A stretch of 64,000 nt of DNA from Devosia sp. A16 (lineage in GTDB: Bacteria > Pseudomonadota > Alphaproteobacteria > Rhizobiales > Devosiaceae). The position numbers were made by a program, and so were the translations under genes. Below the pieces are notes generated by a model. The model was not told the DNA's origin. It saw nothing but the letters and a program-made list of their open reading frames with translations, and did no database searches. This document shows, piece after piece, positions 1-64,000 of this stretch (the first letter of the stretch is position 1; each line of letters opens with the position of its first letter). The stretch covers positions 4,813,501 to 4,877,500 of the forward strand of contig NZ_CP012945.1 of the NCBI RefSeq assembly GCF_001402915.1. The letters run 5' to 3'.

Positions 1-168
1 ATAGCCGGTAATCACGCCGTCGGCGACGTTGATATCCACCTCGATGGTCGAGCCGCACACCCGGCTGACTTTGCGGGCGCTGGCATCGGGCGCACTCAGG
101 CGGCCTGGTCGCGGCTGATTGCCCGCGAGCTCCAGAATCCGGTCCGAATAAAGATCGCTGAGTTCCAT
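1..168 (-). CDS. NifU-like iron-sulfur cluster scaffold protein (N-terminal part)
   Basis: Only the first 56 codons are inside the window; the gene runs off the left edge. The translation begins MELSDLYSDRILELAGN and continues to VCGSTIEVDINVADG. The pattern of an LY..ILELA start followed by a VCGS motif carrying the first cluster-ligating cysteine is that of the short NifU/IscU-like scaffold proteins that rhizobia and relatives encode as free-standing genes. These proteins hold nascent Fe-S clusters before transfer. The gene is divergent from folE, with about 156 bases between the two starts. The family call rests on the N-terminus only. Confidence 0.75.
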   Translation of the reverse strand, partial: MELSDLYSDRILELAGNQPRPGRLSAPDASARKVSRVCGSTIEVDINVADGVITGY

Positions 169-188
169 TTTTTTCGCGAAACTGTTTC

Positions 189-218
189 TTGGCCGCTACC
201 GTTCTCGACCTATATAAT
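189..218 (+). promoter_or_regulatory. Predicted sigma-70 promoter of folE
   Basis: A TATAAT hexamer lies at 213-218 with TTGGCC at 189-194, an 18-base spacer. It sits between the divergent NifU-like and folE starts, about 105 bases before the folE ATG. Transcription start is not known. Confidence 0.5.
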
Positions 219-324
219 CATCGAGATGCAACAAGTCAGCGGCGTCCATCGTCACTGACAGCAAACCGGGAACCGTGGGGCGACGTATTGCGTCTGTCGC
301 CTGCTATTGACCGAGGAACCGAAG

Positions 325-942
325 ATGGACGCCAGCGCCAAGCCGCAGCACACTAAGCTCGTCCCTGAAATTGTCCGCCCCAGCCGCGAAGAAGCAGAGG
401 CGGCGGTTCGGACTTTGATCGCTTGGGCCGGCGACGACCCCTCGCGCGAGGGGCTGCTGGAGACCCCGCACCGCGTTACCAAGGCCTACCGTGAGTTCTT
501 CGCCGGCTATGACGACGACTCGGGCGAGGTGCTGCGCAAAACCTTCAAGGAGGTCGGCGGCTACGACGACGTGGTGCTGGTGCGCGATATCCCCTTCTCG
601 TCGCATTGCGAGCATCACATGGTGCCGTTCTTCGGCAAGGTGCACATCGCCTACCTGCCGCACGATGGCGTGGTCGGCCTGAGCAAGCTCGCCCGGCTGG
701 TCGAGGTCTATGCCCGCCGCCTGCAGGTGCAGGAGAACATGACGGCACAGATCATCGACGCCGTGAACGAACACCTCAACCCGCGCGGCGCCGCCGTGAT
801 GATCGAGGCCGAGCACATGTGCATGTCGATGCGCGGGGTCCGGGCTCACGGGGCGCTCACCATCACCCAGCGCTTTACCGGCGTGTTCGCCGAGGACCGC
901 AACGAGCAGGACCGCTTCTTCGCCATGGTCGGCAAACGCTGA
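325..942 (+). CDS. folE: GTP cyclohydrolase I
   Basis: Cytosolic homodecameric enzyme that converts GTP to 7,8-dihydroneopterin triphosphate, the first step of tetrahydrofolate synthesis. The 205-residue product carries the FSSHCEHH motif at about 92-98 and [12 protein letters not shown] at about 161-172, which together supply the zinc ligands Cys95, His98 and Cys166. Length is typical of bacterial type I FolE. The ATG at 325 was chosen because a GAGGA sits 8 bases upstream; the reading frame also allows a TTG at 307, which has no matching ribosome binding site. A clear promoter precedes it, and an AraC-type regulator follows on the same strand. Confidence 0.96.
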
Positions 943-1000
943 CCTGGCGACCGCAACAGCGATCAAGTCTGTTATATCAGGGCGGGCATAGGGTGAGCCC

Positions 1001-1843
1001 ATGTCCGCTGTCGCCAAAACCCTCTGGATTATCGAATCCCGCTTCGGCATGCCGCTGACGCTCGAGGAAATGGCGATGCACGCGGGCGTGTCGCGCTTCC
1101 ACTTATCGCGCATTTTCCCCCAAGCCACCGGCTATTCGATCTCCGCTTACCTCCGCGGTCGCCGGCTCACCGAAGCTGCCAAGGCCCTGGCGGCAGGCGC
1201 GCCCGACATCCTCGCCGTGGCGCTCGACGCCGGCTACGGCTCACACGAGGCGTTTACCCGCGCCTTCAGGGAGTTGATCGGGCTCACCCCCGACCAGGTC
1301 CGCCGCCGCGGCCGGCTCGATGACCTGCCGCTGCTCGAGCCGCTGCGGATCGATCATGAGGTGCGGGTCGAGCTGTGCGCGCCACGCATCGAGACGCGTC
1401 CGCCCATGCGGATCGCCGGGCTGCTGGCCCGTCACGTGATGAACGGTGATGCCGCGATCCCGGCACAGTGGCAGCGGTTCAACGCCTATGTCGGAAACGT
1501 TCCGGGAGAAGTTGCCGGCGTCTACTACGGCCTCTCCGGCCATCACTTCGCCGATACCGATGAATGCGAATACATGGCCGGGATGGAAGTGCGGGAAACC
1601 GCCGAGCTGCCGCGCGAGTTCACGCTGATCACCGTACCAGCGCAGCGCTACGCCCGCCTCGCGCATCGCGGCCACATCACCACCATTCGCTCGACCATCG
1701 AAGCGATCTTCGCGCAGTGGCTGCCGACTTCCGGCTATCGGAAGAAATATGCCCCATGGAGCTTCATCGAGTATTACGGTCCCGACTTCAACGAGCGAAC
1801 CGGCCTCGGCACTGTCGAGATCTGGATCGCACTGGAGGATTGA
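1001..1843 (+). CDS. AraC-family regulator with GyrI-like effector domain
   Basis: Transcription regulator of 280 residues. Residues 1-105 hold two helix-turn-helix motifs of the AraC/XylS type (LTLEEMAMHAGVSRFHLSRIF and ILAVALDAGYGSHEAFTRAF). The remaining 175 residues look like a GyrI-like small-molecule-binding domain, as in Rob and SoxS-linked proteins, with a PMRIAGLLARHVM entry strand and an EIWIALED ending. Such regulators often sense hydrophobic toxic compounds; the ligand here is unknown. It lies 58 bases after folE and 31 bases before hisI, so it may share transcripts with either, but no functional link is evident. Confidence 0.9.
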   Translation: MSAVAKTLWIIESRFGMPLTLEEMAMHAGVSRFHLSRIFPQATGYSISAYLRGRRLTEAAKALAAGAPDILAVALDAGYGSHEAFTRAFRELIGLTPDQVRRRGRLDDLPLLEPLRIDHEVRVELCAPRIETRPPMRIAGLLARHVMNGDAAIPAQWQRFNAYVGNVPGEVAGVYYGLSGHHFADTDECEYMAGMEVRETAELPREFTLITVPAQRYARLAHRGHITTIRSTIEAIFAQWLPTSGYRKKYAPWSFIEYYGPDFNERTGLGTVEIWIALED

Positions 1844-1874
1844 GCCCCGCCCGGGCGCGGGCTAGAACCCGGCC

Positions 1875-2318
1875 ATGAGCACCACCTTCGCCGACCCCGC
1901 CAGCCTCAGCCACGCCGACCTCGAGGAAGGCACGCGGTTCGCGCCGAAATTCGACGCGCACGGCCTCGTCACTGCCGTGGCGCAGGAGGCCGGCAGCAAT
2001 CGCGTGCTGATGGTGGCGCATATGAATGCCGAAGCCCTGCGGCTCACCATCGAGACCGGCGAGGTGCACTACTACTCACGCTCGCGCCAAAAGCTCTGGA
2101 AAAAGGGCGAGAGCTCGGGCGAGATCCAGCGGCTGGTGGAGATGCGCACCGACTGCGACCAAGATGTGGTGCTGCTGCTGGTCGAGCAGACCGGCCGCGG
2201 CGCCGCCTGCCACACCGGACGGAAGAGCTGCTTCTACCGCATCGTCGAGAATACCGAGACGCTGCGCCAGAGCGGCGAAGCGCGGCTGTTCGATCCGGCC
2301 CAGGTCTACAAGACTTAG
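1875..2318 (+). CDS. hisI: Phosphoribosyl-AMP cyclohydrolase
   Basis: Third step of histidine synthesis: hydrolytic opening of the adenine ring of phosphoribosyl-AMP. The 147-residue protein is the stand-alone HisI form without a fused HisE domain. Diagnostic stretches are [10 protein letters not shown] (about 46-55), [17 protein letters not shown] (66-82), and the metal-binding DCD (93-95) with C112 and C119 in [12 protein letters not shown], which place the Mg and Zn ligands. No other his genes are nearby. The ATG start lies just after the AraC-type gene; the stop is 11 bases from the convergent slyX stop. Confidence 0.96.
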
Positions 2319-2329
2319 CTTTACAAGCC

Positions 2330-2551
2330 TCAATAATGCGGCGGTGGCGGCTCCACCGCCGGCGCCAGCGCTGGGTGCGCCTCGACGTCGCGCAGTTGCG
2401 AGCCCAGATTGTGCAGCTCGCGCTTCAGCGCCTCGATCTGCTTGAAGTGCTCGGCCAGCGCCGCATTAAGCTCCTCGATCGCCTGGTCCTGGAAGGCGAT
2501 CGTCGTCTCCAGAGTGACGATGCGGGTGGTGAGGTCGGTGATGTCGCTCAT
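2330..2551 (-). CDS. slyX: SlyX family protein
   Basis: Small protein of 73 residues, nearly all a coiled coil (ITDLTTRIVTLETTIAFQ through EELNAALAEHFKQIEALKREL), followed by a proline-rich tail ending PPPPHY. These are the hallmarks of SlyX, whose molecular role is unknown. The start ATG overlaps the stop of the upstream rhomboid gene in an ATGA junction, so the two are almost certainly translationally coupled. Confidence 0.88.
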   Translation of the reverse strand: MSDITDLTTRIVTLETTIAFQDQAIEELNAALAEHFKQIEALKRELHNLGSQLRDVEAHPALAPAVEPPPPHY

Positions 2552-3306
2552 TTCCTCTCCTTCTCGGGGGCAGCGGGCCGGCGTTCGAACAACGGCGTGA
2601 GGAACAGGCCGGCGAGGAAACCACCCAGATGGGCCTGCCAGGCAATGCCGACCGATTGTCCGATCAGCATGGGCAGGAACGGTACTGCTGCATTGAGCAC
2701 CAGCCACACCACAATGAAGAAGCCGGCGCGCTGGTTGCGCATCAGCTCGCCCAGGCTCGCCGTCCGCCGCCCCAGTACGCGGGTTTCGCCGCTTTCGGGG
2801 TCACGCCCGACGATCACCGGCTGGAAGATGAAGCGGCAGGCTGCCCCGGTCAGCCCGGCGACGCCGCCCGAAGCGCCGATCAGCACCTGAACGCCCGGCA
2901 GGGTCGTCACCGCAAAAGCCGCGGCCCCGGCTGCGGCGCTGGCGAGGAAGAGAATCACTGTCGCCCATGTGCCGTAACGACGCGCCACGGGGCTGCCGAA
3001 AATGGCCAACCAGGCGCAATTGATTAAAAGGTGCTCCCATCCCGCATGCAAAAACGCATGCGTGAACGGGGTCCACACCAACGGTATCCACCCTCCGTCG
3101 AACCCTTCTCCGGGGAGGCCGCGGGCCGGGATGAAGGCCAGCCAGTAAACCAGTTGCGCGTCGCCCTGTTCGTTAAGAACCAAGGTTCTGGCGAGGTGTA
3201 CGGCCAACATCAGGCCCAACAGCGCAGTGATCACGCCGGGCAGCAATATCGCGGGCTGCCGACCGTCAGGAGCTTGATTTTGCTGGTGATTTGGCTCGTC
3301 AGACAT
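2548..3306 (-). CDS. Rhomboid family intramembrane serine protease
   Basis: Polytopic inner-membrane protein of 252 residues. It shows the GASGG motif with the likely nucleophile Ser146 and the partner His227 in WQAHLGGFLAG. The HAFLHAGWEHLLIN stretch at about 83-96 matches the conserved rhomboid helix that carries the oxyanion-region His and Asn residues. About six membrane helices can be picked out. The start at 3306 was preferred because GGGAG lies 5 bases upstream; the frame stays open 17 codons further. Its stop overlaps the slyX start. The substrate is unknown. Confidence 0.9.
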   Translation of the reverse strand: MSDEPNHQQNQAPDGRQPAILLPGVITALLGLMLAVHLARTLVLNEQGDAQLVYWLAFIPARGLPGEGFDGGWIPLVWTPFTHAFLHAGWEHLLINCAWLAIFGSPVARRYGTWATVILFLASAAAGAAAFAVTTLPGVQVLIGASGGVAGLTGAACRFIFQPVIVGRDPESGETRVLGRRTASLGELMRNQRAGFFIVVWLVLNAAVPFLPMLIGQSVGIAWQAHLGGFLAGLFLTPLFERRPAAPEKERK

Positions 3307-3492
3307 AAAAACTCCCGGTTTTCCGGGCTTTGCAGCCCTATTCCCCGACTTATCCACACGGTCGCCGCCGCGTTAACCCTAACAATTGTTTAAGGGCGAT
3401 TTCCGTTCGGGCTTTTGACACTCTTGGCGTTGCGGCGGTCGCCCCCTTCTCCGGGACGCGATGCTCGGGGTTTGGAACAAGGCAACAAGACT

Positions 3493-4155
3493 ATGCAAAA
3501 GGCCAGCACCAAGGCGCTGTTCGACTATTGGAATGCGCTACGTGGCTCCCGCAGCGCTCCGGATCGACGCGATATCGACCCGACCCGAATCCGCTCCGCC
3601 CTCGCCAATACCTTTATTCTCGAGCTCAACGATACCAACGAGTTCGATTTCCGCCTCGCCGGCTCGCACCTGTGTTCTGCTTATGCACGCGAGCTCAAGG
3701 GCCGCTCCTTTACGCGTCTGTGGCACGAACGTGACCGCGATGCCATCGACACCCTGGTCCGCGCCGTCACCGAGGATCATGCGGTTGCCCTCGTCACTTT
3801 CCAGGGCACGACGGCGGTGCGCACGCGCCTGTCGATCGAGACCATTCTGCTGCCACTGCGCCATAACGGCTCCACCCAGACGCGCCTGCTCGGTGCCATG
3901 ACGGCGATCGACGAGCCCTACTGGTTCGGCGTGCAGCCCGTCATGGAACAGCGCATCACCGGCCTGCGCCTGATCTGGCCCGATGACGTGTCGCTGACCG
4001 AAATGCGCAACGACGTCGCAGCATCAGTGCCGGTCGAGGACCTGGTCTTCGCCAGCGCCGGATCGGCGGTCCCTACCCCGATGAGCGCCACCGTCTACGG
4101 TCGAACCGCGCGCCGCTATGCCCATCTAGCCGTCATCGATGGCGGCCGGCGCTAA
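3493..4155 (+). CDS. PAS domain-containing protein (PAS_5 type)
   Basis: 220-residue soluble protein. The first two thirds match the PAS_5 domain found in alphaproteobacterial proteins that are almost nothing but the PAS fold: LFDYWNALRGSRSAPDRRDIDP, then FDFRLAGSHLCSAYARELKGRSF, then LSIETILLPLRHNG. The C-terminal 60 residues show no recognised domain. The start chosen is the ATG just before QKAST; an upstream in-frame TTG is possible. It lies directly before a PilZ protein, a pairing common in rhizobia, so a role in c-di-GMP-linked or cell-cycle signalling is an inference. Confidence 0.82.
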   Translation: MQKASTKALFDYWNALRGSRSAPDRRDIDPTRIRSALANTFILELNDTNEFDFRLAGSHLCSAYARELKGRSFTRLWHERDRDAIDTLVRAVTEDHAVALVTFQGTTAVRTRLSIETILLPLRHNGSTQTRLLGAMTAIDEPYWFGVQPVMEQRITGLRLIWPDDVSLTEMRNDVAASVPVEDLVFASAGSAVPTPMSATVYGRTARRYAHLAVIDGGRR

Positions 4156-4260
4156 AAATCGTCGGTTCGGCGCATTGCGCGCCGCAAACCTTACCTTCGA
4201 TTAACCAAGAGCGGACTAGTCTAGGCCAATCAATCGCTTGGCCCCGGCAGGTCTTCTCTG

Positions 4261-4884
4261 ATGCTCACCGACAACGCACGCTCTGCGCGACCTGCCCGCT
4301 CGTATGCGCAGCTGCCGCGCTTCCAGCGCGTGCGGGTATCGCTGCTCGGACGCTATATGCTGACCGACCGCCGCGAGTTTCCCTGCCAGGTGCTGGAGAT
4401 GTCGCCCGGTGATGCCGTGGTCATCGCACCGATCGCCGGTGTCGCCGGTGAACGCGTCATCGCCTATATCGACCACCTCGGCCGGATCGAAGGCGATATC
4501 ACCGACGTCATCGACGGCGGCTTCAAGATGGACATCGTCGCCACCTCGCGCAAACGCGACAAGATGGCGGCTCAGCTGACCTGGCTGGCCAACAAGGAAC
4601 TGCTCAACCTGCCGGAAGACCGGCGGCATGAGCGCGTGGTGCCCGACAACCGGCACTCGACCGTCGTGCTCGACGACGGCCGCCGCTACAACTGCAAGAT
4701 CATCGACATTTCGCTCTCGGGCGCGGCGATCGAACTGGCCGTCCGGCCGGCGATGGGCACGCCGGTTACGTTGGGCCGCATGCGGGCCCGCGTGGTTCGC
4801 CATTTCGGTGACGGGGTCGCCGTCGAATTCGTCTCCGCCCAGGAGATGCTGACCGTCGTGCAGCAGAACCTGCGGATCAACTGA
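4261..4884 (+). CDS. PilZ domain protein, probably two PilZ-like domains
   Basis: 207 residues. The second half (about 118-205) begins with DRRHERV, an RxxxR-type element, and continues to DISLSGAAIEL, matching the [D/N]xSxxG signature, so it is a credible c-di-GMP-binding PilZ domain. The first half has a similar lay-out (FQRVRVSLLGRYMLTDRREF, then CQVLEMSPGDAVV) but a weaker signature, so it may be a degenerate, non-binding copy. No enzymatic domain is present; it probably acts as an effector or adaptor. It follows the PAS protein on the same strand after 105 bases. Confidence 0.88.
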   Translation: MLTDNARSARPARSYAQLPRFQRVRVSLLGRYMLTDRREFPCQVLEMSPGDAVVIAPIAGVAGERVIAYIDHLGRIEGDITDVIDGGFKMDIVATSRKRDKMAAQLTWLANKELLNLPEDRRHERVVPDNRHSTVVLDDGRRYNCKIIDISLSGAAIELAVRPAMGTPVTLGRMRARVVRHFGDGVAVEFVSAQEMLTVVQQNLRIN

Positions 4885-5048
4885 GCGCTCGCGGTGCGAC
4901 TTGCCGCACGGGCAGCACCTCTCTCCACCCCCTTATGCCTAACGAGTCCTCAACCGGACCGTTCGAATTCGCCTAAAAACTAGCTTGCAGTTTTTCGTTC
5001 GGGGCAATTCGCCCCCGGCATCGTGGCTTCCGTCAGGGGGCAACCACG

Positions 5049-5675
5049 ATGTCGAAGTTCAACGGGTTCATCGCAGCGGCAATCGCAGTCGGAATGGCAG
5101 CGTTCATCCTCGCCATGCCGGCACGCGCCGACCAGATCGATTTCACCAACCCCGCCTTCGCACCGGCCGGCGGCATCACCAGCATCCCGGTTGGCGCCGC
5201 CGAGTTCTGCAAGTCGCACCGCGGCGATTGCAAGGCCAACCCGAACGCCGTCGGCGCTATGGTGCTGACGGAGGCGCGCTGGGCCGAGCTGGTGCAGATC
5301 AACAACCTGGTCAACGCCGCCGTCACCGCCATCACCGACGAGGACTACTACAAGGTCACCGAGTACTGGGCCTACCCCAATGACGGCTACGGCGACTGCG
5401 AGGACTTCGCCCTCGCCAAGCAGAAGGCGCTGATCGACGCCGGCTGGAGCCCGTCGACGCTGCTGGTGACCGTCGTGCGTGAGACCAAGGGCACCGGTCA
5501 TGCCGTGCTGATGGTGCGCACCGACCGTGGCGATCTGGTGCTCGACAACCAGGATGGCCGCATCCTGCTGTGGAACGAGACGCCCTATCAGTATCTGAAG
5601 CGTCAGTCGCAGGCCGATGCCGGCCAGTGGGTCGACCTGGTCGATCCCCGCACCACGTTCGTCGCGACGAAATAA
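5049..5675 (+). CDS. Secreted transglutaminase-like cysteine peptidase (BTLCP family)
   Basis: 208 residues with an N-terminal signal peptide (hydrophobic stretch to about residue 24, likely cut after PARA). The mature part is the bacterial transglutaminase-like cysteine protease fold, with an apparent catalytic triad Cys117 (YGDCEDFA), His151 (TGHAVLMV) and Asp166 (LVLDN). In gammaproteobacteria a related periplasmic protein, LapG, cleaves an adhesin under c-di-GMP control; the alphaproteobacterial homologues are mostly uncharacterised. A PilZ gene lies just upstream, but no LapD-like or adhesin gene is present in the window. Confidence 0.9.
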   Translation: MSKFNGFIAAAIAVGMAAFILAMPARADQIDFTNPAFAPAGGITSIPVGAAEFCKSHRGDCKANPNAVGAMVLTEARWAELVQINNLVNAAVTAITDEDYYKVTEYWAYPNDGYGDCEDFALAKQKALIDAGWSPSTLLVTVVRETKGTGHAVLMVRTDRGDLVLDNQDGRILLWNETPYQYLKRQSQADAGQWVDLVDPRTTFVATK

Positions 5676-5710
5676 GGCTCAGCTGCGCCCTGCCATCGGA
5701 AGCGAAAGAA

Positions 5711-6031
5711 CTACGCCGTCAGCGCGAAATAGCTGCCGACGAAGATCAAGCCGGTGATGAAGGCCCAGCCGAAACCGACGAAGGCGGCGATCAGCGCCGA
5801 GCCGATCGACAGCGTGCCGTCGCGATCGTGCTGCCAGCCCATCTGCAGCATGATGAACGGTCCGCACACGAAGCTCATGGCGAGATGGCCGAGGCTGTGC
5901 GCGAAGGTCCTGCCGTCATAACGCAGCGCCGCTTGGGTGTTGGCCAGCCACTGGTAGAGGTAGGTGCCGACACCGGCGATCGAGAGGCCGACCGCCATGA
6001 TCAACCCAGCCAGCAGCAATTCCCTGAGCAT
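5711..6031 (-). CDS. Small membrane protein, probably DUF6949 family
   Basis: 106 residues with three likely membrane helices (about 2-28, 47-66, 76-104). The sequence, with FAHSLGHLAMSFVCGPFIMLQMGW in the centre, resembles a rhizobial family of about 100 residues of unknown function; the DUF6949 label is from memory and needs a profile search. It is convergent with the transglutaminase-like gene and divergent from the next gene. Confidence 0.72.
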   Translation of the reverse strand: MLRELLLAGLIMAVGLSIAGVGTYLYQWLANTQAALRYDGRTFAHSLGHLAMSFVCGPFIMLQMGWQHDRDGTLSIGSALIAAFVGFGWAFITGLIFVGSYFALTA

Positions 6032-6130
6032 TCACACGCCCTCTGAATGATCACCTTAACCGTTTGTTAAGCATATCCGGCGCCCATTGGCATGTCACCT
6101 GACGCACACAACACTGGTTAATTTGCACCG

Positions 6131-6802
6131 ATGACCGGCCACGCTCAGGTCCAGCGCCGCCACCACGCCTCGATCGGCTTCAACCTGACGGCCATCGCGG
6201 TGCTGCTTGCCCTGGGCGGCATTGGCGTTGCCTACCTGATCGACGCCGCCGGAAGGGGCGCCCGCACCCAGGTGCACCGCCTTGACACCGAAACCACCCT
6301 CACCCGAACTCTTGGTGGCCGCGATCTCGAGATTCCGCTGTCGTGGTTCCGCTACGAAGAGCAGCGCGTCGAGGGCTTCGCCAAGCAGATCGACTTGCGC
6401 TTCGAACTGCCGTTCGGCGTCGACGCACACAATGAGCCGGTCGATGTGACGCTGCTGCCGCGCAGCCGGGCGCGGCCGAGCGCCGCGCTGCTGGACGGCG
6501 TCTACCTGCACCAGTTCCTGCCCGAGCAATTGAGCGGCCCGCCGGGTCTGGTGGGCAAGCCGTTGCGGCCCGACGGGGGCTATGCCGGCGAGGTCGTCTG
6601 GTACGATGCGCTGTCGGCCGAACCGTTCGTCGCCAAATGCTCCAAGCCGATCGCATCAGCCGCGACCGGTCAGTGCCTCAGGACCGTGTATCTGGGCCCG
6701 GGCATCGCGGCGATCTACGCTTTCCCGGAGCCGACGCTGCAGCACTGGCGCGAGTTCGATGCGGAACTCACGACGCGGCTGGGGCAGATCGGCGCGCTCT
6801 GA
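6131..6802 (+). CDS. Hypothetical protein with single N-terminal membrane anchor
   Basis: 223 residues. One transmembrane helix at about 18-43 is followed by a roughly 180-residue extracytoplasmic domain that begins RTQVHRLDTETTLTRTLGGRDLEIPLSWFRYEEQ and contains two cysteines near its end. I do not recognise a characterised family; similar anchored proteins occur in rhizobia. The ATG follows a 99-base gap from the divergent membrane-protein gene. Codon use matches the neighbours, so it is very likely a real gene. Confidence 0.75.
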   Translation: MTGHAQVQRRHHASIGFNLTAIAVLLALGGIGVAYLIDAAGRGARTQVHRLDTETTLTRTLGGRDLEIPLSWFRYEEQRVEGFAKQIDLRFELPFGVDAHNEPVDVTLLPRSRARPSAALLDGVYLHQFLPEQLSGPPGLVGKPLRPDGGYAGEVVWYDALSAEPFVAKCSKPIASAATGQCLRTVYLGPGIAAIYAFPEPTLQHWREFDAELTTRLGQIGAL

Positions 6803-6848
6803 GGCGCGCTGGTCCGAAGGTCGCGTTAGCTCCGACCCCGGTGACTGT

Positions 6849-6950
6849 GGACCCCCACCCTTGATCCCTCCCCGCCAGGGGGAGGGAGACGCAGACTGAA
6901 ACGTTGGTGTGTGGATCTCCCTCCCTTGTGGGAGGGGACAGGGTTGGGAG
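6849..6950. repeat. Palindromic intergenic repeat, family A
   Basis: Roughly 100 bases with outer arms based on CCCCCACCCTTGATCCCTCC and inner arms around GGGGGAGGGAGACGCAGACTGA, ending in an AGGGTTGGG. A close relative lies at 30731-30834. It looks like the mosaic palindromes scattered between genes of alphaproteobacteria. Confidence 0.7.
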
Positions 6951-6961
6951 CGCTGACGTTC

Positions 6962-7180
6962 CTAGTGAATCTCGTCCAGGTCGACATCCAGGATAGCCAT
7001 CTGGAAATTGTACGAGCGGTCGCCATCCTCGTCGTCGACATAGATCAGGCCGAGGAATTCCTCACCCAGATAGACTTCAACGCTGTCGTTCTGCTTGTTG
7101 CGCGGACGAACGTCGATGTTCCGATTGCCGAACTTCTGCTGCAGAAATTTCTGGAGCTTGATGATTTCAGGGTGGTTCAC
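6962..7180 (-). CDS. DUF3126 family protein
   Basis: 72 residues when started at a GTG at 7178-7180, giving (M)NHPEIIKLQKFLQQKFGN. The GTG is preferred over a farther upstream ATG because AAGGAG lies 6 bases before it and because the family starts here. Highly acidic second half (GLIYVDDEDGDRSYNFQMAIL, DVDLDEI). DUF3126 proteins are small conserved alphaproteobacterial proteins of unknown function. It is on the same strand as cysE and has the palindrome at 6849-6950 beyond its stop. Confidence 0.88.
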   Translation of the reverse strand: MNHPEIIKLQKFLQQKFGNRNIDVRPRNKQNDSVEVYLGEEFLGLIYVDDEDGDRSYNFQMAILDVDLDEIH

Positions 7181-7324
7181 GGCGGCTCCTTCAAGGGCAT
7201 GCGCGGGGGCGATTTGGGATCGCCACAATAGGCATTGCGCCTCGCCGGGCAATCCCGGGTCACGCATTTTTCCGCGATGACGGGCGCAAATTCGCGCGCC
7301 GAGCCGAGGCGGGTCGTCGCAGAA

Positions 7325-8149
7325 TCAGCCAGTGAGATCCTGCACGACCCCCAGCTGATCCATCACCGATGCCGGATGCGGCGTGCCGGCTTCGCCGATA
7401 ACGCGCGCCGGAACGCCGGCCACCGTCACCCGCGGCGGCACTTCCTTGACCACCACAGAGCCGGCGCCGATACGCGCGCAATCGCCGACCCGGATATTGC
7501 CCAGCACCACCGCATGGGCGCCGATCAGCACGCCATTGCCGATCTTGGGGTGGCGATCTTCCTCGGACTTGCCGGTACCACCCAGCGTCACGCCCTGCAG
7601 GATCGAGACATTGTCACCGATGGTGGCGGTCTCGCCGACCACGAAGCCGGTGGCATGGTCGAGCATGATGCCCTTGCCGATGCGGGCGGCCGGGTTGATG
7701 TCGACCTGGAAGACGGCGCTCGACCGGCTCTGCAGGTAGAGCGCGAAATCCTTGCGCCCCATCAGCCACAGCGCATGCGCGAAGCGGTGCGTTTGGATGG
7801 CATGGAAACCCTTGAAGTAAAGGAAGCAATCGACGGCCTTGTGCAGGGCCGGATCGCGCTCCAGCGTCGCCGCGAGATCGGCGCGCGCCTCGATGCCGAT
7901 CTCCGGGCGCGAGTCCAGCGCTTCGCGGAAGGCCTGCCGGATCAGGTCGGCGGAAACGTCAGGATGATCCAGCCGTTCGGCCAGTCGGTGCGCCAGCGCA
8001 TCTTCGAAGCAACCGTGGTTGAGCACGTTGGAATAGAGCAGATTGCTCAGCGAAGGTTCGCTGGCCACCACCTGTCGGGCCCCCGAGACCACCGCGTCCC
8101 ACACCGGGTCCATGGCCGTGACATTGGCCGTCTTCAAATTCGTGCTCAT
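7325..8149 (-). CDS. cysE: Serine O-acetyltransferase
   Basis: Makes O-acetylserine from serine and acetyl-CoA, the committed step of cysteine synthesis. 274 residues. The C-terminal half is a left-handed beta-helix of hexapeptide repeats (ARIGKGIMLDHATGFVVGE, NVSILQGVTLGGTGK, PKIGNGVLIGAHAVVLGN, ARIGAGSVVVKEVPP), preceded by the alpha-helical N-terminal domain. Length and the DHATG and GGTGK motifs are typical of CysE. The ATG at 8149 was chosen because GGAGAG lies 5 bases upstream; an ATG four codons earlier is possible. Confidence 0.96.
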   Translation of the reverse strand: MSTNLKTANVTAMDPVWDAVVSGARQVVASEPSLSNLLYSNVLNHGCFEDALAHRLAERLDHPDVSADLIRQAFREALDSRPEIGIEARADLAATLERDPALHKAVDCFLYFKGFHAIQTHRFAHALWLMGRKDFALYLQSRSSAVFQVDINPAARIGKGIMLDHATGFVVGETATIGDNVSILQGVTLGGTGKSEEDRHPKIGNGVLIGAHAVVLGNIRVGDCARIGAGSVVVKEVPPRVTVAGVPARVIGEAGTPHPASVMDQLGVVQDLTG

Positions 8150-8173
8150 AAGGCTCTCCATCGGCGAGTGCCG

Positions 8174-8202
8174 ATATAAGACAAAACGTGCTCCGATACC
8201 AA
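8174..8202 (-). promoter_or_regulatory. Predicted promoter of cysE
   Basis: On the minus strand TTGGTA and TTATAT are separated by 17 bases, about 25 bases ahead of the cysE start. This lies between the hydrolase stop and cysE, so cysE need not depend on the upstream gene for transcription. Confidence 0.45.
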
Positions 8203-8250
8203 CCCATAGCGCACAGATTGGTTCGCCGGCTCTGAACTCGCGCTGAATGG

Positions 8251-9009
8251 TTACTCCGGCGCATGCCGGGCGAGGAATTCCAATGCTGCGGCCTTGAACT
8301 GCTTGTCCCCGGTGGCGCGCATGTGGTCGCGACGCTCGATGGTGAAGGCTTCACCACGGGGAAGGAGTGCAGCGAGACCCTGCGCCGAGCCCGCCATGTC
8401 GTCGTCGCTGCCGACCGCCACCAGCACCGGCTGGCCGATGCGGCGGACATCGGCCTCCCGCATTGGTTCGCGCGAGTTGACCATGCAGGCGGCAAGCGCC
8501 GCCCGATCGGCTTTGTTGTGATCGGCAAAGATGCGGAACTGCCGCCCGGTGCGCCCCGTGACCTGATCGAGCGACTCGGCGGTCAGCGCCGAGATGATCT
8601 CCTCGCTGTCCTCGAGCCCCGAGATCAGGTTGAGCCCCATGCCGCCCCAGATGGCGCAACTGACCGCCGCGGGATCCTGCAGCATCAGGTAGGCGGCGAT
8701 GCGTGCGCCCATCGAGTAGCCCATGACCGGCGCGCTACCGATGCCCAGATGGTCCAGCAGGCGCTTGGCGTCCCTGGCCATCTCGTGCGCGAAATAGAGC
8801 TGCGCGTCGTAGAGTTTTCGCGATGCACCGTGCCCGCGATTGTCGAAGGTGATCGGCTGGTAGCCGGCGGCGGTCAACGCCTCTACCCAGCCGGTATCGA
8901 TCCAGTTGACCTTGCCGGACGAGCCGAAGCCATGGATGAGCAAGATGGGACGGCCCTGGCCATGCACTTCGTACGCGATGGAGATTCCGGAGGAACTGAA
9001 CTGGGGCAA
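8251..9009 (-). CDS. Alpha/beta hydrolase
   Basis: 252 residues of alpha/beta hydrolase fold: oxyanion loop ILLIHGFGSSG at about 22-32, nucleophile elbow GYSMGARIA with Ser99, acid candidates in VAVGSDDDMAG, and the histidine in ERRDHMRATGDKQ near the C-terminus. Substrate is unknown. A TTG start at 9009 is preferred: AAAGG lies about 8 bases upstream and the product then begins MPQFSSSGISIAYEVHG as in relatives. An upstream ATG at 9111 would add 34 residues with no family similarity and would run toward the divergent neighbour. Confidence 0.86.
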   Translation of the reverse strand: MPQFSSSGISIAYEVHGQGRPILLIHGFGSSGKVNWIDTGWVEALTAAGYQPITFDNRGHGASRKLYDAQLYFAHEMARDAKRLLDHLGIGSAPVMGYSMGARIAAYLMLQDPAAVSCAIWGGMGLNLISGLEDSEEIISALTAESLDQVTGRTGRQFRIFADHNKADRAALAACMVNSREPMREADVRRIGQPVLVAVGSDDDMAGSAQGLAALLPRGEAFTIERRDHMRATGDKQFKAAALEFLARHAPE

Positions 9010-9172
9010 GGGACGGCCTTTCGGTTGGGGCGCTGGTTTAACAAGTCCCGCGCCCGCATCAAAGCCACATCCCCGCCCGACACGGAATGGGACAACCGCG
9101 CACGCCGGCACTCTTGGCTTCCCGCCCTCCCGCCGCTATGTTCCGGCCGAATTCGAACCCGAGGACCACCCG

Positions 9173-9418
9173 ATGGCGCACGAGAGCACCCCGCACTTCC
9201 ACAATACCCAGGGTCTGGCGCGTATCGAGGTCGGCTCCAAGGAGTTCATGTGCGTCGGCGCCCTGCCCCCGTTCGACCACCCGCACATCTATATCGACAT
9301 GGGCAAGGACAACGAGACCGTCTGCTCCTATTGCTCGACCCTCTACGTGTTCAACCCTGAACTGGCGCCCGGGACCTCCGAGCCGCTCTCGGCGGTGTAT
9401 CACTCCGAAGCCGCCTGA
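9173..9418 (+). CDS. Zinc-finger domain-containing protein (zf-CHCC family)
   Basis: 81 residues. The family, related to the NDUFS6 accessory subunit of complex I, has conserved Cys-x(n)-His and CxxC zinc ligands: FMCVGALPPFDHPHIYIDMG and ETVCSYCSTLYVFN. The alphaproteobacterial homologues are small stand-alone proteins of uncertain role. It precedes the FAD-dependent monooxygenase by 8 bases, an arrangement seen in other Hyphomicrobiales, and the two are probably cotranscribed. Confidence 0.9.
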   Translation: MAHESTPHFHNTQGLARIEVGSKEFMCVGALPPFDHPHIYIDMGKDNETVCSYCSTLYVFNPELAPGTSEPLSAVYHSEAA

Positions 9419-9426
9419 TTCTGCCG

Positions 9427-10668
9427 ATGTCCGGCAACGGACGCACCGTCTACATCGCGGGCGCCGGCATTGCCGGCCTGACGCTGGCCCTGGCGCTCGC
9501 CAAGTTCGGCGCGACCGTGGTGGTGCTCGAGCGCAATGCGAAGGTGCAGGAAGTGGGTGCCGGCCTGCAGGTCAGCCCCAACGCCCGCAAGATCCTCAAC
9601 CGGCTCGGCCTCGACAAGGCGTTGGCGGCCGCGGCATTCGAGCCACGCGGCATCGATGTCTATCCCTATGGCGCCGACCATCCGCTGGTGACGCTGGAGC
9701 TCGGCGAGGTCATGGCGCAGCGCTTCGGCGCGCCCTACACCGTGATTCACCGGGCCGACCTCGCCGAGGTGCTGCACCGGGCCTGCAAGCGCTTCGCCAA
9801 TATCGACCTGCTGTTCGGCGTCCGCGCCTATGACGTGGTGAGCCACGCGCGTGGCGTTTCGGTCACCGTCGACGAGGCTGACGGCAAATCGCGCTCCGCC
9901 CGGGCCTTCGCCTTTATCGGCGCCGACGGGGTCAACTCGCGCACCCGCACCGGCGTGCTGATGGGGCCGGAAGCCACTTATTCCGGTATGGTGGCCTGGC
10001 GCATCACGCTCGGCCAATCGGCCCTCGACGGCGTGCTGGCGCCCGACCGCACCAGCCTGCTGTGGGGCCCGGGCTATCATGCGGTAACCTACCCGTTGCC
10101 GCATCGCCGGCAGATCAACGTCGCGCTGTTCGCCAAATCCAAGGCGGCGCGCACCTTCGGCGCCGAGCCGCCACGGGCGCCCGAGCTGCCTTGGGCCGCA
10201 CTGAAAAGTCGGCAGTTCGCCGCGATTCGCGAAGCCGCGGGCGACGATTGGGGCTTCTGGCCGGTCTCCACCGTCAGCACGCCGACCTGGTCGGAAGGTG
10301 GCGTCGGCATCATCGGCGATGCCGCGCACGCCATGTTGCCGTTCCAGGCGCAGGGCGCCGCCATGGCCATCGAGGATGCCGCCATCCTCGCGCCGCTGCT
10401 GATGACCGAAGCCGAGGCCGAGCAGGCGCTCCGCCGCTACGCCGCCTTGCGCCAGCCGCGCGTCGGACAGGTGCGCAAGCTTTCCAATTCCAACGGCTTC
10501 GCCTTCCACCTCGAATGGCCGTTCACCCTCGCCCGCAACGCCGTGGTGAAATTGCAGGGTCCGCGCGGCCATCTGAAACGCCTCGCCTGGCTCTACGGCT
10601 ACGACGCCGCGCCCGACCCCGAGGGTCTGCCAGCGCCATCGCGACCGGCCCGCCCGGACGTTCACTGA
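9427..10668 (+). CDS. FAD-dependent aromatic-ring monooxygenase (UbiH/salicylate-hydroxylase type)
   Basis: 413 residues of group A flavoprotein monooxygenase. It has the dinucleotide-binding GAGIAG at 12-17, the FIGADGVNSRTR motif mid-protein (FAD/NADPH contact), and the GD motif IIGDAAHAMLPFQAQGAAMAIEDA that binds the FAD ribityl chain. Overall spacing is that of salicylate 1-monooxygenase or 3-hydroxybenzoate 6-monooxygenase. No aromatic catabolic genes are nearby, so a housekeeping role is as likely. It is probably in one transcript with the zinc-finger gene. Confidence 0.88.
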   Translation: MSGNGRTVYIAGAGIAGLTLALALAKFGATVVVLERNAKVQEVGAGLQVSPNARKILNRLGLDKALAAAAFEPRGIDVYPYGADHPLVTLELGEVMAQRFGAPYTVIHRADLAEVLHRACKRFANIDLLFGVRAYDVVSHARGVSVTVDEADGKSRSARAFAFIGADGVNSRTRTGVLMGPEATYSGMVAWRITLGQSALDGVLAPDRTSLLWGPGYHAVTYPLPHRRQINVALFAKSKAARTFGAEPPRAPELPWAALKSRQFAAIREAAGDDWGFWPVSTVSTPTWSEGGVGIIGDAAHAMLPFQAQGAAMAIEDAAILAPLLMTEAEAEQALRRYAALRQPRVGQVRKLSNSNGFAFHLEWPFTLARNAVVKLQGPRGHLKRLAWLYGYDAAPDPEGLPAPSRPARPDVH

Positions 10669-10739
10669 AGCCGTTGGCGCTTGCCTTCGCCGGAGGCGAT
10701 GTGTCAACTGCCGCTCCACATTGGGAATAATCGCCCCGC

Positions 10740-12077
10740 ATGCCCGTTTCTCCGCAATCCAATCTCACGCTCGCCTGCGTGCTCATCACCATCTTCCTGG
10801 ACATGCTGGGCTACGGCATCATCCTGCCGGTGCTGCCGCAACTGATCGGCCAGCTCTCGGGCGGCAGCGTCGCGCAGGCGGCGGTGATCGGCGGCTACCT
10901 GGTGTTCGCCTACTCGCTGATGCAGTTCCTGTTCGGGCCGGCGCTCGGCAACCTCTCCGACCGCTTCGGCCGGCGCCCCATCATCCTGATCGCCCTCGCG
11001 GGGCTGACGATCGACTACACCATCATGGGCTTTGCCAACTCGCTGGTGCTGATCTTCATCGGCCACACCATCGCCGGCATCTCCGGCGCCTCGGTGGCGA
11101 CGGCAACCGCCTACATCGCCGACATTACCCCGCGTGAGAAGCGCGCCCACCGCTTCGGCCTGATCGGCGCCGCCTTCGGGCTGGGCTTCATCTTCGGACC
11201 GGTGGTCGGCGGGCTGCTCGGAGAGCTCGGCCCGCGTTGGCCGTTCTATGCCGCCGCCGTGCTGGCGGGCGCCAACCTGCTGTTCGGCTTTTTCGTCCTC
11301 CCCGAGAGCCTCGGCAAGGACAAGCGGCGTCCCTTCGACATCCGCCGCGCCAACCCGTTCGGCGTGCTGCTGAGCCTGTCGAAAAACCCCGTCGTGCTGT
11401 GGCTGTTGGCGACGCTCGGCATCTTCGTGCTGGCCAGCCAGTCCTTCCCGTCGGTGTGGAACTTCTTCACCATCGAAGTGCTGAACTTCTCGTCGGCGCA
11501 GATTGGGGTGGCGCTCGGCTGTTTCGGCATCGGCTTCGCCGCCAGCCAGGCGCTGCTGGTGGGCCTCCTGACCAAGCGGATCGGCGAGTGGTCGACGGTG
11601 CTGCTCGGCATGTTGGCGGCTTCAATCGCCTTCATCGGCACCGCCTCGATCCACTCCGAGATCCCGCTCTACTTCTTCCTGATCTTCGGTTCGCTCGCTG
11701 GCGTCGCCGGCCCGGCCATCAACTCGCTGATGTCGCGCCAGGTCCCCGACGATGCGCAGGGAGAGCTGCAGGGCGCCATCAACGCCACCAACTCGCTGGC
11801 GTCGATTCTAGGGCCGCTGCTGGCCACGCAGCTGTTCAGCCACTTCACCCAGGCTTCGCCCGGCACGCCCGGTTATTTCCCCGGCGCACCGTTCCTCGGC
11901 GCCGGTATCCTGGTGATCGTCGCGGCGCTGCTGTTCATCTACACCGTGCGCCGCTTCGACCTGATGCACCGGCCGCGCGTCGCCAAGAAGGACCACGTCC
12001 ACGAGATGGCCCAGCCCGGCCAGCAGCAGACCCCACCGCATGATGAGAACGGGAATGGGAACGGACACGCCGCGTAG
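10740..12077 (+). CDS. MFS exporter, TetA/TCR type
   Basis: Inner-membrane protein of 445 residues with twelve predicted helices. The loop 2-3 signature NLSDRFGRRPIILIALAG and the motif C-like stretch GFIFGPVVGGLLGELGPRWPF mark it as a drug:H+ antiporter of the DHA1 group close to tetracycline exporters. The substrate cannot be read from sequence; many chromosomal members do not confer tetracycline resistance. The C-terminal tail is long and hydrophilic (about 35 residues, rich in Gln, His and Asn). A nested hairpin lies right after the stop. Confidence 0.9.
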   Translation: MPVSPQSNLTLACVLITIFLDMLGYGIILPVLPQLIGQLSGGSVAQAAVIGGYLVFAYSLMQFLFGPALGNLSDRFGRRPIILIALAGLTIDYTIMGFANSLVLIFIGHTIAGISGASVATATAYIADITPREKRAHRFGLIGAAFGLGFIFGPVVGGLLGELGPRWPFYAAAVLAGANLLFGFFVLPESLGKDKRRPFDIRRANPFGVLLSLSKNPVVLWLLATLGIFVLASQSFPSVWNFFTIEVLNFSSAQIGVALGCFGIGFAASQALLVGLLTKRIGEWSTVLLGMLAASIAFIGTASIHSEIPLYFFLIFGSLAGVAGPAINSLMSRQVPDDAQGELQGAINATNSLASILGPLLATQLFSHFTQASPGTPGYFPGAPFLGAGILVIVAALLFIYTVRRFDLMHRPRVAKKDHVHEMAQPGQQQTPPHDENGNGNGHAA

Positions 12078-12104
12078 CCGGTGACTCGAAGCCCCCTCTC
12101 TTGC

Positions 12105-12275
12105 GAAAACTAAGGACTTAGCTGCGCTAAGCCCGAGTTTTCACTTTCTCCCCCGCCAAGGGGGAGATGATCGGTGCCTTCCACATGCACCTGAGCATCA
12201 GTCGGGACTCTCCACCTTGGCGGGGGAGAAAGCGATTTCTTAGGTTTAGCCGTTTGGCAAAGCCTAAGAAATCGC
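12105..12275. repeat. Composite of nested intergenic palindromes
   Basis: Three palindromes in succession fill most of the gap between the Tet-type exporter and gnd. First, GAAAACT at 12105-12111 pairs with AGTTTTC at 12136-12142 and encloses CTTAGC-TGC-GCTAAG. Second, TTTCTCCCCCGCCAAGG from 12145 pairs with CCTTGGCGGGGGAGAAA ending at 12231. Third, GCGATTTCTTAGG at 12232-12244 pairs perfectly with CCTAAGAAATCGC at 12263-12275. Both flanking genes point inward, so it may act as a bidirectional terminator. Confidence 0.7.
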
Positions 12276-12324
12276 AAGAGAAGGGCTGCTGGAGGGCACA
12301 ATGGCTCCCCCAGCGATGTCGCCC

Positions 12325-13743
12325 TTACTTCCCGAGCGTCGACGGCCACTTGCCGTGCTGCTCGCCTTCGCGGTCGGTGAGAATGAAGCCATGAGCGCCG
12401 AAGAAGTCGCGCTGACCCTGGGTCAGGTTGGCCGTCCCCTGCGCCTGGCGATAGCTGTCGAAATAGGCGAGCGACGCACTGAGGCAGATCAGCGGGAACT
12501 CGCCGATGGCGCCGGCCGCCACGATCTTGCGCAACGACTTGTGGGCATCCTTCATGATGGCGACGAAGTCCGGCACCATCAGCAGGTTGGTGGCGCCGCC
12601 TTTGGCATAGGCCGCCGACATCTGGTCAAGGAAGCGGGAGCGGATAATGCAGCCGGCGCGCCAGATCTTGGCGATGGTGGCGAGCGGCAGGTTCCAGCCG
12701 AACTCTTCCGACGCCTTGGAGAGCACCGCAAAGCCCTGCGCGTAGGAGACGATCTTGCCGGCCAGCAGGGCCTGCTCGAGGTCGGTGAGCGAGATGTCGG
12801 CCTTGCCCGCCGACGGCCTGCCGTAGACCGCCTCGGCGGCCACGCGCTCCTCCTTGCGCGAGGAGATCGAGCGGGCCGCCACCGCGCCCTCGATGGCCGT
12901 TGCCGGCACCGCCAGCTGCTGCGCCGCGATCGCGGTCCAGGTGCCAGTGCCCTTCTGGCCGGCCTTGTCGAGGATCAGCTCGACCAGCGGCTTGCCGGTC
13001 CTGGGCTCGATCGCCTCGAGGACGTAGCCGGTGATCTCGATCAGGTAGGAGTTGAGCGGACCCTGGTTCCAGTCCTTGAAGACCTTGGAGGCGGCCGCCG
13101 GATTCAGCCCGAGCCCGTCGCGCATCACCCCATAGGTCTCGGCGATCATCTGCATGTCGCCGTACTCGATGCCGTTATGGATCATCTTGACGAAATGGCC
13201 GGCCCCGCCTTCGCCGAGATAGGCGCAGCACGGCTCGCCGTTGAACTTGGCCGAGATCGCCTCGAGGATCGGCTGGGCGTTCTTCCACTGCTGCTCGGGG
13301 CCGCCGACCATGATCGAGGGGCCATGGCGAGCGCCTTCCTCACCCCCGGAGACGCCGATGCCGAGGAACCCGATGCCCTTGTCGCGCAGGTATTCGAAAC
13401 GCCGCTGGCTGTCGGTATAGAGCGAGTTGCCGCATTCGAGGATGGCGTCGCCCTGTTCGAGGTGCGGCAACAGCTGCTCGATCATCTCGTCGACCGGCTT
13501 GCCGGCCTTGACCATGATGATGATCGAGCGCGGCCGCTTCACCGACTGGATGAATTTCACCAGGTCGGCTTCCGGCACGACCTTGCCGTCGAGCCCCTGC
13601 TCCTTCGCCGTGGCAACGAAATCGTCGATCTTGGAGGCGGTGCGGTTGTGGACCGCGATGGTGTAGCCTTTTTCGGCGATGTTGAGCGCCAGATTGGAGC
13701 CCATTACTGCGAGCCCGATCAGCCCGATATCGGCAGACGCCAT
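12325..13743 (-). CDS. gnd: 6-phosphogluconate dehydrogenase, decarboxylating
   Basis: Oxidative pentose-phosphate enzyme: 6-phosphogluconate plus NADP+ to ribulose 5-phosphate and CO2. 472 residues, the long homodimer type. The N-terminal Rossmann motif is IGLIGLAVMGSNLALN; VSGGEEGARHGPS and the HFVKMIHNGIEYGDMQ stretch carry the substrate-binding and catalytic Lys/Asn/Glu; the C-terminal tail TDREGEQHGKWPSTLGK closes the neighbouring active site. The second of two adjacent ATGs was chosen because GGAG lies 6 bases ahead. It is divergent from the gluconate genes on the plus strand. Confidence 0.97.
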   Translation of the reverse strand: MASADIGLIGLAVMGSNLALNIAEKGYTIAVHNRTASKIDDFVATAKEQGLDGKVVPEADLVKFIQSVKRPRSIIIMVKAGKPVDEMIEQLLPHLEQGDAILECGNSLYTDSQRRFEYLRDKGIGFLGIGVSGGEEGARHGPSIMVGGPEQQWKNAQPILEAISAKFNGEPCCAYLGEGGAGHFVKMIHNGIEYGDMQMIAETYGVMRDGLGLNPAAASKVFKDWNQGPLNSYLIEITGYVLEAIEPRTGKPLVELILDKAGQKGTGTWTAIAAQQLAVPATAIEGAVAARSISSRKEERVAAEAVYGRPSAGKADISLTDLEQALLAGKIVSYAQGFAVLSKASEEFGWNLPLATIAKIWRAGCIIRSRFLDQMSAAYAKGGATNLLMVPDFVAIMKDAHKSLRKIVAAGAIGEFPLICLSASLAYFDSYRQAQGTANLTQGQRDFFGAHGFILTDREGEQHGKWPSTLGK

Positions 13744-13936
13744 CATTATCTCCATTGGGAGTCATTAGGATTTCTTTGCGCGGCTTTTTGGCACGGGCGA
13801 GGGCCGAATGCCACCCCATCGGAACCTTGAAGCACCTGCCCTGTGCACGTTCCTCACCACCAGGCTCGCCTGGTCTTACCAAGCCGCGCATCATCCACTA
13901 GTGTCGCGCCGGCTGAGCCTGGGAGGGGCACTGACT

Positions 13937-14710
13937 TTGGACTCGATTTCTCTATTCAATCTGAGCGGCAAGCGCGCGCTGGTCACCGGTTCCAGCCGGG
14001 GCATCGGCTTCGGCATTGCCCTCGCACTGGCCGGCGCCGGCGCCGAGGTGATCCTCAACGGCCGCGATACGGCCGCCCTTGGCGAAGCCGCCGCGCGTCT
14101 GGTCGACGGCGGTGCGCTCGGCGTCAAGGCGCTGGCCTTCGACGTGACCAGCGAGGAGAGCGTCGAGGACGCCATCGCCCACGCCGAAACCGAGATCGGC
14201 CAGATCGACATTCTCGTCAACAATGCCGGCATGCAGCACCGCGCGCCGCTCGAGGAATGGCCGCTCGACAAGTTCAGGCAGGTGATCGACACCAACCTGA
14301 CTTCGGCCTTCATTGTCGGTCGCGCCGTGGCGCGCGGCATGATCGCCCGCAGGAGCGGCAAGATCATCAACATCTGCTCGGTGATGAGCAATCTGGCGCG
14401 CCCGTCGATCGCTCCCTATGCGGCGAGCAAGGCAGCCATCGCCAACCTCACGCGCGGCATGGCCGTCGATTGGGCGAGGCACGGCCTCAACGTGAACGGC
14501 ATCGCGCCGGGCTATATCCGCACCGAGCTCAACGAGGCGCTGCTGAAAAACCAGGAGTTCAATTCCTGGGTCGAAAAGCGCACCCCGATGGGCCGCTGGG
14601 GCGACCCCACCGAGCTGGGCGGCGCTGCCGTCTTCCTCGCTTCCGAGGCTTCCACCTTCGTCAACGGACACATCCTTTATGTCGACGGCGCCTTCACTGC
14701 CACCGTTTGA
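13937..14710 (+). CDS. Short-chain dehydrogenase, gluconate 5-dehydrogenase-like
   Basis: 257 residues of classical SDR fold: cofactor loop TGSSRGIGFGIA at about 15-26, structural NNAG near residue 95, and the catalytic Tyr/Lys in PYAASKAA preceded by the Ser region ICSVMSN. The sequence FNLSGKRALVTGSSRGIG and EWPLDKFRQVIDTNLTSAF match gluconate 5-dehydrogenases, which interconvert 5-ketogluconate and gluconate. A TTG start at 13937 is preferred, with GGGAGG 8 bases upstream; no ATG is suitably placed. It overlaps gntK by 32 bases and faces gnd, which supports the gluconate role. Confidence 0.86.
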   Translation: MDSISLFNLSGKRALVTGSSRGIGFGIALALAGAGAEVILNGRDTAALGEAAARLVDGGALGVKALAFDVTSEESVEDAIAHAETEIGQIDILVNNAGMQHRAPLEEWPLDKFRQVIDTNLTSAFIVGRAVARGMIARRSGKIINICSVMSNLARPSIAPYAASKAAIANLTRGMAVDWARHGLNVNGIAPGYIRTELNEALLKNQEFNSWVEKRTPMGRWGDPTELGGAAVFLASEASTFVNGHILYVDGAFTATV

Positions 14711-15239
14711 GAACGCGCGGATCATCATCGCCATGGGAGTGTCGTCGTCGGGCAAATCGGCGACCGGCGCGGCGATAGCGCGCCGGCTGCATGCCCCCTT
14801 CCTCGACGGCGACGGCTACCATCCGCCGGCCAACAAGGAGAAGATGCGCAACGGCATCCCGCTCACCGACGAGGATCGCTGGCCGTGGCTCGAAACCCTC
14901 GCCGGCGCGCTGCATGAGGCTGCCGAACAAAAGGGCGTCGCAGTGGGCGCCTGCTCGTCGCTGAAGCGCGCCTATCGCGAGTTTCTCACCGAGAAGGCCG
15001 GCGAGCCGATCCTTTTCGTCTTTCTCGATGGCGACATCGACACCATCCGCAAGCGCATCGAAGCCCGCAGCCACGAATTCATGAGCCCCAAACTGCTCGA
15101 CAGCCAGTTCGCCACGCTCGAACGGCCCGACCCGGACGAGAACGTGCTGGCGGTCTCGATCGAGGATCCCATCGAAACCGTGGCGGGCAAAGTGGTCAAG
15201 CAGCTCGGCCACCTGAAGGTCTTCAAGCGCGGACAGTAG
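14679..15239 (+). CDS. gntK: Gluconokinase
   Basis: Phosphorylates gluconate to 6-phosphogluconate with ATP. 186 residues, the small P-loop kinase type. The Walker A motif is MGVSSSGKSATG at about 19-30; DGDGYHPPANKEKM and GIPLTDEDRWPWL are the family substrate-binding stretches; ACSSLKRAYREFL follows. Its start lies inside the 3-prime end of the SDR gene in another frame (32-base overlap), so the two are translationally linked. Its product is the substrate of the divergent gnd gene, so the three make a compact gluconate route. Confidence 0.94.
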   Translation: MSTAPSLPPFENARIIIAMGVSSSGKSATGAAIARRLHAPFLDGDGYHPPANKEKMRNGIPLTDEDRWPWLETLAGALHEAAEQKGVAVGACSSLKRAYREFLTEKAGEPILFVFLDGDIDTIRKRIEARSHEFMSPKLLDSQFATLERPDPDENVLAVSIEDPIETVAGKVVKQLGHLKVFKRGQ

Positions 15240-15341
15240 CCGGCAGGTTGCCGCCATGTTTGCATTCGTCTGCAATGGCGAAAGCCAACCTTCACCGCTG
15301 CCGGACTAAGCTCGCCGCTGCAGATCTTCTGTGGGGCGGTC

Positions 15342-16073
15342 ATGTCGGGACGCGATCTGGTGCGCGATGTGCGGAGCACGACGAGGCCGGCGGCCGTTTC
15401 CGGCCAGTCCCTGGGACTGTTCGACCTGTTGGTGACCGCGCTGGCGGTCGTCGCCGTCGGCAGCCTCGCCTATTTTGGCTTCGCCACCTGGATGGCGCCC
15501 CACGCCCCACAGCCGGGCCCGCCCCAGCAGCTCGTCGCCACCACTGATCCCGACCTGGTGTGGACCGACGAGGATACCGCGCGCTGCCGGAACGAGGCGC
15601 TGGCCAGCGGCGAAGTAGACCTGCCTGCCCAGGCCATTATCGCCAATCGCGCCGTCACTGACGGCTTTGCGCCGATGGCAACGATGATCGCCTGCCGCAT
15701 CGCCACCAAGAGCCTCCGCTTCTGCGACCCCGAGCAGAAGGCTGGCCTGGTGGCGATGATCAATGACTATTTGGCCCGGCTCGACATGATCCGGCTCGGG
15801 ATGGGCGTGCAGGGCGCACCGATGGCCGTGCTCGGCGAGATGTTCGGAGGCGAGGTCCAGGCGGGGGCAGGAATCTACCAGATCGAAAAGGACGGCACCT
15901 TCGCGTTCATGCAGGTCTACCACGAGCGGATCTCCTCCGCGCTGCAGCGACTGGGGCGCGACGGCATCGCATCGCCCACCGATTTCGCGACTTTCATGGG
16001 TTCCGGCGTGCCGGCGAGCATTACCGACATGTTTGCCGGCGTGGTACCCGAACGCCAGGCGTGCACGGCGTAG
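15342..16073 (+). CDS. Hypothetical protein with one membrane anchor
   Basis: 243 residues. A single transmembrane helix at about 25-50 (LGLFDLLVTALAVVAVGSLA) is followed by a proline-rich linker and a roughly 185-residue outer domain with four cysteines spread across it (ARCRNEAL, IACRIA, RFCDP, QACTA at the C-terminus). I recognise no family. It follows gntK after about 100 bases and is convergent with the methyltransferase gene. Codon use is normal for the window. Confidence 0.7.
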   Translation: MSGRDLVRDVRSTTRPAAVSGQSLGLFDLLVTALAVVAVGSLAYFGFATWMAPHAPQPGPPQQLVATTDPDLVWTDEDTARCRNEALASGEVDLPAQAIIANRAVTDGFAPMATMIACRIATKSLRFCDPEQKAGLVAMINDYLARLDMIRLGMGVQGAPMAVLGEMFGGEVQAGAGIYQIEKDGTFAFMQVYHERISSALQRLGRDGIASPTDFATFMGSGVPASITDMFAGVVPERQACTA

Positions 16074-16080
16074 GCCGTCC

Positions 16081-16605
16081 TCAAAACCCGAATGAGAACT
16101 GCCCGGACGGCGAGGCGGCCTTCTCGAGCGCCAGCATTTCCATCTTGGCCCTCACCCCACCCGGGGAGGAGAACCCGCCGGTGCGTCCATCGGCGGCCAG
16201 CACCCGGTGGCACGGGACGATCAGCGGGATCGGGTTGGCCCCCATCGCCGCCCCCACGGCGCGCGACAGCGCCACATCGCCGAGCCAGCGGGCGATGGCG
16301 CCATAAGTGGTCGTCTCGCCCCAGGCGAGGCCGCGGATATGCTCGTAGATGCGCCGGTTGATGTCCGACACGCGCGACAGGTCGAGTTCGACATCGATGA
16401 AATTGTCGTTCGCCCCCTCGGCATAGGCGAGAATTCGCGCCGTGATTTCCGGCTGACCATCGGCAGCTTCGACGCCGCCCGTCTGCTCGAGCCGCGCCCG
16501 CATCTCCTGAAGCCCTTCGCCCGGCAGCAACAGGCGACAAATCCCGGCATCGGTCCAGCCGATCGCCATGGGTCCCAGAGCCGTGTCGAGCATGCGGTAG
16601 CGCAT
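16081..16605 (-). CDS. ogt: Methylated-DNA--protein-cysteine S-methyltransferase
   Basis: Suicide DNA repair protein that takes the alkyl group from O6-alkylguanine onto its own cysteine. About 174 residues. The active-site sequence IPLIVPCHRVL is present, followed by DGRTGGFSSPGG, and the DNA-binding region has GETTTYGAIARWLG. There is no Ada-type N-terminal zinc domain, so it is the Ogt-like short form. The ATG at 16605 is a choice between several close ATGs without a clear ribosome binding site; a farther start at 16677 would overlap the TetR gene. Confidence 0.9.
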   Translation of the reverse strand: MRYRMLDTALGPMAIGWTDAGICRLLLPGEGLQEMRARLEQTGGVEAADGQPEITARILAYAEGANDNFIDVELDLSRVSDINRRIYEHIRGLAWGETTTYGAIARWLGDVALSRAVGAAMGANPIPLIVPCHRVLAADGRTGGFSSPGGVRAKMEMLALEKAASPSGQFSFGF

Positions 16606-16649
16606 GGTGCGCAATGTAGTGGCGACCGGCGAAGCAATGAACCCGAAAA

Positions 16650-17213
16650 CTACGAAATTCCGCTCACCTTCAGCCACTCATGCAGCTCCCGCCTCAGAAA
16701 GCTGCGCAGCGTGCCCTCGCGCGAAAACCCCCACCACAGGACCGCGCCCTGCCACTGGCTGGCCATCAACCGGCCGAGCAGCGCCTGCCGGACAGGGTCA
16801 TTGCTGAGCCGCCGGCCAAGTGCGCGGTTCATCGCTCCGTTCCACTGCACGCCGCGGGCCCGAAGCACCGGATCGCGAAAATCCTCGCGCAGCAGCAGCA
16901 ACCCCTGCGCAGCCTCCTCACCGGCGCCATAGCCGGCCGACAGTCGCACCAGCAGAGCGATCGCCCCCTCCGGATCGACAGGATGACTGGCGTCCGCTCC
17001 GGCAACTGTCAGGTCGAGCTGGTCCCACATCCACAGCAGCGCGGCGCGCAGCAGCGCTTCGCGGTTGCCATAACGCTGCACCAGCGTCGCCGGCGACAGG
17101 CCGGTGGCAACCGATGCCGAAGCGAAGGTCAGGCCCGCCGGGCCTTCACGCGACACCAGGGCGGCGACGGCTTCGACGACATCCTCATCCGAGATCTTGC
17201 GGGGTCTGGACAT
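16650..17213 (-). CDS. TetR-family transcription regulator
   Basis: 187 residues. The N-terminal helix-turn-helix is ASASVATGLSPATLVQRYGN at about 30-49, preceded by the usual helix 1 (DEDVVEAVAALVSREG). The C-terminal ligand-binding part is helical with no recognised subfamily. It is divergent from a dihydrofolate-reductase-like gene across 66 bases that contain a perfect palindrome, so it very likely represses both itself and that gene. The second ATG, giving MSRPRKIS, is taken as start. Confidence 0.9.
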   Translation of the reverse strand: MSRPRKISDEDVVEAVAALVSREGPAGLTFASASVATGLSPATLVQRYGNREALLRAALLWMWDQLDLTVAGADASHPVDPEGAIALLVRLSAGYGAGEEAAQGLLLLREDFRDPVLRARGVQWNGAMNRALGRRLSNDPVRQALLGRLMASQWQGAVLWWGFSREGTLRSFLRRELHEWLKVSGIS

Positions 17214-17222
17214 GGCTTCCAA

Positions 17223-17244
17223 TATAAACGAATGTTCGTTTATA
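17223..17244. promoter_or_regulatory. Operator for the adjacent TetR regulator
   Basis: Perfect inverted repeat with half-sites TATAAACGAA (17223-17232) and TTCGTTTATA (17235-17244) around a TG centre. It sits 9 bases before the TetR start and 35 bases before the divergent enzyme start. The form and position are those of a self-regulating TetR operator. Confidence 0.85.
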
Positions 17245-17279
17245 AATCACTGAGACCAGCCTCACCAAGGAGAATCGTC

Positions 17280-17807
17280 ATGGCCCGCATCGTCGGCTAC
17301 ATCGCTTCGAGCCTCGACGGCTTCATCGCCGACCCCCAGGAGTCCCTGACCTGGCTCACCCAACGCACCGATATGCAGCTGGGCGAGTTCGACTACAACC
17401 TGTTCATCAAGCGGATCCGGACCGTGGTGATGGGGCGTGGTACCTATGACTGGCTGGTGCGCGAGAACATCCCCTGGCCGTATGGCGAGCAGCGGGTCAT
17501 CGTCGTCACTTCGCGCCCCCTGCCCTCGCCGATCGGCAAGCTCGAGACCCGGACCGATATTGATGCGCTGGTTGCCGAGCTCAGGGCGCTCGACGACGGC
17601 GACGTCTGGATGCTGGGCGGCGGCCAGTTGCAGATGGCCTTCATGGAACGCGGCGCGCTCGACGAGATCGAGATCTACGTCATCTCGCAACTGCTCGGCG
17701 GCGGCTTCCCGCTGTTTCCCGCCACCGGCTTAGAGAAGAGCCTGAAGCTGCTGTCTTCGAACACGCTGGGCACCGGCTGCGTTCGGCTGCATTACAGTTT
17801 CGAATAG
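17280..17807 (+). CDS. Dihydrofolate reductase family protein (RibD C-terminal-like)
   Basis: 175 residues of the RibD C-terminal/dihydrofolate-reductase-like fold: RIVGYIASSLDGFIAD at the N-terminus, VVMGRGTYDWL in the middle, and VWMLGGGQLQMAFMERGALDEIEIYVI carrying the nucleotide-binding glycines. Members named YyaP/YwjB-like are reductases of unknown substrate, not true FolA. The ATG is fixed by AAGGAG 7 bases upstream. The gene is controlled, by inference, by the divergent TetR protein through the operator between them. Confidence 0.88.
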   Translation: MARIVGYIASSLDGFIADPQESLTWLTQRTDMQLGEFDYNLFIKRIRTVVMGRGTYDWLVRENIPWPYGEQRVIVVTSRPLPSPIGKLETRTDIDALVAELRALDDGDVWMLGGGQLQMAFMERGALDEIEIYVISQLLGGGFPLFPATGLEKSLKLLSSNTLGTGCVRLHYSFE

Positions 17808-17901
17808 GCCCTGGGTCCCAGCGAAAGCTCAGTTATGCCTACTGCGTTCGACCTGAGCGCTCTTCGGTGAGCTTGCCATCGGAAAGCGCCTCAAGCTCGG
17901 C

Positions 17902-17984
17902 GTCATCCCCGCGAAAGCGTGGACCTCCGTTTGAGATCGCGCCGCGGGCACAAAAACGGAGGTTCCCGCTTTCGCGGGAATGAC
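17902..17984. repeat. Palindromic intergenic repeat, family B
   Basis: Inverted repeat with a left arm starting GTCATCCCCGCGAAAGCG and a right arm ending CGCTTTCGCGGGAATGAC, about 31 bases each with three mismatches. Family B is common between genes in alphaproteobacteria; another copy is at 36804-36880 and a half copy near 30865-30888. The rest of the gap from 17808 to 18084 shows nothing else. Confidence 0.75.
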
Positions 17985-18084
17985 CCGGTGGGTGGGGCAG
18001 GACCACCCGAGCGACGGCCGGACCCAATTCCCCATCCCACGCAAACGGATAGATTGGTCCGCCTTCGCCGGGTTGAACCGCCCC

Positions 18085-18480
18085 CTAGATCGGCTGGCTC
18101 TCCAGCACGATTTCCCACTTGTCGCCGAGTGCGATCTGGATCTCCGAGACGAGGAACGGCAGCAGCGCGTTGAACTCGTTGCGGTCCCGCTCGGAGATCC
18201 GCCACGTCGGGTCGTTCGGATTGTCCCAGTTGACCTGGCGGTCGTAGAGCTCGTTCAGCCGCGTCAGGCGCCGGATGATGTCGTTGGAAAAGCCCCAGAA
18301 CCCGAGTTCTGTGGCGTGGCCGTCGACGAACAGCGGCGCCAGCCCGTGGCTTACCATGCCGAAATCGACCAGGAACACCACCTGTTTCACAGTGGATCGT
18401 GCCCCAGCTTGCCGTGGGTCCCGCGCCGCGTCCGGCGCCTCGCCCGTCCAATCGACGGATACTGCTTTGCCGGAGGTCAT
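18085..18480 (-). CDS. Hypothetical protein
   Basis: 131 residues, no signal peptide and no membrane helix. The central stretch VKQVVFLVDFGMVSHGLAPLFVDGHATELGFWGFSND and the tail LGDKWEIVLESQPI are its best-defined parts. I recognise no family. The start at 18480 follows a GGAGG 5 bases upstream in the minus-strand sequence; a start 23 codons earlier is open but less likely. Flanked by repeat-rich sequence on the stop side. Confidence 0.65.
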   Translation of the reverse strand: MTSGKAVSVDWTGEAPDAARDPRQAGARSTVKQVVFLVDFGMVSHGLAPLFVDGHATELGFWGFSNDIIRRLTRLNELYDRQVNWDNPNDPTWRISERDRNEFNALLPFLVSEIQIALGDKWEIVLESQPI

Positions 18481-18665
18481 AGAACCTCCGTCATGTGCCG
18501 GAAATTGGGCATCACCGCCCTCGTTCGGAGGCGTTTTCTCCGCCACCACTCAAGATAGCCCATCGTCTATCGCCCCTCAGATCCGTCCGCAGGAGCAAGG
18601 TTAGCCAGTTCGTCTCCCATGGGCAATTTCTGCCCAGCAGAGTATCCAACTGCTTGTGCAAAAGC

Positions 18666-19016
18666 TCAGGCGAGCCACACCGCAATCAACGCCACCACAG
18701 CGGGAATTGTCTGTACAAACAGGATCTTGCGACCAACGGTGACGGCCCCGAACACACCTGCCACGGCGACGCACAGCAGGAAGAAGATCTTGACGGGATC
18801 GCCTGGCTCGCCCAGCCAGATGCCCCAGATCAACCCTGCAGCGAGGAAACCGTTGTAGAGGCCCTGGTTCGCGGCGAGCGTCTTCGACTCGCTGGCAAAG
18901 GCCGGCGTCGTGCCGAACGCCTTGATCCCCTGCGGTTTATCCCACAGGAACATCTCGAGGATCAGGATGTAGATGTGGATGAGGGCGATGACGCCCGTCA
19001 GTATGCTGCCGACCAT
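18666..19016 (-). CDS. DUF1304 family membrane protein
   Basis: 116 residues with four predicted membrane helices. The start LTGVIALIHIYILILEMFLW and NQGLYNGFLAAGLIWG are characteristic of DUF1304, small bacterial membrane proteins of unknown function. It is on the same strand as csbD but separated from it by a strong terminator. Confidence 0.9.
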   Translation of the reverse strand: MVGSILTGVIALIHIYILILEMFLWDKPQGIKAFGTTPAFASESKTLAANQGLYNGFLAAGLIWGIWLGEPGDPVKIFFLLCVAVAGVFGAVTVGRKILFVQTIPAVVALIAVWLA

Positions 19017-19053
19017 GCCCGCGACTCCGTGCTGGATGCGCCGAGCCTAATGC

Positions 19054-19079
19054 AAAAAGGCCGCCCGAGGGCGGCCTTT
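19054..19079 (-). terminator. Rho-independent terminator after the CsbD gene
   Basis: AAAGGCCGCCC (19056-19066) pairs with GGGCGGCCTTT (19069-19079), an 11-bp stem with a tiny loop, followed on the minus strand by a run of five T. It ends the CsbD transcript before DUF1304. Confidence 0.85.
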
Positions 19080-19100
19080 CCTGAACCTATGAGCGGTCGC

Positions 19101-19283
19101 TCAGTGCTTGAGCGCGTCGCGCGCTGCCTGCTTGACCTTGCCGGCCGCCTTCTGCACCGAGCCTTCCACCTTGTCGGCGGCGCCGTCGGCCTGCAGCTTG
19201 CGGTCCCCGGTCGCCTTGCCGACGGCTTCCTTGACGTTGCCGCGTGCCTGTTTGGCCGCACCCTTGATCTCGTCCTTGTGCAT
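19101..19283 (-). CDS. CsbD family stress protein
   Basis: 60 residues, very rich in Lys, Ala, Gly and Asp, with the family start DEIKGAAKQARGNVKEAVGKA and the repeat-like second half VEGSVQKAAGKVKQAARDAL. CsbD-like proteins are small, largely unstructured and induced in general stress in many bacteria; their function is not known. A strong terminator lies just after the stop. Confidence 0.92.
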   Translation of the reverse strand: MHKDEIKGAAKQARGNVKEAVGKATGDRKLQADGAADKVEGSVQKAAGKVKQAARDALKH

Positions 19284-19379
19284 TCCCGGTCTCCCTGGGG
19301 GTTAGCGTTCGGAGCAGATAATGCGGGCCGGCCACCAAACGTTCCGACGACGGGGCAAACTCGTCAGCGACCCCTACCG

Positions 19380-20153
19380 CTATCCCCGGCGCTTGGCATG
19401 GAGCTTCATCGAGCCCGACAGGTACTGGGCGAACCCCGGCTCGATCGTCTCATACCGCGCGACGAAATTCGGATGCTGGAGATAGAGGTCGGCGAGACCG
19501 GCATAGGCCTCGGGCGGACATGGCCTGCCCCACATCTGCGAGACCCACATCCGATGCCGGTTCAACAGCGGGTCGAGGGTGGGCGAGCCCATCGGCACTC
19601 CGCGGCGAAGCCCCTCGGCAAGCCCCTGCTCCATGTCGTGCAATTCGCGGTTGAGCTCGAGCTTTTCCGCCTCCGACAGCTTCTCATATCGGCCTCTGCT
19701 AAGCGCGATGCGCTCCGGCATGTCGCCGCCATACTGCTCCACCAGCCAGGCCTCGTATTCGGCCTGCTTGTCGGGCGAGACGCCTTTGTACAAATCCTCG
19801 TTCTTCATCACGCATTCTCCTTCAATGCTGGCGATCGTGCGGTCGATCGTCCTGACGAGTCGGGCGTAGCGCTTCGCCTCCTGGTTCAGACGTTCGCGCT
19901 GCCGGCGCAGCGCCGCCAGCCGATCGAAGTCAGGCGCATCGAGGATGGCGGCGATGTCCGAGAGTGGAATGCCGAGCTCTCGATGGAGCAGGATCTGCTG
20001 CAGCCGCAGCAATTGCTCCTGTCCATAGTGGCGATAGCGGTTGTGCCCCGTGAACGCCGGCCTCAGCAGGCCGATCTGGTCGTAGTGATGCAAGGTCCGG
20101 ATCGACACCCCGGACAGCTTTGCCACCTCTGCAACCGTCAGTGTTTTCATCAC
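19380..20153 (-). CDS. MerR-family regulator with TipAS antibiotic-recognition domain
   Basis: 257 residues. The MerR winged helix is at 1-75 (TVAEVAKLSGVSIRTLHHYDQIGLL then NRYRHYGQEQLLRLQQI), followed by a coiled-coil dimer helix (about 78-112) and a TipAS domain at about 113-257. TipAL of Streptomyces uses this domain to trap thiopeptide antibiotics and then activates its own promoter. The upstream region has a classic MerR promoter, so autoregulation is likely. The ligand is unknown. Confidence 0.93.
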   Translation of the reverse strand: MMKTLTVAEVAKLSGVSIRTLHHYDQIGLLRPAFTGHNRYRHYGQEQLLRLQQILLHRELGIPLSDIAAILDAPDFDRLAALRRQRERLNQEAKRYARLVRTIDRTIASIEGECVMKNEDLYKGVSPDKQAEYEAWLVEQYGGDMPERIALSRGRYEKLSEAEKLELNRELHDMEQGLAEGLRRGVPMGSPTLDPLLNRHRMWVSQMWGRPCPPEAYAGLADLYLQHPNFVARYETIEPGFAQYLSGSMKLHAKRRG

Positions 20154-20172
20154 CCGTTCTCCGCGGGATAAG

Positions 20173-20203
20173 GGGATAGTCCCTGACGCTACGTGAGGGT
20201 CAA
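20173..20203 (-). promoter_or_regulatory. MerR-type promoter/operator of the TipAS regulator
   Basis: On the minus strand TTGACC (20198-20203) and TATCCC (20173-20178) are 19 bases apart, the stretched spacing typical of MerR-activated promoters. The spacer holds the imperfect palindrome CCCTCACG-TAG-CGTCAGGG, centred between the two elements. It lies 20 bases before the regulator start. Confidence 0.8.
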
Positions 20204-20381
20204 TATCGATTTGCGCAAAAGCCGCGACAGCCGGTTTTACAGCGCGTCAACCAGGCTGCCCGCTATCGCCGGCAAATGTGGAAACTCGGTATCTTGTCCG
20301 CCGTTGCTCCCCCTCAGACTGCAAGTGCAAGCAGAGACGCGGCGCATGCCAGCGAGTTGCCCTGGGGGTCTGCGAGGTGAA

Positions 20382-20744
20382 ATGGCGCAACGGATCGACA
20401 TTCAGGACCTGCTCGTCTGGGCCTTCCGGCACCAGTCGGTGGAAACCTCTGCCGGAGCCGATCCGGACGCATTGGCCGTCTACTGGGCCGTGCTCGCCCT
20501 GCCCGTGCCGCATGCCACGGTGATCCGCCGCTTTGCCCGCGAAGCCCGCCGGCCCGATTGGCACGCCGCCCGCACGCGCTGCGTTTCTCTCGACGGCGTT
20601 CGGCGCGGGCGACGCTTGTACACTGAATGGGTCCGGGCCCTGACGGTGCTGCAGCGAACGCTCGACGGCTCGCTCGGCCGGTTTTCCGTCACCGGTCCGC
20701 ATCTCGACGATCAGCCTTGGCTACGCGAGCGGCTCCGCGCCTAG
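20382..20744 (+). CDS. Hypothetical protein
   Basis: 120 residues, cytosolic by appearance, with ten or more Arg and Trp residues in its second half (RRFAREARRPDWHAAR). The start MAQRIDIQDLLVWAFRHQ follows a GAGGTGA with short spacing. I recognise no family. It is convergent with the next gene and the two stops overlap by 4 bases. Confidence 0.6.
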   Translation: MAQRIDIQDLLVWAFRHQSVETSAGADPDALAVYWAVLALPVPHATVIRRFAREARRPDWHAARTRCVSLDGVRRGRRLYTEWVRALTVLQRTLDGSLGRFSVTGPHLDDQPWLRERLRA

Positions 20745-21217
20745 CGGCACTGCTGCACTAACCGCGCCAGCGCCGACGACGAACCGACAAGCCCAAAGCT
20801 GTGCGTCTTGTAGTGGCCGGCGGCGTCGACGACGCTCAAGCCCGTGCCCGACTTGAGCAGCGCCACCAGCGGCCCGTCTGCCGGCACGCTACCGGCGAAC
20901 ATGCCATCCATCGCCTCATACCGCATCGATACACGCTGGGTGGCAATGCCCACGTTGAAATCGACATCATTGACTTCGTCTCCGTCAGGAGCGCGCTCGC
21001 CTCCGGCCGCGAGGTCGTAGCGGATGTAGACCTCACCCGACGAGCAGGTAAGAAACAGATACGCTTGAGGTGCATCGGTCGCGCAGGCGGCAGCGGTGAA
21101 GACCAGCCCGCCTTCGTCGTCTTGCGGCCCAGCCGTCCAGGTCTCGCACGCCTCCTCGGCCGCAGCCGGCAGCGCCGCGAACAACAGGGCGAATGCAAAA
21201 AGCATGAAGCGGATCAT
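20741..21217 (-). CDS. Hypothetical secreted protein
   Basis: 158 residues with a clear signal peptide (IRFMLFAFALLFAALPAAAEE, likely cut after AAA). The mature part has four cysteines (EACETW, AACAT, FLTCSSGE, VQQCR) that could form disulfides and a YIRYDLAAGG stretch. No recognised family. Its start overlaps the stop of the ASCH-domain gene by 4 bases, so the pair is one transcription unit. Confidence 0.72.
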   Translation of the reverse strand: MIRFMLFAFALLFAALPAAAEEACETWTAGPQDDEGGLVFTAAACATDAPQAYLFLTCSSGEVYIRYDLAAGGERAPDGDEVNDVDFNVGIATQRVSMRYEAMDGMFAGSVPADGPLVALLKSGTGLSVVDAAGHYKTHSFGLVGSSSALARLVQQCR

Positions 21218-21501
21218 GGCGCTTCGCCCAGATAGCTGACCTCGATCCGCTGAAACAGCGGCCCCTGCTTCATGGTGTCGAGCCACCTGTTGAACTCCGC
21301 CACGTCGCGAAAGCCGGCCCTCCTTGCGTCCCCCTCGGTCACGTCGGCCGGCGACAGGTCGTCGATCCGGCCGATCTTCAGGAGCCCCACCTTGGTCTTG
21401 AGCGTTCCGCCCGGCTTCACCGTCGGTCGCGTCCAGCGCCGGAACTGCAGCGTGATGTCACCCCGCTTGATCGCCTCGAGCACCTCGAGCTTCAGCAGCA
21501 T
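21214..21501 (-). CDS. ASCH domain-containing protein
   Basis: 95 residues. The ordering of AIKRGDITLQFRRWTRPTVKPGG, LKTKVGLLKIGRIDDLSPADV and DVAEFNRWLDTM fits the ASCH fold, a PUA-like domain thought to bind RNA or modified nucleotides; some members act as amidohydrolases on modified cytidine. Function here is unknown. It is divergent from the TPR/YcaO locus, and the 338 bases between the two starts hold no other clear gene. Confidence 0.78.
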   Translation of the reverse strand: MLLKLEVLEAIKRGDITLQFRRWTRPTVKPGGTLKTKVGLLKIGRIDDLSPADVTEGDARRAGFRDVAEFNRWLDTMKQGPLFQRIEVSYLGEAP

Positions 21502-21839
21502 CCGTCACTCCTTCTTGACCCGCACAGCAAGGCTCGGCGCCGATACCGAGCACCACCTAGGCCGAAGCACCCGTGGGGCGTCGAGCCTGCGCGCCAACCC
21601 TTCGATGTCGTCGGGGCGAAGTCAAGGCGCGGCCGCGCGACGCGGCGCATTGGCAGGGATCTACTTGGCGACGTTCGATCGAAGCTGTCATTGCCATCCC
21701 AATCGTTGCATCAATGTCGCTGTTGCACAGATGCGCGACACCAACGTCAAATATCGCGGCAGCCAGCTTCCGCTGCGTAAAAATCGTCGATACGGTCCAC
21801 CTCAGGACAAGGCCGTTCAACTCAGTTGGATTTTCTGTT

Positions 21840-23066
21840 GTGAGAGCTGACCTATCGCATCATCCACGAACAGTTGCAGAACACCAGACGGCCACTATTC
21901 CTCGACTGCTGATTGTTCCGCCGCGCCACCGCTCACCGCTGGTGGACGCACAAGACCACAAGATCGCTCTCTCCCTCGTCACCGATGTTACGCTCAGCCT
22001 GTGCCGAAGCCGGCTCTATGAAGTCATCGCGCCGCATTCGGCAATGAAACTGACCAGCGGCCCGATCTGGGAGGAGATGCTCCCGGCCGACTATATCGTG
22101 CTCACCGACGTGGCGCTTTGCGAGACCGGCCTGCCGGTTTCGGTAATGAGCATCGACGTGGTCGCCACCGCGCTGGGCCAGCGCGTCTATCGCGGCGAAG
22201 TCGAGCTGCGCTCGGGCGCGCTGCAGAGCATTCATGACAGCTTCTGCGCCGTGCTTGCCGACAAGATCTGTGGCGAGATCGGCGCCTACGAGCTGCGGAA
22301 GTATCGCCGCACGGGCGCCGCCTCGGCCTATGTGCACTACCTGATCGCCATGCAGCGGCGCGATCGCAACGACTTGCCGTCCCTGCTGCGCGCCCAGAAG
22401 TCGCTAACCCGCTCGGTGCAGTTGTCACCGGACTTCGTGCCCGCCCTGGCCCAGCTCGCCCGCACTAAAACCCTCGAATGGCTGGAGCGCGGCAGTGCCG
22501 ACCGTACGCTGCTGCTCGAGGCCCGCCACTTGGCGCAACGCGCTCACGGCTACGATCCCAACGACAGCGCCAGCCTGCGCGAGCTTGGTCACGCGGCGCT
22601 TTATCTGCACGATCTCGCCGGTGCGCGGGAGCACTTCGAGGCGGCGCACGAGCTCGCCCCGAACCATGCGGATCTGCTCGTCGACCAGGCGGACGTTCTC
22701 ACCCACCTGTCGATGCACGACGAGGCCGAGGCAAAAATTTCGCGGGCGCTTTCGCTGAACCCGTTGGCGCCGGACGACTATTACTGGATCGCCGGGGCGG
22801 TCAGCTTCTTCCGGCGCGAGTACAGGCAGGCGCTGCGGCGCCTGTCGGCGATGGAGTCACCGGGGCTGGCGCTCCGCCTGATGGCAGCCTCGGCGGCGAT
22901 GCTGAACGACCAGGAAGCAGCCGCGAGCTACCGCGAGCAGGCGCTGGCCCGCGATCCGGCGTTCACACTCGACAAGTGGCTGAGCCTCTATCCGGCTCCC
23001 AACTCCGACGACACCGAGCACTATCTCGATGCCCTGTTCCTGGCGGGCTTTCCGCGAAGAACTTAA
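21840..23066 (+). CDS. TPR protein of the YcaO-TfuA locus
   Basis: About 408 residues. The first 130 residues (PRLLIVPPRHRSPLVDAQ and on) resemble the TolB-like middle domain seen in CadC- or cyclase-type TPR regulators, but without a DNA-binding domain in front. From about residue 150 there are TPR units: SLTRSVQLSPDFVPALAQLA, AQRAHGYDPNDSASLRELGH, ARE-HFEAAHELAPNHADLL, AEAKISRALSLNPLAPDDYY. The GTG at 21840 is only one option: ATG at 21714 and farther starts keep the frame but encode no recognisable sequence. It precedes the peptide ORF by 53 bases and YcaO by 161, so a scaffold or sensing role for that pathway is inferred. Confidence 0.75.
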   Translation: MRADLSHHPRTVAEHQTATIPRLLIVPPRHRSPLVDAQDHKIALSLVTDVTLSLCRSRLYEVIAPHSAMKLTSGPIWEEMLPADYIVLTDVALCETGLPVSVMSIDVVATALGQRVYRGEVELRSGALQSIHDSFCAVLADKICGEIGAYELRKYRRTGAASAYVHYLIAMQRRDRNDLPSLLRAQKSLTRSVQLSPDFVPALAQLARTKTLEWLERGSADRTLLLEARHLAQRAHGYDPNDSASLRELGHAALYLHDLAGAREHFEAAHELAPNHADLLVDQADVLTHLSMHDEAEAKISRALSLNPLAPDDYYWIAGAVSFFRREYRQALRRLSAMESPGLALRLMAASAAMLNDQEAAASYREQALARDPAFTLDKWLSLYPAPNSDDTEHYLDALFLAGFPRRT

Positions 23067-23079
23067 CCAGATGTTAATG

Positions 23080-23122
23080 CAATTGGGATCCTCCTTTGTT
23101 GTTCACAGGAGGATCCCAATTG
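23080..23122 (+). promoter_or_regulatory. Perfect 16-bp hairpin burying a ribosome binding site and start codon
   Basis: CAATTGGGATCCTCCT (23080-23095) and AGGAGGATCCCAATTG (23107-23122) are exact reverse complements around an 11-base loop. The right arm contains AGGAGG (23107-23112) and ends in the TTG start (23120-23122) of the peptide ORF. The RNA would hide both, giving translational control. There is no T run, so it is a poor intrinsic terminator. Confidence 0.85.
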
Positions 23123-23227
23123 AACAATTCATCCACTTCTTCGAAAGTTGTTACCGCAACGGCGAACAGCGCCAAGGCCATGCCGGCGCTGCCGCGCATT
23201 CCCAGCCGCAAATTCTTCCGGCAGTAG
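23120..23227 (+). CDS. Candidate RiPP precursor peptide (35 residues)
   Basis: A short ORF with a TTG start 7 bases after AGGAGG. The peptide begins MNNSSTSSKVVTATANSAKA and ends MPALPRIPSRKFFRQ: a Ser/Thr-rich, Cys-free first half and a basic, proline-containing second half. Codon third positions are mostly G or C from codon 12 on, unlike the competing frame at 23071-23268, which supports coding. It stands where a precursor is expected, just before YcaO and TfuA genes. It is in the same frame as YcaO, separated by a single TAG that abuts the YcaO TTG. Assignment as substrate is inference; an internal ATG at codon 21 could give a 15-residue form. Confidence 0.55.
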   Translation: MNNSSTSSKVVTATANSAKAMPALPRIPSRKFFRQ

Positions 23228-24427
23228 TTGGTGGGCGGCGCCGGTCCGACGCCGCCAAGCTGGTTTGAATATGGCGAACGCAATACAGCGGCCGCACTGA
23301 CCGTTGCGCGGTTGCGGCCGCATCTTGCTTCACTCGGCATCACACGCCTCGCCCGTCAGACCGGCCTCGACCGCATCGGGATTCCGTGTTTTTCAGCTAT
23401 CCGGCCCGCGGGACTGACGCTCAGCGTCAGCCAGGGCAAAGGTCGCGACGATGCCGGTGCGATGGCGTCGGCGCTGATGGAGGCTGCCGAGTTCGCCATA
23501 GCCGAGCGATCCGAGGTGCCGTCGCGTCTTGCCACCGCCGCCGCCCTTGGGCAGGCCGGCGAACGCTTCTGCGACGTGGCGCGCCTGTTGCCGGCCGATC
23601 GCCCGCTGCCTATCGATACGCCGATCCGCTGGCTCGGCGGACGCAGCTGGCCCGATGACGACGCCGTCTGGATTCCGCGCGACGCCCTGACCATCGGCGA
23701 GCCGGCCACCGACCTGCCGGAGGTCAGCCGCAGCACCAATGGCCTCGCGTCGGGCAACACCACTCAGGAAGCGCTGTTTCACGCCATCTGCGAACTGCTC
23801 GAGCGTGACGCGACCTCGCTGTGGTCGCTGCTGTCGGACGCGGCGCGGCTGGCGACCGAGTTCCCTGTCGAAGCCGTGGACGACGCGACGATCGGCGCCT
23901 TCCACCGGCAGATCGAAGCCGCCGACCTCGAACTGCGGCTGTTCGACCAGACCACCGAGTTCGGCGTCCCTTGCGTCATGGCGGTGATCAGCGAGCGCGG
24001 CTCAGACAAGGCCAGGCTGTTCGACATGGCCGCCGGCTATGGCTGTCATCCGAACGGCGCCCGTGCCATCGGGCGCGCCATCACCGAGGCGGCGCAGACC
24101 AGAATCACCAATATCGCGGGCGGACGGGACGACTTTCTGCCAGCCGAGTATGCCGAGCAGGTCGACGAGTCGATCGCCTTCCTGGCCACGCCCGGCCCCG
24201 GCCGGCGACAGCCCCCCGCCTGGCTGGCCGCCGACACGCCGCTGCCCGAAATGCTCGATCGGCTGGCGCAGCGGGTCGGGCCGGCTGCCGGAATCGTCTG
24301 GAGCGGACTGGGCGGCGCGCCCTATGGCATCGCGGTGGTGCGGGCGCTCTCGACAGTGCTCGAGGACCGCGAGACCAACGTCAATTGGTTGCCCGGACCG
24401 CGGGCCCTCGAGGTGCTCGGGTCATGA
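23228..24427 (+). CDS. YcaO-family ATP-dependent peptide-modifying enzyme
   Basis: 399 residues. YcaO enzymes use ATP to activate peptide backbone amides, forming azolines, thioamides or amidines. The family ATP/Mg motifs are present: SVSQGKG at about 66-72, ALMEAAE at 82-88, and TNGLASGNTTQEALFHAICE followed by LLERDA at 170-195. The N-terminus (WFEYGERNTAAALTVARLRPHL, then TGLDRIGIP) is that of the TfuA-partnered subgroup. There is no PxPxP ending as in azoline-forming YcaOs. The start is TTG 23228 or GTG 23231; neither has a Shine-Dalgarno, suggesting reinitiation from the peptide ORF. It overlaps the TfuA gene in an ATGA. Confidence 0.92.
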   Translation: MVGGAGPTPPSWFEYGERNTAAALTVARLRPHLASLGITRLARQTGLDRIGIPCFSAIRPAGLTLSVSQGKGRDDAGAMASALMEAAEFAIAERSEVPSRLATAAALGQAGERFCDVARLLPADRPLPIDTPIRWLGGRSWPDDDAVWIPRDALTIGEPATDLPEVSRSTNGLASGNTTQEALFHAICELLERDATSLWSLLSDAARLATEFPVEAVDDATIGAFHRQIEAADLELRLFDQTTEFGVPCVMAVISERGSDKARLFDMAAGYGCHPNGARAIGRAITEAAQTRITNIAGGRDDFLPAEYAEQVDESIAFLATPGPGRRQPPAWLAADTPLPEMLDRLAQRVGPAAGIVWSGLGGAPYGIAVVRALSTVLEDRETNVNWLPGPRALEVLGS

Positions 24428-25116
24428 GAGTGCTGTTCGTCGGTCCCTCGCTCTACGGCGAAACGCCCGACCTGACGGGCCTCGTCGTCCGCTCTCCGGC
24501 CCGGCAGGGCGATGTCGCCCGCGCGGTGCTGGACGGCGCCGGTGCGATCGGGCTGGTCGACGGGTTCTTCGATGCGGTCGCCGCGCCCTGGCACAAGGAG
24601 ATTCTGTTCGCCCTGGAGCGCGGCGTGACGATGCTGGGAGCGTCCTCCATGGGGGCGCTTCGCGCCGCCGAATGTGCCGCCTTCGGGATGCTGCCGATCG
24701 GCGCGATTGCCCAGGACTACCTGAGCGGCGCGCTCGACGACGATGCCGCGGTGGCGATCTCTCACGGCCCGGAAGAGCTCGGCTATCCACCGCTGACCGA
24801 GCCGCTGGTCAACGTGCGGCCGACCCTCGATCGCCTGCGCGAACTGGGGCTCATCTCCGACGCGGAGCGGACGCGCATCTGGGAGCGAGCCGGTCGGCTC
24901 TATTTCAAGGACCGCTCGCTCGAGGCCTTGCTGCCCGCCGATGAGCGTGAGGAGCTGATTGCCGCCTACCGCAAGCACAAGGTCAACCGCAAGGCGGCAG
25001 ATGCGCTGCTGCTGGTCGCGGAGCTGAAGACCTGCAAAGCCATGGCGAGCGTCCACCCGACAGAACCCGAGCCGTCGTTCTTTTCGAGGTACGTTCTTCC
25101 TGAGCTGATGGGCTGA
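24424..25116 (+). CDS. TfuA-like protein
   Basis: 230 residues of the TfuA family, named after a protein of the trifolitoxin cluster of Rhizobium. In thioamide-forming pathways TfuA acts with YcaO, probably helping recruit or deliver the sulfur. Family stretches seen are VLFVGPSLYG, IGLVDGFFDAVAAPWHKEIL, GVTMLGASSMGALRAAE and the VNVRPTLDRL region. Its ATG overlaps the YcaO stop (ATGA), so the two are made together. A tRNA-Leu gene on the other strand lies 35 bases beyond its stop. Confidence 0.93.
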   Translation: MRVLFVGPSLYGETPDLTGLVVRSPARQGDVARAVLDGAGAIGLVDGFFDAVAAPWHKEILFALERGVTMLGASSMGALRAAECAAFGMLPIGAIAQDYLSGALDDDAAVAISHGPEELGYPPLTEPLVNVRPTLDRLRELGLISDAERTRIWERAGRLYFKDRSLEALLPADEREELIAAYRKHKVNRKAADALLLVAELKTCKAMASVHPTEPEPSFFSRYVLPELMG

Positions 25117-25151
25117 CAGCGCCGCGTCCCGGCCTTGCTTCGGGCGGCTGC

Positions 25152-25237
25152 TGGTGCGGGCGGTGGGACTCGAACCCACACGGGGATACCCCCTCCGGAT
25201 TTTAAGTCCGGTATGTCTACCATTCCATCACGCCCGC
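25152..25237 (-). tRNA. tRNA-Leu (anticodon UAA)
   Basis: Class II tRNA with a long variable arm. Acceptor arms GCGGGCG (complement of 25231-25237) and CGCCCGC (complement of 25156-25162) pair fully; the anticodon loop reads CTTAAAA with TAA as anticodon; the T arm has GGTTCGAGTCC. CCA is encoded at 25152-25154 (as TGG on the plus strand). Confidence 0.97.
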
Positions 25238-25362
25238 GCTGCGACAGGGCTTCCCACAAACATGGCAAAAACTCAAACGGGAATGGGGAGATAAACCCTG
25301 ACATCGCCTGTCAGGAGGGGCAGCTATTGCTCCGTGTCAGTCAAAACCCCGCGAGGCCCACC

Positions 25363-25728
25363 ATGCAGTTCATCGACCGCTACCCCATCACCGTCACCGA
25401 ACAATTCCTGGCCTGCCGCGATTTCTGGGCCAGGCACCTGGGTTTCTCGGTCGTGTTCGAGAACGAGTGGTTCGTCTACATGCAGGCCGATGGCGCCAGC
25501 ATCGCCTTCATGTCGCAAGAGCACCCCTCTTACCCGCCCGGTCCCGAAGCCTACGCGGCCGGCACCAGCATGGAACTGGAGGTGCAGGACGCGGCGGCGG
25601 CCCTCGAGGAAGTCCGCGCCACCGGCAGGGAGCCGGACTATCCGCTGACCGACGAACCGTTCGGCCAGCGCCGCTTCAGCCTGAAGGATCCGTCAGGCCT
25701 GTGGATCAATGTGGTGCAGCAGCTTTAG
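25363..25728 (+). CDS. VOC/glyoxalase superfamily protein
   Basis: 121 residues, one vicinal-oxygen-chelate module pair: ITVTEQFLACRDFWARHLGFSVVFENEWFVYM, then MELEVQDAAAALEEVRATG, ending FSLKDPSGLWINVVQQ. The family includes glyoxalases, bleomycin-binding and fosfomycin-resistance proteins; the substrate cannot be read. It lies after the tRNA on the other strand, with a small hairpin (CCTGACA/TGTCAGG) at 25297-25315 in its leader, and is convergent with gpt. Confidence 0.85.
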   Translation: MQFIDRYPITVTEQFLACRDFWARHLGFSVVFENEWFVYMQADGASIAFMSQEHPSYPPGPEAYAAGTSMELEVQDAAAALEEVRATGREPDYPLTDEPFGQRRFSLKDPSGLWINVVQQL

Positions 25729-25729
25729 C

Positions 25730-26227
25730 TCAGTCGGTGCCGCCCGAGATCGGCGGCACGTAGGCGACATCGAGGTCCCACGGGAAGAAGATCCAGGTGT
25801 CCTGGCTGACTTCGGTGATGAAGGTGTCGACCATCTCGCGGCCCTTGGGCTTGGCGTAGACGGTGGCAAAATGCGCGCCGGGGAGCATGTCGCGGACGAC
25901 GCGCGCCGTGGCCCCGGTATCCACCAGGTCGTCGACGATCAGGATCTTGCCGCCGCTGCGGGCCTTGTCGAGCAGTTCGGGGGCGATCGGCTTCAGCACC
26001 TTGATGCCGCCCTGGCTCTGGTGGTCATAGCTCTTGACCGCCACGCTCTCGACCACCCGGATATTGAGTTCGCGCGCCACGATCGCCGCCGGCACCAGCC
26101 CGCCCCGGGTGATCGCCACCAGCGCATCGAACGGCCCAAGCGCCTGCAGCCGCCAGGCCAGCGCCCGGCTGTCGCGATGGAACTGGTCCCACGTCACGGG
26201 GAAAGACTTCTGCGAGGTCTGGTTCAA
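25730..26227 (-). CDS. gpt: Xanthine-guanine phosphoribosyltransferase
   Basis: Salvages xanthine and guanine to their nucleotides with PRPP. 165 residues. The PRPP-binding loop [14 protein letters not shown] is at about 94-107, the flexible loop region has [14 protein letters not shown], and [18 protein letters not shown] starts the fold; [11 protein letters not shown] near the C-terminus is the Gpt purine-binding signature. Start is the ATG at 26227. It is convergent with the VOC gene, with 1 base between the stops. Confidence 0.94.
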
Positions 26228-26284
26228 TTGCTTCTCCTGCGGCGGCCCCGCCGCCTGTTGTCGGGAAGGCCCATCGGGCCGGAA

Positions 26285-27058
26285 TCAGTAGGCTTCCACT
26301 TCCGGCGAGAGGCCGGCAGCGCGATGCGCCTCGGCCACCATCTCGCGCACGCGGGCGGCAGCCTCCGCCAGGCGCAGCTCGTCGGCGGAGCGCAGCACCA
26401 GCTCGGTCATCACGAAACTCTGCCCCATCTGCGGGTAGCTGCCCATCTTCACGTCGGGAAACTCCTGCTGTATCTGGCCGAGCGGTCCGCCGATGGTGCC
26501 CTCGCCCACCCGGCAGCGCAGCGTGATCGACTTGATCCTGTCACCGCCCCTGAGCGTCGGCCGGATCGCCTCGAGCATCGCCTGCATGATCTTGGGCACC
26601 CCGGCCATGACGTGCACGTTGCCGATGCGGAAGCCCGGCGCAGCGCTCACCGAATTGGCGATCAGCGACGCGCCCACGGGAATGCGCGCCATGCGCAACC
26701 GCGCCTCGTTGACCTCGGTACCGCTCTGCTTCCAGCGCTCTTCCATCATGGCGCGGGCCTCGGCATTGATCGGCAGCGCCACGCCGAACGCCTTGGCGAC
26801 GGCGTCGGCGGTAATGTCGTCATGCGTCGGGCCGATGCCACCGGTGGTGAAGACATAGGTGTAGCGCGCACGCACCGCGTTCACCGCGGCGATGATCTCG
26901 TCCTCGACGTCGGAGACCACCCGCACTTCCCTGAGCTCGATGCCGAGCTCGGTGCAGTAATCGGCCGTCGTCCCGATATTCACGTCCTTGGTCCGACCGG
27001 ACAGGATTTCGTCACCGATGACGACGAGAGCGGCGGTAACGGGTTCGGGCGATGGCAT
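26285..27058 (-). CDS. CinA N-terminal (MoaB-like) domain protein
   Basis: 257 residues. It contains the molybdopterin-binding-like fold of competence/damage-inducible protein CinA: AALVVIGDEILSGRTKDVN, TTGGIGPTHDDITADAVAKAFG, and RMARIPVGASLIANSVSAAPGF with VHVMAGVPKIMQAM. It lacks the C-terminal nicotinamide-nucleotide amidase domain. In E. coli-like CinA the N-terminal part hydrolyses ADP-ribose; activity here is unproven. The ATG just before PSPEPVTAALVV is used; an ATG 21 codons earlier is open. It is divergent from map. Confidence 0.9.
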   Translation of the reverse strand: MPSPEPVTAALVVIGDEILSGRTKDVNIGTTADYCTELGIELREVRVVSDVEDEIIAAVNAVRARYTYVFTTGGIGPTHDDITADAVAKAFGVALPINAEARAMMEERWKQSGTEVNEARLRMARIPVGASLIANSVSAAPGFRIGNVHVMAGVPKIMQAMLEAIRPTLRGGDRIKSITLRCRVGEGTIGGPLGQIQQEFPDVKMGSYPQMGQSFVMTELVLRSADELRLAEAAARVREMVAEAHRAAGLSPEVEAY

Positions 27059-27233
27059 GATGGCCCCGGAGATTGGCGAGGCACAATGCATTGCCTCACC
27101 AAAGCCTGAAAGGTCAAGCAATCCGGCGAGTCACCGGGCCCGGTTGCCCACAGTATTGGCGCCAGGACTGGCAGCGCCAACACACTTCCAATCGGCGGCC
27201 CGAACGCCTACTTTCGTTTCGAACGGAGCCGCC

Positions 27234-28064
27234 ATGATCACCTACGTCGAAGCCGAAACCAAAAGTCGCCGCACCTCGGGGGTCATCCCGCTGCACGGCG
27301 AAGCCGGCTTCAACGGCATGCGCAAGGCCGGCCGCCTCACCGCGGAAGCCCTCGACCTGCTGGTCGATGCGGTGAAACCGGGGGTCACCACGGCGGCGCT
27401 CGACCGGCTGGCCTACGAGTTCGCCCGCGACCATGACGCGATCCCCGCGACCCTGTTCTACAAGGGCTATCGCCACTCGATCTGCACTTCGATCAACCAC
27501 GTCGTCTGCCACGGCATTCCCGAGGAACGGCCGCTGCGCGAAGGCGACATCGTCAATATCGACCTGACGCTGATCGTCGACGGCTGGTACGGCGACAGCT
27601 CGCGGATGTACCCGGTGGGCGAAATCAGCCGCAAGGCCGAGCGCCTGATCGACGTCACCTATGCCGGCCTCGCCGCCGGCATCGCTGCAGCCAGGGCCGG
27701 CGCCACCACCGGCGATATCGGTGCGGCGATCCAGGCGCTGGCCGAGGCCGAGCGGATGAGCGTGGTGCGCGATTTCGTCGGGCACGGCGTCGGCCAGCTC
27801 TTCCACGACGAGCCCAACATCATGCATTTCGGCGTGCCGGGCACGGGCGTGCCGTTGAAGCCCGGGATGATCTTCACCATCGAACCGATGATCAATCTCG
27901 GCCGCCCGCATGTGAAGATCCTGGCGGACGGCTGGACCGCGGTGACCCGGGACCGCACGCTCTCGGCCCAGGCCGAGCACTCGATCGGCATCACCGAGAC
28001 CGGTGTCGAGATCTTCACGCTATCGCCGCGCGGCTTGTTCAATCCGCTCGACGCTCGTCGCTAG
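27234..28064 (+). CDS. map: Methionine aminopeptidase, type I
   Basis: Removes the initiator methionine from new proteins. 276 residues of the pita-bread fold. The five metal ligands are in DLTLIVDGWYGDSSRMY (two Asp), GHGVGQLFHDEPNI (His), FTIEPMI (Glu) and AEHSIGITE (Glu); the substrate His is in VVCHGIPEE. The ATG follows GGAG by 6 bases. An unusual N-terminal extension of about 20 residues (VEAETKSRRTSGVIPLHGE) precedes the canonical helix. radC follows after 3 bases. Confidence 0.97.
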   Translation: MITYVEAETKSRRTSGVIPLHGEAGFNGMRKAGRLTAEALDLLVDAVKPGVTTAALDRLAYEFARDHDAIPATLFYKGYRHSICTSINHVVCHGIPEERPLREGDIVNIDLTLIVDGWYGDSSRMYPVGEISRKAERLIDVTYAGLAAGIAAARAGATTGDIGAAIQALAEAERMSVVRDFVGHGVGQLFHDEPNIMHFGVPGTGVPLKPGMIFTIEPMINLGRPHVKILADGWTAVTRDRTLSAQAEHSIGITETGVEIFTLSPRGLFNPLDARR

Positions 28065-28067
28065 CCG

Positions 28068-28805
28068 ATGAGCGAGGGGGAGAAGCCATCGCCGGCAAAT
28101 CTCTCCCCGCGGGGCCTCGGCGAGGCTCCTGCCCCGCACTATCTCGGCCATCGGGAGCGCGCCCGGCAACGGTTCCTGAAGCTGGGCGAGCAGCATATCG
28201 AGGATTACGAACTGCTGGAGCTGATCCTGCAGATCGTCATCCCCCGCAAAGACACCAAGCCGTTGGCAAAGGAACTGATCCGGGCTTTCGGCAGCTTTTC
28301 GGGTGTCTTCTCGGCGACACCGAAGCAGCTCGACCAGATCAAAGGCCTTGGGCTGGTCTCAGCCACCAACCTCAAGATCATCCAGGCTGCCGCCCAACGC
28401 TTCGCGCGCGACCGGATGACCCCGGACCTGCCGATCCTGGGCTCGTGGACGGCGCTGATCGATTACTGCCACGCCCAGATGGCCTTCAACGACGTCGAAC
28501 AGTTCCGCATTCTGTTCCTCGACAAGAAGAACCGCCTTATCGCCGACGAAGTGCAGCAGACCGGCACAGTCGACCACGCCCCCGTCTATCCGCGCGAGGT
28601 GATCAGGCGCACCCTCGAACTGTCGGCAACGGCGCTGATCCTGGTGCACAACCACCCCTCCGGCGACCCGACGCCCTCGACTGCCGATGTCGAGATGACC
28701 CGTCGCATCAACGACGTGGCCCGGCCGCTGGGGATCACCGTGCACGATCACATCATCATCGGGAAATCGGGGCATTCGTCGATGAGAGGGCTGAAGCTGA
28801 TCTAG
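28068..28805 (+). CDS. radC: RadC family protein (JAMM domain)
   Basis: 245 residues. A helix-hairpin-helix-like N-terminal half (HYLGHRERARQRFL, then LAKELIRAFGSFSGVFSATP) is followed by the MPN/JAMM domain with the metal motif VHNHPSGDPTPSTADVEMTR and the upstream Glu in RLIADEVQQTGTVDH. The role of RadC is unsettled; it is not needed for DNA repair in E. coli despite its name. It is directly after map and likely cotranscribed. Confidence 0.93.
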   Translation: MSEGEKPSPANLSPRGLGEAPAPHYLGHRERARQRFLKLGEQHIEDYELLELILQIVIPRKDTKPLAKELIRAFGSFSGVFSATPKQLDQIKGLGLVSATNLKIIQAAAQRFARDRMTPDLPILGSWTALIDYCHAQMAFNDVEQFRILFLDKKNRLIADEVQQTGTVDHAPVYPREVIRRTLELSATALILVHNHPSGDPTPSTADVEMTRRINDVARPLGITVHDHIIIGKSGHSSMRGLKLI

Positions 28806-28827
28806 CTTCGCTCTGGCAACAAGCCCC

Positions 28828-29565
28828 TCACCCGAACTGCTGCAGAACCGGGAAGGTCTCGAGGAACCAGTAGGAGATGCGGGTAAACTGTCCGGTGAGG
28901 AACAGCAGTCCGGTCACCACCAGCAAACCGCCCATCACCTTCTCGACCATGCCGAGATGCTTCTTGAACCCCGAAAAAAAGGTGAGGAACGGCCCGATGG
29001 CGATGCCGGCCAGCAGGAACGGCACGCCCAGTCCGAGCGAATAGAGCCCGAGCAGCGCCGCTCCGTCGAGCGCCGTCTCCTTGGTCGAGGCGACTGCGAG
29101 GATCGCCGCCAGCACCGGCCCGATGCAGGGCGTCCAGCCAACCGCAAAGGCGAGCCCCAGCAGGAACCCGCCCACCGGGCCGCTGGCCACGCCGGGACCA
29201 TTGTGCCGCAATTGCCGATCAAGGAAGGCGATCCGGTAGACGCCGAGGAAATGCAGCCCCATGGCGATGATGAACAGCCCGGCGATCGGCGTGATGATCG
29301 GGAGCGCCTGCCGGAACGCCTGTCCGAACGCCGTAGCCGTGGCGCCGAACAGGATGAAGACGATCGAGAACCCGGCGATGAAGAACACCGAGGTGAACAC
29401 GCTTTTCCGCCAGATCACCCCGGCGGTGGCGCCGTCGCTGCGCAACTGGTCGAAGCTCGCGCCGCTCATATAGGTGAGGTAGGGCGGCACCAGCGGCAGC
29501 ACGCACGGACTGAGGAAACTCAGCACCCCTGCCCCGAACACCAGCCAGAACGAGAACCCGTCCAT
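28828..29565 (-). CDS. ccdA: Cytochrome c biogenesis protein CcdA
   Basis: 245-residue membrane protein with six predicted helices. It passes electrons from cytoplasmic thioredoxin to the periplasm for cytochrome c maturation. The redox cysteines are in FLSPCVLPLVPPYL near residue 20 and in GWTPCIGPVLAAIL near the middle. Of two adjacent ATGs the second has the better spacing from GGAGG. It is convergent with radC and divergent from the binding-protein gene. Confidence 0.93.
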   Translation of the reverse strand: MDGFSFWLVFGAGVLSFLSPCVLPLVPPYLTYMSGASFDQLRSDGATAGVIWRKSVFTSVFFIAGFSIVFILFGATATAFGQAFRQALPIITPIAGLFIIAMGLHFLGVYRIAFLDRQLRHNGPGVASGPVGGFLLGLAFAVGWTPCIGPVLAAILAVASTKETALDGAALLGLYSLGLGVPFLLAGIAIGPFLTFFSGFKKHLGMVEKVMGGLLVVTGLLFLTGQFTRISYWFLETFPVLQQFG

Positions 29566-29661
29566 CATGCCTCCGACAAATCGCGCGAAGTCATAGCCGG
29601 TTCGCCGCCGAAGGCAATGCGACGGGCAGCCGCTCGCCTCGATGTGAAGCGCGACACAAAC

Positions 29662-29690
29662 TTGACTACACCACTCATCTTTCCTCTAGT
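29662..29690 (+). promoter_or_regulatory. Predicted promoter of the siderophore-type binding protein gene
   Basis: TTGACT (29662-29667) and TCTAGT (29685-29690) are 17 bases apart, 30 bases ahead of the ATG at 29721. I see no clear Fur or Irr box. Confidence 0.45.
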
Positions 29691-29720
29691 GCGCCTATTG
29701 ATCGCTTCGAGGGATTTGAG

Positions 29721-30704
29721 ATGAAATTGTTGTCCGCCGCGCTGGCCCTGCTCGCCGCCCTGCTCGCGCCGGCCTTCGCCCAAGACTTTCCGGTGACCGT
29801 CGGCCACATCTACGGCGCCACCACGATCCCAGCGAAGCCGCAGCGCGTCGTCTCGGTGGGCATGCATGAGCAGGACTTCCTCTATGCGCTCGGCGTCGCC
29901 CCGGTCGGCGTCAAGGAATGGTGGGGCGAGCACCCCTACGCCACCTGGCCCTGGGCCGAGGCGGCGCGCAAGGCCGTCAATGCCACGCCCGAGGTGATGA
30001 CTGTAGACGGCATCAACCTCGAATGGGTCGCGGCGCAGCGCCCCGACCTGATCATCGCCATCTATGTCACCATGGACGAGGCGATGTACCGGAATCTGTC
30101 GAAGATCGCGCCGGTGGTGGTGACGCCGGCAGGCTACCAGCATTGGGGCGCCCCATGGCAAGCGGAACTGACCATCATCGACCGCGCGACGTCAGGCAAC
30201 TCCGAAAAGTCGGAGGCTATCATCGAGAGCTTCGCCGATCGCTTCGCCGCCGTACGGACCCAGTATCCTCAGCTTGCCGGCAAGACCGGCACCAATCTCT
30301 ACCTCAGGGAAGACGGCAGCTTCGATGCCTGGAGCAGCAACGATCTCGCCAGCAAGTTTCTGATCGATCTCGGCCTCAGCTTCCCGCCCCAGCTCGACAA
30401 GCTGGCCCAGCCCGATAACCGCATCACCATCAGCCCCGAATTCATCGAGCTTATCGACATGGATGTGGCGATCTGGCCGGCCGATAATACGGCAATCCAG
30501 CACAAGGTCGAAGCCATGGGTCTCTACCAGGGGTTGCGGCTCGCCACCGAGGGTCGTTCGGTCTGGCTCGACGACGGCGATGGCCTCGCCAGCGCCGCGA
30601 TGAGCTGGCAGACTCCATTGTCGCTCGGCTACCTGCTCGACCTGCTGCCGCCCAAGCTCGCTGCCGCAGTGGATGGCGACCCGGCGACGGCGATTCCCCA
30701 CTGA
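29721..30704 (+). CDS. Periplasmic substrate-binding protein, siderophore/cobalamin type
   Basis: 327 residues. A signal peptide (KLLSAALALLAALLAPAFA, cut before QDFPV) is followed by a FecB/FepB-like fold: PAKPQRVVSVGMHEQDFLYALGVAPVGV, then ALQR-like EWVAAQRPDLIIAIYVTM, KIAPVVVTP, and the later DLASKFLIDLGL region. Such proteins bring ferric siderophores to an ABC importer. No permease or ATPase gene is near, so its partners must lie elsewhere. Confidence 0.88.
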   Translation: MKLLSAALALLAALLAPAFAQDFPVTVGHIYGATTIPAKPQRVVSVGMHEQDFLYALGVAPVGVKEWWGEHPYATWPWAEAARKAVNATPEVMTVDGINLEWVAAQRPDLIIAIYVTMDEAMYRNLSKIAPVVVTPAGYQHWGAPWQAELTIIDRATSGNSEKSEAIIESFADRFAAVRTQYPQLAGKTGTNLYLREDGSFDAWSSNDLASKFLIDLGLSFPPQLDKLAQPDNRITISPEFIELIDMDVAIWPADNTAIQHKVEAMGLYQGLRLATEGRSVWLDDGDGLASAAMSWQTPLSLGYLLDLLPPKLAAAVDGDPATAIPH

Positions 30705-30730
30705 GCCATCCACTGGCGCTGGTGGTCGCG

Positions 30731-30834
30731 GACCCCCACCCCTGTCCCCTCCCCGCAAGGGGGAGGGAGACCCTCACACCGGCATCTCAGTCTGCGTCCC
30801 TCCCCCTTGCGGGGAGGGATCAAGGGTGGGGGTC
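30731..30834. repeat. Palindromic intergenic repeat, family A
   Basis: Outer arms GACCCCCACCCCTG and CAAGGGTGGGGGTC, inner arms CCCCTCCCCGCAAGGGGGAG and CCTCCCCCTTGCGGGGAGGG. Same family as 6849-6950, including the internal CAGTCTGCG element. A half copy of the family B repeat (GCTTTCGCGAGGGATGAC) follows at about 30871-30888. The remainder of the gap up to rpe shows no gene. Confidence 0.8.
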
Positions 30835-30980
30835 AGCACGCGCCGGCGCCGATGGAAGCCTGGGTCCTGCTTTCGCGAGGGATGACATCGAGGTTGGGCC
30901 GGGGTAAGGACCGTTTGTCTCTTTTGTATGCCGACACGAGCAACAAAGGAGATATGTCGCCACTCTGGCCAGGCTGCCCC

Positions 30981-31658
30981 ATGTCCCGCCCGATCCGCAT
31001 CGCGCCCTCCATCCTCTCCGCCGATTTCACCCGGCTCGGCGACGAGATTCGCGCCATCGATGCGGGCGGCGCCGACTACATCCATGTTGATGTGATGGAC
31101 GGTCACTTCGTCCCCAACATCACCATCGGCCCGCTGATCGTCTCGGCGATCCGGCCGATCACCAGCAAGGTCATCGACGTCCACCTGATGATCGCGCCGG
31201 CGGACCCTTATCTCGCCGCCTTCGCCAAGGCCGGCGCCGACTCGATCACCGTGCATGCCGAGGCCGGCCCACATTTGCATCGATCGCTGCAGGCGATCCG
31301 CGGCGAAGGCAAGCGCGCCGGCGTCGCCATCAACCCCGCGACCCCCGTCTCCGCCATCGAGCATGTCATCGGCGACGTCGACCTGGTGCTGGTGATGAGC
31401 GTCAACCCTGGCTTCGGCGGGCAGAAGTTCATTCCGGAGAGCCTCAACAAGATCCGGCAGGTACGCGCCCTGATCGGCGGCCGGCCGATCGACCTCGAGG
31501 TCGATGGCGGCGTCACCGAGCACAATGCCAAGGCGCTCGCCGACGCCGGCGCCGATCTTTACGTCGCCGGCACTTCAGTGTTCTCCGGCAACGACCCCAA
31601 TACCTATGCCGGCCGCATCGCGGCCATCCGCAACGCTGCCACCGCCGTTACCGCGTAA
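30981..31658 (+). CDS. rpe: Ribulose-phosphate 3-epimerase
   Basis: Interconverts ribulose 5-phosphate and xylulose 5-phosphate. 225 residues of TIM barrel: [17 protein letters not shown] with the metal-site Ser/Asp region, [40 protein letters not shown] and [13 protein letters not shown]. The start at 30981 matches family length; an ATG at 30954 has AAAGGAG only 2 bases ahead, too close for good use, so the true start is uncertain by 9 codons. It complements gnd elsewhere in the window. Confidence 0.95.
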
Positions 31659-31692
31659 CGCATCGGTTACGCGAACAAAGAGCCATAAGCCC

Positions 31693-33015
31693 ATGATTCC
31701 GCGCTATTCTCGCCCCGAAATGGTTGCCATCTGGTCGCCCGAGACCCGCTTCAAGATCTGGTTCGAGATCGAGGCGCATGCGACCACGAAACTGGCCGAG
31801 CTCGGTGTGGTGCCCAAAGAGGCCGCCGAAACGATCTGGGCCAAGGGCGGCAGTGCCAGTTTCGACGTCGAGCGCATCGACGAGATCGAGCGCACCACCA
31901 AACACGACGTGATCGCCTTCCTGACCCATGTATCGGAGATCGTCGGTCCCGAGGCCCGCTTCCTGCATCAGGGTATGACCTCGTCCGACGTGCTCGACAC
32001 CTGCCTCGCGGTGCAACTGTCGCGCGCGTCCGATATCCTGCTCGACGACATCGACCGCCTGCTGGCGGCGATCAAGCGCCGCGCCAAGGAGCATAAGTAC
32101 TCCATCACCATCGGGCGCAGCCATGGCATCCATGCGGAGCCGACCACCTTCGGCATCAAGCTCGCCGAAGCCTATGCCGAGTTCACCCGCAACCGCGCTC
32201 GGCTCGTCGCGGCGCGCGAGGAGATCGCCACGGCGGCCATTTCAGGCGCCATCGGCACCTTCGCCAATATCGATCCGCAGGTCGAGGCTTACGTCGCCGA
32301 AAAGCTGGGGCTGAAGCCCGAGCCGATCTCCACCCAGGTGATCCCCAGGGATCGCCATGCGATGTTCTTTGCCACGCTCGGGGTCATCGCCTCTTCGATC
32401 GAGCGCATCGCCACCGAAATCCGTCACCTGCAGCGCACCGAAGTTCTCGAAGCCGAGGAGTTCTTCTCTCCCGGCCAGAAGGGCTCGTCGGCCATGCCGC
32501 ACAAGCGCAATCCGGTGCTGAGCGAGAACCTCACCGGCCTCGCCCGCCTCGTCCGCGGCATGGTCACGCCGGCGCTGGAAAACGTCGCGCTTTGGCACGA
32601 GCGCGATATCTCGCATTCCTCGGTCGAACGGATGATCGGCCCCGATGCCACGGTGACGCTCGATTTCGCGCTCAATCGCCTCGTCGGCCTGATCGACAAC
32701 CTGCTGATCTACCCCGAGAACATGAAGCGCAATCTCGATCTGCTCGGCGGGTTGCACAACAGCCAGCGCGTGCTGCTGGCGCTGACCCAGGCCGGCCTCA
32801 GCCGCGAGGACTCCTATGCCGCGGTGCAGCGCAACGCCATGCAGGTCTGGCAGGCGCGCGGCGACCGCGCCGGGCTCTTCGCCAAGCTGCTGAAGGCCGA
32901 TCCCGAGGTTTCAGCCAAGCTCGGCCCCGCCGAGATCGACGCCATGTTCGACGATTTCTATCATCTCAAACACGTCGACGCGCTGTTCGAGCGCGTCTTC
33001 GGGCCGGAGGTCTGA
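31693..33015 (+). CDS. purB: Adenylosuccinate lyase
   Basis: Acts twice in purine synthesis: splits SAICAR and adenylosuccinate. 440 residues of the fumarase/aspartase superfamily, mainly helical. The signature loop GQKGSSAMPHKRNPVLSEN is at about 260-278; MTSSDVLDTCLAVQ and RSHGIHAEPTTFG supply active-site His and Thr/Ser. It starts 34 bases after rpe and its TGA overlaps the ATG of the next gene. Confidence 0.97.
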   Translation: MIPRYSRPEMVAIWSPETRFKIWFEIEAHATTKLAELGVVPKEAAETIWAKGGSASFDVERIDEIERTTKHDVIAFLTHVSEIVGPEARFLHQGMTSSDVLDTCLAVQLSRASDILLDDIDRLLAAIKRRAKEHKYSITIGRSHGIHAEPTTFGIKLAEAYAEFTRNRARLVAAREEIATAAISGAIGTFANIDPQVEAYVAEKLGLKPEPISTQVIPRDRHAMFFATLGVIASSIERIATEIRHLQRTEVLEAEEFFSPGQKGSSAMPHKRNPVLSENLTGLARLVRGMVTPALENVALWHERDISHSSVERMIGPDATVTLDFALNRLVGLIDNLLIYPENMKRNLDLLGGLHNSQRVLLALTQAGLSREDSYAAVQRNAMQVWQARGDRAGLFAKLLKADPEVSAKLGPAEIDAMFDDFYHLKHVDALFERVFGPEV

Positions 33016-33437
33016 TGCCCGTCGTCTACGCGCGCGAAGCCGCCCTGCCCGTCGAGGACTATATCGACGTGGTCGGTCACAGCGCGCTCGGGCCGACCCG
33101 GCCGATCGACGATCGTGAGCGGATCGCTGCAATGATCGCCGGCGCCGACCTGATCGTCAGCGCCCGCATTGACGGCCGCTGCGTGGGCCTTGCCCGCTGC
33201 CTCACCGATGTCGCCTGGGTCGCCTATTGCGGCGATCTCGCGGTGCACAACGATTTCCAGGGACGCGGCATCGGCAAGGGCTTGCTCGAGGCCTGCCGCG
33301 AGTTGCTGGGCGAGGGCGTCGGCATGGCCCTGCTCTCGGTTCCCGAGGCAGTCGGCTTCTACGACAGGCACGGCCCGTCGGTGGACCTCCACCGCTACGG
33401 CCATGCCTACTTCATGAACCGAAAGCGCGGCGTATGA
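33015..33437 (+). CDS. GNAT family N-acetyltransferase
   Basis: 140 residues, a compact GNAT domain. The acetyl-CoA loop is LAVHNDFQGRGIGKGLLEACRELL, preceded by VGLARCLTDVAWVAYCGDL. Target unknown. The ATG overlaps the purB stop (TGATG), and its own stop overlaps the next gene, so the three are translationally coupled. Confidence 0.86.
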   Translation: MPVVYAREAALPVEDYIDVVGHSALGPTRPIDDRERIAAMIAGADLIVSARIDGRCVGLARCLTDVAWVAYCGDLAVHNDFQGRGIGKGLLEACRELLGEGVGMALLSVPEAVGFYDRHGPSVDLHRYGHAYFMNRKRGV

Positions 33438-33982
33438 GAATTGCGGACGCAGATATCCTGATCCTGCCCGGCCTCGGTAATTCCGGCGCCGGGCATTGGC
33501 AGCGCCGCTGGGCCGAGCGTTTCTCCACCGGCCGCATCGTCGAGCAGGACGAGTGGGACGATCCCGATCTGCGCGACTGGATCGCAGCGATCGTCGAGGC
33601 GGTGGAGGCCGCCGAGCGGCCCGTGGTGCTGATCGCCCACTCGCTGGCGGTTTCAGCGCTGGTGCATGCCGCGCCACGCTTTCCCGCCCGCAAGGTGAAG
33701 GGCGCCTTCCTCGTCTCGCCGCCCGATCACGAGGGTCCCGGCTTCCCGCGCGAGGGCCGCAGCTTCGACAACGTACCCACCGACCCGCTGCCGTTTCCCT
33801 CGCTGCTGGTGGTCTCGACCAATGACAGCTACGTCACTCCCAACCGGGCTGCCGACATGGCGACCGCCTGGGGTTCGGAACTGCATTTTGCCGGCGAGGC
33901 GGGGCATATCAACCTCGCCTCCGGCCATGGTCCCTGGCCGGAAGGCCTGCTGATGTTCACCCGCCTGATGCAGCGCATCTGA
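33434..33982 (+). CDS. RBBP9/YdeN-family serine hydrolase
   Basis: 182 residues. It begins ILILPGLGNSGAGHWQRRW, a hallmark of the RBBP9/YdeN alpha/beta hydrolases; the nucleophile is in LIAHSLAVSALVH, the acid in STNDSYVTP and the His in AGHINLASGHGPWPEG. Substrate unknown. It overlaps the acetyltransferase gene by 4 bases. Confidence 0.9.
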   Translation: MRIADADILILPGLGNSGAGHWQRRWAERFSTGRIVEQDEWDDPDLRDWIAAIVEAVEAAERPVVLIAHSLAVSALVHAAPRFPARKVKGAFLVSPPDHEGPGFPREGRSFDNVPTDPLPFPSLLVVSTNDSYVTPNRAADMATAWGSELHFAGEAGHINLASGHGPWPEGLLMFTRLMQRI

Positions 33983-33985
33983 CGG

Positions 33986-34747
33986 CTACATCGCGGCGAA
34001 CTGCACCACCAGCTTGCCGGTCCCGTCGCGGAGCAGCAGCTTGCGCTGCCCGGCATCGATCCAGAAGCTACGCGCCGCGCGCAGGGCAGCGTGGAACTTC
34101 TGCTCCTGGTTCATCACCGCTTCGGCGCAGGCCATTTCGGTGGCCGTCAGATCGCCGAAGGTGATCGCGTCACCTTCGATCTTGGCGCTGCCGCCGAAGC
34201 CATTGCAGCCGCCATTGCCCCAAACCTTGCCGTCCGCAGCGATCTCGAGGGTGGTCTGCAGGTTGTCGATCACCCCGCCTCCGTCGATATCCTCGGCCAG
34301 CCATGCACCGGCCAAAGGCAGCGTCGCGGCAGGGCCGTCGGCAACGCGTTGCACCAAGAGTTCGACGGCGTTGGCCTGAGGATCGAAGGTGTGACGCTGG
34401 TTCGTGGTGAACATCAACTTGCCAGCAGCGGTGATGCTGGCCCGCCAGGCGTAGCTATGACCGGGTTCGATCGAGCCAGGATCGTAGTTGATGCTGAAGG
34501 CAGTCGGACCGGAGTTGGCCGCCACGCGGGTCTCGGCGATCAGTCTGGCCGGCGCGTCGGCGAGCGACACGTCTTCGAGCCGCACGGTGACGACGGCGCC
34601 CACGGGCTGCAACATGCGCTCGCGATAGACGACATTACCTGTGATCGTGGCCCCGTCTGCCAGCGCAACGCCGACGACGGACGCCAACATGGCGGCGCTG
34701 ATCAACGTCATCAATGCTCGGCGGCCAATGTGAAGAGAGCGTGTCAT
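33986..34747 (-). CDS. YbaY/META double-domain envelope protein
   Basis: 253 residues. A signal sequence (about 1-30, ending GVALADG) is followed by a YbaY-like domain (TITGNVVYRERMLQPVGAVVTVRLEDVSLAD, then FSINYDPGSIEPGHSYAWRASI) and a C-terminal META/HslJ domain (LAGAWLAEDIDGGG, GKVWGNGGCNGFGGSAKIEGD, TEMACAEAVMNQEQKFHAAL). Both domains occur in envelope stress proteins of unknown mechanism. No lipobox cysteine is visible. Start chosen after GGGAGG with 7-base spacing. Confidence 0.88.
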   Translation of the reverse strand: MTRSLHIGRRALMTLISAAMLASVVGVALADGATITGNVVYRERMLQPVGAVVTVRLEDVSLADAPARLIAETRVAANSGPTAFSINYDPGSIEPGHSYAWRASITAAGKLMFTTNQRHTFDPQANAVELLVQRVADGPAATLPLAGAWLAEDIDGGGVIDNLQTTLEIAADGKVWGNGGCNGFGGSAKIEGDAITFGDLTATEMACAEAVMNQEQKFHAALRAARSFWIDAGQRKLLLRDGTGKLVVQFAAM

Positions 34748-34843
34748 CTTGCCCCTCCCGGTCGGAAGCCAGCACGAAACGCCTCGCGCCCATCGGGCGC
34801 AAGGCAAATCATCCTGATGGTTTCGGTCGGCTTGCTGGAGGGC

Positions 34844-35167
34844 TCAGCCCTCGTTCAGCACCTGATCGCGCGCTACGGCGACGAGTTCGGCCATCTTCTG
34901 GCGAATCATGTCGTCGGAGACCGACGCGCCCTTGGCCTTGAGGTCACCCGAGATCTTGCGGAACACATCCTCGTCGCCGGCTTCCTCGAAGTCGGCCGCC
35001 ACCACCTCGGCAGCGTACTGCCGGGCGTGCTCGTCGCTGAGCCCCATGTGTTCGGCGGCCCACAGGCCCAGCAGCTTGTTGCGGCGGGCTTCCGCCTTGA
35101 AGCGCAGCTCGGAGTCGTGCGCGAACTTGGCTTCCTGGCCCTTCTGGCGATCGTCGAATCCCGACAT
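34844..35167 (-). CDS. DUF1476 protein, F1-ATPase zeta-subunit-like inhibitor
   Basis: 107 residues, almost entirely helical. It begins MSGFDDRQKGQEAKFAHDSELRFKAEARRNKLLGLWAA, the sequence of the alphaproteobacterial DUF1476 family; the Paracoccus member is the zeta subunit that inhibits ATP hydrolysis by F1-ATPase through its N-terminal segment. The inhibitory N-terminus is intact here. The gene lies just ahead of the divergent purC, as in other Hyphomicrobiales. Confidence 0.94.
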   Translation of the reverse strand: MSGFDDRQKGQEAKFAHDSELRFKAEARRNKLLGLWAAEHMGLSDEHARQYAAEVVAADFEEAGDEDVFRKISGDLKAKGASVSDDMIRQKMAELVAVARDQVLNEG

Positions 35168-35460
35168 CTATGCTCTCCGCATTCTGCCCGTAATTCGGGC
35201 GCCCTCGATGGGTTTGCACATAAGCTGGACCGCCAGCCAAATCAACGGGTGCCGGTCGCGGCATTTGGTCAATGCGATCAACGGCTGATGAGCGTTTTGG
35301 ATGCGCGCCATGCGCTGGCAAAGCCCCTGCCACAGCAGCATTCGGGGGCCAACGCGGGCATGCCGGCGGGCGCAGTCAGCGGTGAAAGAGCTTGCATTAG
35401 GCTGGCATTCTGGCGCATGAACGCCGCAATTTCCCACATTGTCCGAGAGGCAGGGCTCAT

Positions 35461-36225
35461 ATGAACCGTCGCCGCAAGATCTATGACGGCAAGGCCAAGA
35501 CGCTTTTCGAGGGGCCCGAGCCCGGGACGTTGATTCAGTACTTCAAGGATGACGCGACGGCCGGCAACGGCGCCAGGCACGAGATCATCGACGGCAAGGG
35601 CGTGCTGAACAACCGGATCTCGGAATACATCTTCTCCAAGCTGAACGGGCTTGGCATTCCCACCCACTTCATCCGCCGCCTGAACATGCGCGAGCAGTTG
35701 ATCAAGGAAGTCGAGATCATCCCGCTCGAGGTGGTGGTGCGCAATGTCGCAGCCGGCTCGCTGACCAAGCGGCTCGGCCTCGAGCCCGGCACCCAGCTGC
35801 CCCGCTCGATCATCGAGTTCTACTACAAGGACGATGCGCTCAACGACCCGATGGTGTCCGAAGAGCACATCACCGCCTTCGGCTGGGCGACGCCGCAGGA
35901 GCTCGACGACATCATGGCGCTCGCCATCCGCGTCAACGATTTCCTTACCGGCCTGTTCATGGGCGTCGGCATCCAGCTGGTGGACTTCAAGATCGAGTGC
36001 GGCCGCCTCTACGATGGCGACCTGATGCGCATCGTGCTGGCCGACGAGATCAGCCCCGACAATTGCCGCCTGTGGGACATCAAGACCCGCAACAAGCTCG
36101 ACAAGGATCGCTTCCGCGAGAACCTCGGCGGGCTGGTCGATGCCTATCGCGAAGTGGCCCAGCGCCTCGGCATTCTTGTGGAAACCGACAACGCGTTGAC
36201 CACCGGCCCGCGACTCGTGCAATAG
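35461..36225 (+). CDS. purC: SAICAR synthetase
   Basis: Phosphoribosylaminoimidazole-succinocarboxamide synthase, step 7 of purine synthesis. 254 residues: [31 protein letters not shown] at the N-terminus (ATP loop), [24 protein letters not shown] and [14 protein letters not shown] are family signatures. The 293 bases before it, back to the DUF1476 gene, hold no gene I can support. purS follows after 99 bases. Confidence 0.97.
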
Positions 36226-36324
36226 CCGCCTCGGAGTGGGCCCGGCGGGCAGCGATGCCGTTCGGTTCGGGCCTATGACCACTGAAGCTGCAGGGCGTCG
36301 CCCTGCCCTTTCCGGGAATTTTCG

Positions 36325-36567
36325 ATGAAAGCCCGCGTTACCGTCACGCTCAAATCCGGCGTCCTCGACCCTCAGGGTCAGGCGATCCAGGGCTCGCTGA
36401 AGAGCCTCGGCTTTACCGGGGTCGGTGCCGTCCGGCAGGGAAAAGTGTTCGACCTCGAGCTGGGTGAATCCGATTTGTCACAGGCAGAGGCTAATGTCCG
36501 GGCGATGTGCGACAAGCTCTTGGCGAACACCGTCATCGAAAACTACACGATAGAAATCACGCCTTAA
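36325..36567 (+). CDS. purS: FGAM synthase small subunit PurS
   Basis: 80 residues. Structural subunit that joins PurL to PurQ in the three-part formylglycinamidine ribonucleotide synthase. Typical sequence: KARVTVTLKSGVLDPQGQAIQGSLKSLGF, then GKVFDLELGE and MCDKLLANTVIENYTIEI. In most relatives purQ follows at once; here about 2 kb with an acyltransferase gene comes between. Confidence 0.95.
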   Translation: MKARVTVTLKSGVLDPQGQAIQGSLKSLGFTGVGAVRQGKVFDLELGESDLSQAEANVRAMCDKLLANTVIENYTIEITP

Positions 36568-36631
36568 GATTCACCGCTTATGGTGCTGGCCGCTCGCGTA
36601 ACCAGAGCCAGTATCAGCAAAGACCGCCCCG

Positions 36632-36715
36632 ATGCTCAAGACGTTCTCCCTGTCGATTGCCTTCTTCCTCGCGCTCGGCCTGCTCTTCGCCGCCTATGCG
36701 TCGGTTCCCGTCTGA
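36632..36715 (+). CDS. Tiny membrane peptide, copy 1 (27 residues)
   Basis: Encodes MLKTFSLSIAFFLALGLLFA followed by AYASVPV: a positively charged residue, one hydrophobic helix and a short tail. Third codon positions are mostly G or C. A paralogue of the same length lies at 37161-37244; the two share 14 of 27 residues, including the MxKTFSLS start. Both are preceded by the 11-mer AAAGACCGCCC. No good Shine-Dalgarno is seen. No family recognised. Confidence 0.6.
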   Translation: MLKTFSLSIAFFLALGLLFAAYASVPV

Positions 36716-37160
36716 AGCTCTGAGCTCCAGCGCTTTCAGCGGCGCCTTCGCTCTCTCGCAAAGCGGAGCGGAGCGTTTTCCCGCAAATCTCTCCCCACTC
36801 GGCGTCATCCTTGCGAAAGCAGGGACCCATGTCGTCGTTCGCACCAACTGATGGTTGGTCCCTGCCGTCGCAGGGATGACAGCGGGCACGACGACTGCTC
36901 GCCTCGACATGGGGTCAGCTCAGACTTTGGTCGCGTGACGTAAACGTCACAGCTCGCTTGTCGCCACCTTTCCGCCGCGGCGCGCCCATCGAATCGTCGC
37001 AGGGCCGCATCACAGCTCTCGGTTAACCGTGCTGGTTCAGACTCCATTCAGCCATCGAGGCGCATTGGAGCCATGCACGGTCGGCGACTGTTCCGGCCCC
37101 GCGAACCGACCTAAAGACCGCCCATTCAAGCGCAGCCCCGTACTGCTGACCGAAATCGAA
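36716..37160. other. Intergenic stretch between the two tiny membrane-peptide genes
   Basis: About 445 bases without a supported gene. It holds the family B palindrome at 36804-36880 and the second copy of the 11-mer AAAGACCGCCC at 37113-37123. Reading frames here lack consistent codon use. Confidence 0.6.
36804..36880. repeat. Palindromic intergenic repeat, family B
   Basis: Left arm GTCATCCTTGCGAAAGCAGG and right arm CCTGCCGTCGCAGGGATGAC around a variable centre containing ACCAACTGATGGTTGGT, itself palindromic. Same family as 17902-17984. Confidence 0.75.
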
Positions 37161-37244
37161 ATGATCAAGACCTTCTCGCTCTCCGCCCTGTTTTTCATGA
37201 CCATCGGCGTGTTGCTCGCCACGCACCTGTCGCTGCCGCTCTGA
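37161..37244 (+). CDS. Tiny membrane peptide, copy 2 (27 residues)
   Basis: Encodes MIKTFSLSALFFMTIGVLLA followed by THLSLPL. Same length as the copy at 36632-36715 and identical at 14 positions (M1, K3-S8, F11, F12, G16, L18, A20, S24, P26). Conservation of length, charge and hydrophobic pattern after DNA divergence argues both are translated. A 14-base palindrome GATAAAGCTTTATC follows near 37268. Confidence 0.6.
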   Translation: MIKTFSLSALFFMTIGVLLATHLSLPL

Positions 37245-37375
37245 CTCGTCCCGGGCGGATCGGCTCGATAAAGCTTTATCATTAAGCACCCGGCTTAAGC
37301 CTAAGTGCAGGCATTTGGCCCAGGTGAGCCACCGCGCGCTAGAACGCGTGGGACGCGCTCCCGGAGCTCACGCAG

Positions 37376-38461
37376 ATGCTGCCTGCCACCAACCGCCTCG
37401 ATTGGGTCGATGCCGCCAAAGGACTGTCCATCATCCTCGTGGTGATGATGCACTCGGCTTACGGCGTCGGCGAAGACCTCAACGGTACCGGCGTCCTCCA
37501 CTACATCATCGGCTGGGCTACCCCGTTCCGCATGCCCGAGTTCTTCCTGATCTCCGGGCTCTTCCTCGGAGCCGTGATCGCGCGCCCATGGGCCGCCTAT
37601 GCCGATCGCCGCATTGTCCACTACCTCTATTTCTACGCACTGTGGGCGGTGCTGCAGATCGTCTTCAAGGTCGGACTCGGCACCGGCGACTTCGCCGCGG
37701 TGGGCAGCCAGATCCTGTGGGCCGTCGTCGAGCCATACGGGGTGCTCTGGTTCATCTACATGCTGGCGGTCTACTCGCTGGTGACCAAGCTGCTGTTCGG
37801 TTTCCGGGTGCCGCATTGGCTGGCGCTCGGCGCCGCGGCGGCACTGCAGATCTTCCCGGTCACGTCAGGCATCGGCCTCGTCGACCACTTCGCCGCCTAT
37901 TTCGTCTATTTCTACGCCGGCTACGCGTTTGCGCCTCTGGTGTTCCGCATCGTCGCCTCGGCCCAGGGCAACGCGGTGTGGGCGACGCTGACGCTTATCG
38001 CCTATGTCGTCATCGAGGCCTATCTGGTCTTCGCCGGCGGCTCGGAACTCCACCCCCGCGGCATCACCATGGGCTATGCCGCCCTGCCCGTGCTGCACCT
38101 GGTACTGGGCTTTGTCGGCTCGCTCGCCGTGTGCCTTACTGCCGCGCTGCTGATCCGGCTGCCCTGGATGGGCTGGCTGCGCTGGTTGGGCGAACACTCG
38201 ATCGTCGTCTATCTCAGCTTCTCGATCCCGATGGCCGCCAGCCGCACGCTGCTGCTGAAGACCGGGCTGATCACCGATGTCAGCACGGTCAGCGTCATCG
38301 TGATGAGTATCGCACTCGTCCTGCCGCTGGTGCTCTACTGGCTGATCGCGAAAACCGGCTGGGGCAAGTTCCTCTTCGAACGCCCCGCCTGGGCGCATCT
38401 CCCCGGCACGCCGGGCAGCAGGGGCTACGTGAAGCCCGCTGCGGTGCAGCCGGCCGAGTAA
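37376..38461 (+). CDS. Acyltransferase 3 family membrane protein
   Basis: 361 residues with about ten membrane helices. The N-terminal [21 protein letters not shown] carries the family Arg/Asp and the likely catalytic His of AT3 acyltransferases, followed by [15 protein letters not shown]. Such proteins acylate sugars or glycans of the envelope (OafA, OpgC, NodX types); the acceptor is unknown. It sits between purS and purQ and ends with its own strong terminator. Confidence 0.9.
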
Positions 38462-38474
38462 GCCACAGCCGATC

Positions 38475-38504
38475 GGGCGGAACCGCGGTTCCGCCCTTGC
38501 TTTT
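38475..38504 (+). terminator. Rho-independent terminator after the acyltransferase gene
   Basis: GGGCGGAACC (38475-38484) and GGTTCCGCCC (38487-38496) form a perfect 10-bp stem, followed by TTGCTTTT. It separates the acyltransferase from purQ, so purQ should have its own promoter in 38505-38555 or rely on read-through. Confidence 0.8.
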
Positions 38505-38555
38505 GCCACCAAGACTCACCAAAGGATCGGCATCCCGCATCTGGAGCTGCTGCCG

Positions 38556-39218
38556 ATGAAAGCCGCCGTCGTCGTGTTCCCCGGTCTCAACCGTGATCGC
38601 GACATGATCGCTGCGCTCACCAAGATCGGCGGCGAGGCGCCGGCGATCGTCTGGCACAAGGATGCAGAGATCCCCAAGGTCGACCTCATCGTCATTCCCG
38701 GCGGCTTCTCCTATGGCGATTATCTGCGTGTCGGAGCCATCGCCGCGCGCTCACCGGCCATGGATACCATCCGTGAGCGCGCCGCGCAGGGCGTCAAGGT
38801 GATGGGCGTCTGCAACGGCTTTCAGATCCTCAGCGAGGCCGGGCTGGTTCCCGGCGTGCTGATGCGCAACGCCTCGCTGAAGTTCGTCTGCCGAGAGGTC
38901 AAGCTCTCGGTCGAGAATGCCGCCACGGACTTCACCCGCGGCTATACGCAGGGCCAGGTGATCCGCTGCCCGGTCGCGCACCATGACGGCAACTATTTCG
39001 CCGACGCCGAAACCCTGGCGACGCTCGAAGGCAACGGCCAGGTCGCCTTCCGCTATGCCGAGGGCACCAATCCCAACGGCTCGATCAACGATATCGCCGG
39101 CGTGTTCAACGCGCAAAAGAACGTGCTCGGGCTGATGCCCCACCCCGAGAACCTGATCGAGAGCGCCCATGGCGGCACCGACGGGCGCAATCTGTTCGCG
39201 ACCTTGCTGGCTGCCTGA
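38556..39218 (+). CDS. purQ: FGAM synthase glutaminase subunit PurQ
   Basis: Supplies ammonia from glutamine to PurL. 220 residues of class I glutamine amidotransferase: [16 protein letters not shown] start, [19 protein letters not shown], nucleophile Cys in [13 protein letters not shown], and the His/Glu pair in [11 protein letters not shown]. The annotated ATG gives the standard N-terminus. Confidence 0.97.
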
Positions 39219-39304
39219 GCCAGCAACCAGCAATCAGTGGGTGGCGGATCGCCGCGGAGGGCTTTAGTCTCGGCGCATTGCAACGACTTTGCCGAGATTG
39301 CCAA

Positions 39305-39952
39305 TTGCGGATACTGCTCGCCTGCGCCGCGCTCCTCGCGGGTGTGACCGGCCTCGCCCTCGACTGGGCGGCCATATTTCCGTCGGTCATGACGGTGTCG
39401 GCGACCAATGCGGTGGCGCGCTCGTTCCCCGATGCCTTCGTCTATTTCTGGACCTACTTCACCCACCTCACCAACCTGTGGCTGCTGCTGACCTACGCTG
39501 CCGCCCTTTCCGGCTGGCGCTGGCTCGGCTGGTTCCGGCGTCCGGTGATCATGGCCTCGGCTGCCGCCTTCATCACGCTGGTGATGCTCTATTACCACTT
39601 CATGCTCGCCCCGACGCTGAAGCTCGAAGGCGCACTCGGCACCGCCACCGTCCTGCTCCACTATGTTGCCCCGATCCTCTACCTGATCTGGTGGGCGCTG
39701 TTCGTGCCGCATGGCGTGCTGCGTTTCAGCCATATCGGCCTGATGCTCGTGCCTGGCATCGGTTACGTCGCCTGGGTGCTGCTGCGCGGCGCCGTGGTGC
39801 ACGAGTATCCCTATGACATCCTCGATGCCGACAAGTTCGGCTATGGCGGCGTGGCCGTCGGCGTCGCCGTGCTGCTCGTTGCCGTCAGCCTCTTTTCCGT
39901 GATCATTGTCTGGGGAGATCGGATCCTGGGTCGCAGGGGGAAGCCGGCATGA
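39305..39952 (+). CDS. Pr6Pr family membrane protein, copy 1
   Basis: About 215 residues with six membrane helices. The WTYFTHLTNLWLLLTYAAAL and RGAVVHEYPYDILDADKFGYGG stretches mark the Pr6Pr (FAR-17a/AIG1-like) group; related eukaryotic AIG1 and ADTRP proteins hydrolyse fatty-acid esters of hydroxy fatty acids, but the bacterial role is unknown. The start is uncertain: TTG at 39305 or 39278; no ATG suits. It overlaps a paralogue by 4 bases. Confidence 0.8.
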   Translation: MRILLACAALLAGVTGLALDWAAIFPSVMTVSATNAVARSFPDAFVYFWTYFTHLTNLWLLLTYAAALSGWRWLGWFRRPVIMASAAAFITLVMLYYHFMLAPTLKLEGALGTATVLLHYVAPILYLIWWALFVPHGVLRFSHIGLMLVPGIGYVAWVLLRGAVVHEYPYDILDADKFGYGGVAVGVAVLLVAVSLFSVIIVWGDRILGRRGKPA

Positions 39953-40587
39953 GCTTGCGGACGGCACTGCTGTGGTTCGGCGTGGTGGCTGGTCCGCTGT
40001 CGCTGCTGGTGCGGACCTACCTGACGCTGGCCAGCCGGGTCGATAACGGTGACAGCCTGCTGGGGGCACTGGCCTTCCTGTTCACCTTCTTCACCGTGCT
40101 CACCAACCTGATGATGGCGCTCTGCTACGTCGCAGCGGCGACCGAGTGGCGCTGGCTCGGCTGGTGGAATCGTCCCTTTGCCCGTGGGCTCACCGCCGGC
40201 TCGATTATCATGGTGTCGCTCTACTACCTGTTCTTTCTTTCCGGTCTCGAGACGCTTACCGGCATCGACAACCTCCTCAACATCTACATGCACTACCTGG
40301 CGCCATGGCTGTTCGTGCTCTGGTGGCTGTTGACCGCCGGACACGGCGCCCTCCGTTTCAGCGATGTGCCAAGGATGCTGGTCTATCCGCTCGCCTATGT
40401 GATCGTGGTGATGATCCGCGGCGCGCTGGTGCACGAGTACCCCTACCCCATCTTGAACGTTGACGAACTCGGCTACGGCCAGGTGGCCGTCGGGTGCTTC
40501 GGCATGCTCGTCGGCTTCGTCGTCATCTATGTCGTCACCGTCGCCGTTGACCGCTGGCTGGGCCGTCGCCAACCCGCCGGCGCCTGA
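39949..40587 (+). CDS. Pr6Pr family membrane protein, copy 2
   Basis: 212 residues, six membrane helices. Same plan as the gene before it: FTFFTVLTNLMMALCYVAAA matches FTHLTNLWLLLTYAAAL, and RGALVHEYPYPILNVDELGYGQ matches RGAVVHEYPYDILDADKFGYGG. The pair is a diverged tandem duplication, translationally coupled by an ATGA overlap. The conserved HEYPY and THLTN/TVLTN segments are likely the functional core. Confidence 0.82.
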   Translation: MSLRTALLWFGVVAGPLSLLVRTYLTLASRVDNGDSLLGALAFLFTFFTVLTNLMMALCYVAAATEWRWLGWWNRPFARGLTAGSIIMVSLYYLFFLSGLETLTGIDNLLNIYMHYLAPWLFVLWWLLTAGHGALRFSDVPRMLVYPLAYVIVVMIRGALVHEYPYPILNVDELGYGQVAVGCFGMLVGFVVIYVVTVAVDRWLGRRQPAGA

Positions 40588-40647
40588 CGCCTTGTTTGTG
40601 ACACCCTGCCCGCCCTAAGCTCGCGCCTTCATCGGGGCGGAAGGTCC

Positions 40648-41517
40648 ATGGGTTTCGAGTGGTCGCGGGACGATGCCAGCATCGCTGACGGCTTCCTGCG
40701 CATAGCGCACGAGCAGATCGCCAAGGCTATCGCCGGCGCCGAGAACAGCGAGGAGTCGCCTGCCCGGCGGGTGCACGAGGCCCGCCGGCGCTGCAAGAAA
40801 CTGCGCGCGCTGTTCCGCCTGGTGCGCCCCGACTTCGCTGCCTACGAAACCGAGAACACTTTCGTGCGTGACGCCGCTCGTGGCCTGGCGCAGGCGCGCG
40901 ACATGCGCGTCGCGCGCGGCACGCTGATCGAGCTGATGCAGTGGGCGGGTCGGCCGATCGAAGTCGATGCGGATCACCCCGCAGAGGTAGAACTCGAGGG
41001 CCTCTCCCGCTTTGCCGGGCAGATGCGGGCGCTCGAGCACCGAAGCCAGGGCTGGCAGGTCGGCCGCATCGATATCGACACGCTGGCGAGCGGCCTGAAG
41101 CAGACCTACCGGCGTGGCCGCTGGACCCGCCGCCTCGCCGAAAAGCACCGGACCGACGAGGCGTTCCACGAGTGGCGGAAATACGCCAAGTATCACTGGA
41201 ACCAGTTGGGCCTTCTGGAACACTGTGCCGGAGACGTCCTGCCCTCCGCCCACAAGAGCGCCGGAGATCTGGCGGATCTGCTCGGCCAGCACCACGACCT
41301 CGCCGTCCTCGACCGGGTCCTCGCTACCACCCCCGAAGCGCTCGGTATCGAGGTCGACGTAGGATTGGCTCGCGCGGCCGCGGCGCGGCGCCAGCAGGAA
41401 CACGAGAAGAGGATCGCGGTGCTCGGTGCACAGGTCTTCGCCGAAACGCCCAAGGCGCTGAAGGCGCGCTTCGTCGCCTATCTCGACGATTGGACTCAAC
41501 GACAGGCGGCCGAGTAG
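40648..41517 (+). CDS. CHAD domain protein
   Basis: 289 residues, helical. CHAD domains are rich in conserved His and basic residues and bind polyphosphate; key stretches here are ARRVHEARRRCKKLRALFRLVRP, DAARGLAQARDMRV, HEWRKYAKYHWNQL and LADLLGQHHDLAVLD. In E. coli YgiF the CHAD domain is fused to CYTH; here the CYTH domain is a separate gene that overlaps by one base. Likely role: polyphosphate binding or phosphate metabolism. Confidence 0.9.
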   Translation: MGFEWSRDDASIADGFLRIAHEQIAKAIAGAENSEESPARRVHEARRRCKKLRALFRLVRPDFAAYETENTFVRDAARGLAQARDMRVARGTLIELMQWAGRPIEVDADHPAEVELEGLSRFAGQMRALEHRSQGWQVGRIDIDTLASGLKQTYRRGRWTRRLAEKHRTDEAFHEWRKYAKYHWNQLGLLEHCAGDVLPSAHKSAGDLADLLGQHHDLAVLDRVLATTPEALGIEVDVGLARAAAARRQQEHEKRIAVLGAQVFAETPKALKARFVAYLDDWTQRQAAE

Positions 41518-41987
41518 TGGCGATCGAGATCGAACGCAAGTTTCTCATCGCCGGCGATGGCTGGCGCGGCCTCGTGCTGCACAGCCAGGCGTTGCGGCAA
41601 GGCTATCTCACCACCGGCGGCAAGGGAGTTACCGTGCGGGTTCGAACCGTAGATGACCAACACGGCTTTATCACCATCAAGAGCGGCGGATCGGCCCTGG
41701 CCCGGGCCGAGTTCGAGTACGAGGTGCCGATCACCGATGCACGCCAGCTGCTGGCCCTGAGCCGGGGAGCGCAGATCGACAAGACCCGGCACAGTCTCGA
41801 CCTCCCCGGCGGCGACTGGGTCGTCGACGAATTCCATGGCCGGCACGAGGGGCTGCGGATCGCCGAGGTCGAGCTCGAAAGCCCGACCGGCAAGCTGGAC
41901 CTCCCCGATTGGCTCGGCGACGAGGTGACCGGCGACCCGCAATACTACAACTCCAGCCTCGCCTTGCTGGTCGGCGGGGAAATCTGA
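41517..41987 (+). CDS. CYTH domain protein (triphosphatase-like)
   Basis: 156 residues. It has the ExExK signature in AIEIERKFLI at the N-terminus, with RQGYLTTGGKGVTVRVR, FITIKSGG, EFEYEVPI and VVDEFHGRHEGLRIAEVELES lining the triphosphate tunnel. Probably an inorganic triphosphatase. A GTG start shares its G with the last base of the CHAD stop (TAGTG), so the two are coupled and act as a split form of YgiF. Confidence 0.9.
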   Translation: MAIEIERKFLIAGDGWRGLVLHSQALRQGYLTTGGKGVTVRVRTVDDQHGFITIKSGGSALARAEFEYEVPITDARQLLALSRGAQIDKTRHSLDLPGGDWVVDEFHGRHEGLRIAEVELESPTGKLDLPDWLGDEVTGDPQYYNSSLALLVGGEI

Positions 41988-42056
41988 AGGCAGCCGGGTG
42001 TCCGACGTCAAACGTATCCGCTATAGCGAACACACGCGGATCAAGGCCGGATTCTC

Positions 42057-44288
<2,232 letters not shown>

Positions 44289-44310
44289 GCGCCCGACTGA
44301 GAGAGACAGC

Positions 44311-44421
44311 CCCTCCCATCCTCCCCCACAAAGGGGGAGGTGAAGAGTCGAGGCTCTGCCTTCGATTGTGCCCCATGAACCGGCCGGGCGCCTCCCCCTT
44401 CATGGGGGAGGATGGGAGGGG
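44311..44421. repeat. Palindromic intergenic repeat, family C
   Basis: Outer arms CCCCTCCCATCCTCCCCCA (44311-44329) and TGGGGGAGGATGGGAGGGG (44403-44421) are perfect complements; inner arms are CAAAGGGGGAGGTG and CGCCTCCCCCTTCA. Closely related to the repeats that frame the DUF559 gene at 45380 and 45788. The rest of the gap before msrA shows no gene. Confidence 0.8.
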
Positions 44422-44528
44422 GCCGCCTCTATCAGCGACCCACTGCGCAGATGCCATTTCCGTGAGCCGGTGTAACAATCTCGCCCGCCAATGCGTATAT
44501 ACAGCGCATCCCAACAATGGAGACCATC

Positions 44529-45041
44529 ATGACGACCACTGAGCGGGCGGTTCTGGCTGGCGGGTGTTTCTGGGGCGCGCAGGAGCTGCTGCGCCACAAG
44601 GACGGGATCATCTCCACCCGCGTCGGCTACTCGGGCGACGATGGCAAGGCCAACGCCACCTATCGCGACCATGGTGACCACGCCGAGGCTGTGGAGATCA
44701 TCTTCGATCCCAGCCGCATCAGCTACCGCGACATTCTCGAGCTCTTCTTCCAGATCCACGACCCCACGACGAAGAACCGGCAGGGCAACGATGTCGGCCG
44801 CGCCTATCGTTCGGCGATCTTCTACGAGAATGCCGAGCAGAAGGCGGTGGCCGAGGAGACCATCAAGGATGTCGACGCTTCCGGCCTGTGGCCCGGCAAG
44901 GTGGTGACGGAGCTGCAGGCGGTCGGCCCGTTCTGGCAGGCCGAGCCCGAGCATCAGGACTATCTGCAGCGCATCCCCAACGGCTACACCTGCCATTGGG
45001 TCCGGCCCAACTGGAAGCTGCCCAAGCGCCAGGCTGCCTGA
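44529..45041 (+). CDS. msrA: Peptide methionine (S)-S-oxide reductase
   Basis: Repairs oxidised methionine in proteins. 170 residues with the active-site [12 protein letters not shown] (Cys13), then [27 protein letters not shown] and [15 protein letters not shown]. Typical second-site resolving cysteines near the C-terminus are reduced to one (YTCHWVRPN). The ATG is fixed by GGAG 6 bases before. A GC-rich hairpin with a GAAA loop follows the stop. Confidence 0.96.
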
Positions 45042-45047
45042 GTCAAA

Positions 45048-45069
45048 GGGCGCCGGGAAACCGGCGCCC
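45048..45069 (+). terminator. Terminator-like hairpin after msrA
   Basis: GGGCGCCGG (45048-45056) and CCGGCGCCC (45061-45069) enclose a GAAA tetraloop. No T run follows, so it may stabilise the mRNA end rather than terminate on its own. Confidence 0.55.
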
Positions 45070-45135
45070 GCTCCGTTGAACGGCCCCTCCCCGCATGCCA
45101 TATCTCAATCGGGCTCAACCACCGGGAGACTTGCC

Positions 45136-45369
45136 ATGGGCATGGCCGCCAACGAAATCGAAAAACGCATCCTCAAGGCGCTTCCCGACGCCATCGTGGA
45201 AATCCGCGACCTTGCGGGCGACGGCGACCACTATGCGGCAACCGTCACCTCCGAGGCCTTCCGCGGCAAGACCCGCGTCCAGCAACACCAGATGGTCAAC
45301 GCCGCCTTCGGCGCCGACATGGGCACGGTACTGCACTCACTAGCGCTGCAGACCAAGGCGCCGGACTAG
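45136..45369 (+). CDS. bolA: BolA family protein
   Basis: About 77 residues. BolA proteins pair with monothiol glutaredoxins to bind a [2Fe-2S] cluster and take part in iron sensing and trafficking. Sequence: ANEIEKRILKALPDAIVEIRD, DGDHYAATVTSEAF, GKTRVQQHQMVNAAFG with the conserved His. GGGAGA lies 6 bases before the ATG. Its partner grxD is usually adjacent; here about 1.2 kb with a repeat-framed DUF559 gene and a phosphatase gene intervene. Confidence 0.92.
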   Translation: MGMAANEIEKRILKALPDAIVEIRDLAGDGDHYAATVTSEAFRGKTRVQQHQMVNAAFGADMGTVLHSLALQTKAPD

Positions 45370-45379
45370 AGCTCCCTTG

Positions 45380-45429
45380 TCCTCCCCCGCGTGGCGGGGG
45401 AGGGGGACCAGCGAAGCTGGTGGAGGGGG
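45380..45429. repeat. Left 50-bp inverted repeat of the DUF559 cassette
   Basis: Begins TCCTCCCCCGCGTGGCGGGG and ends ACCAGCGAAGCTGGTGGAGG plus GGG. It is the reverse complement of 45788-45837 with one mismatch in 50. Its G-rich end (GGAGGGGGGAG) supplies the ribosome binding site for the DUF559 gene. Confidence 0.9.
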
Positions 45430-45438
45430 GAGCCAATC

Positions 45439-45861
45439 GTGCGGGCATCGTCGAAAAGCTACAGCAGCGCAAGACGCATGCGCCGCGAGATGCCCCTTCC
45501 CGAAGTGATCCTCTGGCAGCTCATCCGAGGCGGCAAAGTCGGCGGCCTGCGCTTTCGACGCCAGCACCCGGTGGGACCATTCGTTCTCGACTTCTACTGT
45601 GCGGATCGGAAGCTGGCGATCGAGGTCGATGGCCGCGCCCACGATGATGCTGAACGGGTCGAACAGGATGAGCGGCGCACCATGTGGCTGAACAATCAGG
45701 GAATTCAGGTGATCCGGTTCATGGCGAGTGACATTCTCGATCCGCAAGGACTTGAAGCCGTTCTCGTCGCTATCCGAGAGAACGCGGCCCCCTCCACCAG
45801 CTTCGCTGGTCCCCCTCCCCCGCCCCGCGGGGGAGGATCAGAAGGCGAAACCGCGCCATGA
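45439..45861 (+). CDS. DUF559 domain protein (Vsr/restriction-endonuclease-like fold)
   Basis: 140 residues from a GTG start 7 bases after a G-rich Shine-Dalgarno lying in the left repeat. The core reads ARRMRREMPLPEVILWQLIRGG, LRFRRQHPVGPFVLDFYCAD, KLAIEVDGRAHDDAERVEQDERRTMWL and GIQVIRFMASDIL, with the Asp/Glu-x-Asp metal residues typical of this Vsr-like nuclease fold. Its last 25 or so residues (STSFAGPPPPPRGGGSEGE) are encoded by the right inverted repeat. An earlier in-frame start at 45391 would put the repeat into the N-terminus too. Function unknown; the family travels with such palindromes. Confidence 0.88.
   Translation: MRASSKSYSSARRMRREMPLPEVILWQLIRGGKVGGLRFRRQHPVGPFVLDFYCADRKLAIEVDGRAHDDAERVEQDERRTMWLNNQGIQVIRFMASDILDPQGLEAVLVAIRENAAPSTSFAGPPPPPRGGGSEGETAP
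45788..45837. repeat. Right 50-bp inverted repeat of the DUF559 cassette
   Basis: Begins CCCCCTCCACCAGCTTCGCT and ends GCGGGGGAGGA. Forms an inverted pair with 45380-45429 and is translated as the C-terminus of the DUF559 protein. Confidence 0.9.
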
Positions 45862-46493
45862 CCCGCACCGTCCTTTTCGACGTCGACGGCGTCCTCGTCC
45901 ACGGCTACCACGCCCGGCCGGAAAAGCAGGTCCGCTGGGACGAAAACCTGCTCGCCGACCTCGGGGTCGATCCCGAGCGGTTCAAGACCGAGTTCATCTA
46001 CGATGTCTTCGTCAAGAAGGTGATCGTCGGGCAGATGTCGTTGCTCGAAGCGCTGGACCGTACCCTGCCCCGCCTCGGCTATCGCGGCCCGAGCATGGCC
46101 TTTGCCGGCTATTGGCTCAGCCACGACAGCAACATCAACCAGCCGTTGCTCGATGTCGTGGCGCAGCTGAAAGCCGCCGGAACGCCGCTGTTCATTGCCA
46201 CCAACCAGGAGCATATGCGAGCGCAATGGCTGTGGCAGCAGCTGAAGTTCGGCGAGCTGTTCGAGGATATCTTCCATTCGGCCCGGATCGGCCATGCCAA
46301 GCCGGCCAAACCCTATTTCGACTGGATCAGCAACCGCCTGGGCCGACAGGCCGAAGCCCCCTTGTTCTTCGATGACCGCGAGGAAGTGGTCCGAGCGGCT
46401 CGGGCCCACGGCTGGGAGGCCGTGCAGTATGACGAGCTGGAAGATGTCACCAGCCACCCCTGGATCGCCGAACGACTAAGCATCGTCAAATGA
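45858..46493 (+). CDS. HAD family hydrolase
   Basis: 211 residues of haloacid dehalogenase fold. Motif I is VLFDVDGVLVHGY (nucleophile Asp), motif II FIATNQEHMRAQWL, the Lys region HAKPAKPYFDWI, and motif IV FFDDREEVVRAA. The cap is helical (FKTEFIYDVFVKKVI). Probably a phosphatase of small metabolites. Its ATG overlaps the DUF559 stop by 4 bases, so the inserted gene now leads its translation. Confidence 0.92.
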   Translation: MTRTVLFDVDGVLVHGYHARPEKQVRWDENLLADLGVDPERFKTEFIYDVFVKKVIVGQMSLLEALDRTLPRLGYRGPSMAFAGYWLSHDSNINQPLLDVVAQLKAAGTPLFIATNQEHMRAQWLWQQLKFGELFEDIFHSARIGHAKPAKPYFDWISNRLGRQAEAPLFFDDREEVVRAARAHGWEAVQYDELEDVTSHPWIAERLSIVK

Positions 46494-46579
46494 CGATGAG
46501 CACCTCGACAGCGCCGCATTGCGGGACTATCTAACGTAAGAACAGAAGCCGGCCCCTCCCCGGCCTGAAAGGCATGCAT

Positions 46580-46915
46580 ATGAGCGACATCAACGCACTG
46601 ATCGACGAGCAGGTGAAGACCAACGACGTGTTCCTCTACATGAAGGGCACGCCCGACTTCCCGATGTGCGGCTTCTCGGGCCGCGTCGTCCAGATTCTCG
46701 GTTACCTCGGCGTCGACTACCAGAGCGCCAATGTGCTGGAGAACCAGGAGCTGCGCGAGGGCATCAAGGCCTACGCCAACTGGCCGACCATTCCGCAGCT
46801 TTACATCAAGGGCGAATTCGTCGGCGGGGCCGACATCGTCACCGAAATGTTCCAGGCGGGCGAACTGCAATCGCACCTCGCCGAAAAGGGCATCGCAGTC
46901 AAGCAGACCGCTTGA
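46580..46915 (+). CDS. grxD: Monothiol glutaredoxin Grx4/GrxD type
   Basis: 111 residues. The CGFS active site is in GTPDFPMCGFSGRVVQIL with Cys30; NWPTIPQLYIKGEFVGGADI binds glutathione. CGFS glutaredoxins carry [2Fe-2S] clusters and work with BolA. Of two near ATGs the second is used because AAAGG has 7-base spacing to it. A strong terminator follows. Confidence 0.96.
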   Translation: MSDINALIDEQVKTNDVFLYMKGTPDFPMCGFSGRVVQILGYLGVDYQSANVLENQELREGIKAYANWPTIPQLYIKGEFVGGADIVTEMFQAGELQSHLAEKGIAVKQTA

Positions 46916-46937
46916 TCGGTCCTAGATCGAACGGCAT

Positions 46938-46970
46938 AAGGCCACGCCCTCCGGCGTGGCCTTCGCTTTT
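46938..46970 (+). terminator. Rho-independent terminator after grxD
   Basis: AAGGCCACGCC (46938-46948) pairs with GGCGTGGCCTT (46953-46963) around CTCC, followed by CGCTTTT. It serves grxD and also lies just past the stop of the convergent acetyltransferase gene. Confidence 0.85.
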
Positions 46971-46972
46971 GG

Positions 46973-48007
46973 TCAGTTGCGCTGCCGCGCTACAATTGCC
47001 CGGAAAGCCGCGCTGTCGCGGATCGCAGCGAATGCCCAGTGCGCCTCGAGCCACTCCGCCTTGCCTTGCCAGCCGCCGTTGACGAGCCGGGCAAGGCACG
47101 CGAGTGCCCGGTCATGCTCACCCGCCAGCACCCATGCGCCTGCGGCATGAAAAGAATGCCAGTTCACCTGCGCGGACGCCGTCTCCAGATGCGCAGCCCA
47201 ATCCCGACACTGGGCCTCGGTGAGATCGCCGATATTCTCAGCCGGCAGATTGGATGAGTAAGCGACATATCTGACCTGCTGGCCCAGGCCGATCGCTTCG
47301 GCGATGCGGATCGAGCCGATGTTCGAGGCATGACAGTGCCAGCCGATATCGTCGATGCCGCGTCGGCGGCATGCCTCCATCGCAGCGGCCGCGGCACTGC
47401 GCGCCAGCCCGAGCCGGCGAAAGCCGGGTTCCGTGCCGACACCAAGCTCGGTGCGCGCAGCGATCACGCAGTCCGGTATGCAGTGGCTGACGACGGCGCC
47501 ATTGTGCAGCACGGCATGCCCAACGCCTGCATCGAGAAGAGCGGTGGCCATTCGCCAGCCTCCCGCCCGCTCCCTGACCAACTCAGCGACGGCCGGACAG
47601 CGACTTGCTGAGGCCCGGTCGATTGTCACCAGCTCGAACGCAGCCGGCATGACGGGAGCCGTCACCGATCGCTCGGGCGCAAACCGCAGGCGTGGGTGTG
47701 GCCGTGCGAAGGGGTTGTCCCAGATCTCCCGCAGGCGGGAGTGCCAGTTGCGTTCCGGCAGGAAATAGCTCCAGGCCGGTATCAGTCTCCGAAGTGCGGC
47801 CGGCTGCGCCAGACGCTCCGGATTGCCCCCGAGATAGAAGGCTTCGCCGTCTGATACCAGCACCACCGCCGGTCGTGCGGGATCGTCGATCCAGACTTGG
47901 CCCTCCAACCCGCGGGCCAGGATGGCATCGACCGGGGCGTGAAGGGAAAGCGTCTCAGTCAGCAGCGGGCGGACGGCCTCATATGCGGTCTCGTCGAGAA
48001 TCTGCAT
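46973..48007 (-). CDS. GNAT acetyltransferase (GNAT_acetyltran type)
   Basis: 344 residues. The first 140 residues form the larger N-terminal domain of the group (DPARPAVVLVSDGEAFYLGGNP, then FLPERNWHSRLREIW). The GNAT core follows with HCIPDCVIAARTELGVGTEPGFRRLGLARSAAAAAM as the acetyl-CoA loop and WHCHASNIGSIRIAEAIG as the strand-helix pair. The C-terminal 90 residues resemble a short repeat of helices. Substrate unknown. The ATG at 48007 is used; the frame is open 15 codons earlier. Confidence 0.84.
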   Translation of the reverse strand: MQILDETAYEAVRPLLTETLSLHAPVDAILARGLEGQVWIDDPARPAVVLVSDGEAFYLGGNPERLAQPAALRRLIPAWSYFLPERNWHSRLREIWDNPFARPHPRLRFAPERSVTAPVMPAAFELVTIDRASASRCPAVAELVRERAGGWRMATALLDAGVGHAVLHNGAVVSHCIPDCVIAARTELGVGTEPGFRRLGLARSAAAAAMEACRRRGIDDIGWHCHASNIGSIRIAEAIGLGQQVRYVAYSSNLPAENIGDLTEAQCRDWAAHLETASAQVNWHSFHAAGAWVLAGEHDRALACLARLVNGGWQGKAEWLEAHWAFAAIRDSAAFRAIVARQRN

Positions 48008-48177
48008 AGGGAAAATACTCTGTAATCGGGAGGCGCCCAGCGGCGCACACAATCGGACGAGCGGCCTCGCCGCTCACACTCTTTTCCGGCATCGGTCCGC
48101 CGGCGCCCGACAATGACTGCCGTCATTTGTGCCTCCGATTATGCTGCGATTACAGGGCTTTGGTAGCTTGTCGCGGT

Positions 48178-48636
48178 TCAGTAGGCCAGCCCGAACTGGA
48201 TCTCGATGCGATGATAGCGTCCGCCTTGTCCCGCCCACTGGTGATAGATCTCGCGGCTCTCGCCTGAGAACGCATGGCGCGACAGCTCGATCTGGCGCAC
48301 CAGCGGCTGGTAGCCTTGGGTGAACAGCGTCCGCATGGGCCCCTGATGCGTGGCGCTCGCCACCATGATCGGCTCGAGCTGCTGCAACTCGAATATTCCG
48401 TCGTAGCCGTCGGCATTCACCACCGGCCGGCAGAAGCGGATATCGAACAGGGTCTTGCTGTCACGTGGCAGGTTGTGGGCGACGAAGGCCCAGGGGCCAC
48501 AAACCTCTAGCCCGAACCGCCGGACGTCGGCGTCAATCGCGACGGTGAGCTGCGCCGCTGCGGCTCTGACCTGCGCGATGCTGAGCCGTCTCGCCGCGCT
48601 CAGCACCAGCATCGGCTCGGTTTCCTTGATGTCCAT
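48178..48636 (-). CDS. GyrI-like small-molecule-binding domain protein
   Basis: 152 residues. The pattern MDIKETEPMLVLSAARRLSIAQVRAAAAQL, then FDIRFCRPV, ELQQLEPIMVASATHQGPM and YHQWAGQGGRYHRIEIQFGL fits a stand-alone GyrI-like (SOUL/effector-binding) domain. Such proteins may sequester toxic compounds; no regulator domain is attached. GGGGAG lies 8 bases before the chosen ATG. The gap of 170 bases to the next gene is empty. Confidence 0.75.
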   Translation of the reverse strand: MDIKETEPMLVLSAARRLSIAQVRAAAAQLTVAIDADVRRFGLEVCGPWAFVAHNLPRDSKTLFDIRFCRPVVNADGYDGIFELQQLEPIMVASATHQGPMRTLFTQGYQPLVRQIELSRHAFSGESREIYHQWAGQGGRYHRIEIQFGLAY

Positions 48637-48762
48637 TACCCCGGCTCCCCTTTCCGCCGGGCAACCTGATCCGCGGTCAGTTTTCACACAACTCGAATGC
48701 TGGAAATTTTACCCGCGCGAGCCCTCGATGCTCCGCCGCTGCGAGAAAATTCTACCCTGAGA

Positions 48763-49077
48763 TCAGGCCGAGCGGCGCAGCATGGCATCAGCCGTGCGCG
48801 CCGGGACGTCCGCCGCGAAGCGCAGCTCACGCAACGGCCGCACGCGGCGGGTTGCTTCAGCATAGAGCGGATGCGCCTTGTACGCGGCCAGTGCCGCCTC
48901 GTCGGCGAACTCGGCATAGACCACCACGTCGACCTCGTTGCCGAACTGGTCGACCTTGCTGTTCCGCGTCACCTCGAAATGCGCAGCGTGCGGGATCTGC
49001 CCCAACAGGCTCAGGCCTTCCACCACGGCATCGAGATTGGCGGGCTTGGCGGTGAAAAAGACGATGTGGCGGATCAC
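48763..49077 (-). CDS. Dabb (stress-responsive A/B barrel) family protein
   Basis: 104 residues. Starts IRHIVFFTAKPANLDAVVEGL and continues NSKVDQFGNEVDVVVYAEFADEAALAAYKAHPLYAEATRRVRPL, the signature of dimeric alpha-beta barrel Dabb proteins. Function unknown. A GTG start at 49077 with GGAG 8 bases before gives the family N-terminus; the longer ATG form would add 25 unrelated residues. Confidence 0.85.
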   Translation of the reverse strand: MIRHIVFFTAKPANLDAVVEGLSLLGQIPHAAHFEVTRNSKVDQFGNEVDVVVYAEFADEAALAAYKAHPLYAEATRRVRPLRELRFAADVPARTADAMLRRSA

Positions 49078-49249
49078 GGTGGAGCTCCGTTGCTGCCAGC
49101 CGATATAGTCCTCCATCCGCTCCAGACAACTGCGGCATGAGGCCACGATCACGCAACGTGATGGCTGGCATCACGGAAAAGCGTTTCTCGGGCTCGCCGG
49201 ACGGGGTGTAGGTACACAGTCCTGCTCCGCCCCGCTCCGAGTCACCGTC

Positions 49250-50476
49250 ATGTCCTCGATCACTGCCTCCCGGTCCCTGGCGACGCCACTGATCGCGCTG
49301 ATCATCTGCGGCTGCGTCATCGCCGCAGTGACCAATGGCATCCGCACCAGCTTCGGCCTGCTGACGCTGCCGATGACCTCGGACCTGGGGCTGACGCGGG
49401 AGGCCTGGGGCATGGCCATGGCCATCCAGAACCTTGCCTGGGGCATCGCCCAGCCATTCGCCGGCGGGCTCGCCGACCGCTATGGCACGGCCAGGGTGAT
49501 CGTCGGCGGCCTGCTGATCTATGCTCTGGGCCTGGTGCTCATGGTGGTCTCGCCCACCGGCACGCTGCTCAACCTCACAGCCGGCGTAGTCACCGGCGTA
49601 GGCATCGCCACGTCCTCCTTCTCCATCGTGATGATCGCCTTCGGCCGCAACGTGCCGCAGGAAAAGCGCAGCCTGGTGTTCGGCGTCGCCACCGCGGCCT
49701 CGTCGTTCGGCCAGTTTGCCTTCGCACCCATCGGACAGGCCTCCATCACCAGCTTTGGCTGGCAGAGCGCGCTCATCTATGCCGCCGCCATTCTGGCGCT
49801 GGTGATCCCGCTGACCTTCGCGCTGCGCGGCCGCACCGAGCGCGCCGCCGGACAGGCCGACCTCAAATTCATGCAAGCATTGAGCCGTGCCTGGGGCTAC
49901 GGCTCCTATCGCCTGCTGGTCATCGGCTTCTTCGTCTGTGGCTTCCACCTCGCCTTTGTCAACGTCCACATGCCGGCCTATCTGGTGCAGTGCGGCCTGG
50001 CGCCGGAGGTCGGCAGCTGGGCCATCGCGGTGATCGGGCTGTTCAACATCGTCGGCTCGCTGCTCGCCGGCTATCTTGGCGGCCGCCTGCCCAAGCAGTT
50101 GCTGCTCGCCTCGATCTACTTCAGCCGTGCGGTGGCCATCGGCCTGTTCGTGCTGTTCCCGGTCACCGAGGTCAGCGCCTATGTCTTCGCCGCCGCGATG
50201 GGCTTGCTGTGGCTCTCCACCGTGCCGCTGACTGCTGGCCTCGTGACGCTGTTCTTCGGTGCCCGCTACATGGGCATGCTCTATGGCGTCGCCTTCTTCA
50301 GCCACCAGCTCGGCTCGTTCGTCGGCGTGTGGCTGGGTGGGTTCGTGTACGACCACACCGGGTCCTACAGCCTGGTGTGGTACCTGGGGATCCTCCTGGG
50401 CCTCGCCTCGGCGGCCATTCACCTGCCGATCCGCGAACTCGGCGCCAAGTCGTTCCAGCTGAAGCCGGCGCAATAG
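49250..50476 (+). CDS. MFS transporter, monocarboxylate/oxalate-formate type
   Basis: 408 residues with twelve helices. It has GGLADRYGTARVIVGGLLIY (loop 2-3 motif) and WGIAQPFAGG in helix 2, with FVNVHMPAYLVQCGLAPEVGSWAIAVIG after the central loop, typical of the oxalate:formate antiporter/MCT-like group. The substrate is not predictable. Followed after 106 bases by a second MFS gene. Confidence 0.88.
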   Translation: MSSITASRSLATPLIALIICGCVIAAVTNGIRTSFGLLTLPMTSDLGLTREAWGMAMAIQNLAWGIAQPFAGGLADRYGTARVIVGGLLIYALGLVLMVVSPTGTLLNLTAGVVTGVGIATSSFSIVMIAFGRNVPQEKRSLVFGVATAASSFGQFAFAPIGQASITSFGWQSALIYAAAILALVIPLTFALRGRTERAAGQADLKFMQALSRAWGYGSYRLLVIGFFVCGFHLAFVNVHMPAYLVQCGLAPEVGSWAIAVIGLFNIVGSLLAGYLGGRLPKQLLLASIYFSRAVAIGLFVLFPVTEVSAYVFAAAMGLLWLSTVPLTAGLVTLFFGARYMGMLYGVAFFSHQLGSFVGVWLGGFVYDHTGSYSLVWYLGILLGLASAAIHLPIRELGAKSFQLKPAQ

Positions 50477-50582
50477 CCTGCGCTTCTCCCGAGTATTGAT
50501 CGGCCGCGGGTTGCCAAAGCCGGAAGATGCGCGCATCTTCCGGGCCTTTCCGGCCCTCCCCCCGGCCAAATCCGAGCAAGCA

Positions 50583-51836
50583 ATGTCCGATACATCTCCG
50601 GCCGCGCGGGGTCTGTCCCGCGTCGAATTCATTATCCTTGTTGCAGGGCTGATGGCGCTCAATGCGCTCGCCATCGACGTCATGCTGCCGGCGCTGCCCT
50701 ACATGGGAGAAGCATTCGGCATCAGCCACGAGAACGAGCGGCAGTTCGTTGTCGGCGTCTACATGTTCGGTTTCGGCATCGCCCAGCTCGCTTACGGTCC
50801 GCTCACCGATCGCTTCGGTCGGCGCGGTCCGCTGCTGGTGGGGCTGGGCATCTACCTCGTCTGTGCCTTCGCGGCGACTTTCGCGCCCAGTTTCGGCGCG
50901 CTGCTGGCGCTTCGCTTCGTCCAGGGCATGGGTGCTGCCGGTACCCGCGTCATCGCCACTGCCGTGGTGCGCGACAGGTATTCGGGGCGTGAGATGGCCG
51001 AGATCATGTCACTGACCTTCATGGTGTTCATGGCCATCCCGATCCTGGCGCCCGGCATCGGGCAACTGATCCTGCTGACCGGCCCATGGCAGTACATTTT
51101 CCTGTTCATGGGGGGCCTCGCCACGGCGATCAGCCTGTGGGCCTTTTTCCGCCTGCCCGAGACCATGCACCCCGAATATCGCCGCCCGCTCAGCTTCAAG
51201 TCGGTCATCGACGGCTTCCGCATCGTGGTGACCAACCGTGTGGCGCTGTTCTACGGCCTGGCCGGTACCTTCCTGTTCGGCGCCATGTTCGGATTCATCT
51301 CGGCGAGCCAGCAGATCTTCGTCGAAATCTATGGTCTGGGCCCCTACTTTCCGGTCGCCTTCGCTGCCATGGCCGGCACGATCGCCATCGCCCAGTTCAT
51401 CAATTCGCGCGTGGTGCGTCGCTTCGGCATGCGTCGCCTCAGCCATGCCGCGGCACTGGTCTATCTCGGCGCCGCAACCATCCTGGTCGTGGTGGCGCTG
51501 ATGGGCCCGGTGCCTTTCCCGGTGTTCTTCTGCCTGTTGATGGTGATCCAGTTCTTCTTCGGCTGGGCCGCCTCAAACATGAACTCCCTGTCGATGGAGC
51601 CGCTCGGCAATGTCGCCGGCACTGCCGCCTCGGTGTTCGGCTTCACCCAGACGGTGGGCGGTGCGTTGATCGGCACCTATATCGGCCAGCACTTCAACGG
51701 CACGCTCGTGCCTAACGCTCTGGGCTACGCCACCATGGGGGCGCTGGTGCTGATCTCCATCCTGATCGCCGAAAAGGGCAAGTTGTTCGGCGTCAGCCCG
51801 CAATACGAGACGCATCAAGGCGAGGGCGGGCACTAG
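50583..51836 (+). CDS. MFS multidrug transporter, Bcr/CflA type
   Basis: 417 residues. The start EFIILVAGLMALNALAIDVMLPALPYMGEAFG and the loop GPLTDRFGRRGPLLVGLGIYLV are diagnostic of the Bcr/CflA subfamily of drug exporters; RFVQGMGAAGTRVIATAVVRD is the helix 4 motif. Substrates unknown. ATG at 50583 gives the family N-terminus. Convergent with the methyltransferase gene. Confidence 0.9.
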   Translation: MSDTSPAARGLSRVEFIILVAGLMALNALAIDVMLPALPYMGEAFGISHENERQFVVGVYMFGFGIAQLAYGPLTDRFGRRGPLLVGLGIYLVCAFAATFAPSFGALLALRFVQGMGAAGTRVIATAVVRDRYSGREMAEIMSLTFMVFMAIPILAPGIGQLILLTGPWQYIFLFMGGLATAISLWAFFRLPETMHPEYRRPLSFKSVIDGFRIVVTNRVALFYGLAGTFLFGAMFGFISASQQIFVEIYGLGPYFPVAFAAMAGTIAIAQFINSRVVRRFGMRRLSHAAALVYLGAATILVVVALMGPVPFPVFFCLLMVIQFFFGWAASNMNSLSMEPLGNVAGTAASVFGFTQTVGGALIGTYIGQHFNGTLVPNALGYATMGALVLISILIAEKGKLFGVSPQYETHQGEGGH

Positions 51837-51878
51837 CGCCGGTGGGGGCTGCAGCGGCCAGCCACATCGGGCAAACGC

Positions 51879-52598
51879 TCAGTCCTTCTTGCGACCCACA
51901 AAGATCGTCCAGCCGAGCATCGGCCGGATGATCCGCTGGTAATGCATCCAGTCGTCGCGGCTCTTCTGCAGCACCTCGGTATGGTCGCGATGCCCGGGAT
52001 TCTCCCGCGCCCACAGCAGTGTCGCATGCCGTTGGTGGCTCTGGTAGCGCTCGTAGTCGGCGTCGGACGCGCTGATCGTCGCCGACACCTCCGCTCCATG
52101 CCGCTCCATGACGCCGATCATGCTGACGGTGTCGGGCGGCAGGATATCGCCCTTCGGCACGGCCGGTGCGTGCCGCAGCACAGTGGTGCCCAGCACCAGG
52201 CTGCCCCCCGGCTTCGCGGCATTCGCCATCCATTCCAGCGCCGCGGGCACATCCCCCAGCGAGGCGGCGGCGCCCAGGCACAGCACCACGTCATAGGAGG
52301 CCGGCTCCACGCTGAAGCCCTTGACCGCGGCATTGTGGAAGGTCAGCCGTCCGCGAGCCGGGCTCTTGCGCCGTGCCGCCTCGAGGAAGCGCGCGTTGAT
52401 GTCGATGCCGACGCCCTCTATGGCGTATTTCTCCGCCCACTGCCGCATCAGCCAGGCTTTGCCGCAGCCCATGTCGAGCACGCTCAACCCATCGCGGATC
52501 GAGCAGTAGTCGTCGAGCAGGCGCAGCTTCCGATCGGTGATCGGGTTCTGGATCTCGACCTCGCGATCGGCGATCGCCCAATAGTTCAACTGGTCCAA
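51879..52598 (-). CDS. Class I SAM-dependent methyltransferase
   Basis: 239 residues. SAM-binding motif I is VLDMGCGKAWLMRQWA at about 40-55, the acidic residue follows in VGIDINARFLEAA, and motif IV region is YDVVLCLGAAASLGDV. The substrate-binding part has a YQSHQRHATLLWARENPGH segment. Small-molecule methyltransferase of unknown target. Same strand as the phosphatase gene, 33 bases after it. Confidence 0.86.
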   Translation of the reverse strand: MDQLNYWAIADREVEIQNPITDRKLRLLDDYCSIRDGLSVLDMGCGKAWLMRQWAEKYAIEGVGIDINARFLEAARRKSPARGRLTFHNAAVKGFSVEPASYDVVLCLGAAASLGDVPAALEWMANAAKPGGSLVLGTTVLRHAPAVPKGDILPPDTVSMIGVMERHGAEVSATISASDADYERYQSHQRHATLLWARENPGHRDHTEVLQKSRDDWMHYQRIIRPMLGWTIFVGRKKD

Positions 52599-52631
52599 AC
52601 CGCGTCTCCCCTCGCCGAGTTCAGGCCGTCA

Positions 52632-53453
52632 CTATACCGTAAACACCTCTGAGCGCAGTAAATTCCAGGTATCGCGATCGCTGGCAATTATGAGGCCGCC
52701 AGCGCGATGGCTCGGCAGGTAGCGCGATCCGTCGAAGCGCGCCACATGGCCGCCGGCCTCCTCGGCGATCAGGCACCCGCCAAGATGATCCCATGGCATC
52801 AGCTTGTTGAACGCGACGAAATGCGAGAACCCGGTGGCAAAGGTCCGGTAGTCGTGCCCGGCGACGCGGTAGTTGGCAGCCACCCGCACCTTGGCGAGGT
52901 TGGCCAGCACCCTGGGCTTGCTTTCGCCCGGCAGGAAAGTGATCGAGACATGCCCCACGAGGTCGGCGAGGCCTGGCGATGGCGCCACGTTGAGCCGCCA
53001 CTGCGTGCCGTCCGGCCGCCGTTGCCAGGCGCCGCCGCCCTGCTCCGCCAGCACCCAGTCGTCGCCCATCGGATCGTAGATGATACCGGCTACGGTCTCG
53101 CCGTTCCTGACCACCGCCGCCATGGTGGCGAACAGCGGCAACCCCGCCGCGAAATTGGCGGTGCCGTCGACCGGGTCGACGACGATCGCGAACTCCGCCC
53201 GGTCCAGCTCGTCGAGCAGCGCCGGATCGGCCGCCACCGACTCTTCGCCGACGAACAGCGCCTCCGGCCAGGCGGCCGCTACCGAAGCCTTGATCCGCCG
53301 TTCCGCCTGCTCGTCCGCTTCGGTGACGAGATCGATGGCGTCGGTCTTCTGCCGGATCATGCCGGCATCGAGGTGACGGAAGCGCGGCAGGATTTCCGCC
53401 TTGGCCGCATCACGCAGGATGACGGCAAGGCGGTCGATATCGAAGCTGGACAT
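52632..53453 (-). CDS. Inositol monophosphatase family protein
   Basis: 273 residues. Metal-binding motifs of the family are VGEESVAADP, VVDPVDGTANFAAGLP, and MPWDHLGGCLIAEEAGGHVARFDG. Such enzymes act on inositol phosphates, histidinol phosphate or PAP; the exact substrate is open. The N-terminal KTDAIDLVTEADEQAERRI loop is complete. It lies 26 bases after ttcA on the same strand. Confidence 0.92.
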   Translation of the reverse strand: MSSFDIDRLAVILRDAAKAEILPRFRHLDAGMIRQKTDAIDLVTEADEQAERRIKASVAAAWPEALFVGEESVAADPALLDELDRAEFAIVVDPVDGTANFAAGLPLFATMAAVVRNGETVAGIIYDPMGDDWVLAEQGGGAWQRRPDGTQWRLNVAPSPGLADLVGHVSITFLPGESKPRVLANLAKVRVAANYRVAGHDYRTFATGFSHFVAFNKLMPWDHLGGCLIAEEAGGHVARFDGSRYLPSHRAGGLIIASDRDTWNLLRSEVFTV

Positions 53454-53479
53454 TGTCGCTCTGGGTTGGATGGTCGGGA

Positions 53480-54364
53480 TCAACCGCCGGAAGCGCCACC
53501 TTTCGGCACGCCCTGGAGGCCGAGGAAGTCGAACAGTTTGGGGTCGAGCAAGTGGCTCGGTCGCACATTGCCCAGCGCCCGGATCATGATGTCCTTGCGC
53601 CCCGGCATCCGCTTCTCGATGTCGTTGAGCATTGCCTTCATGGCGTTGCGCTCGAGCCCTTCCTGCGAACCGCAGAGGTCGCAAGGGATGATCGGAAACG
53701 CCATGTGCTCGGCGAACTTCTCGAGGTCCGGCTCGGCGCAATAGATCATCGGGCGCAGCACTTCGACGTCGCCGTCGTCGTTCAGCAGCCGCGGCGGCAT
53801 GGCCGCGAGCTTGCCGCCATGGAACAGGTTCATGAAGAACGTCTCGAGGCTATCCTCACGGTGATGCCCCAGCACCAGCGCCGAACACCCCTCCTCTCGC
53901 GCGATGCGGTAGAGGTTGCCGCGCCTCAGCCGCGAGCAGAGCGAGCAGTAGGTCGCCCCTTGCGGCAGCGTGCTGGTCACCACCGAATAGGTGTCGCGGT
54001 ACTCGATCCGGTGCGCGATCCCGTGCTTTTCCAGCCACTCGGGCAGGGTATGCTTGGGGAAGTTCGGTTGCCCCTGGTCGAGGTTGCAGGCGATCAGCTC
54101 GACCGGCAACAGCCCGCGCCATTTGAGGTCGAGCAGCAGCGCCAACATGCCGTAGCTGTCCTTGCCGCCGGAGATAGCCACCAGCCATTTCTCGCCGGGT
54201 CGCGCCATGCCGAACTTGTCGATGGCCTCGCGCATGTTGCGCACCAGGCGCTTGCGGAGCTTGTTGAACTCGACGCCGCGTGGCGCAGCGGTAAACAGCG
54301 GGTGCGCACCGGAGAGGTCTTCAGCGTCGGCCTGGAACTGCGCTGGGCTGGCGATTTCATTCAT
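53480..54364 (-). CDS. ttcA: tRNA 2-thiocytidine(32) synthetase
   Basis: Thiolates C32 in the anticodon loop of certain tRNAs using ATP and an Fe-S cluster. 294 residues. The PP-loop is SGGKDS at 65-70; cysteines Cys140 and Cys143 (YCSLC) and Cys228/Cys231 (CDLCGSQEG) supply cluster and catalytic residues; [17 protein letters not shown] is the family core. It runs toward the phosphatase gene and is divergent from the SbmA gene. Confidence 0.95.
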
Positions 54365-54504
54365 GCCGCTGCTGTAGCAAACCCCGCGCCTTACCGGAAG
54401 CTTGCGGCGAGTTTAACTCGCGGCAAGGTGCCCCGTGGTTCCTTGCCGGTTCCGAACTTAGTCAGTTAGATGACAGCGATATCCGGAACCCCAAGGAGTC
54501 GTCC

Positions 54505-55869
54505 GTGTTCCGCTCATTCTTCCCCGCGCCCAAGCTGTTTTTCACGTCGGCTGCCGTTTGGTTGCTGATTGCGACGATCGCCTTTCCGTTCTTCGGTGAC
54601 TCGATACGCTCCGTCGCCAGTCTCGATCGCTGGCTGATAGCGCCGATGTGCGCACCCGCAACCACGGCCGACCCAGCAGCGACCACCAGTTCCCCGCAAG
54701 CAGACCAGGCTGCGCCCACCACGCCCGAAGTCGGCCAGAGCACGCTGCCGGCGGGCGTCGCCGCACCGGCTTGTACCCCGGAGGGGACCTTTCTCACAGG
54801 CGAGCAGGCGTGGCTTTACCAGTATGTTCTGATGGTGGCCCTGCTCTTCTGCATCTTCTGGTTCTTCTACCAGCGGAACGAGTGGTACTGGTGGTCGGTT
54901 GTCGGCTCGACCGCCATCCTGCTCATCACTTACTTCAATGTGCAGGTCGACGCCTTCGTCAACAACTGGCAGGGAACGTTCTTCGACACGCTGCAAAGCG
55001 CGCTTTCCAAGCCCGGGTCGGTGCCAGCACCCCAATTCTACGCGGAGATCGCCACCATCATCGCGGTTACGGTCCCACGTATTCTGGTGCTGGTGATCCT
55101 CAGCTTCCTGACCAGCCACTATGTCTTCCGCTGGCGCAAGGCCATGAACTCCTACTACATGCAGTACTGGAGCTCGATCCGCACAACGGAGGGCGCCGCG
55201 CAACGCGTGCAGGAAGACACGATGCGCTTCGCGCAGATCGTCGAAGACCTCGGGACGAGCTTTTTCGACGCATTGATCACCTTGGCCGTGTTTCTACCCA
55301 TCCTCTGGGGTCTGTCGCAGCACATCACCGAACTGCCGATACTCGGCAGTGTCCCAGGAAGCCTCGTGTGGGTGGCATTGGTGTCGGCCGCGCTCGGAAC
55401 CGTGTTCCTCGCGGCTATCGGTTTCAAGCTTCCCGGGCTGCAGTTCGAGAACCAGAAGGTCGAGGCCGCCTATCGCAAGGAGCTGGTTTACGGCGAAGAT
55501 GATCCGGAGCGCGCTGCCCCGCCGACGGTGCGGGAACTCTTCGCCGGCGTGCAGAGGAACTACTTCCGGATCTATTGGCACTACACCTACTTCAACTTCG
55601 CCCGATACGGCTATCTGCAGTTGGCTGGGTATATTCCGCTGCTGATGTTGGCGCCATCCATCCTCGCGGGGACGCTGACCTTGGGCCTGTACCAGCAGGT
55701 TCAGCAGGCCTTTGGTCAGGTCGCGTCGTCGTTCCAGTTCCTCGCACGCGCCTGGGGCACGGTCATCGAGCTGATCTCGGTCTACAAGCGGCTGCGGGTC
55801 TTCGAGAGCCACATCCCTCGCGACCAGGAACCCATCAAGGAGTCGCTGACAGGCGTCGCCGGCGCCTGA
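54505..55869 (+). CDS. sbmA: Peptide transporter SbmA/BacA
   Basis: Proton-driven inner-membrane importer of peptides (microcins, bleomycin, proline-rich and plant NCR peptides in relatives). 454 residues: FRSFFPAPKLFFTSAAVWLLIA start, QYWSSIRTTEGAAQRVQEDTMRFA and AAYRKELVYGEDDPERAAPP are near-diagnostic. It is about 45 residues longer than E. coli SbmA because of an Ala/Thr/Pro-rich insert at about 49-95 in the first periplasmic loop, bounded by Cys49 and Cys90. GTG start with AAGGAG 6 bases ahead. Terminator follows. Confidence 0.95.
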   Translation: MFRSFFPAPKLFFTSAAVWLLIATIAFPFFGDSIRSVASLDRWLIAPMCAPATTADPAATTSSPQADQAAPTTPEVGQSTLPAGVAAPACTPEGTFLTGEQAWLYQYVLMVALLFCIFWFFYQRNEWYWWSVVGSTAILLITYFNVQVDAFVNNWQGTFFDTLQSALSKPGSVPAPQFYAEIATIIAVTVPRILVLVILSFLTSHYVFRWRKAMNSYYMQYWSSIRTTEGAAQRVQEDTMRFAQIVEDLGTSFFDALITLAVFLPILWGLSQHITELPILGSVPGSLVWVALVSAALGTVFLAAIGFKLPGLQFENQKVEAAYRKELVYGEDDPERAAPPTVRELFAGVQRNYFRIYWHYTYFNFARYGYLQLAGYIPLLMLAPSILAGTLTLGLYQQVQQAFGQVASSFQFLARAWGTVIELISVYKRLRVFESHIPRDQEPIKESLTGVAGA

Positions 55870-55873
55870 CCGG

Positions 55874-55901
55874 AAAGGGCCGCTGCCAGGCGGCCCTTTT
55901 T
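55874..55901 (+). terminator. Bidirectional terminator between sbmA and the hydrolase gene
   Basis: AAAGGGCCGC (55874-55883) and GCGGCCCTTT (55890-55899) form a 10-bp stem around TGCCAG, with a T run on the plus strand. It lies between two convergent stops. Confidence 0.88.
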
Positions 55902-56812
55902 CACACCCCCAGATGCTCGCGCAGAAACGGCGAGAAGCGCCCCGCTCGAACCAGCGGGTAGAGCGCGTTGTGCTGCACCTCCACCCCCGTCACCGAAACC
56001 GGCACCACACGGGCCGGGACGAGCTTCGCGATCTCCTCCGCCGCGGCCGCATCTTGCGCATGTTGTGCGCCGTGGACGATCGAGATGCCTTTAGCCGCTG
56101 TTTCCCCGTGCCAGGCGACGAGCAGTTCCGCGCCGCCGAGCCCGACTCCGGGCAGGTCCTGCCAGCGGCCCGCATGCGGTGACCGGCACCCTACCGCCAT
56201 CACCGCATCCACGCCGAGCTTCAGCCCGGCCAGCACGGCGGGCAGCCCGCCGCCGCTGGTTCCCGCGGTGACGATCCGCCGATAGCGTTGGGCCTCGCCC
56301 AGCCTGGGCAAGGCCAGGATCAGCCCTTCGATGGACTCCGCGATGCCGCCGAGGCCCCGGCGATAACCCTCCTTGCTGCGGTCGACGAGCATCAAAACGT
56401 CGACCGCATCGGCATCGAGGTGCTGCATGAACGTCGGTGTCGGCATCATCAGCCGGTCGGCATTGCCGGTGAAGGCGATGATCAGCGTCTTGCCCGACCG
56501 CTCGCCGCCCCGACTAAACAGCCAGACGTCCCGCGCTACCGGCACGCGCTGGAACACCTCGGCCCGCTCCTTGCCGGCTTCGACGAAGTCGCCCACGATC
56601 TTTTCCATGTGCGTCGCCAGCATCGCCGTGAGGCTGGCGCTGCCATCGGCTCCGACGTTCTCGGCGGGAAACATCCAGCTGCCGCCGGCCAGCCTGTCGC
56701 GTACCGCCAGCGCCTCCATCGGCGTCATCACGTTGGTCATGGCGATGTGCACGGCGTTGATCTGGTTCAGCGTCCTGCACCCCGCCACGCGCTGGAAATA
56801 CGCCTCGATCAT
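55901..56812 (-). CDS. Putative alpha/beta-fold hydrolase of the ligase-ACP operon
   Basis: 303 residues. The second half resembles an alpha/beta hydrolase, with TLIIAFTGNADRLMMP as an oxyanion-like strand and IVTAGTSGGGLPAVLAGLKLG as a nucleophile elbow (GTSGG). The first 95 residues (AYFQRVAGCRTLNQINAVHIAMTNVMT and on) match nothing I know. It is the last gene of a three-gene operon after an AMP-ligase and a carrier protein, so it may act as thioesterase or acyltransferase on the carrier-bound product. This is inference. Confidence 0.68.
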   Translation of the reverse strand: MIEAYFQRVAGCRTLNQINAVHIAMTNVMTPMEALAVRDRLAGGSWMFPAENVGADGSASLTAMLATHMEKIVGDFVEAGKERAEVFQRVPVARDVWLFSRGGERSGKTLIIAFTGNADRLMMPTPTFMQHLDADAVDVLMLVDRSKEGYRRGLGGIAESIEGLILALPRLGEAQRYRRIVTAGTSGGGLPAVLAGLKLGVDAVMAVGCRSPHAGRWQDLPGVGLGGAELLVAWHGETAAKGISIVHGAQHAQDAAAAEEIAKLVPARVVPVSVTGVEVQHNALYPLVRAGRFSPFLREHLGV

Positions 56813-57075
56813 GCGATGTCCCGCTGTATGGCGCCGACCAGGGTTCCGAGCGTGGGCATGGTGGCGAGCTGGTCGGGCACGATCTCGACCCCGGTATTGA
56901 CCTCGACGGCGATGCAGAGCTCCATGGCCCCCAGGCTGTCCATCTCGAGATCCCCCATTGCGACGTCGCGCGTACCGGCGACGAACTCATCGGTCCAGCC
57001 GTTGTCGCGGAGGCCAAACACGCTGGCGCCCAGCATCGCATCGACCAGCATCTGCCGGATCTCCCGTTCGGTCAT
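56809..57075 (-). CDS. Acyl carrier protein-like protein
   Basis: 88 residues. The phosphopantetheine site is in MGDLEMDSLGAMELCIAVE, with Ser in the DSL motif, followed by TGVEIVPDQLATMPTLGTLV, the usual helix III region. It has an atypical acidic, Gly-rich segment before the site (GWTDEFVAGTRDVAM). Its start overlaps the ligase stop, and its stop overlaps the hydrolase start, each by 4 bases. Confidence 0.88.
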   Translation of the reverse strand: MTEREIRQMLVDAMLGASVFGLRDNGWTDEFVAGTRDVAMGDLEMDSLGAMELCIAVEVNTGVEIVPDQLATMPTLGTLVGAIQRDIA

Positions 57076-58445
57076 TGCTGCCACCGCTGTTCGAACAGCA
57101 CTGCGATCGCACGCCGCATGATCTTCCCCTGACTGTTGCGCGGCAGTTGCTCGACCACCAGGATCCGCCGCGGCGCCCTCAGCGCCAGATGCTCCCGCGC
57201 ATAGGCCTGCAACTGCGCCGCGCTCGTCGTCGCCTTTGCCTTGAGCTCGACCGCGGCCACCGGGATCTGCCCGTGAATGCGCGACGCCAGTGGCAATGCC
57301 GCCGCGACGCTCACGTCGGGATGCCGCTCCAGCACACGCTCGATCTCGGCCGGAAAAATGTTGAGGCCATTGAGGACCATCATGTCGTCCTGCCGCCCCT
57401 GCACGATCAGGCTGCCATCCGCCCGCAGCATGCCGACATCGCCAGGCCAGAACCACCCGTCGCGAAACCGCTCGGCGGTCTGCTCTCCTCCATCGAGATA
57501 TCCGGTCGCGACGCCGGGCGCCCGCAGCCGGATACGACCGGTCTCGCCACGCGGCAGCGGTTGGTCATCCGGGCCGACGATCTGCAGGTCCACCCCCGGC
57601 AGCGGCCGGCCCACCGACTCTGCCTCGTCGTGCTCTCCGGGCCCCGCCATCGCGATCGCCCCACTCTCGGTGGAAGCGTAGCGGACATAGAGCAGCGGGG
57701 TCACGCGCTGTTCGACGGCGCGGCGCACGTCGATGGGGATTGCCGACCCTCCGGTACGCAGCTTGGTCCCTTCGAAACGCCCCGGCCGATCCTGCGCTGC
57801 GAGGTTCGAGGCATGCATGCGCGAAATATCGAGACAGGTCACCCGATGCCGGGCACAGAAGGCCGCTTCGTCGAAGTCGCCGGGTGGCCGAAACACGTTG
57901 GTTCCCCCCATCAGCATGCAATAGAGCCGGTGGCGCTTGGAGTTGTTGTGTTCGATCGACGCCAGCCGCAACAATCGCTCGGTGCTGTACTCGGGGTGTC
58001 GCAGCGCCTGGGCGGCGAGCTGCGCTGCGGTGAAGGCGATGATGTTCATGCCCCCGGTCGTGCCGGAGGTCTTGAGGTAGACGCCGCCCTCGCCTTCCCC
58101 CTCCGCCGCGAACACCGCGTTCCGCCGCGTCACCTCCGCCCCCTGGCCGACCACGTGCGTCACCCCGACCCGCCCTGCCAGCTCGCTTCGGACGGCGGGC
58201 GGATCGTGCGTCGCGAGGGTAATGTGGTGGGCGCCGGCAGCAATCAGCGCTAGCGAGGCGATGAGATGCTCGACCTCGTCGGCAATCTCGACGCCGACGA
58301 TGGCTCCCGCGCCGACACCCTGCTGCGCGAGGCGCGCGAGGTAGCGTTCCACGCGACCCAGCAGTTCGGCATAGTCGAACTGCCCGGCTTCACTGACAAC
58401 AGCAGTGGTGTTCCCCCGCCTCGCGAGTTCGTCGAGAACACTCAA
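57072..58445 (-). CDS. AMP-dependent acyl-CoA/ACP ligase (adenylation enzyme)
   Basis: 457 residues of the ANL superfamily. The P-loop is YLKTSGTTGGMNIIAFT; YASTESGAIA, GWFWPGDVGMLRADGSLIVQGR and the A10 motif LPRNSQGKIMRR (catalytic Lys) follow in order. It activates a carboxylic acid as the adenylate, presumably for loading on the carrier protein encoded next. The N-terminal domain is shorter than in fatty acyl-CoA synthetases. A TTG start is used, lacking a clear ATG. Substrate unknown. Confidence 0.9.
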   Translation of the reverse strand: MSVLDELARRGNTTAVVSEAGQFDYAELLGRVERYLARLAQQGVGAGAIVGVEIADEVEHLIASLALIAAGAHHITLATHDPPAVRSELAGRVGVTHVVGQGAEVTRRNAVFAAEGEGEGGVYLKTSGTTGGMNIIAFTAAQLAAQALRHPEYSTERLLRLASIEHNNSKRHRLYCMLMGGTNVFRPPGDFDEAAFCARHRVTCLDISRMHASNLAAQDRPGRFEGTKLRTGGSAIPIDVRRAVEQRVTPLLYVRYASTESGAIAMAGPGEHDEAESVGRPLPGVDLQIVGPDDQPLPRGETGRIRLRAPGVATGYLDGGEQTAERFRDGWFWPGDVGMLRADGSLIVQGRQDDMMVLNGLNIFPAEIERVLERHPDVSVAAALPLASRIHGQIPVAAVELKAKATTSAAQLQAYAREHLALRAPRRILVVEQLPRNSQGKIMRRAIAVLFEQRWQQ

Positions 58446-58525
58446 TTGGCCGCGCCCGCCTGCCTCGAGTTGCTTGTCGCTCGACGGTAATCATGCCGGC
58501 GAAAGACTGTCACGAGCCGACAAAC

Positions 58526-58552
58526 AAAAAGGCCGCCCCGAGAGGCGGCCTT
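58526..58552 (-). terminator. Rho-independent terminator after rpsD
   Basis: AAGGCCGCC (58529-58537) and GGCGGCCTT (58544-58552) around CCGAGA; read on the minus strand it ends in five T. It closes the rpsD transcript. Confidence 0.88.
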
Positions 58553-58579
58553 CGATGATTTCGATACGGTGTTGCGCGA

Positions 58580-59197
58580 TTAGCGCGAATAGAATTCGAC
58601 GACCAGGTTCGGTTCCATCTGCACCGGATACGGCACATCCGACAGGGCCGGAACGCGGACATAGACTGCGGTCTGCTTGGAGTGATCGACTTCCACGTAT
58701 TCCGGAACGTCACGCTCGGCCAGCTGGTTGGCCTCGAGCACGATGGCGAGCTGCTTGGAGCGCTCACGCACCTCGACCTTGTCGCCAACCTTCACCTGGT
58801 AGGAAGGGATGTTGACGCGCTTGCCGTTGACCAGCACATGGCCGTGCGACACGAACTGACGGGCCGCAAACACGGTCGGCACGAACTTGGCGCGGTAGAC
58901 GATGGCGTCGAGACGGCTCTCGAGCAGCCCGATCAGGCGCTCGCCGGTATCACCCTTCACGCGGGCGGCTTCGGTGTAGAGCTTCTTGAAGGCCTTCTCG
59001 GTGATCGAACCGTAATAGCCCTTCAGCTTCTGCTTGGCGCGCAGCTGCAGACCGTAGTCGGAGGTCTTGCCCTTGCGGCGCTGGCCGTGCTGGCCCGGGC
59101 CATAGGCACGGTTGTTGAGCGGGGACTTCGGGCGGCCCCACAGGTTTTCACCAAGACGGCGGTCGATCTTGTGTTTGACTGAATCGCGCTTCGACAT
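58580..59197 (-). CDS. rpsD: 30S ribosomal protein S4
   Basis: 205 residues, a primary 16S rRNA-binding protein. The N-terminal basic part has [26 protein letters not shown], and the S4 RNA-binding domain is [38 protein letters not shown]. It lacks the N-terminal zinc-binding cysteines (C- type). It is a lone rpsD outside the alpha operon, as usual in alphaproteobacteria, with its own promoter and terminator. Confidence 0.98.
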
Positions 59198-59331
59198 CGG
59201 AATCCTTTCTTAGATCGTCGAAAGTGATTGCGCCCTCCTCTGCCCGTCCTTGCGGAACGGACCGACAGATTCTCTGGTTTCAGGGAATCCCGGGTGCGCT
59301 CGAGGAGCCCGGGGGCTCGACAAGTGCGCGC

Positions 59332-59360
59332 GTGATAGAGGCGGAACCCGCCTGAGTCAA
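59332..59360 (-). promoter_or_regulatory. Predicted promoter of rpsD
   Basis: On the minus strand TTGACT (59355-59360) and TATCAC (59332-59337) are 17 bases apart. It lies about 135 bases before the rpsD ATG, leaving a long untranslated leader that could carry autoregulation. Confidence 0.6.
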
Positions 59361-59374
59361 GCGCCGGACAGCGA

Positions 59375-60610
59375 TCAGACCATCTTGCGGTCGAGCGTGC
59401 GCTGGTTGCGCAGCCCCGGGAACACCCGGCTCCAGATCACTGCGATGGCGATCGAGCCCATGCCGCCGATGACCACGGCCGGAACCGGTCCGATCAGGTG
59501 CGCCACCGTACCGGCCCGGAATTCGCCGAGCTCGTTCGACGCGCCGATGAACACCGAGTTCACCGCATTCACCCGGCCGCGCACCTCTTCTGGCGTCCAC
59601 AACTGCATGATGGTCTCGCGAATGGTCACGCTCACCATGTCCGAAGCTCCTACCAGCGCCAGCGCCGGGACGGACAGCCAGACCGTCGTCGAAAGCCCGA
59701 ACAGCACGGTGAAAGCGCCGAACAACCCCACGAACAGGAACAGCAGCCGGCCGGCATGGTCGCGGATCGGAAAGCGCGTCAGGAACAGCGCCATGGCGAT
59801 GGCGCCGATACCCGGCGCGGCGCGCAGAAAACCGAGTTCCTGAGGCCCGGCATGCAGGATGTCCTTGGCGTAGATCGGCAGCAGCGCCACCGCCCCGCCC
59901 ATCAGCACCGCGAACATGTCCAGCGAGATCGCCCCCAGCACCACCTTGTTGGAGAAGATGTAGCGGAAGCCCGCCAGCATGGTCTCGAGGCTGGTCGCCT
60001 GATGCGACTCGCGCTGCTGCGGTTTGGAGATCATCAGCACCGAAACCATGGCGATCACCAGCAGCACCGCGCCGGTGCCGAACGCCACCGACGGTCCGAT
60101 GCCGTACAGCAGTCCTCCCACCGCCGGCCCGGCGATCGAGGCGAACTGCCAGGCCGACATGTTGGTGGTGATCGCGTTGGCCAGCGCCTCCGGCGGCACC
60201 AGGTTGGGCGCCAGCGACTGCGCGGCCGGGCTCCAGAACGCCCGTGCCGTGCCCAGCACGACCAGGATGCCGAAGATCGGCCACACCTCGTGGGCCTGAA
60301 CGTTGACGAAGGCGAGGAACCCCAGCGCGCACAGCAGTTCCACGCCGAGGCAGATCGCCATGATCAGTCGCCGGTTGAAGCGGTCGGCGGTGAGCCCGGT
60401 GATGAGGATCAGCACCAGCGCCGGCAGGAACAGCGACAGCCCCACCAGCCCGAGCAGGAATGGCTCGCCCGTCACGTCGTAGATCTGCCAGGCGATCGAC
60501 ACCGACATGATCTGTACGGCGAAGCTGACCAGCAACGTCGTGAGCCAGAAGAAGCGGAAATTGCGGTAGCTGAAAGCGAGCTTGGAAGGCTCGGAGGGGG
60601 CGTGCGACAT
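59375..60610 (-). CDS. MFS transporter, EntS/MFS_3 type
   Basis: 411 residues with twelve helices. The N-terminal FSYRNFRFFWLTTLLVSFAVQIMSVSIAWQIYDVTGEPFLLGLVGL and ITGLTADRFNRRLIMAICL are typical of the enterobactin-exporter-like MFS_3 family; RAFWSPAAQSLAPNLVPPEALANA and LWTPEEVRGRVNAVNS are further signatures. Substrate unknown. The ATG giving MSHAPSE is used. Confidence 0.9.
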   Translation of the reverse strand: MSHAPSEPSKLAFSYRNFRFFWLTTLLVSFAVQIMSVSIAWQIYDVTGEPFLLGLVGLSLFLPALVLILITGLTADRFNRRLIMAICLGVELLCALGFLAFVNVQAHEVWPIFGILVVLGTARAFWSPAAQSLAPNLVPPEALANAITTNMSAWQFASIAGPAVGGLLYGIGPSVAFGTGAVLLVIAMVSVLMISKPQQRESHQATSLETMLAGFRYIFSNKVVLGAISLDMFAVLMGGAVALLPIYAKDILHAGPQELGFLRAAPGIGAIAMALFLTRFPIRDHAGRLLFLFVGLFGAFTVLFGLSTTVWLSVPALALVGASDMVSVTIRETIMQLWTPEEVRGRVNAVNSVFIGASNELGEFRAGTVAHLIGPVPAVVIGGMGSIAIAVIWSRVFPGLRNQRTLDRKMV

Positions 60611-60673
60611 GGTGACGCCTGATGCCATGCCCGGCGAACCGCCGTCAAAGCATACTTTCGGTCCTGCCGACGA

Positions 60674-61492
60674 TCAGTCCTCGGGCTTCGCCGCTCTTGC
60701 CGCCTCGGCCTCCCGTGCCTTCCTGCCCTGCCGCAGGTGCGCCCGGTCGATCGACGAGATCACCCCGCGCAGGGTGCGGATTTCCTGGGTCGACAGCTGC
60801 GCGCGGGTAAAGGCCGCGCGCAGATTGTCCACCATGGTCGGCCGCTTGTCGTCGGTCTTGAAGAAGCCGGTCCGATCCAGCGTCTGCTCGAGATGAAGAA
60901 AGAGCCCGATCAGCTCTTCGCGCGGCGCCGTCGGGTCGAGCCCGCCGGTGAACGGCAAGACCTCGCCCTTGTCCGCCTGCTGCCGCCACTCGTAAGCCAT
61001 CAGGAGCACCGCCTGCGCGATGTTGAGCGAGGCGAATGCGGCCTCGACCGGGAACGTCACGATGGCATCGGCCAGCGCGACCTCCTCGTTATAGAGACCC
61101 CATTTCTCCCGTCCGAACAGCAGCCCGGCCTTTTGCCCTGCTGCAATGTGCGAGATCATCCGCTGCGCCCCCTCTTCGGGGCCATAGACCGGCTTCTGCA
61201 TGTCGCGCCGGCGAGCGGTGGTGGCGAACACCAGCTGCAGGTCGGCAATCGCCTCCTCGAGCGTCGCGAACACCCGCACCTTGTCGATGACGTGGTCGGC
61301 CCGCGAAGCCGCCGCTATGGCTCTCTCGTTCGGCCAGGGGTCGCGCGGGTTGACGATCCTGAGGTCCCACAGCCCGAAATTGGCCATGGCGCGAGCCGCT
61401 GTACCGATATTCTCGCCCAGTTGCGGCTCGCACAGGATGACCGCCGGGCTCGGCCGGAAGGTGAACTCCTGCGATTTGTCGGTTCCGGCCAT
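60674..61492 (-). CDS. RNA methyltransferase, TrmJ/TrmH (SPOUT) family
   Basis: 272 residues. Trefoil-knot methyltransferase: VILCEPQLGENIGTAARAMANFGLWDLRIVNP (motif 1), LLFGREKWGLYNEEVALAD (motif 2), and FPVEAAFASLNIAQAVLLMAYEWR (motif 3). The C-terminal helical extension is that of TrmJ, which makes 2'-O-methyl C32/U32 in tRNA. TrmJ specificity is likely but not certain. The start at 61492 gives the family N-terminus. Confidence 0.9.
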   Translation of the reverse strand: MAGTDKSQEFTFRPSPAVILCEPQLGENIGTAARAMANFGLWDLRIVNPRDPWPNERAIAAASRADHVIDKVRVFATLEEAIADLQLVFATTARRRDMQKPVYGPEEGAQRMISHIAAGQKAGLLFGREKWGLYNEEVALADAIVTFPVEAAFASLNIAQAVLLMAYEWRQQADKGEVLPFTGGLDPTAPREELIGLFLHLEQTLDRTGFFKTDDKRPTMVDNLRAAFTRAQLSTQEIRTLRGVISSIDRAHLRQGRKAREAEAARAAKPED

Positions 61493-61508
61493 CGGCGCGT
61501 CTGGTCCT

Positions 61509-62969
61509 CTAGTGCATTGACGGGCGCCCCGATGCCTCGGAGTCGCAAACCACCACCTGGTCGCGCCCTGCCCGCTTGGCCTCATACATCGCGCTGTCGG
61601 CAAGCGAAACCATTTCGGTGAGTCCCGCGCCGCTCGCTGGATCGTATGCCACCCCGATGCTGATGGTGATGCGCTGCAGGCTGCCGTTCTCCAGCACCAC
61701 GGCGAGGTTGGCGACGGCCCTGCGCATCCGCTCGGCGACCGCCTGCGCTTCGCGCCGCGTGATCCGCGGCAGGACCAGGGCGAACTCTTCGCCGCCGATC
61801 CGGCCGAACAGGTCGCCCTGTCGGATGGCGCTGCGGATCGCCGCTGCCACCCCCACAAGCACCCGGTCGCCCGAGGGATGACCATGCCGATCATTGATCT
61901 GTTTGAAGTGGTCGGCATCGAGTACCAGCACCGCGACTGCCGCCCGCTCCTCGAGCAGCCGGGCAAGCAATCCGGCTCCTGCCTCCATGAAAGCGCTGCG
62001 CGTCAGCGCGTCGGTGAGCGAATCGTGCCGCGCCAGGCGCTCCAGTTGTTCGATGCGTCGCCGGCGTTCGGCGTTGACGCTCGCAATCACCATCGGCCCA
62101 AACGCCACCAGGGCCACTCCCAGATGGACCACGGTGATCGAATCGCCGGTGACCTCGGTGCCCAGCCCCGGATCGAACAGCCCCAGTTTCATCCCGATCA
62201 TCGCGGTGCCCGAGTAGATCATGACCAGTACCGCCGTCGCCGGCAGGGGCAGGCTCAGCGCGCACCAGATCAGCGTCGGAACCGGAAACACGATCGAGAC
62301 CGGATGTGGCACCAGCAGCGCCACTACGATCATCAGCACCGTCGCGACGATGGGTGGCAGCACCGCTTGCCACGCGACGCGACCGAGAGCGGGCAGCGAC
62401 CACCCCCTGGCGGGCGACGGCAGCGTCAGGATGACCGGCAACAGCGCCAGATAGTTCACCAGCTCTGCGGCAAACCAGCCCGACCAGCCCTCGAAATAGC
62501 TCACCCCGGTGAGTTCGCTCAACGCCAGGCCGCCGACCACGCCCGCGGCTGCCGACGCCGCGCAGGCCATCAGCACGAGCGAGATCACGCCTTGGGGCCG
62601 GGAGAGCGCCCGGTCTTCCGGTTCCAGTGCGCCGAACAGCAGCGTAAACGCCAGCACGCCAACCAGGTTGCCCAGCGTCAACAACGCGCCGATCCGAAAG
62701 CTGTCGCCCATCACCAGCCCCGCCGCGAGATAGCCGGCGGTGGCGCCAAGCAGCACCGGCACGGTGCGTAGCCGCATAGCCCGAACCAGGATTCCGGCGA
62801 GGATTGCATTGGCCGGCCAGAACGCTGCCAGAAATCCGCTTGGTCGCGAAATGCTCCCGGCCAGGGCTGCCAGAAAGACCAGGACGGCGACGACAAGAAT
62901 ATCGCGTGGAGAAACGGCAAACAGACGGCTGCGGCCATCGCCGTCTCCGGCCGCGGGAGTGAAGTTCAT
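61509..62969 (-). CDS. Diguanylate cyclase with MASE1 membrane sensor
   Basis: 486 residues. The first 300 form eight or more membrane helices of MASE1 type (ILVVAVLVFLAALAGSISRPSGFLAAFWPANAI). The C-terminal domain has HDSLTDALTRSAFM, the catalytic GRIGGEEFALVLPR and, five residues before it, an RxxD inhibitory site (RQGD), so it should make c-di-GMP with product feedback. It pairs conceptually with the PilZ gene far upstream. The signal sensed is unknown. Confidence 0.94.
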   Translation of the reverse strand: MNFTPAAGDGDGRSRLFAVSPRDILVVAVLVFLAALAGSISRPSGFLAAFWPANAILAGILVRAMRLRTVPVLLGATAGYLAAGLVMGDSFRIGALLTLGNLVGVLAFTLLFGALEPEDRALSRPQGVISLVLMACAASAAAGVVGGLALSELTGVSYFEGWSGWFAAELVNYLALLPVILTLPSPARGWSLPALGRVAWQAVLPPIVATVLMIVVALLVPHPVSIVFPVPTLIWCALSLPLPATAVLVMIYSGTAMIGMKLGLFDPGLGTEVTGDSITVVHLGVALVAFGPMVIASVNAERRRRIEQLERLARHDSLTDALTRSAFMEAGAGLLARLLEERAAVAVLVLDADHFKQINDRHGHPSGDRVLVGVAAAIRSAIRQGDLFGRIGGEEFALVLPRITRREAQAVAERMRRAVANLAVVLENGSLQRITISIGVAYDPASGAGLTEMVSLADSAMYEAKRAGRDQVVVCDSEASGRPSMH

Positions 62970-63173
62970 CGGGGGCCTCTGCGCGTGCGTCCAACCGTGG
63001 ACACCGCGCCGGACGCCTGACCCCTCAATCAGCACCCGGCATCTACTGCGATGCCACAACGGGCATAGTAGAACACGCATACGCGTCTTCGTCAGGAGGC
63101 TCGCATGCCAGCCATGCAGTTTTTGCAAGTCGACGGAAAGCTACGTACAAACTAGTATTCCGCGCGCGTGAGG

Positions 63174-63767
63174 TCAGGCCACCATATGGCGGTGCAACTC
63201 CTTCACCTTGCTGCTGCGCAGCCACTCGCGATCGAGGATGGCAAAGTGCAGCTCCTCATCCCACTCGCCCTGGAACAACGCGTGCTCGCGGAAATGCGCC
63301 TCCAGCCGCATCCCGAGTTCCTTGAGCAGCTTGGCTGACGACTGGTTGCGCCCCGAGCACCGCGCGAAGATGCGGTGCAGCCCGAGCTCTTCGAAGCCGA
63401 GGTCCAGCATGGCGCGTACCGCTTCGCGCGCATAGCCCTGCCCACGCTGCGCTGGGCTGAGAATGAAGCGCAGCTCCGCCTGCCCCGCAGTCGCGTCGGT
63501 CCAGCGCAGTGACACCTGGCCGATCAGCAGCTCGTCGGCCTTGCGCACCACTGCGAGGGTGAGCACATCGCCCGGACGGTTCAATCGTTGCTGCGCGCAC
63601 ATCGCATCGAGCGCGGCTTTCACCTCGACACGATCGCGCGCCTTCCAATCGAGATAGCGCTGCACCTCAGGCAACGCATGATAGGACATCACCGCATCCA
63701 GGTCGGACTTCTGGAAGCTCCTGAGGGTAAGTCTCTCCGTCTCAATAGGAAAATCGGGCATCGTCAT
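63174..63767 (-). CDS. GNAT acetyltransferase, RimJ/RimL type
   Basis: 197 residues: FPIETERLTLRSFQKSDLDAVMSYHALPEV start, the CoA loop ELRFILSPAQRGQGYAREAVRAMLDLGFEELGLHRIFARC, NQSSAKLLKELGMRLEAHFREHALFQGEWDEELHFAIL. Typical of ribosomal-protein-like or antibiotic acetyltransferases; target unknown. GGGGAGGAG lies 6 bases before the ATG. A related gene enters from the right edge. Confidence 0.92.
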   Translation of the reverse strand: MTMPDFPIETERLTLRSFQKSDLDAVMSYHALPEVQRYLDWKARDRVEVKAALDAMCAQQRLNRPGDVLTLAVVRKADELLIGQVSLRWTDATAGQAELRFILSPAQRGQGYAREAVRAMLDLGFEELGLHRIFARCSGRNQSSAKLLKELGMRLEAHFREHALFQGEWDEELHFAILDREWLRSSKVKELHRHMVA

Positions 63768-63897
63768 GTCGGCTCCTCCCCTTACGCTTCAAATGTAAGG
63801 TGGGAACGTCACGGATTGATGGCGGTTCCGCCTTAGTCGTTGAAATATCTTGCTAAATCCAGCCGCCCCGATGGAATAGCCAAGTCCTTGGCAGCAC

Positions 63898-64000
63898 TTA
63901 GCTTCCGGCGTCGGCGCGCCACTCTTGCTCGAGCAGGGCATAGACGAACTCCTCGTCCCAGCCGCCCTTGAACAGCGCATGCTCGCGGAAATGTGCCTCC
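63898..64000 (-). CDS. GNAT acetyltransferase, C-terminal fragment at window edge
   Basis: The last 33 codons of a minus-strand gene that continues beyond the window. The readable end is EAHFREHALFKGGWDEEFVY then ALLEQEWRADAGS, nearly the same as the matching part of the gene at 63174-63767 (EAHFREHALFQGEWDEELHF). So two paralogous acetyltransferase genes lie in tandem. The 130 bases between them hold nothing clear. Confidence 0.85.
   Translation of the reverse strand, partial: EAHFREHALFKGGWDEEFVYALLEQEWRADAGS

Follow-up and report, generated by a model that had tools for sequence, protein, structure and literature searches.

The window (the whole 64-kb stretch of DNA analysed here, from Devosia, a genus of soil bacteria) carries an operon with the order TPR protein, 35-codon peptide, YcaO, TfuA, and the ribosome binding site of the peptide gene lies in one arm of a hairpin. 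The features are listed in window positions.

21951–23066, + strand: TPR protein corresponding to the C-terminal part of a SARP-like (BTAD-TPR) protein; start uncertain, frame open from 21573
23080–23095, + strand: 5' (anti-Shine-Dalgarno) hairpin arm, exact complement of 23107–23122; CAATTGGGATCCTCCT
23096–23106, + strand: hairpin loop of 11 nt according to folding, with two more pairs possible inside
23107–23122, + strand: 3' hairpin arm with the Shine-Dalgarno (SD) sequence AGGAGG and the TTG start; AGGAGGATCCCAATTG; stem kept in five close genomes
23120–23227, + strand: candidate RiPP precursor, 35 codons; conserved C-terminus PRIPSRKFF, 5 of 136 family genomes, omega 0.11–0.48
23228–24427, + strand: YcaO (PF02624, E=7e-51); start TTG 23228 or GTG 23231
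24424–25116, + strand: TfuA (PF07812, E=3e-38); overlaps the YcaO stop by ATGA
25152–25237, − strand: tRNA-Leu(TAA), shortly after TfuA, its 3' end pointing towards the operon; no component of the lock discussed below

YcaO and TfuA are adjacent, both score above cut-off, and they are accompanied by a short ORF with a conserved core. The same arrangement of a YcaO adjoining TfuA and a short precursor ORF is described for the TfuA-YcaO RiPP clusters that are common in Proteobacteria (>500 in Rhizobium; PMC8120280), and such clusters, with thioamidated products, are an established kind (PMC8120280; see also PMC6511847). The best NCBIfam match of the window YcaO is the McrA-glycine thioamidation YcaO (under the model cut-off), and TfuA matches the solved TfuA homologue 6xp8 with E=1.6e-27. 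Judged from these similarities, the two neighbouring enzymes probably modify the peptide, and the modification would be a thioamidation. Among close genomes, omega is 0.12–0.21 for YcaO and 0.15–0.22 for TfuA (the latter from three genomes). As the preliminary description had it, the peptide ORF immediately precedes YcaO: both possible YcaO starts directly follow the peptide stop, and no SD of its own is evident for YcaO. A search for defence systems gave no match for three proteins, and a plasmid search (E limit 1e-40) returned 40 records, each with <60% identity. In Root413D1 a tRNA-Leu(TAA) likewise lies just past TfuA, with its 3' end towards the operon, and in 66-14 a 67-nt piece of tRNA-Leu(TAA) (L037:6973-7039; 95.5%) is found at this place, the other flanks being different; the tRNA-Leu(TAA) beside the operon is a possible insertion site. 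The window DNA outside the cassette has no match to the compared flanks of 66-14 or G005, save the tRNA piece in 66-14.

The product of the ORF at 23120–23227 is MNNSSTSSKVVTATANSAKAMPALPRIPSRKFFRQ (TTG read as M). It had been described as Ser/Thr-rich and basic and its gene as GC-rich in third positions, and both descriptions hold, the former by inspection and the latter with codon-position GC of 0.42/0.56/0.72. The peptide is not hydrophobic (by inspection), unlike the toxin peptides of type I toxin-antitoxin systems; a longer start at TTG 23096 was dismissed because inspection revealed no SD at proper spacing. A DNA pattern for PRIPSRKFF matches 5 of 136 family genomes, which are exactly those with a close YcaO. 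The omega values of the peptide gene were obtained over 31–33 codons and are a weaker signal than that of the TPR remnant (see below). The peptides of three close relatives have 31–33 residues and a TTG start, and that of G005 has 63 residues and an ATG start; the C-terminal end reads LPRIPSRKFFRQ in the close four and MPRIPSRKFFKH in G005.

The stem, the SD and the frames can be read directly in the sequence. The arms at 23080–23095 and 23107–23122 proved to be exact complements over 16 bp, and the second arm contains AGGAGG (23107–23112) and ends with the TTG start (23120–23122, spacing 7 nt), just as in the preliminary description. No other perfect inverted repeat (loop 3–20) of the 64-kb window is as long as this stem; the arms of the runner-up have 13 bp, and the longest inverted repeats in 20 Markov-shuffled windows have 9–13 bp. 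Folding of the RNA at 23060–23230 gave z = -5.1, with none of 200 shuffles as stable, and the predicted energy to open the SD is 17.8 kcal/mol (shuffle p=0.003). Several familiar roles of such an element were rejected. A search of the 5.03-Mb genome that allowed 2 mismatches found no further copy of either arm, which rules out a repeat family or a trans copy of the arms, and an intrinsic terminator was discarded because no U-run follows the stem. As to the known Rfam riboswitch and thermometer families, five matches at 22900–23400 (E up to 1) each stay under their own gathering score, and the 14 loci searched yielded one tRNA alone.

A YcaO with at least 65% identity is present in 5 of 19 genus genomes (window included), the next best having 53%. 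All five keep the peptide frame, the PRIPSRKFF core and the stem, so neither frame nor stem has been lost in these YcaO- and TfuA-retaining relatives. In the five-sequence stem alignment, 89.2% of 83 cells are standard pairs, compared with 30–52% when the partner is slid by 1–3 columns. The compensatory changes anticipated in the preliminary description, together with a conserved peptide, were indeed seen as 4 both-side pair changes (≤1 in the slid controls), the core being present in five of five genomes. Note that the five sequences by themselves are suggestive of covariation, since the covariation score is also attained in 32 of 500 shuffles of the columns. Thirteen of the 74 paired stem cells are G-U and one of the nine unpaired cells is A-C, a pattern more in keeping with RNA than with a palindrome in the DNA. 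All 16 pairs are intact in the window only; the other four relatives have 1–4 interruptions, and quasi-palindrome correction could be the source of the perfection of the window stem. A sixth record (L036, a MAG contig, positions 1-6596) has a close YcaO, resembling that of 66-14, only from residue 152 onward; this later part continues in frame from a membrane-protein-like N-terminus, and of TfuA the record has the start. The fusion is either an assembly error or real. A search of the 6,596 bases for the peptide core found none, which may reflect a real loss or a chimeric assembly, and with its partial YcaO the record was left out of the locus counts.

In most other loci seen, the gene upstream of the precursor encodes ~620–670 residues with BTAD and TPR domains, a SARP-like regulator; of five full-length proteins scanned, four had BTAD above cut-off and one, that of G019, below it, and the upstream frame of G065, near a contig end, has just 190 codons. 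The window protein has TPR domains but BTAD is absent, and full-length BTAD-TPR homologues align to it only from about residue 229–286 onward. The N-terminal 260 residues of these homologues gave no match at E 0.01 in 15001–23070 of the window or in four relatives. The SARP-like regulator of the five genomes has thus lost its DNA-binding/BTAD half and remains under strong purifying selection (window 21573–23066). The omega of the remnant is 0.05–0.07 in the four closest genomes and it is therefore kept.

On the sequence of their precursors, the YcaO-TfuA operons fall into two types, A and B. Type A precursors begin with MRYVIIG, MAKLAVLG or similar and are spread over Devosiaceae (14 of 29 loci) and other Hyphomicrobiales. 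Type B, that of the window, was defined as the remaining loci with a window-like YcaO and is present in Devosiaceae and in one gammaproteobacterial MAG (locus L038). The type-B leaders vary (D..TGK.E in 4 of 10 outside the lineage of the window, absent in its close group), and the window precursor is shorter than the other aligned type-B peptides. TfuA follows YcaO in 15/15 type-B and 29/29 type-A loci. The spacer from the SARP stop to the precursor start differs: it has 53–145 nt in all 15 type-B loci and 7–30 nt in 26 of the 29 of type A, the exceptions being L009 (where the stop was probably assigned wrongly), L065 and L040. Type B does not form a single clade in a quick YcaO tree, in which it takes two changes, but the AU test does not reject a single clade (p-AU 0.37). 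The type-B precursor of G065 (L157) has a repeated core, AAHVLYRESPGI AAHVLYRDTPIKAA. At L076:5128-9228 (same genome, 1.19 Mb) lies another TfuA-YcaO operon, in which the SARP-like gene is full-length and the SD open; its precursor has 72 residues and ends with AWFYNAK.

The 15 type-B loci comprise the window, four found by YcaO similarity (all with the stem), six recognised in a hairpin scan (the gammaproteobacterial MAG, D. soli, G019, G116, G006 and G018) and four found afterwards with profile A3 (G076, G159, G157 and G065). This profile was built from ten type-B YcaOs, six of which had been chosen after the hairpin scan. With it, 14 of 136 family genomes scored >500 bits and the remainder <450; nine of the 14 had themselves gone into A3 as rows and Root413D1 nearly duplicates one such row, which leaves the last four scores (506–552 bits) as the independent ones. 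Outside the family, nothing exceeded 380 bits in evenly drawn sets of 385 class, 398 phylum and 397 order genomes. The scan for SD-enclosing stems, which considered solely stems that enclose the SD, covered 55 loci (11 type B, 27 type A, 17 without assignable precursor), and the loci dropped from the energy comparison were L011, L019, L020, L021, L028, L049, L050, L051, L052, L053, L055, L057, L060, L062, L067, L069 and L071. In L020, a strong stem precedes an ORF of 19 codons that lies 211 nt from the YcaO match.

The SD was regarded as buried if at least 10 kcal/mol is required to free it. By this threshold it is buried in 12/15 type-B loci, a count biased upward because six of the 15 were recognised via the hairpin, compared with 0/29 type-A loci (at most 4.6 kcal/mol; several of the 29 are near copies, so that their number overstates independence) and 2/36 ordinary genes with strong SDs. 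The type-B loci below the threshold are G159 (8.0), G065 (3.9) and G157 (1.9). Shuffling of the upstream sequence gave p <0.05 in 11 of 15 type-B loci; for the four found later p was 0.020 (G076), 0.053 (G159), 0.611 (G157) and 0.399 (G065), i.e., the lock is clear in one of them, weak in one (G159) and absent in two (G157, G065). For the gammaproteobacterial stem p was 0.12, and a combined p over 12 lineages, being biased by the way in which loci were found, is not relied on. When the most stable local structure near the start was determined (SD not required), at least 4 of 6 SD bases were paired in 14/15 type-B and 9/29 type-A loci; this structure is weak in G065 (-9.6 kcal/mol) and misses the SD in G157. 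Among 13 stems, that of the window has -29 kcal/mol, those of three relatives ~-20 and nine others -6 to -19, and the stem sequences are not the same from lineage to lineage. Four genomes (G000, G003, G011 and G012) each possess a hairpin type-B operon and a hairpin-free type-A operon. In the spacer of L163 (G006) a stretch able to pair with the hairpin loop and the inner arm was noticed by eye and is a possible alternative fold. Comparison of genomes thus establishes both the conservation of peptide and stem and the recurrence of the hairpin in type B.

The most likely reading, which we hold with reasonable though not high confidence, is that the hairpin sequesters the ribosome binding site and acts as a default-low translation lock on the precursor. 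Placed directly before the precursor, with the SD (in the window also the start codon) in its 3' arm and the anti-SD in its 5' arm, the stem would form as soon as it is transcribed and hide the ribosome binding site, and the precursor would by default be poorly translated. YcaO and TfuA would probably be coupled to the same lock, as suggested by the lack of an evident SD for YcaO after the precursor stop and by the ATGA overlap of TfuA. We infer that opening for high output would be regulated and could come from processing, a trans RNA, a protein, a ligand or a transcript start inside the hairpin. Opening by ribosomes on the SARP gene was judged unlikely because of the 13 nt from its stop codon to the stem in the window and the variable length of the spacer. 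A stem of -29 kcal/mol might also silence the gene for good, which speaks against a lock. The earlier proposal of a RiPP precursor under structural translational control is partly supported, in that peptide and stem are conserved and the SD hairpin recurs in type B; what speaks against a general need for such control is that the SD of type A is open (in four cases in the same genomes) and that two of 15 type-B loci are unlocked by energy. A wider version is considerably more tentative, and we would sooner doubt than accept it: type-B TfuA-YcaO operons would share a dedicated, regulated lock on the ribosome binding site, gating the precursor and the (coupled) enzymes, and in the lineage of the window this RNA lock would be the main remaining control, as the SARP has lost its DNA-binding half yet is under strong selection, perhaps acting on RNA, peptide or enzymes.

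Four other explanations were ranked below the lock. The foremost of them, which we consider improbable, supposes that, as for the IS10/IS50 transposase, RNA reading through from the SARP gene carries the 5' arm and is silenced, and that a promoter in the spacer starts an mRNA inside the hairpin, with the SD free. Indeed, with the precursor start 53–145 nt past the SARP stop in every type-B locus, read-through RNA would carry the hairpin, and four of the five close genomes, that of the window among them, have a TTAAT box ahead of the stem; however, a consensus scan of 22800–23400, limited to sigma-70-like promoters, found none, and a start in the loop would need a -10 box in the GC-rich 5' arm, where none is seen. 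Slightly less probable still is that the hairpin, lying between the SARP and precursor genes, serves mainly to stabilise the mRNA or as a site of its processing, burial of the SD being a side effect. Intercistronic hairpins are known in such roles, and an AU-rich stretch lies directly before the stem in close relatives, but a stabiliser need not take up the SD, whereas the best structure does so, by at least four of six bases, in 14 of 15 type-B loci despite their differing stems and spacers.

The perfect 16-bp match, unique to the window among the five, the truncated SARP and the shortness of the window precursor would all suit an operon in decay, with a SARP now missing its DNA-binding half, a precursor now missing its leader, and a stem that came about through quasi-palindrome correction and serves no selected function. 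We find this hard to reconcile with the low omega values of the TPR, YcaO and TfuA genes given above, the peptide core invariant in five genomes and the open frames of the window, and regard it as quite unlikely. The perfect dyad in the window could also be a DNA operator for a regulator, but the G-U pairs of the relatives (13, versus one A-C) spoil a DNA dyad and keep RNA pairing, other lineages have stems of different sequence, and, as stated, no copy of an arm occurs elsewhere in the genome within 2 mismatches; on the G-U pairs and the differing stems this explanation, the least probable of the four, was rejected.

Stems over the SD are known in alphaproteobacteria from RNA thermometers such as ROSE, which the Devosia hairpin resembles in this respect; it differs in having no Rfam match at gathering score, and in the four closest genomes the stems, with -20 to -29 kcal/mol, appear too stable to melt by warming. 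In IS10/IS50, a terminal inverted repeat hides the SD of the transposase gene in read-through RNA; in contrast, the gene that follows the Devosia hairpin does not encode a transposase, and inspection of the arm reveals no promoter. As in other cis-acting SD sequestration, the anti-SD arm pairs with the SD and the pairing is kept through change, although shuffled columns reach the covariation score at the frequency given above. A parallel in arrangement is the AapA3 type I toxin mRNA, in which local anti-SD hairpins hide the SD and block premature translation, with compensatory changes reported (PMC6733600). Like the Devosia locus, it has a short peptide ORF with a hairpin-hidden SD, but the hairpins described there are metastable and accompanied by an antisense RNA, whereas in Devosia one stem, with no antisense RNA known, lies beside a peptide-modifying operon. 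The SD lock, the SARP-derived TPR gene and the PRIPSRKFF core are absent from the account of TfuA-YcaO clusters in PMC8120280, as far as its main text goes, in which the words hairpin, untranslated, ribosome binding and Devosia do not occur. In the open-licence literature we found no paper that describes such a hairpin for a RiPP precursor; short hairpins that sequester the SD are known, as are TfuA-YcaO RiPPs, and what appears new is their combination.

If true, a conserved start-site lock on a RiPP precursor would help to explain silent clusters, and its removal would be needed for heterologous production. The hairpin furthermore offers a sequence signature for finding short precursors with a TTG start, and the presence of locked and unlocked TfuA-YcaO operons in one genome makes this control directly testable.
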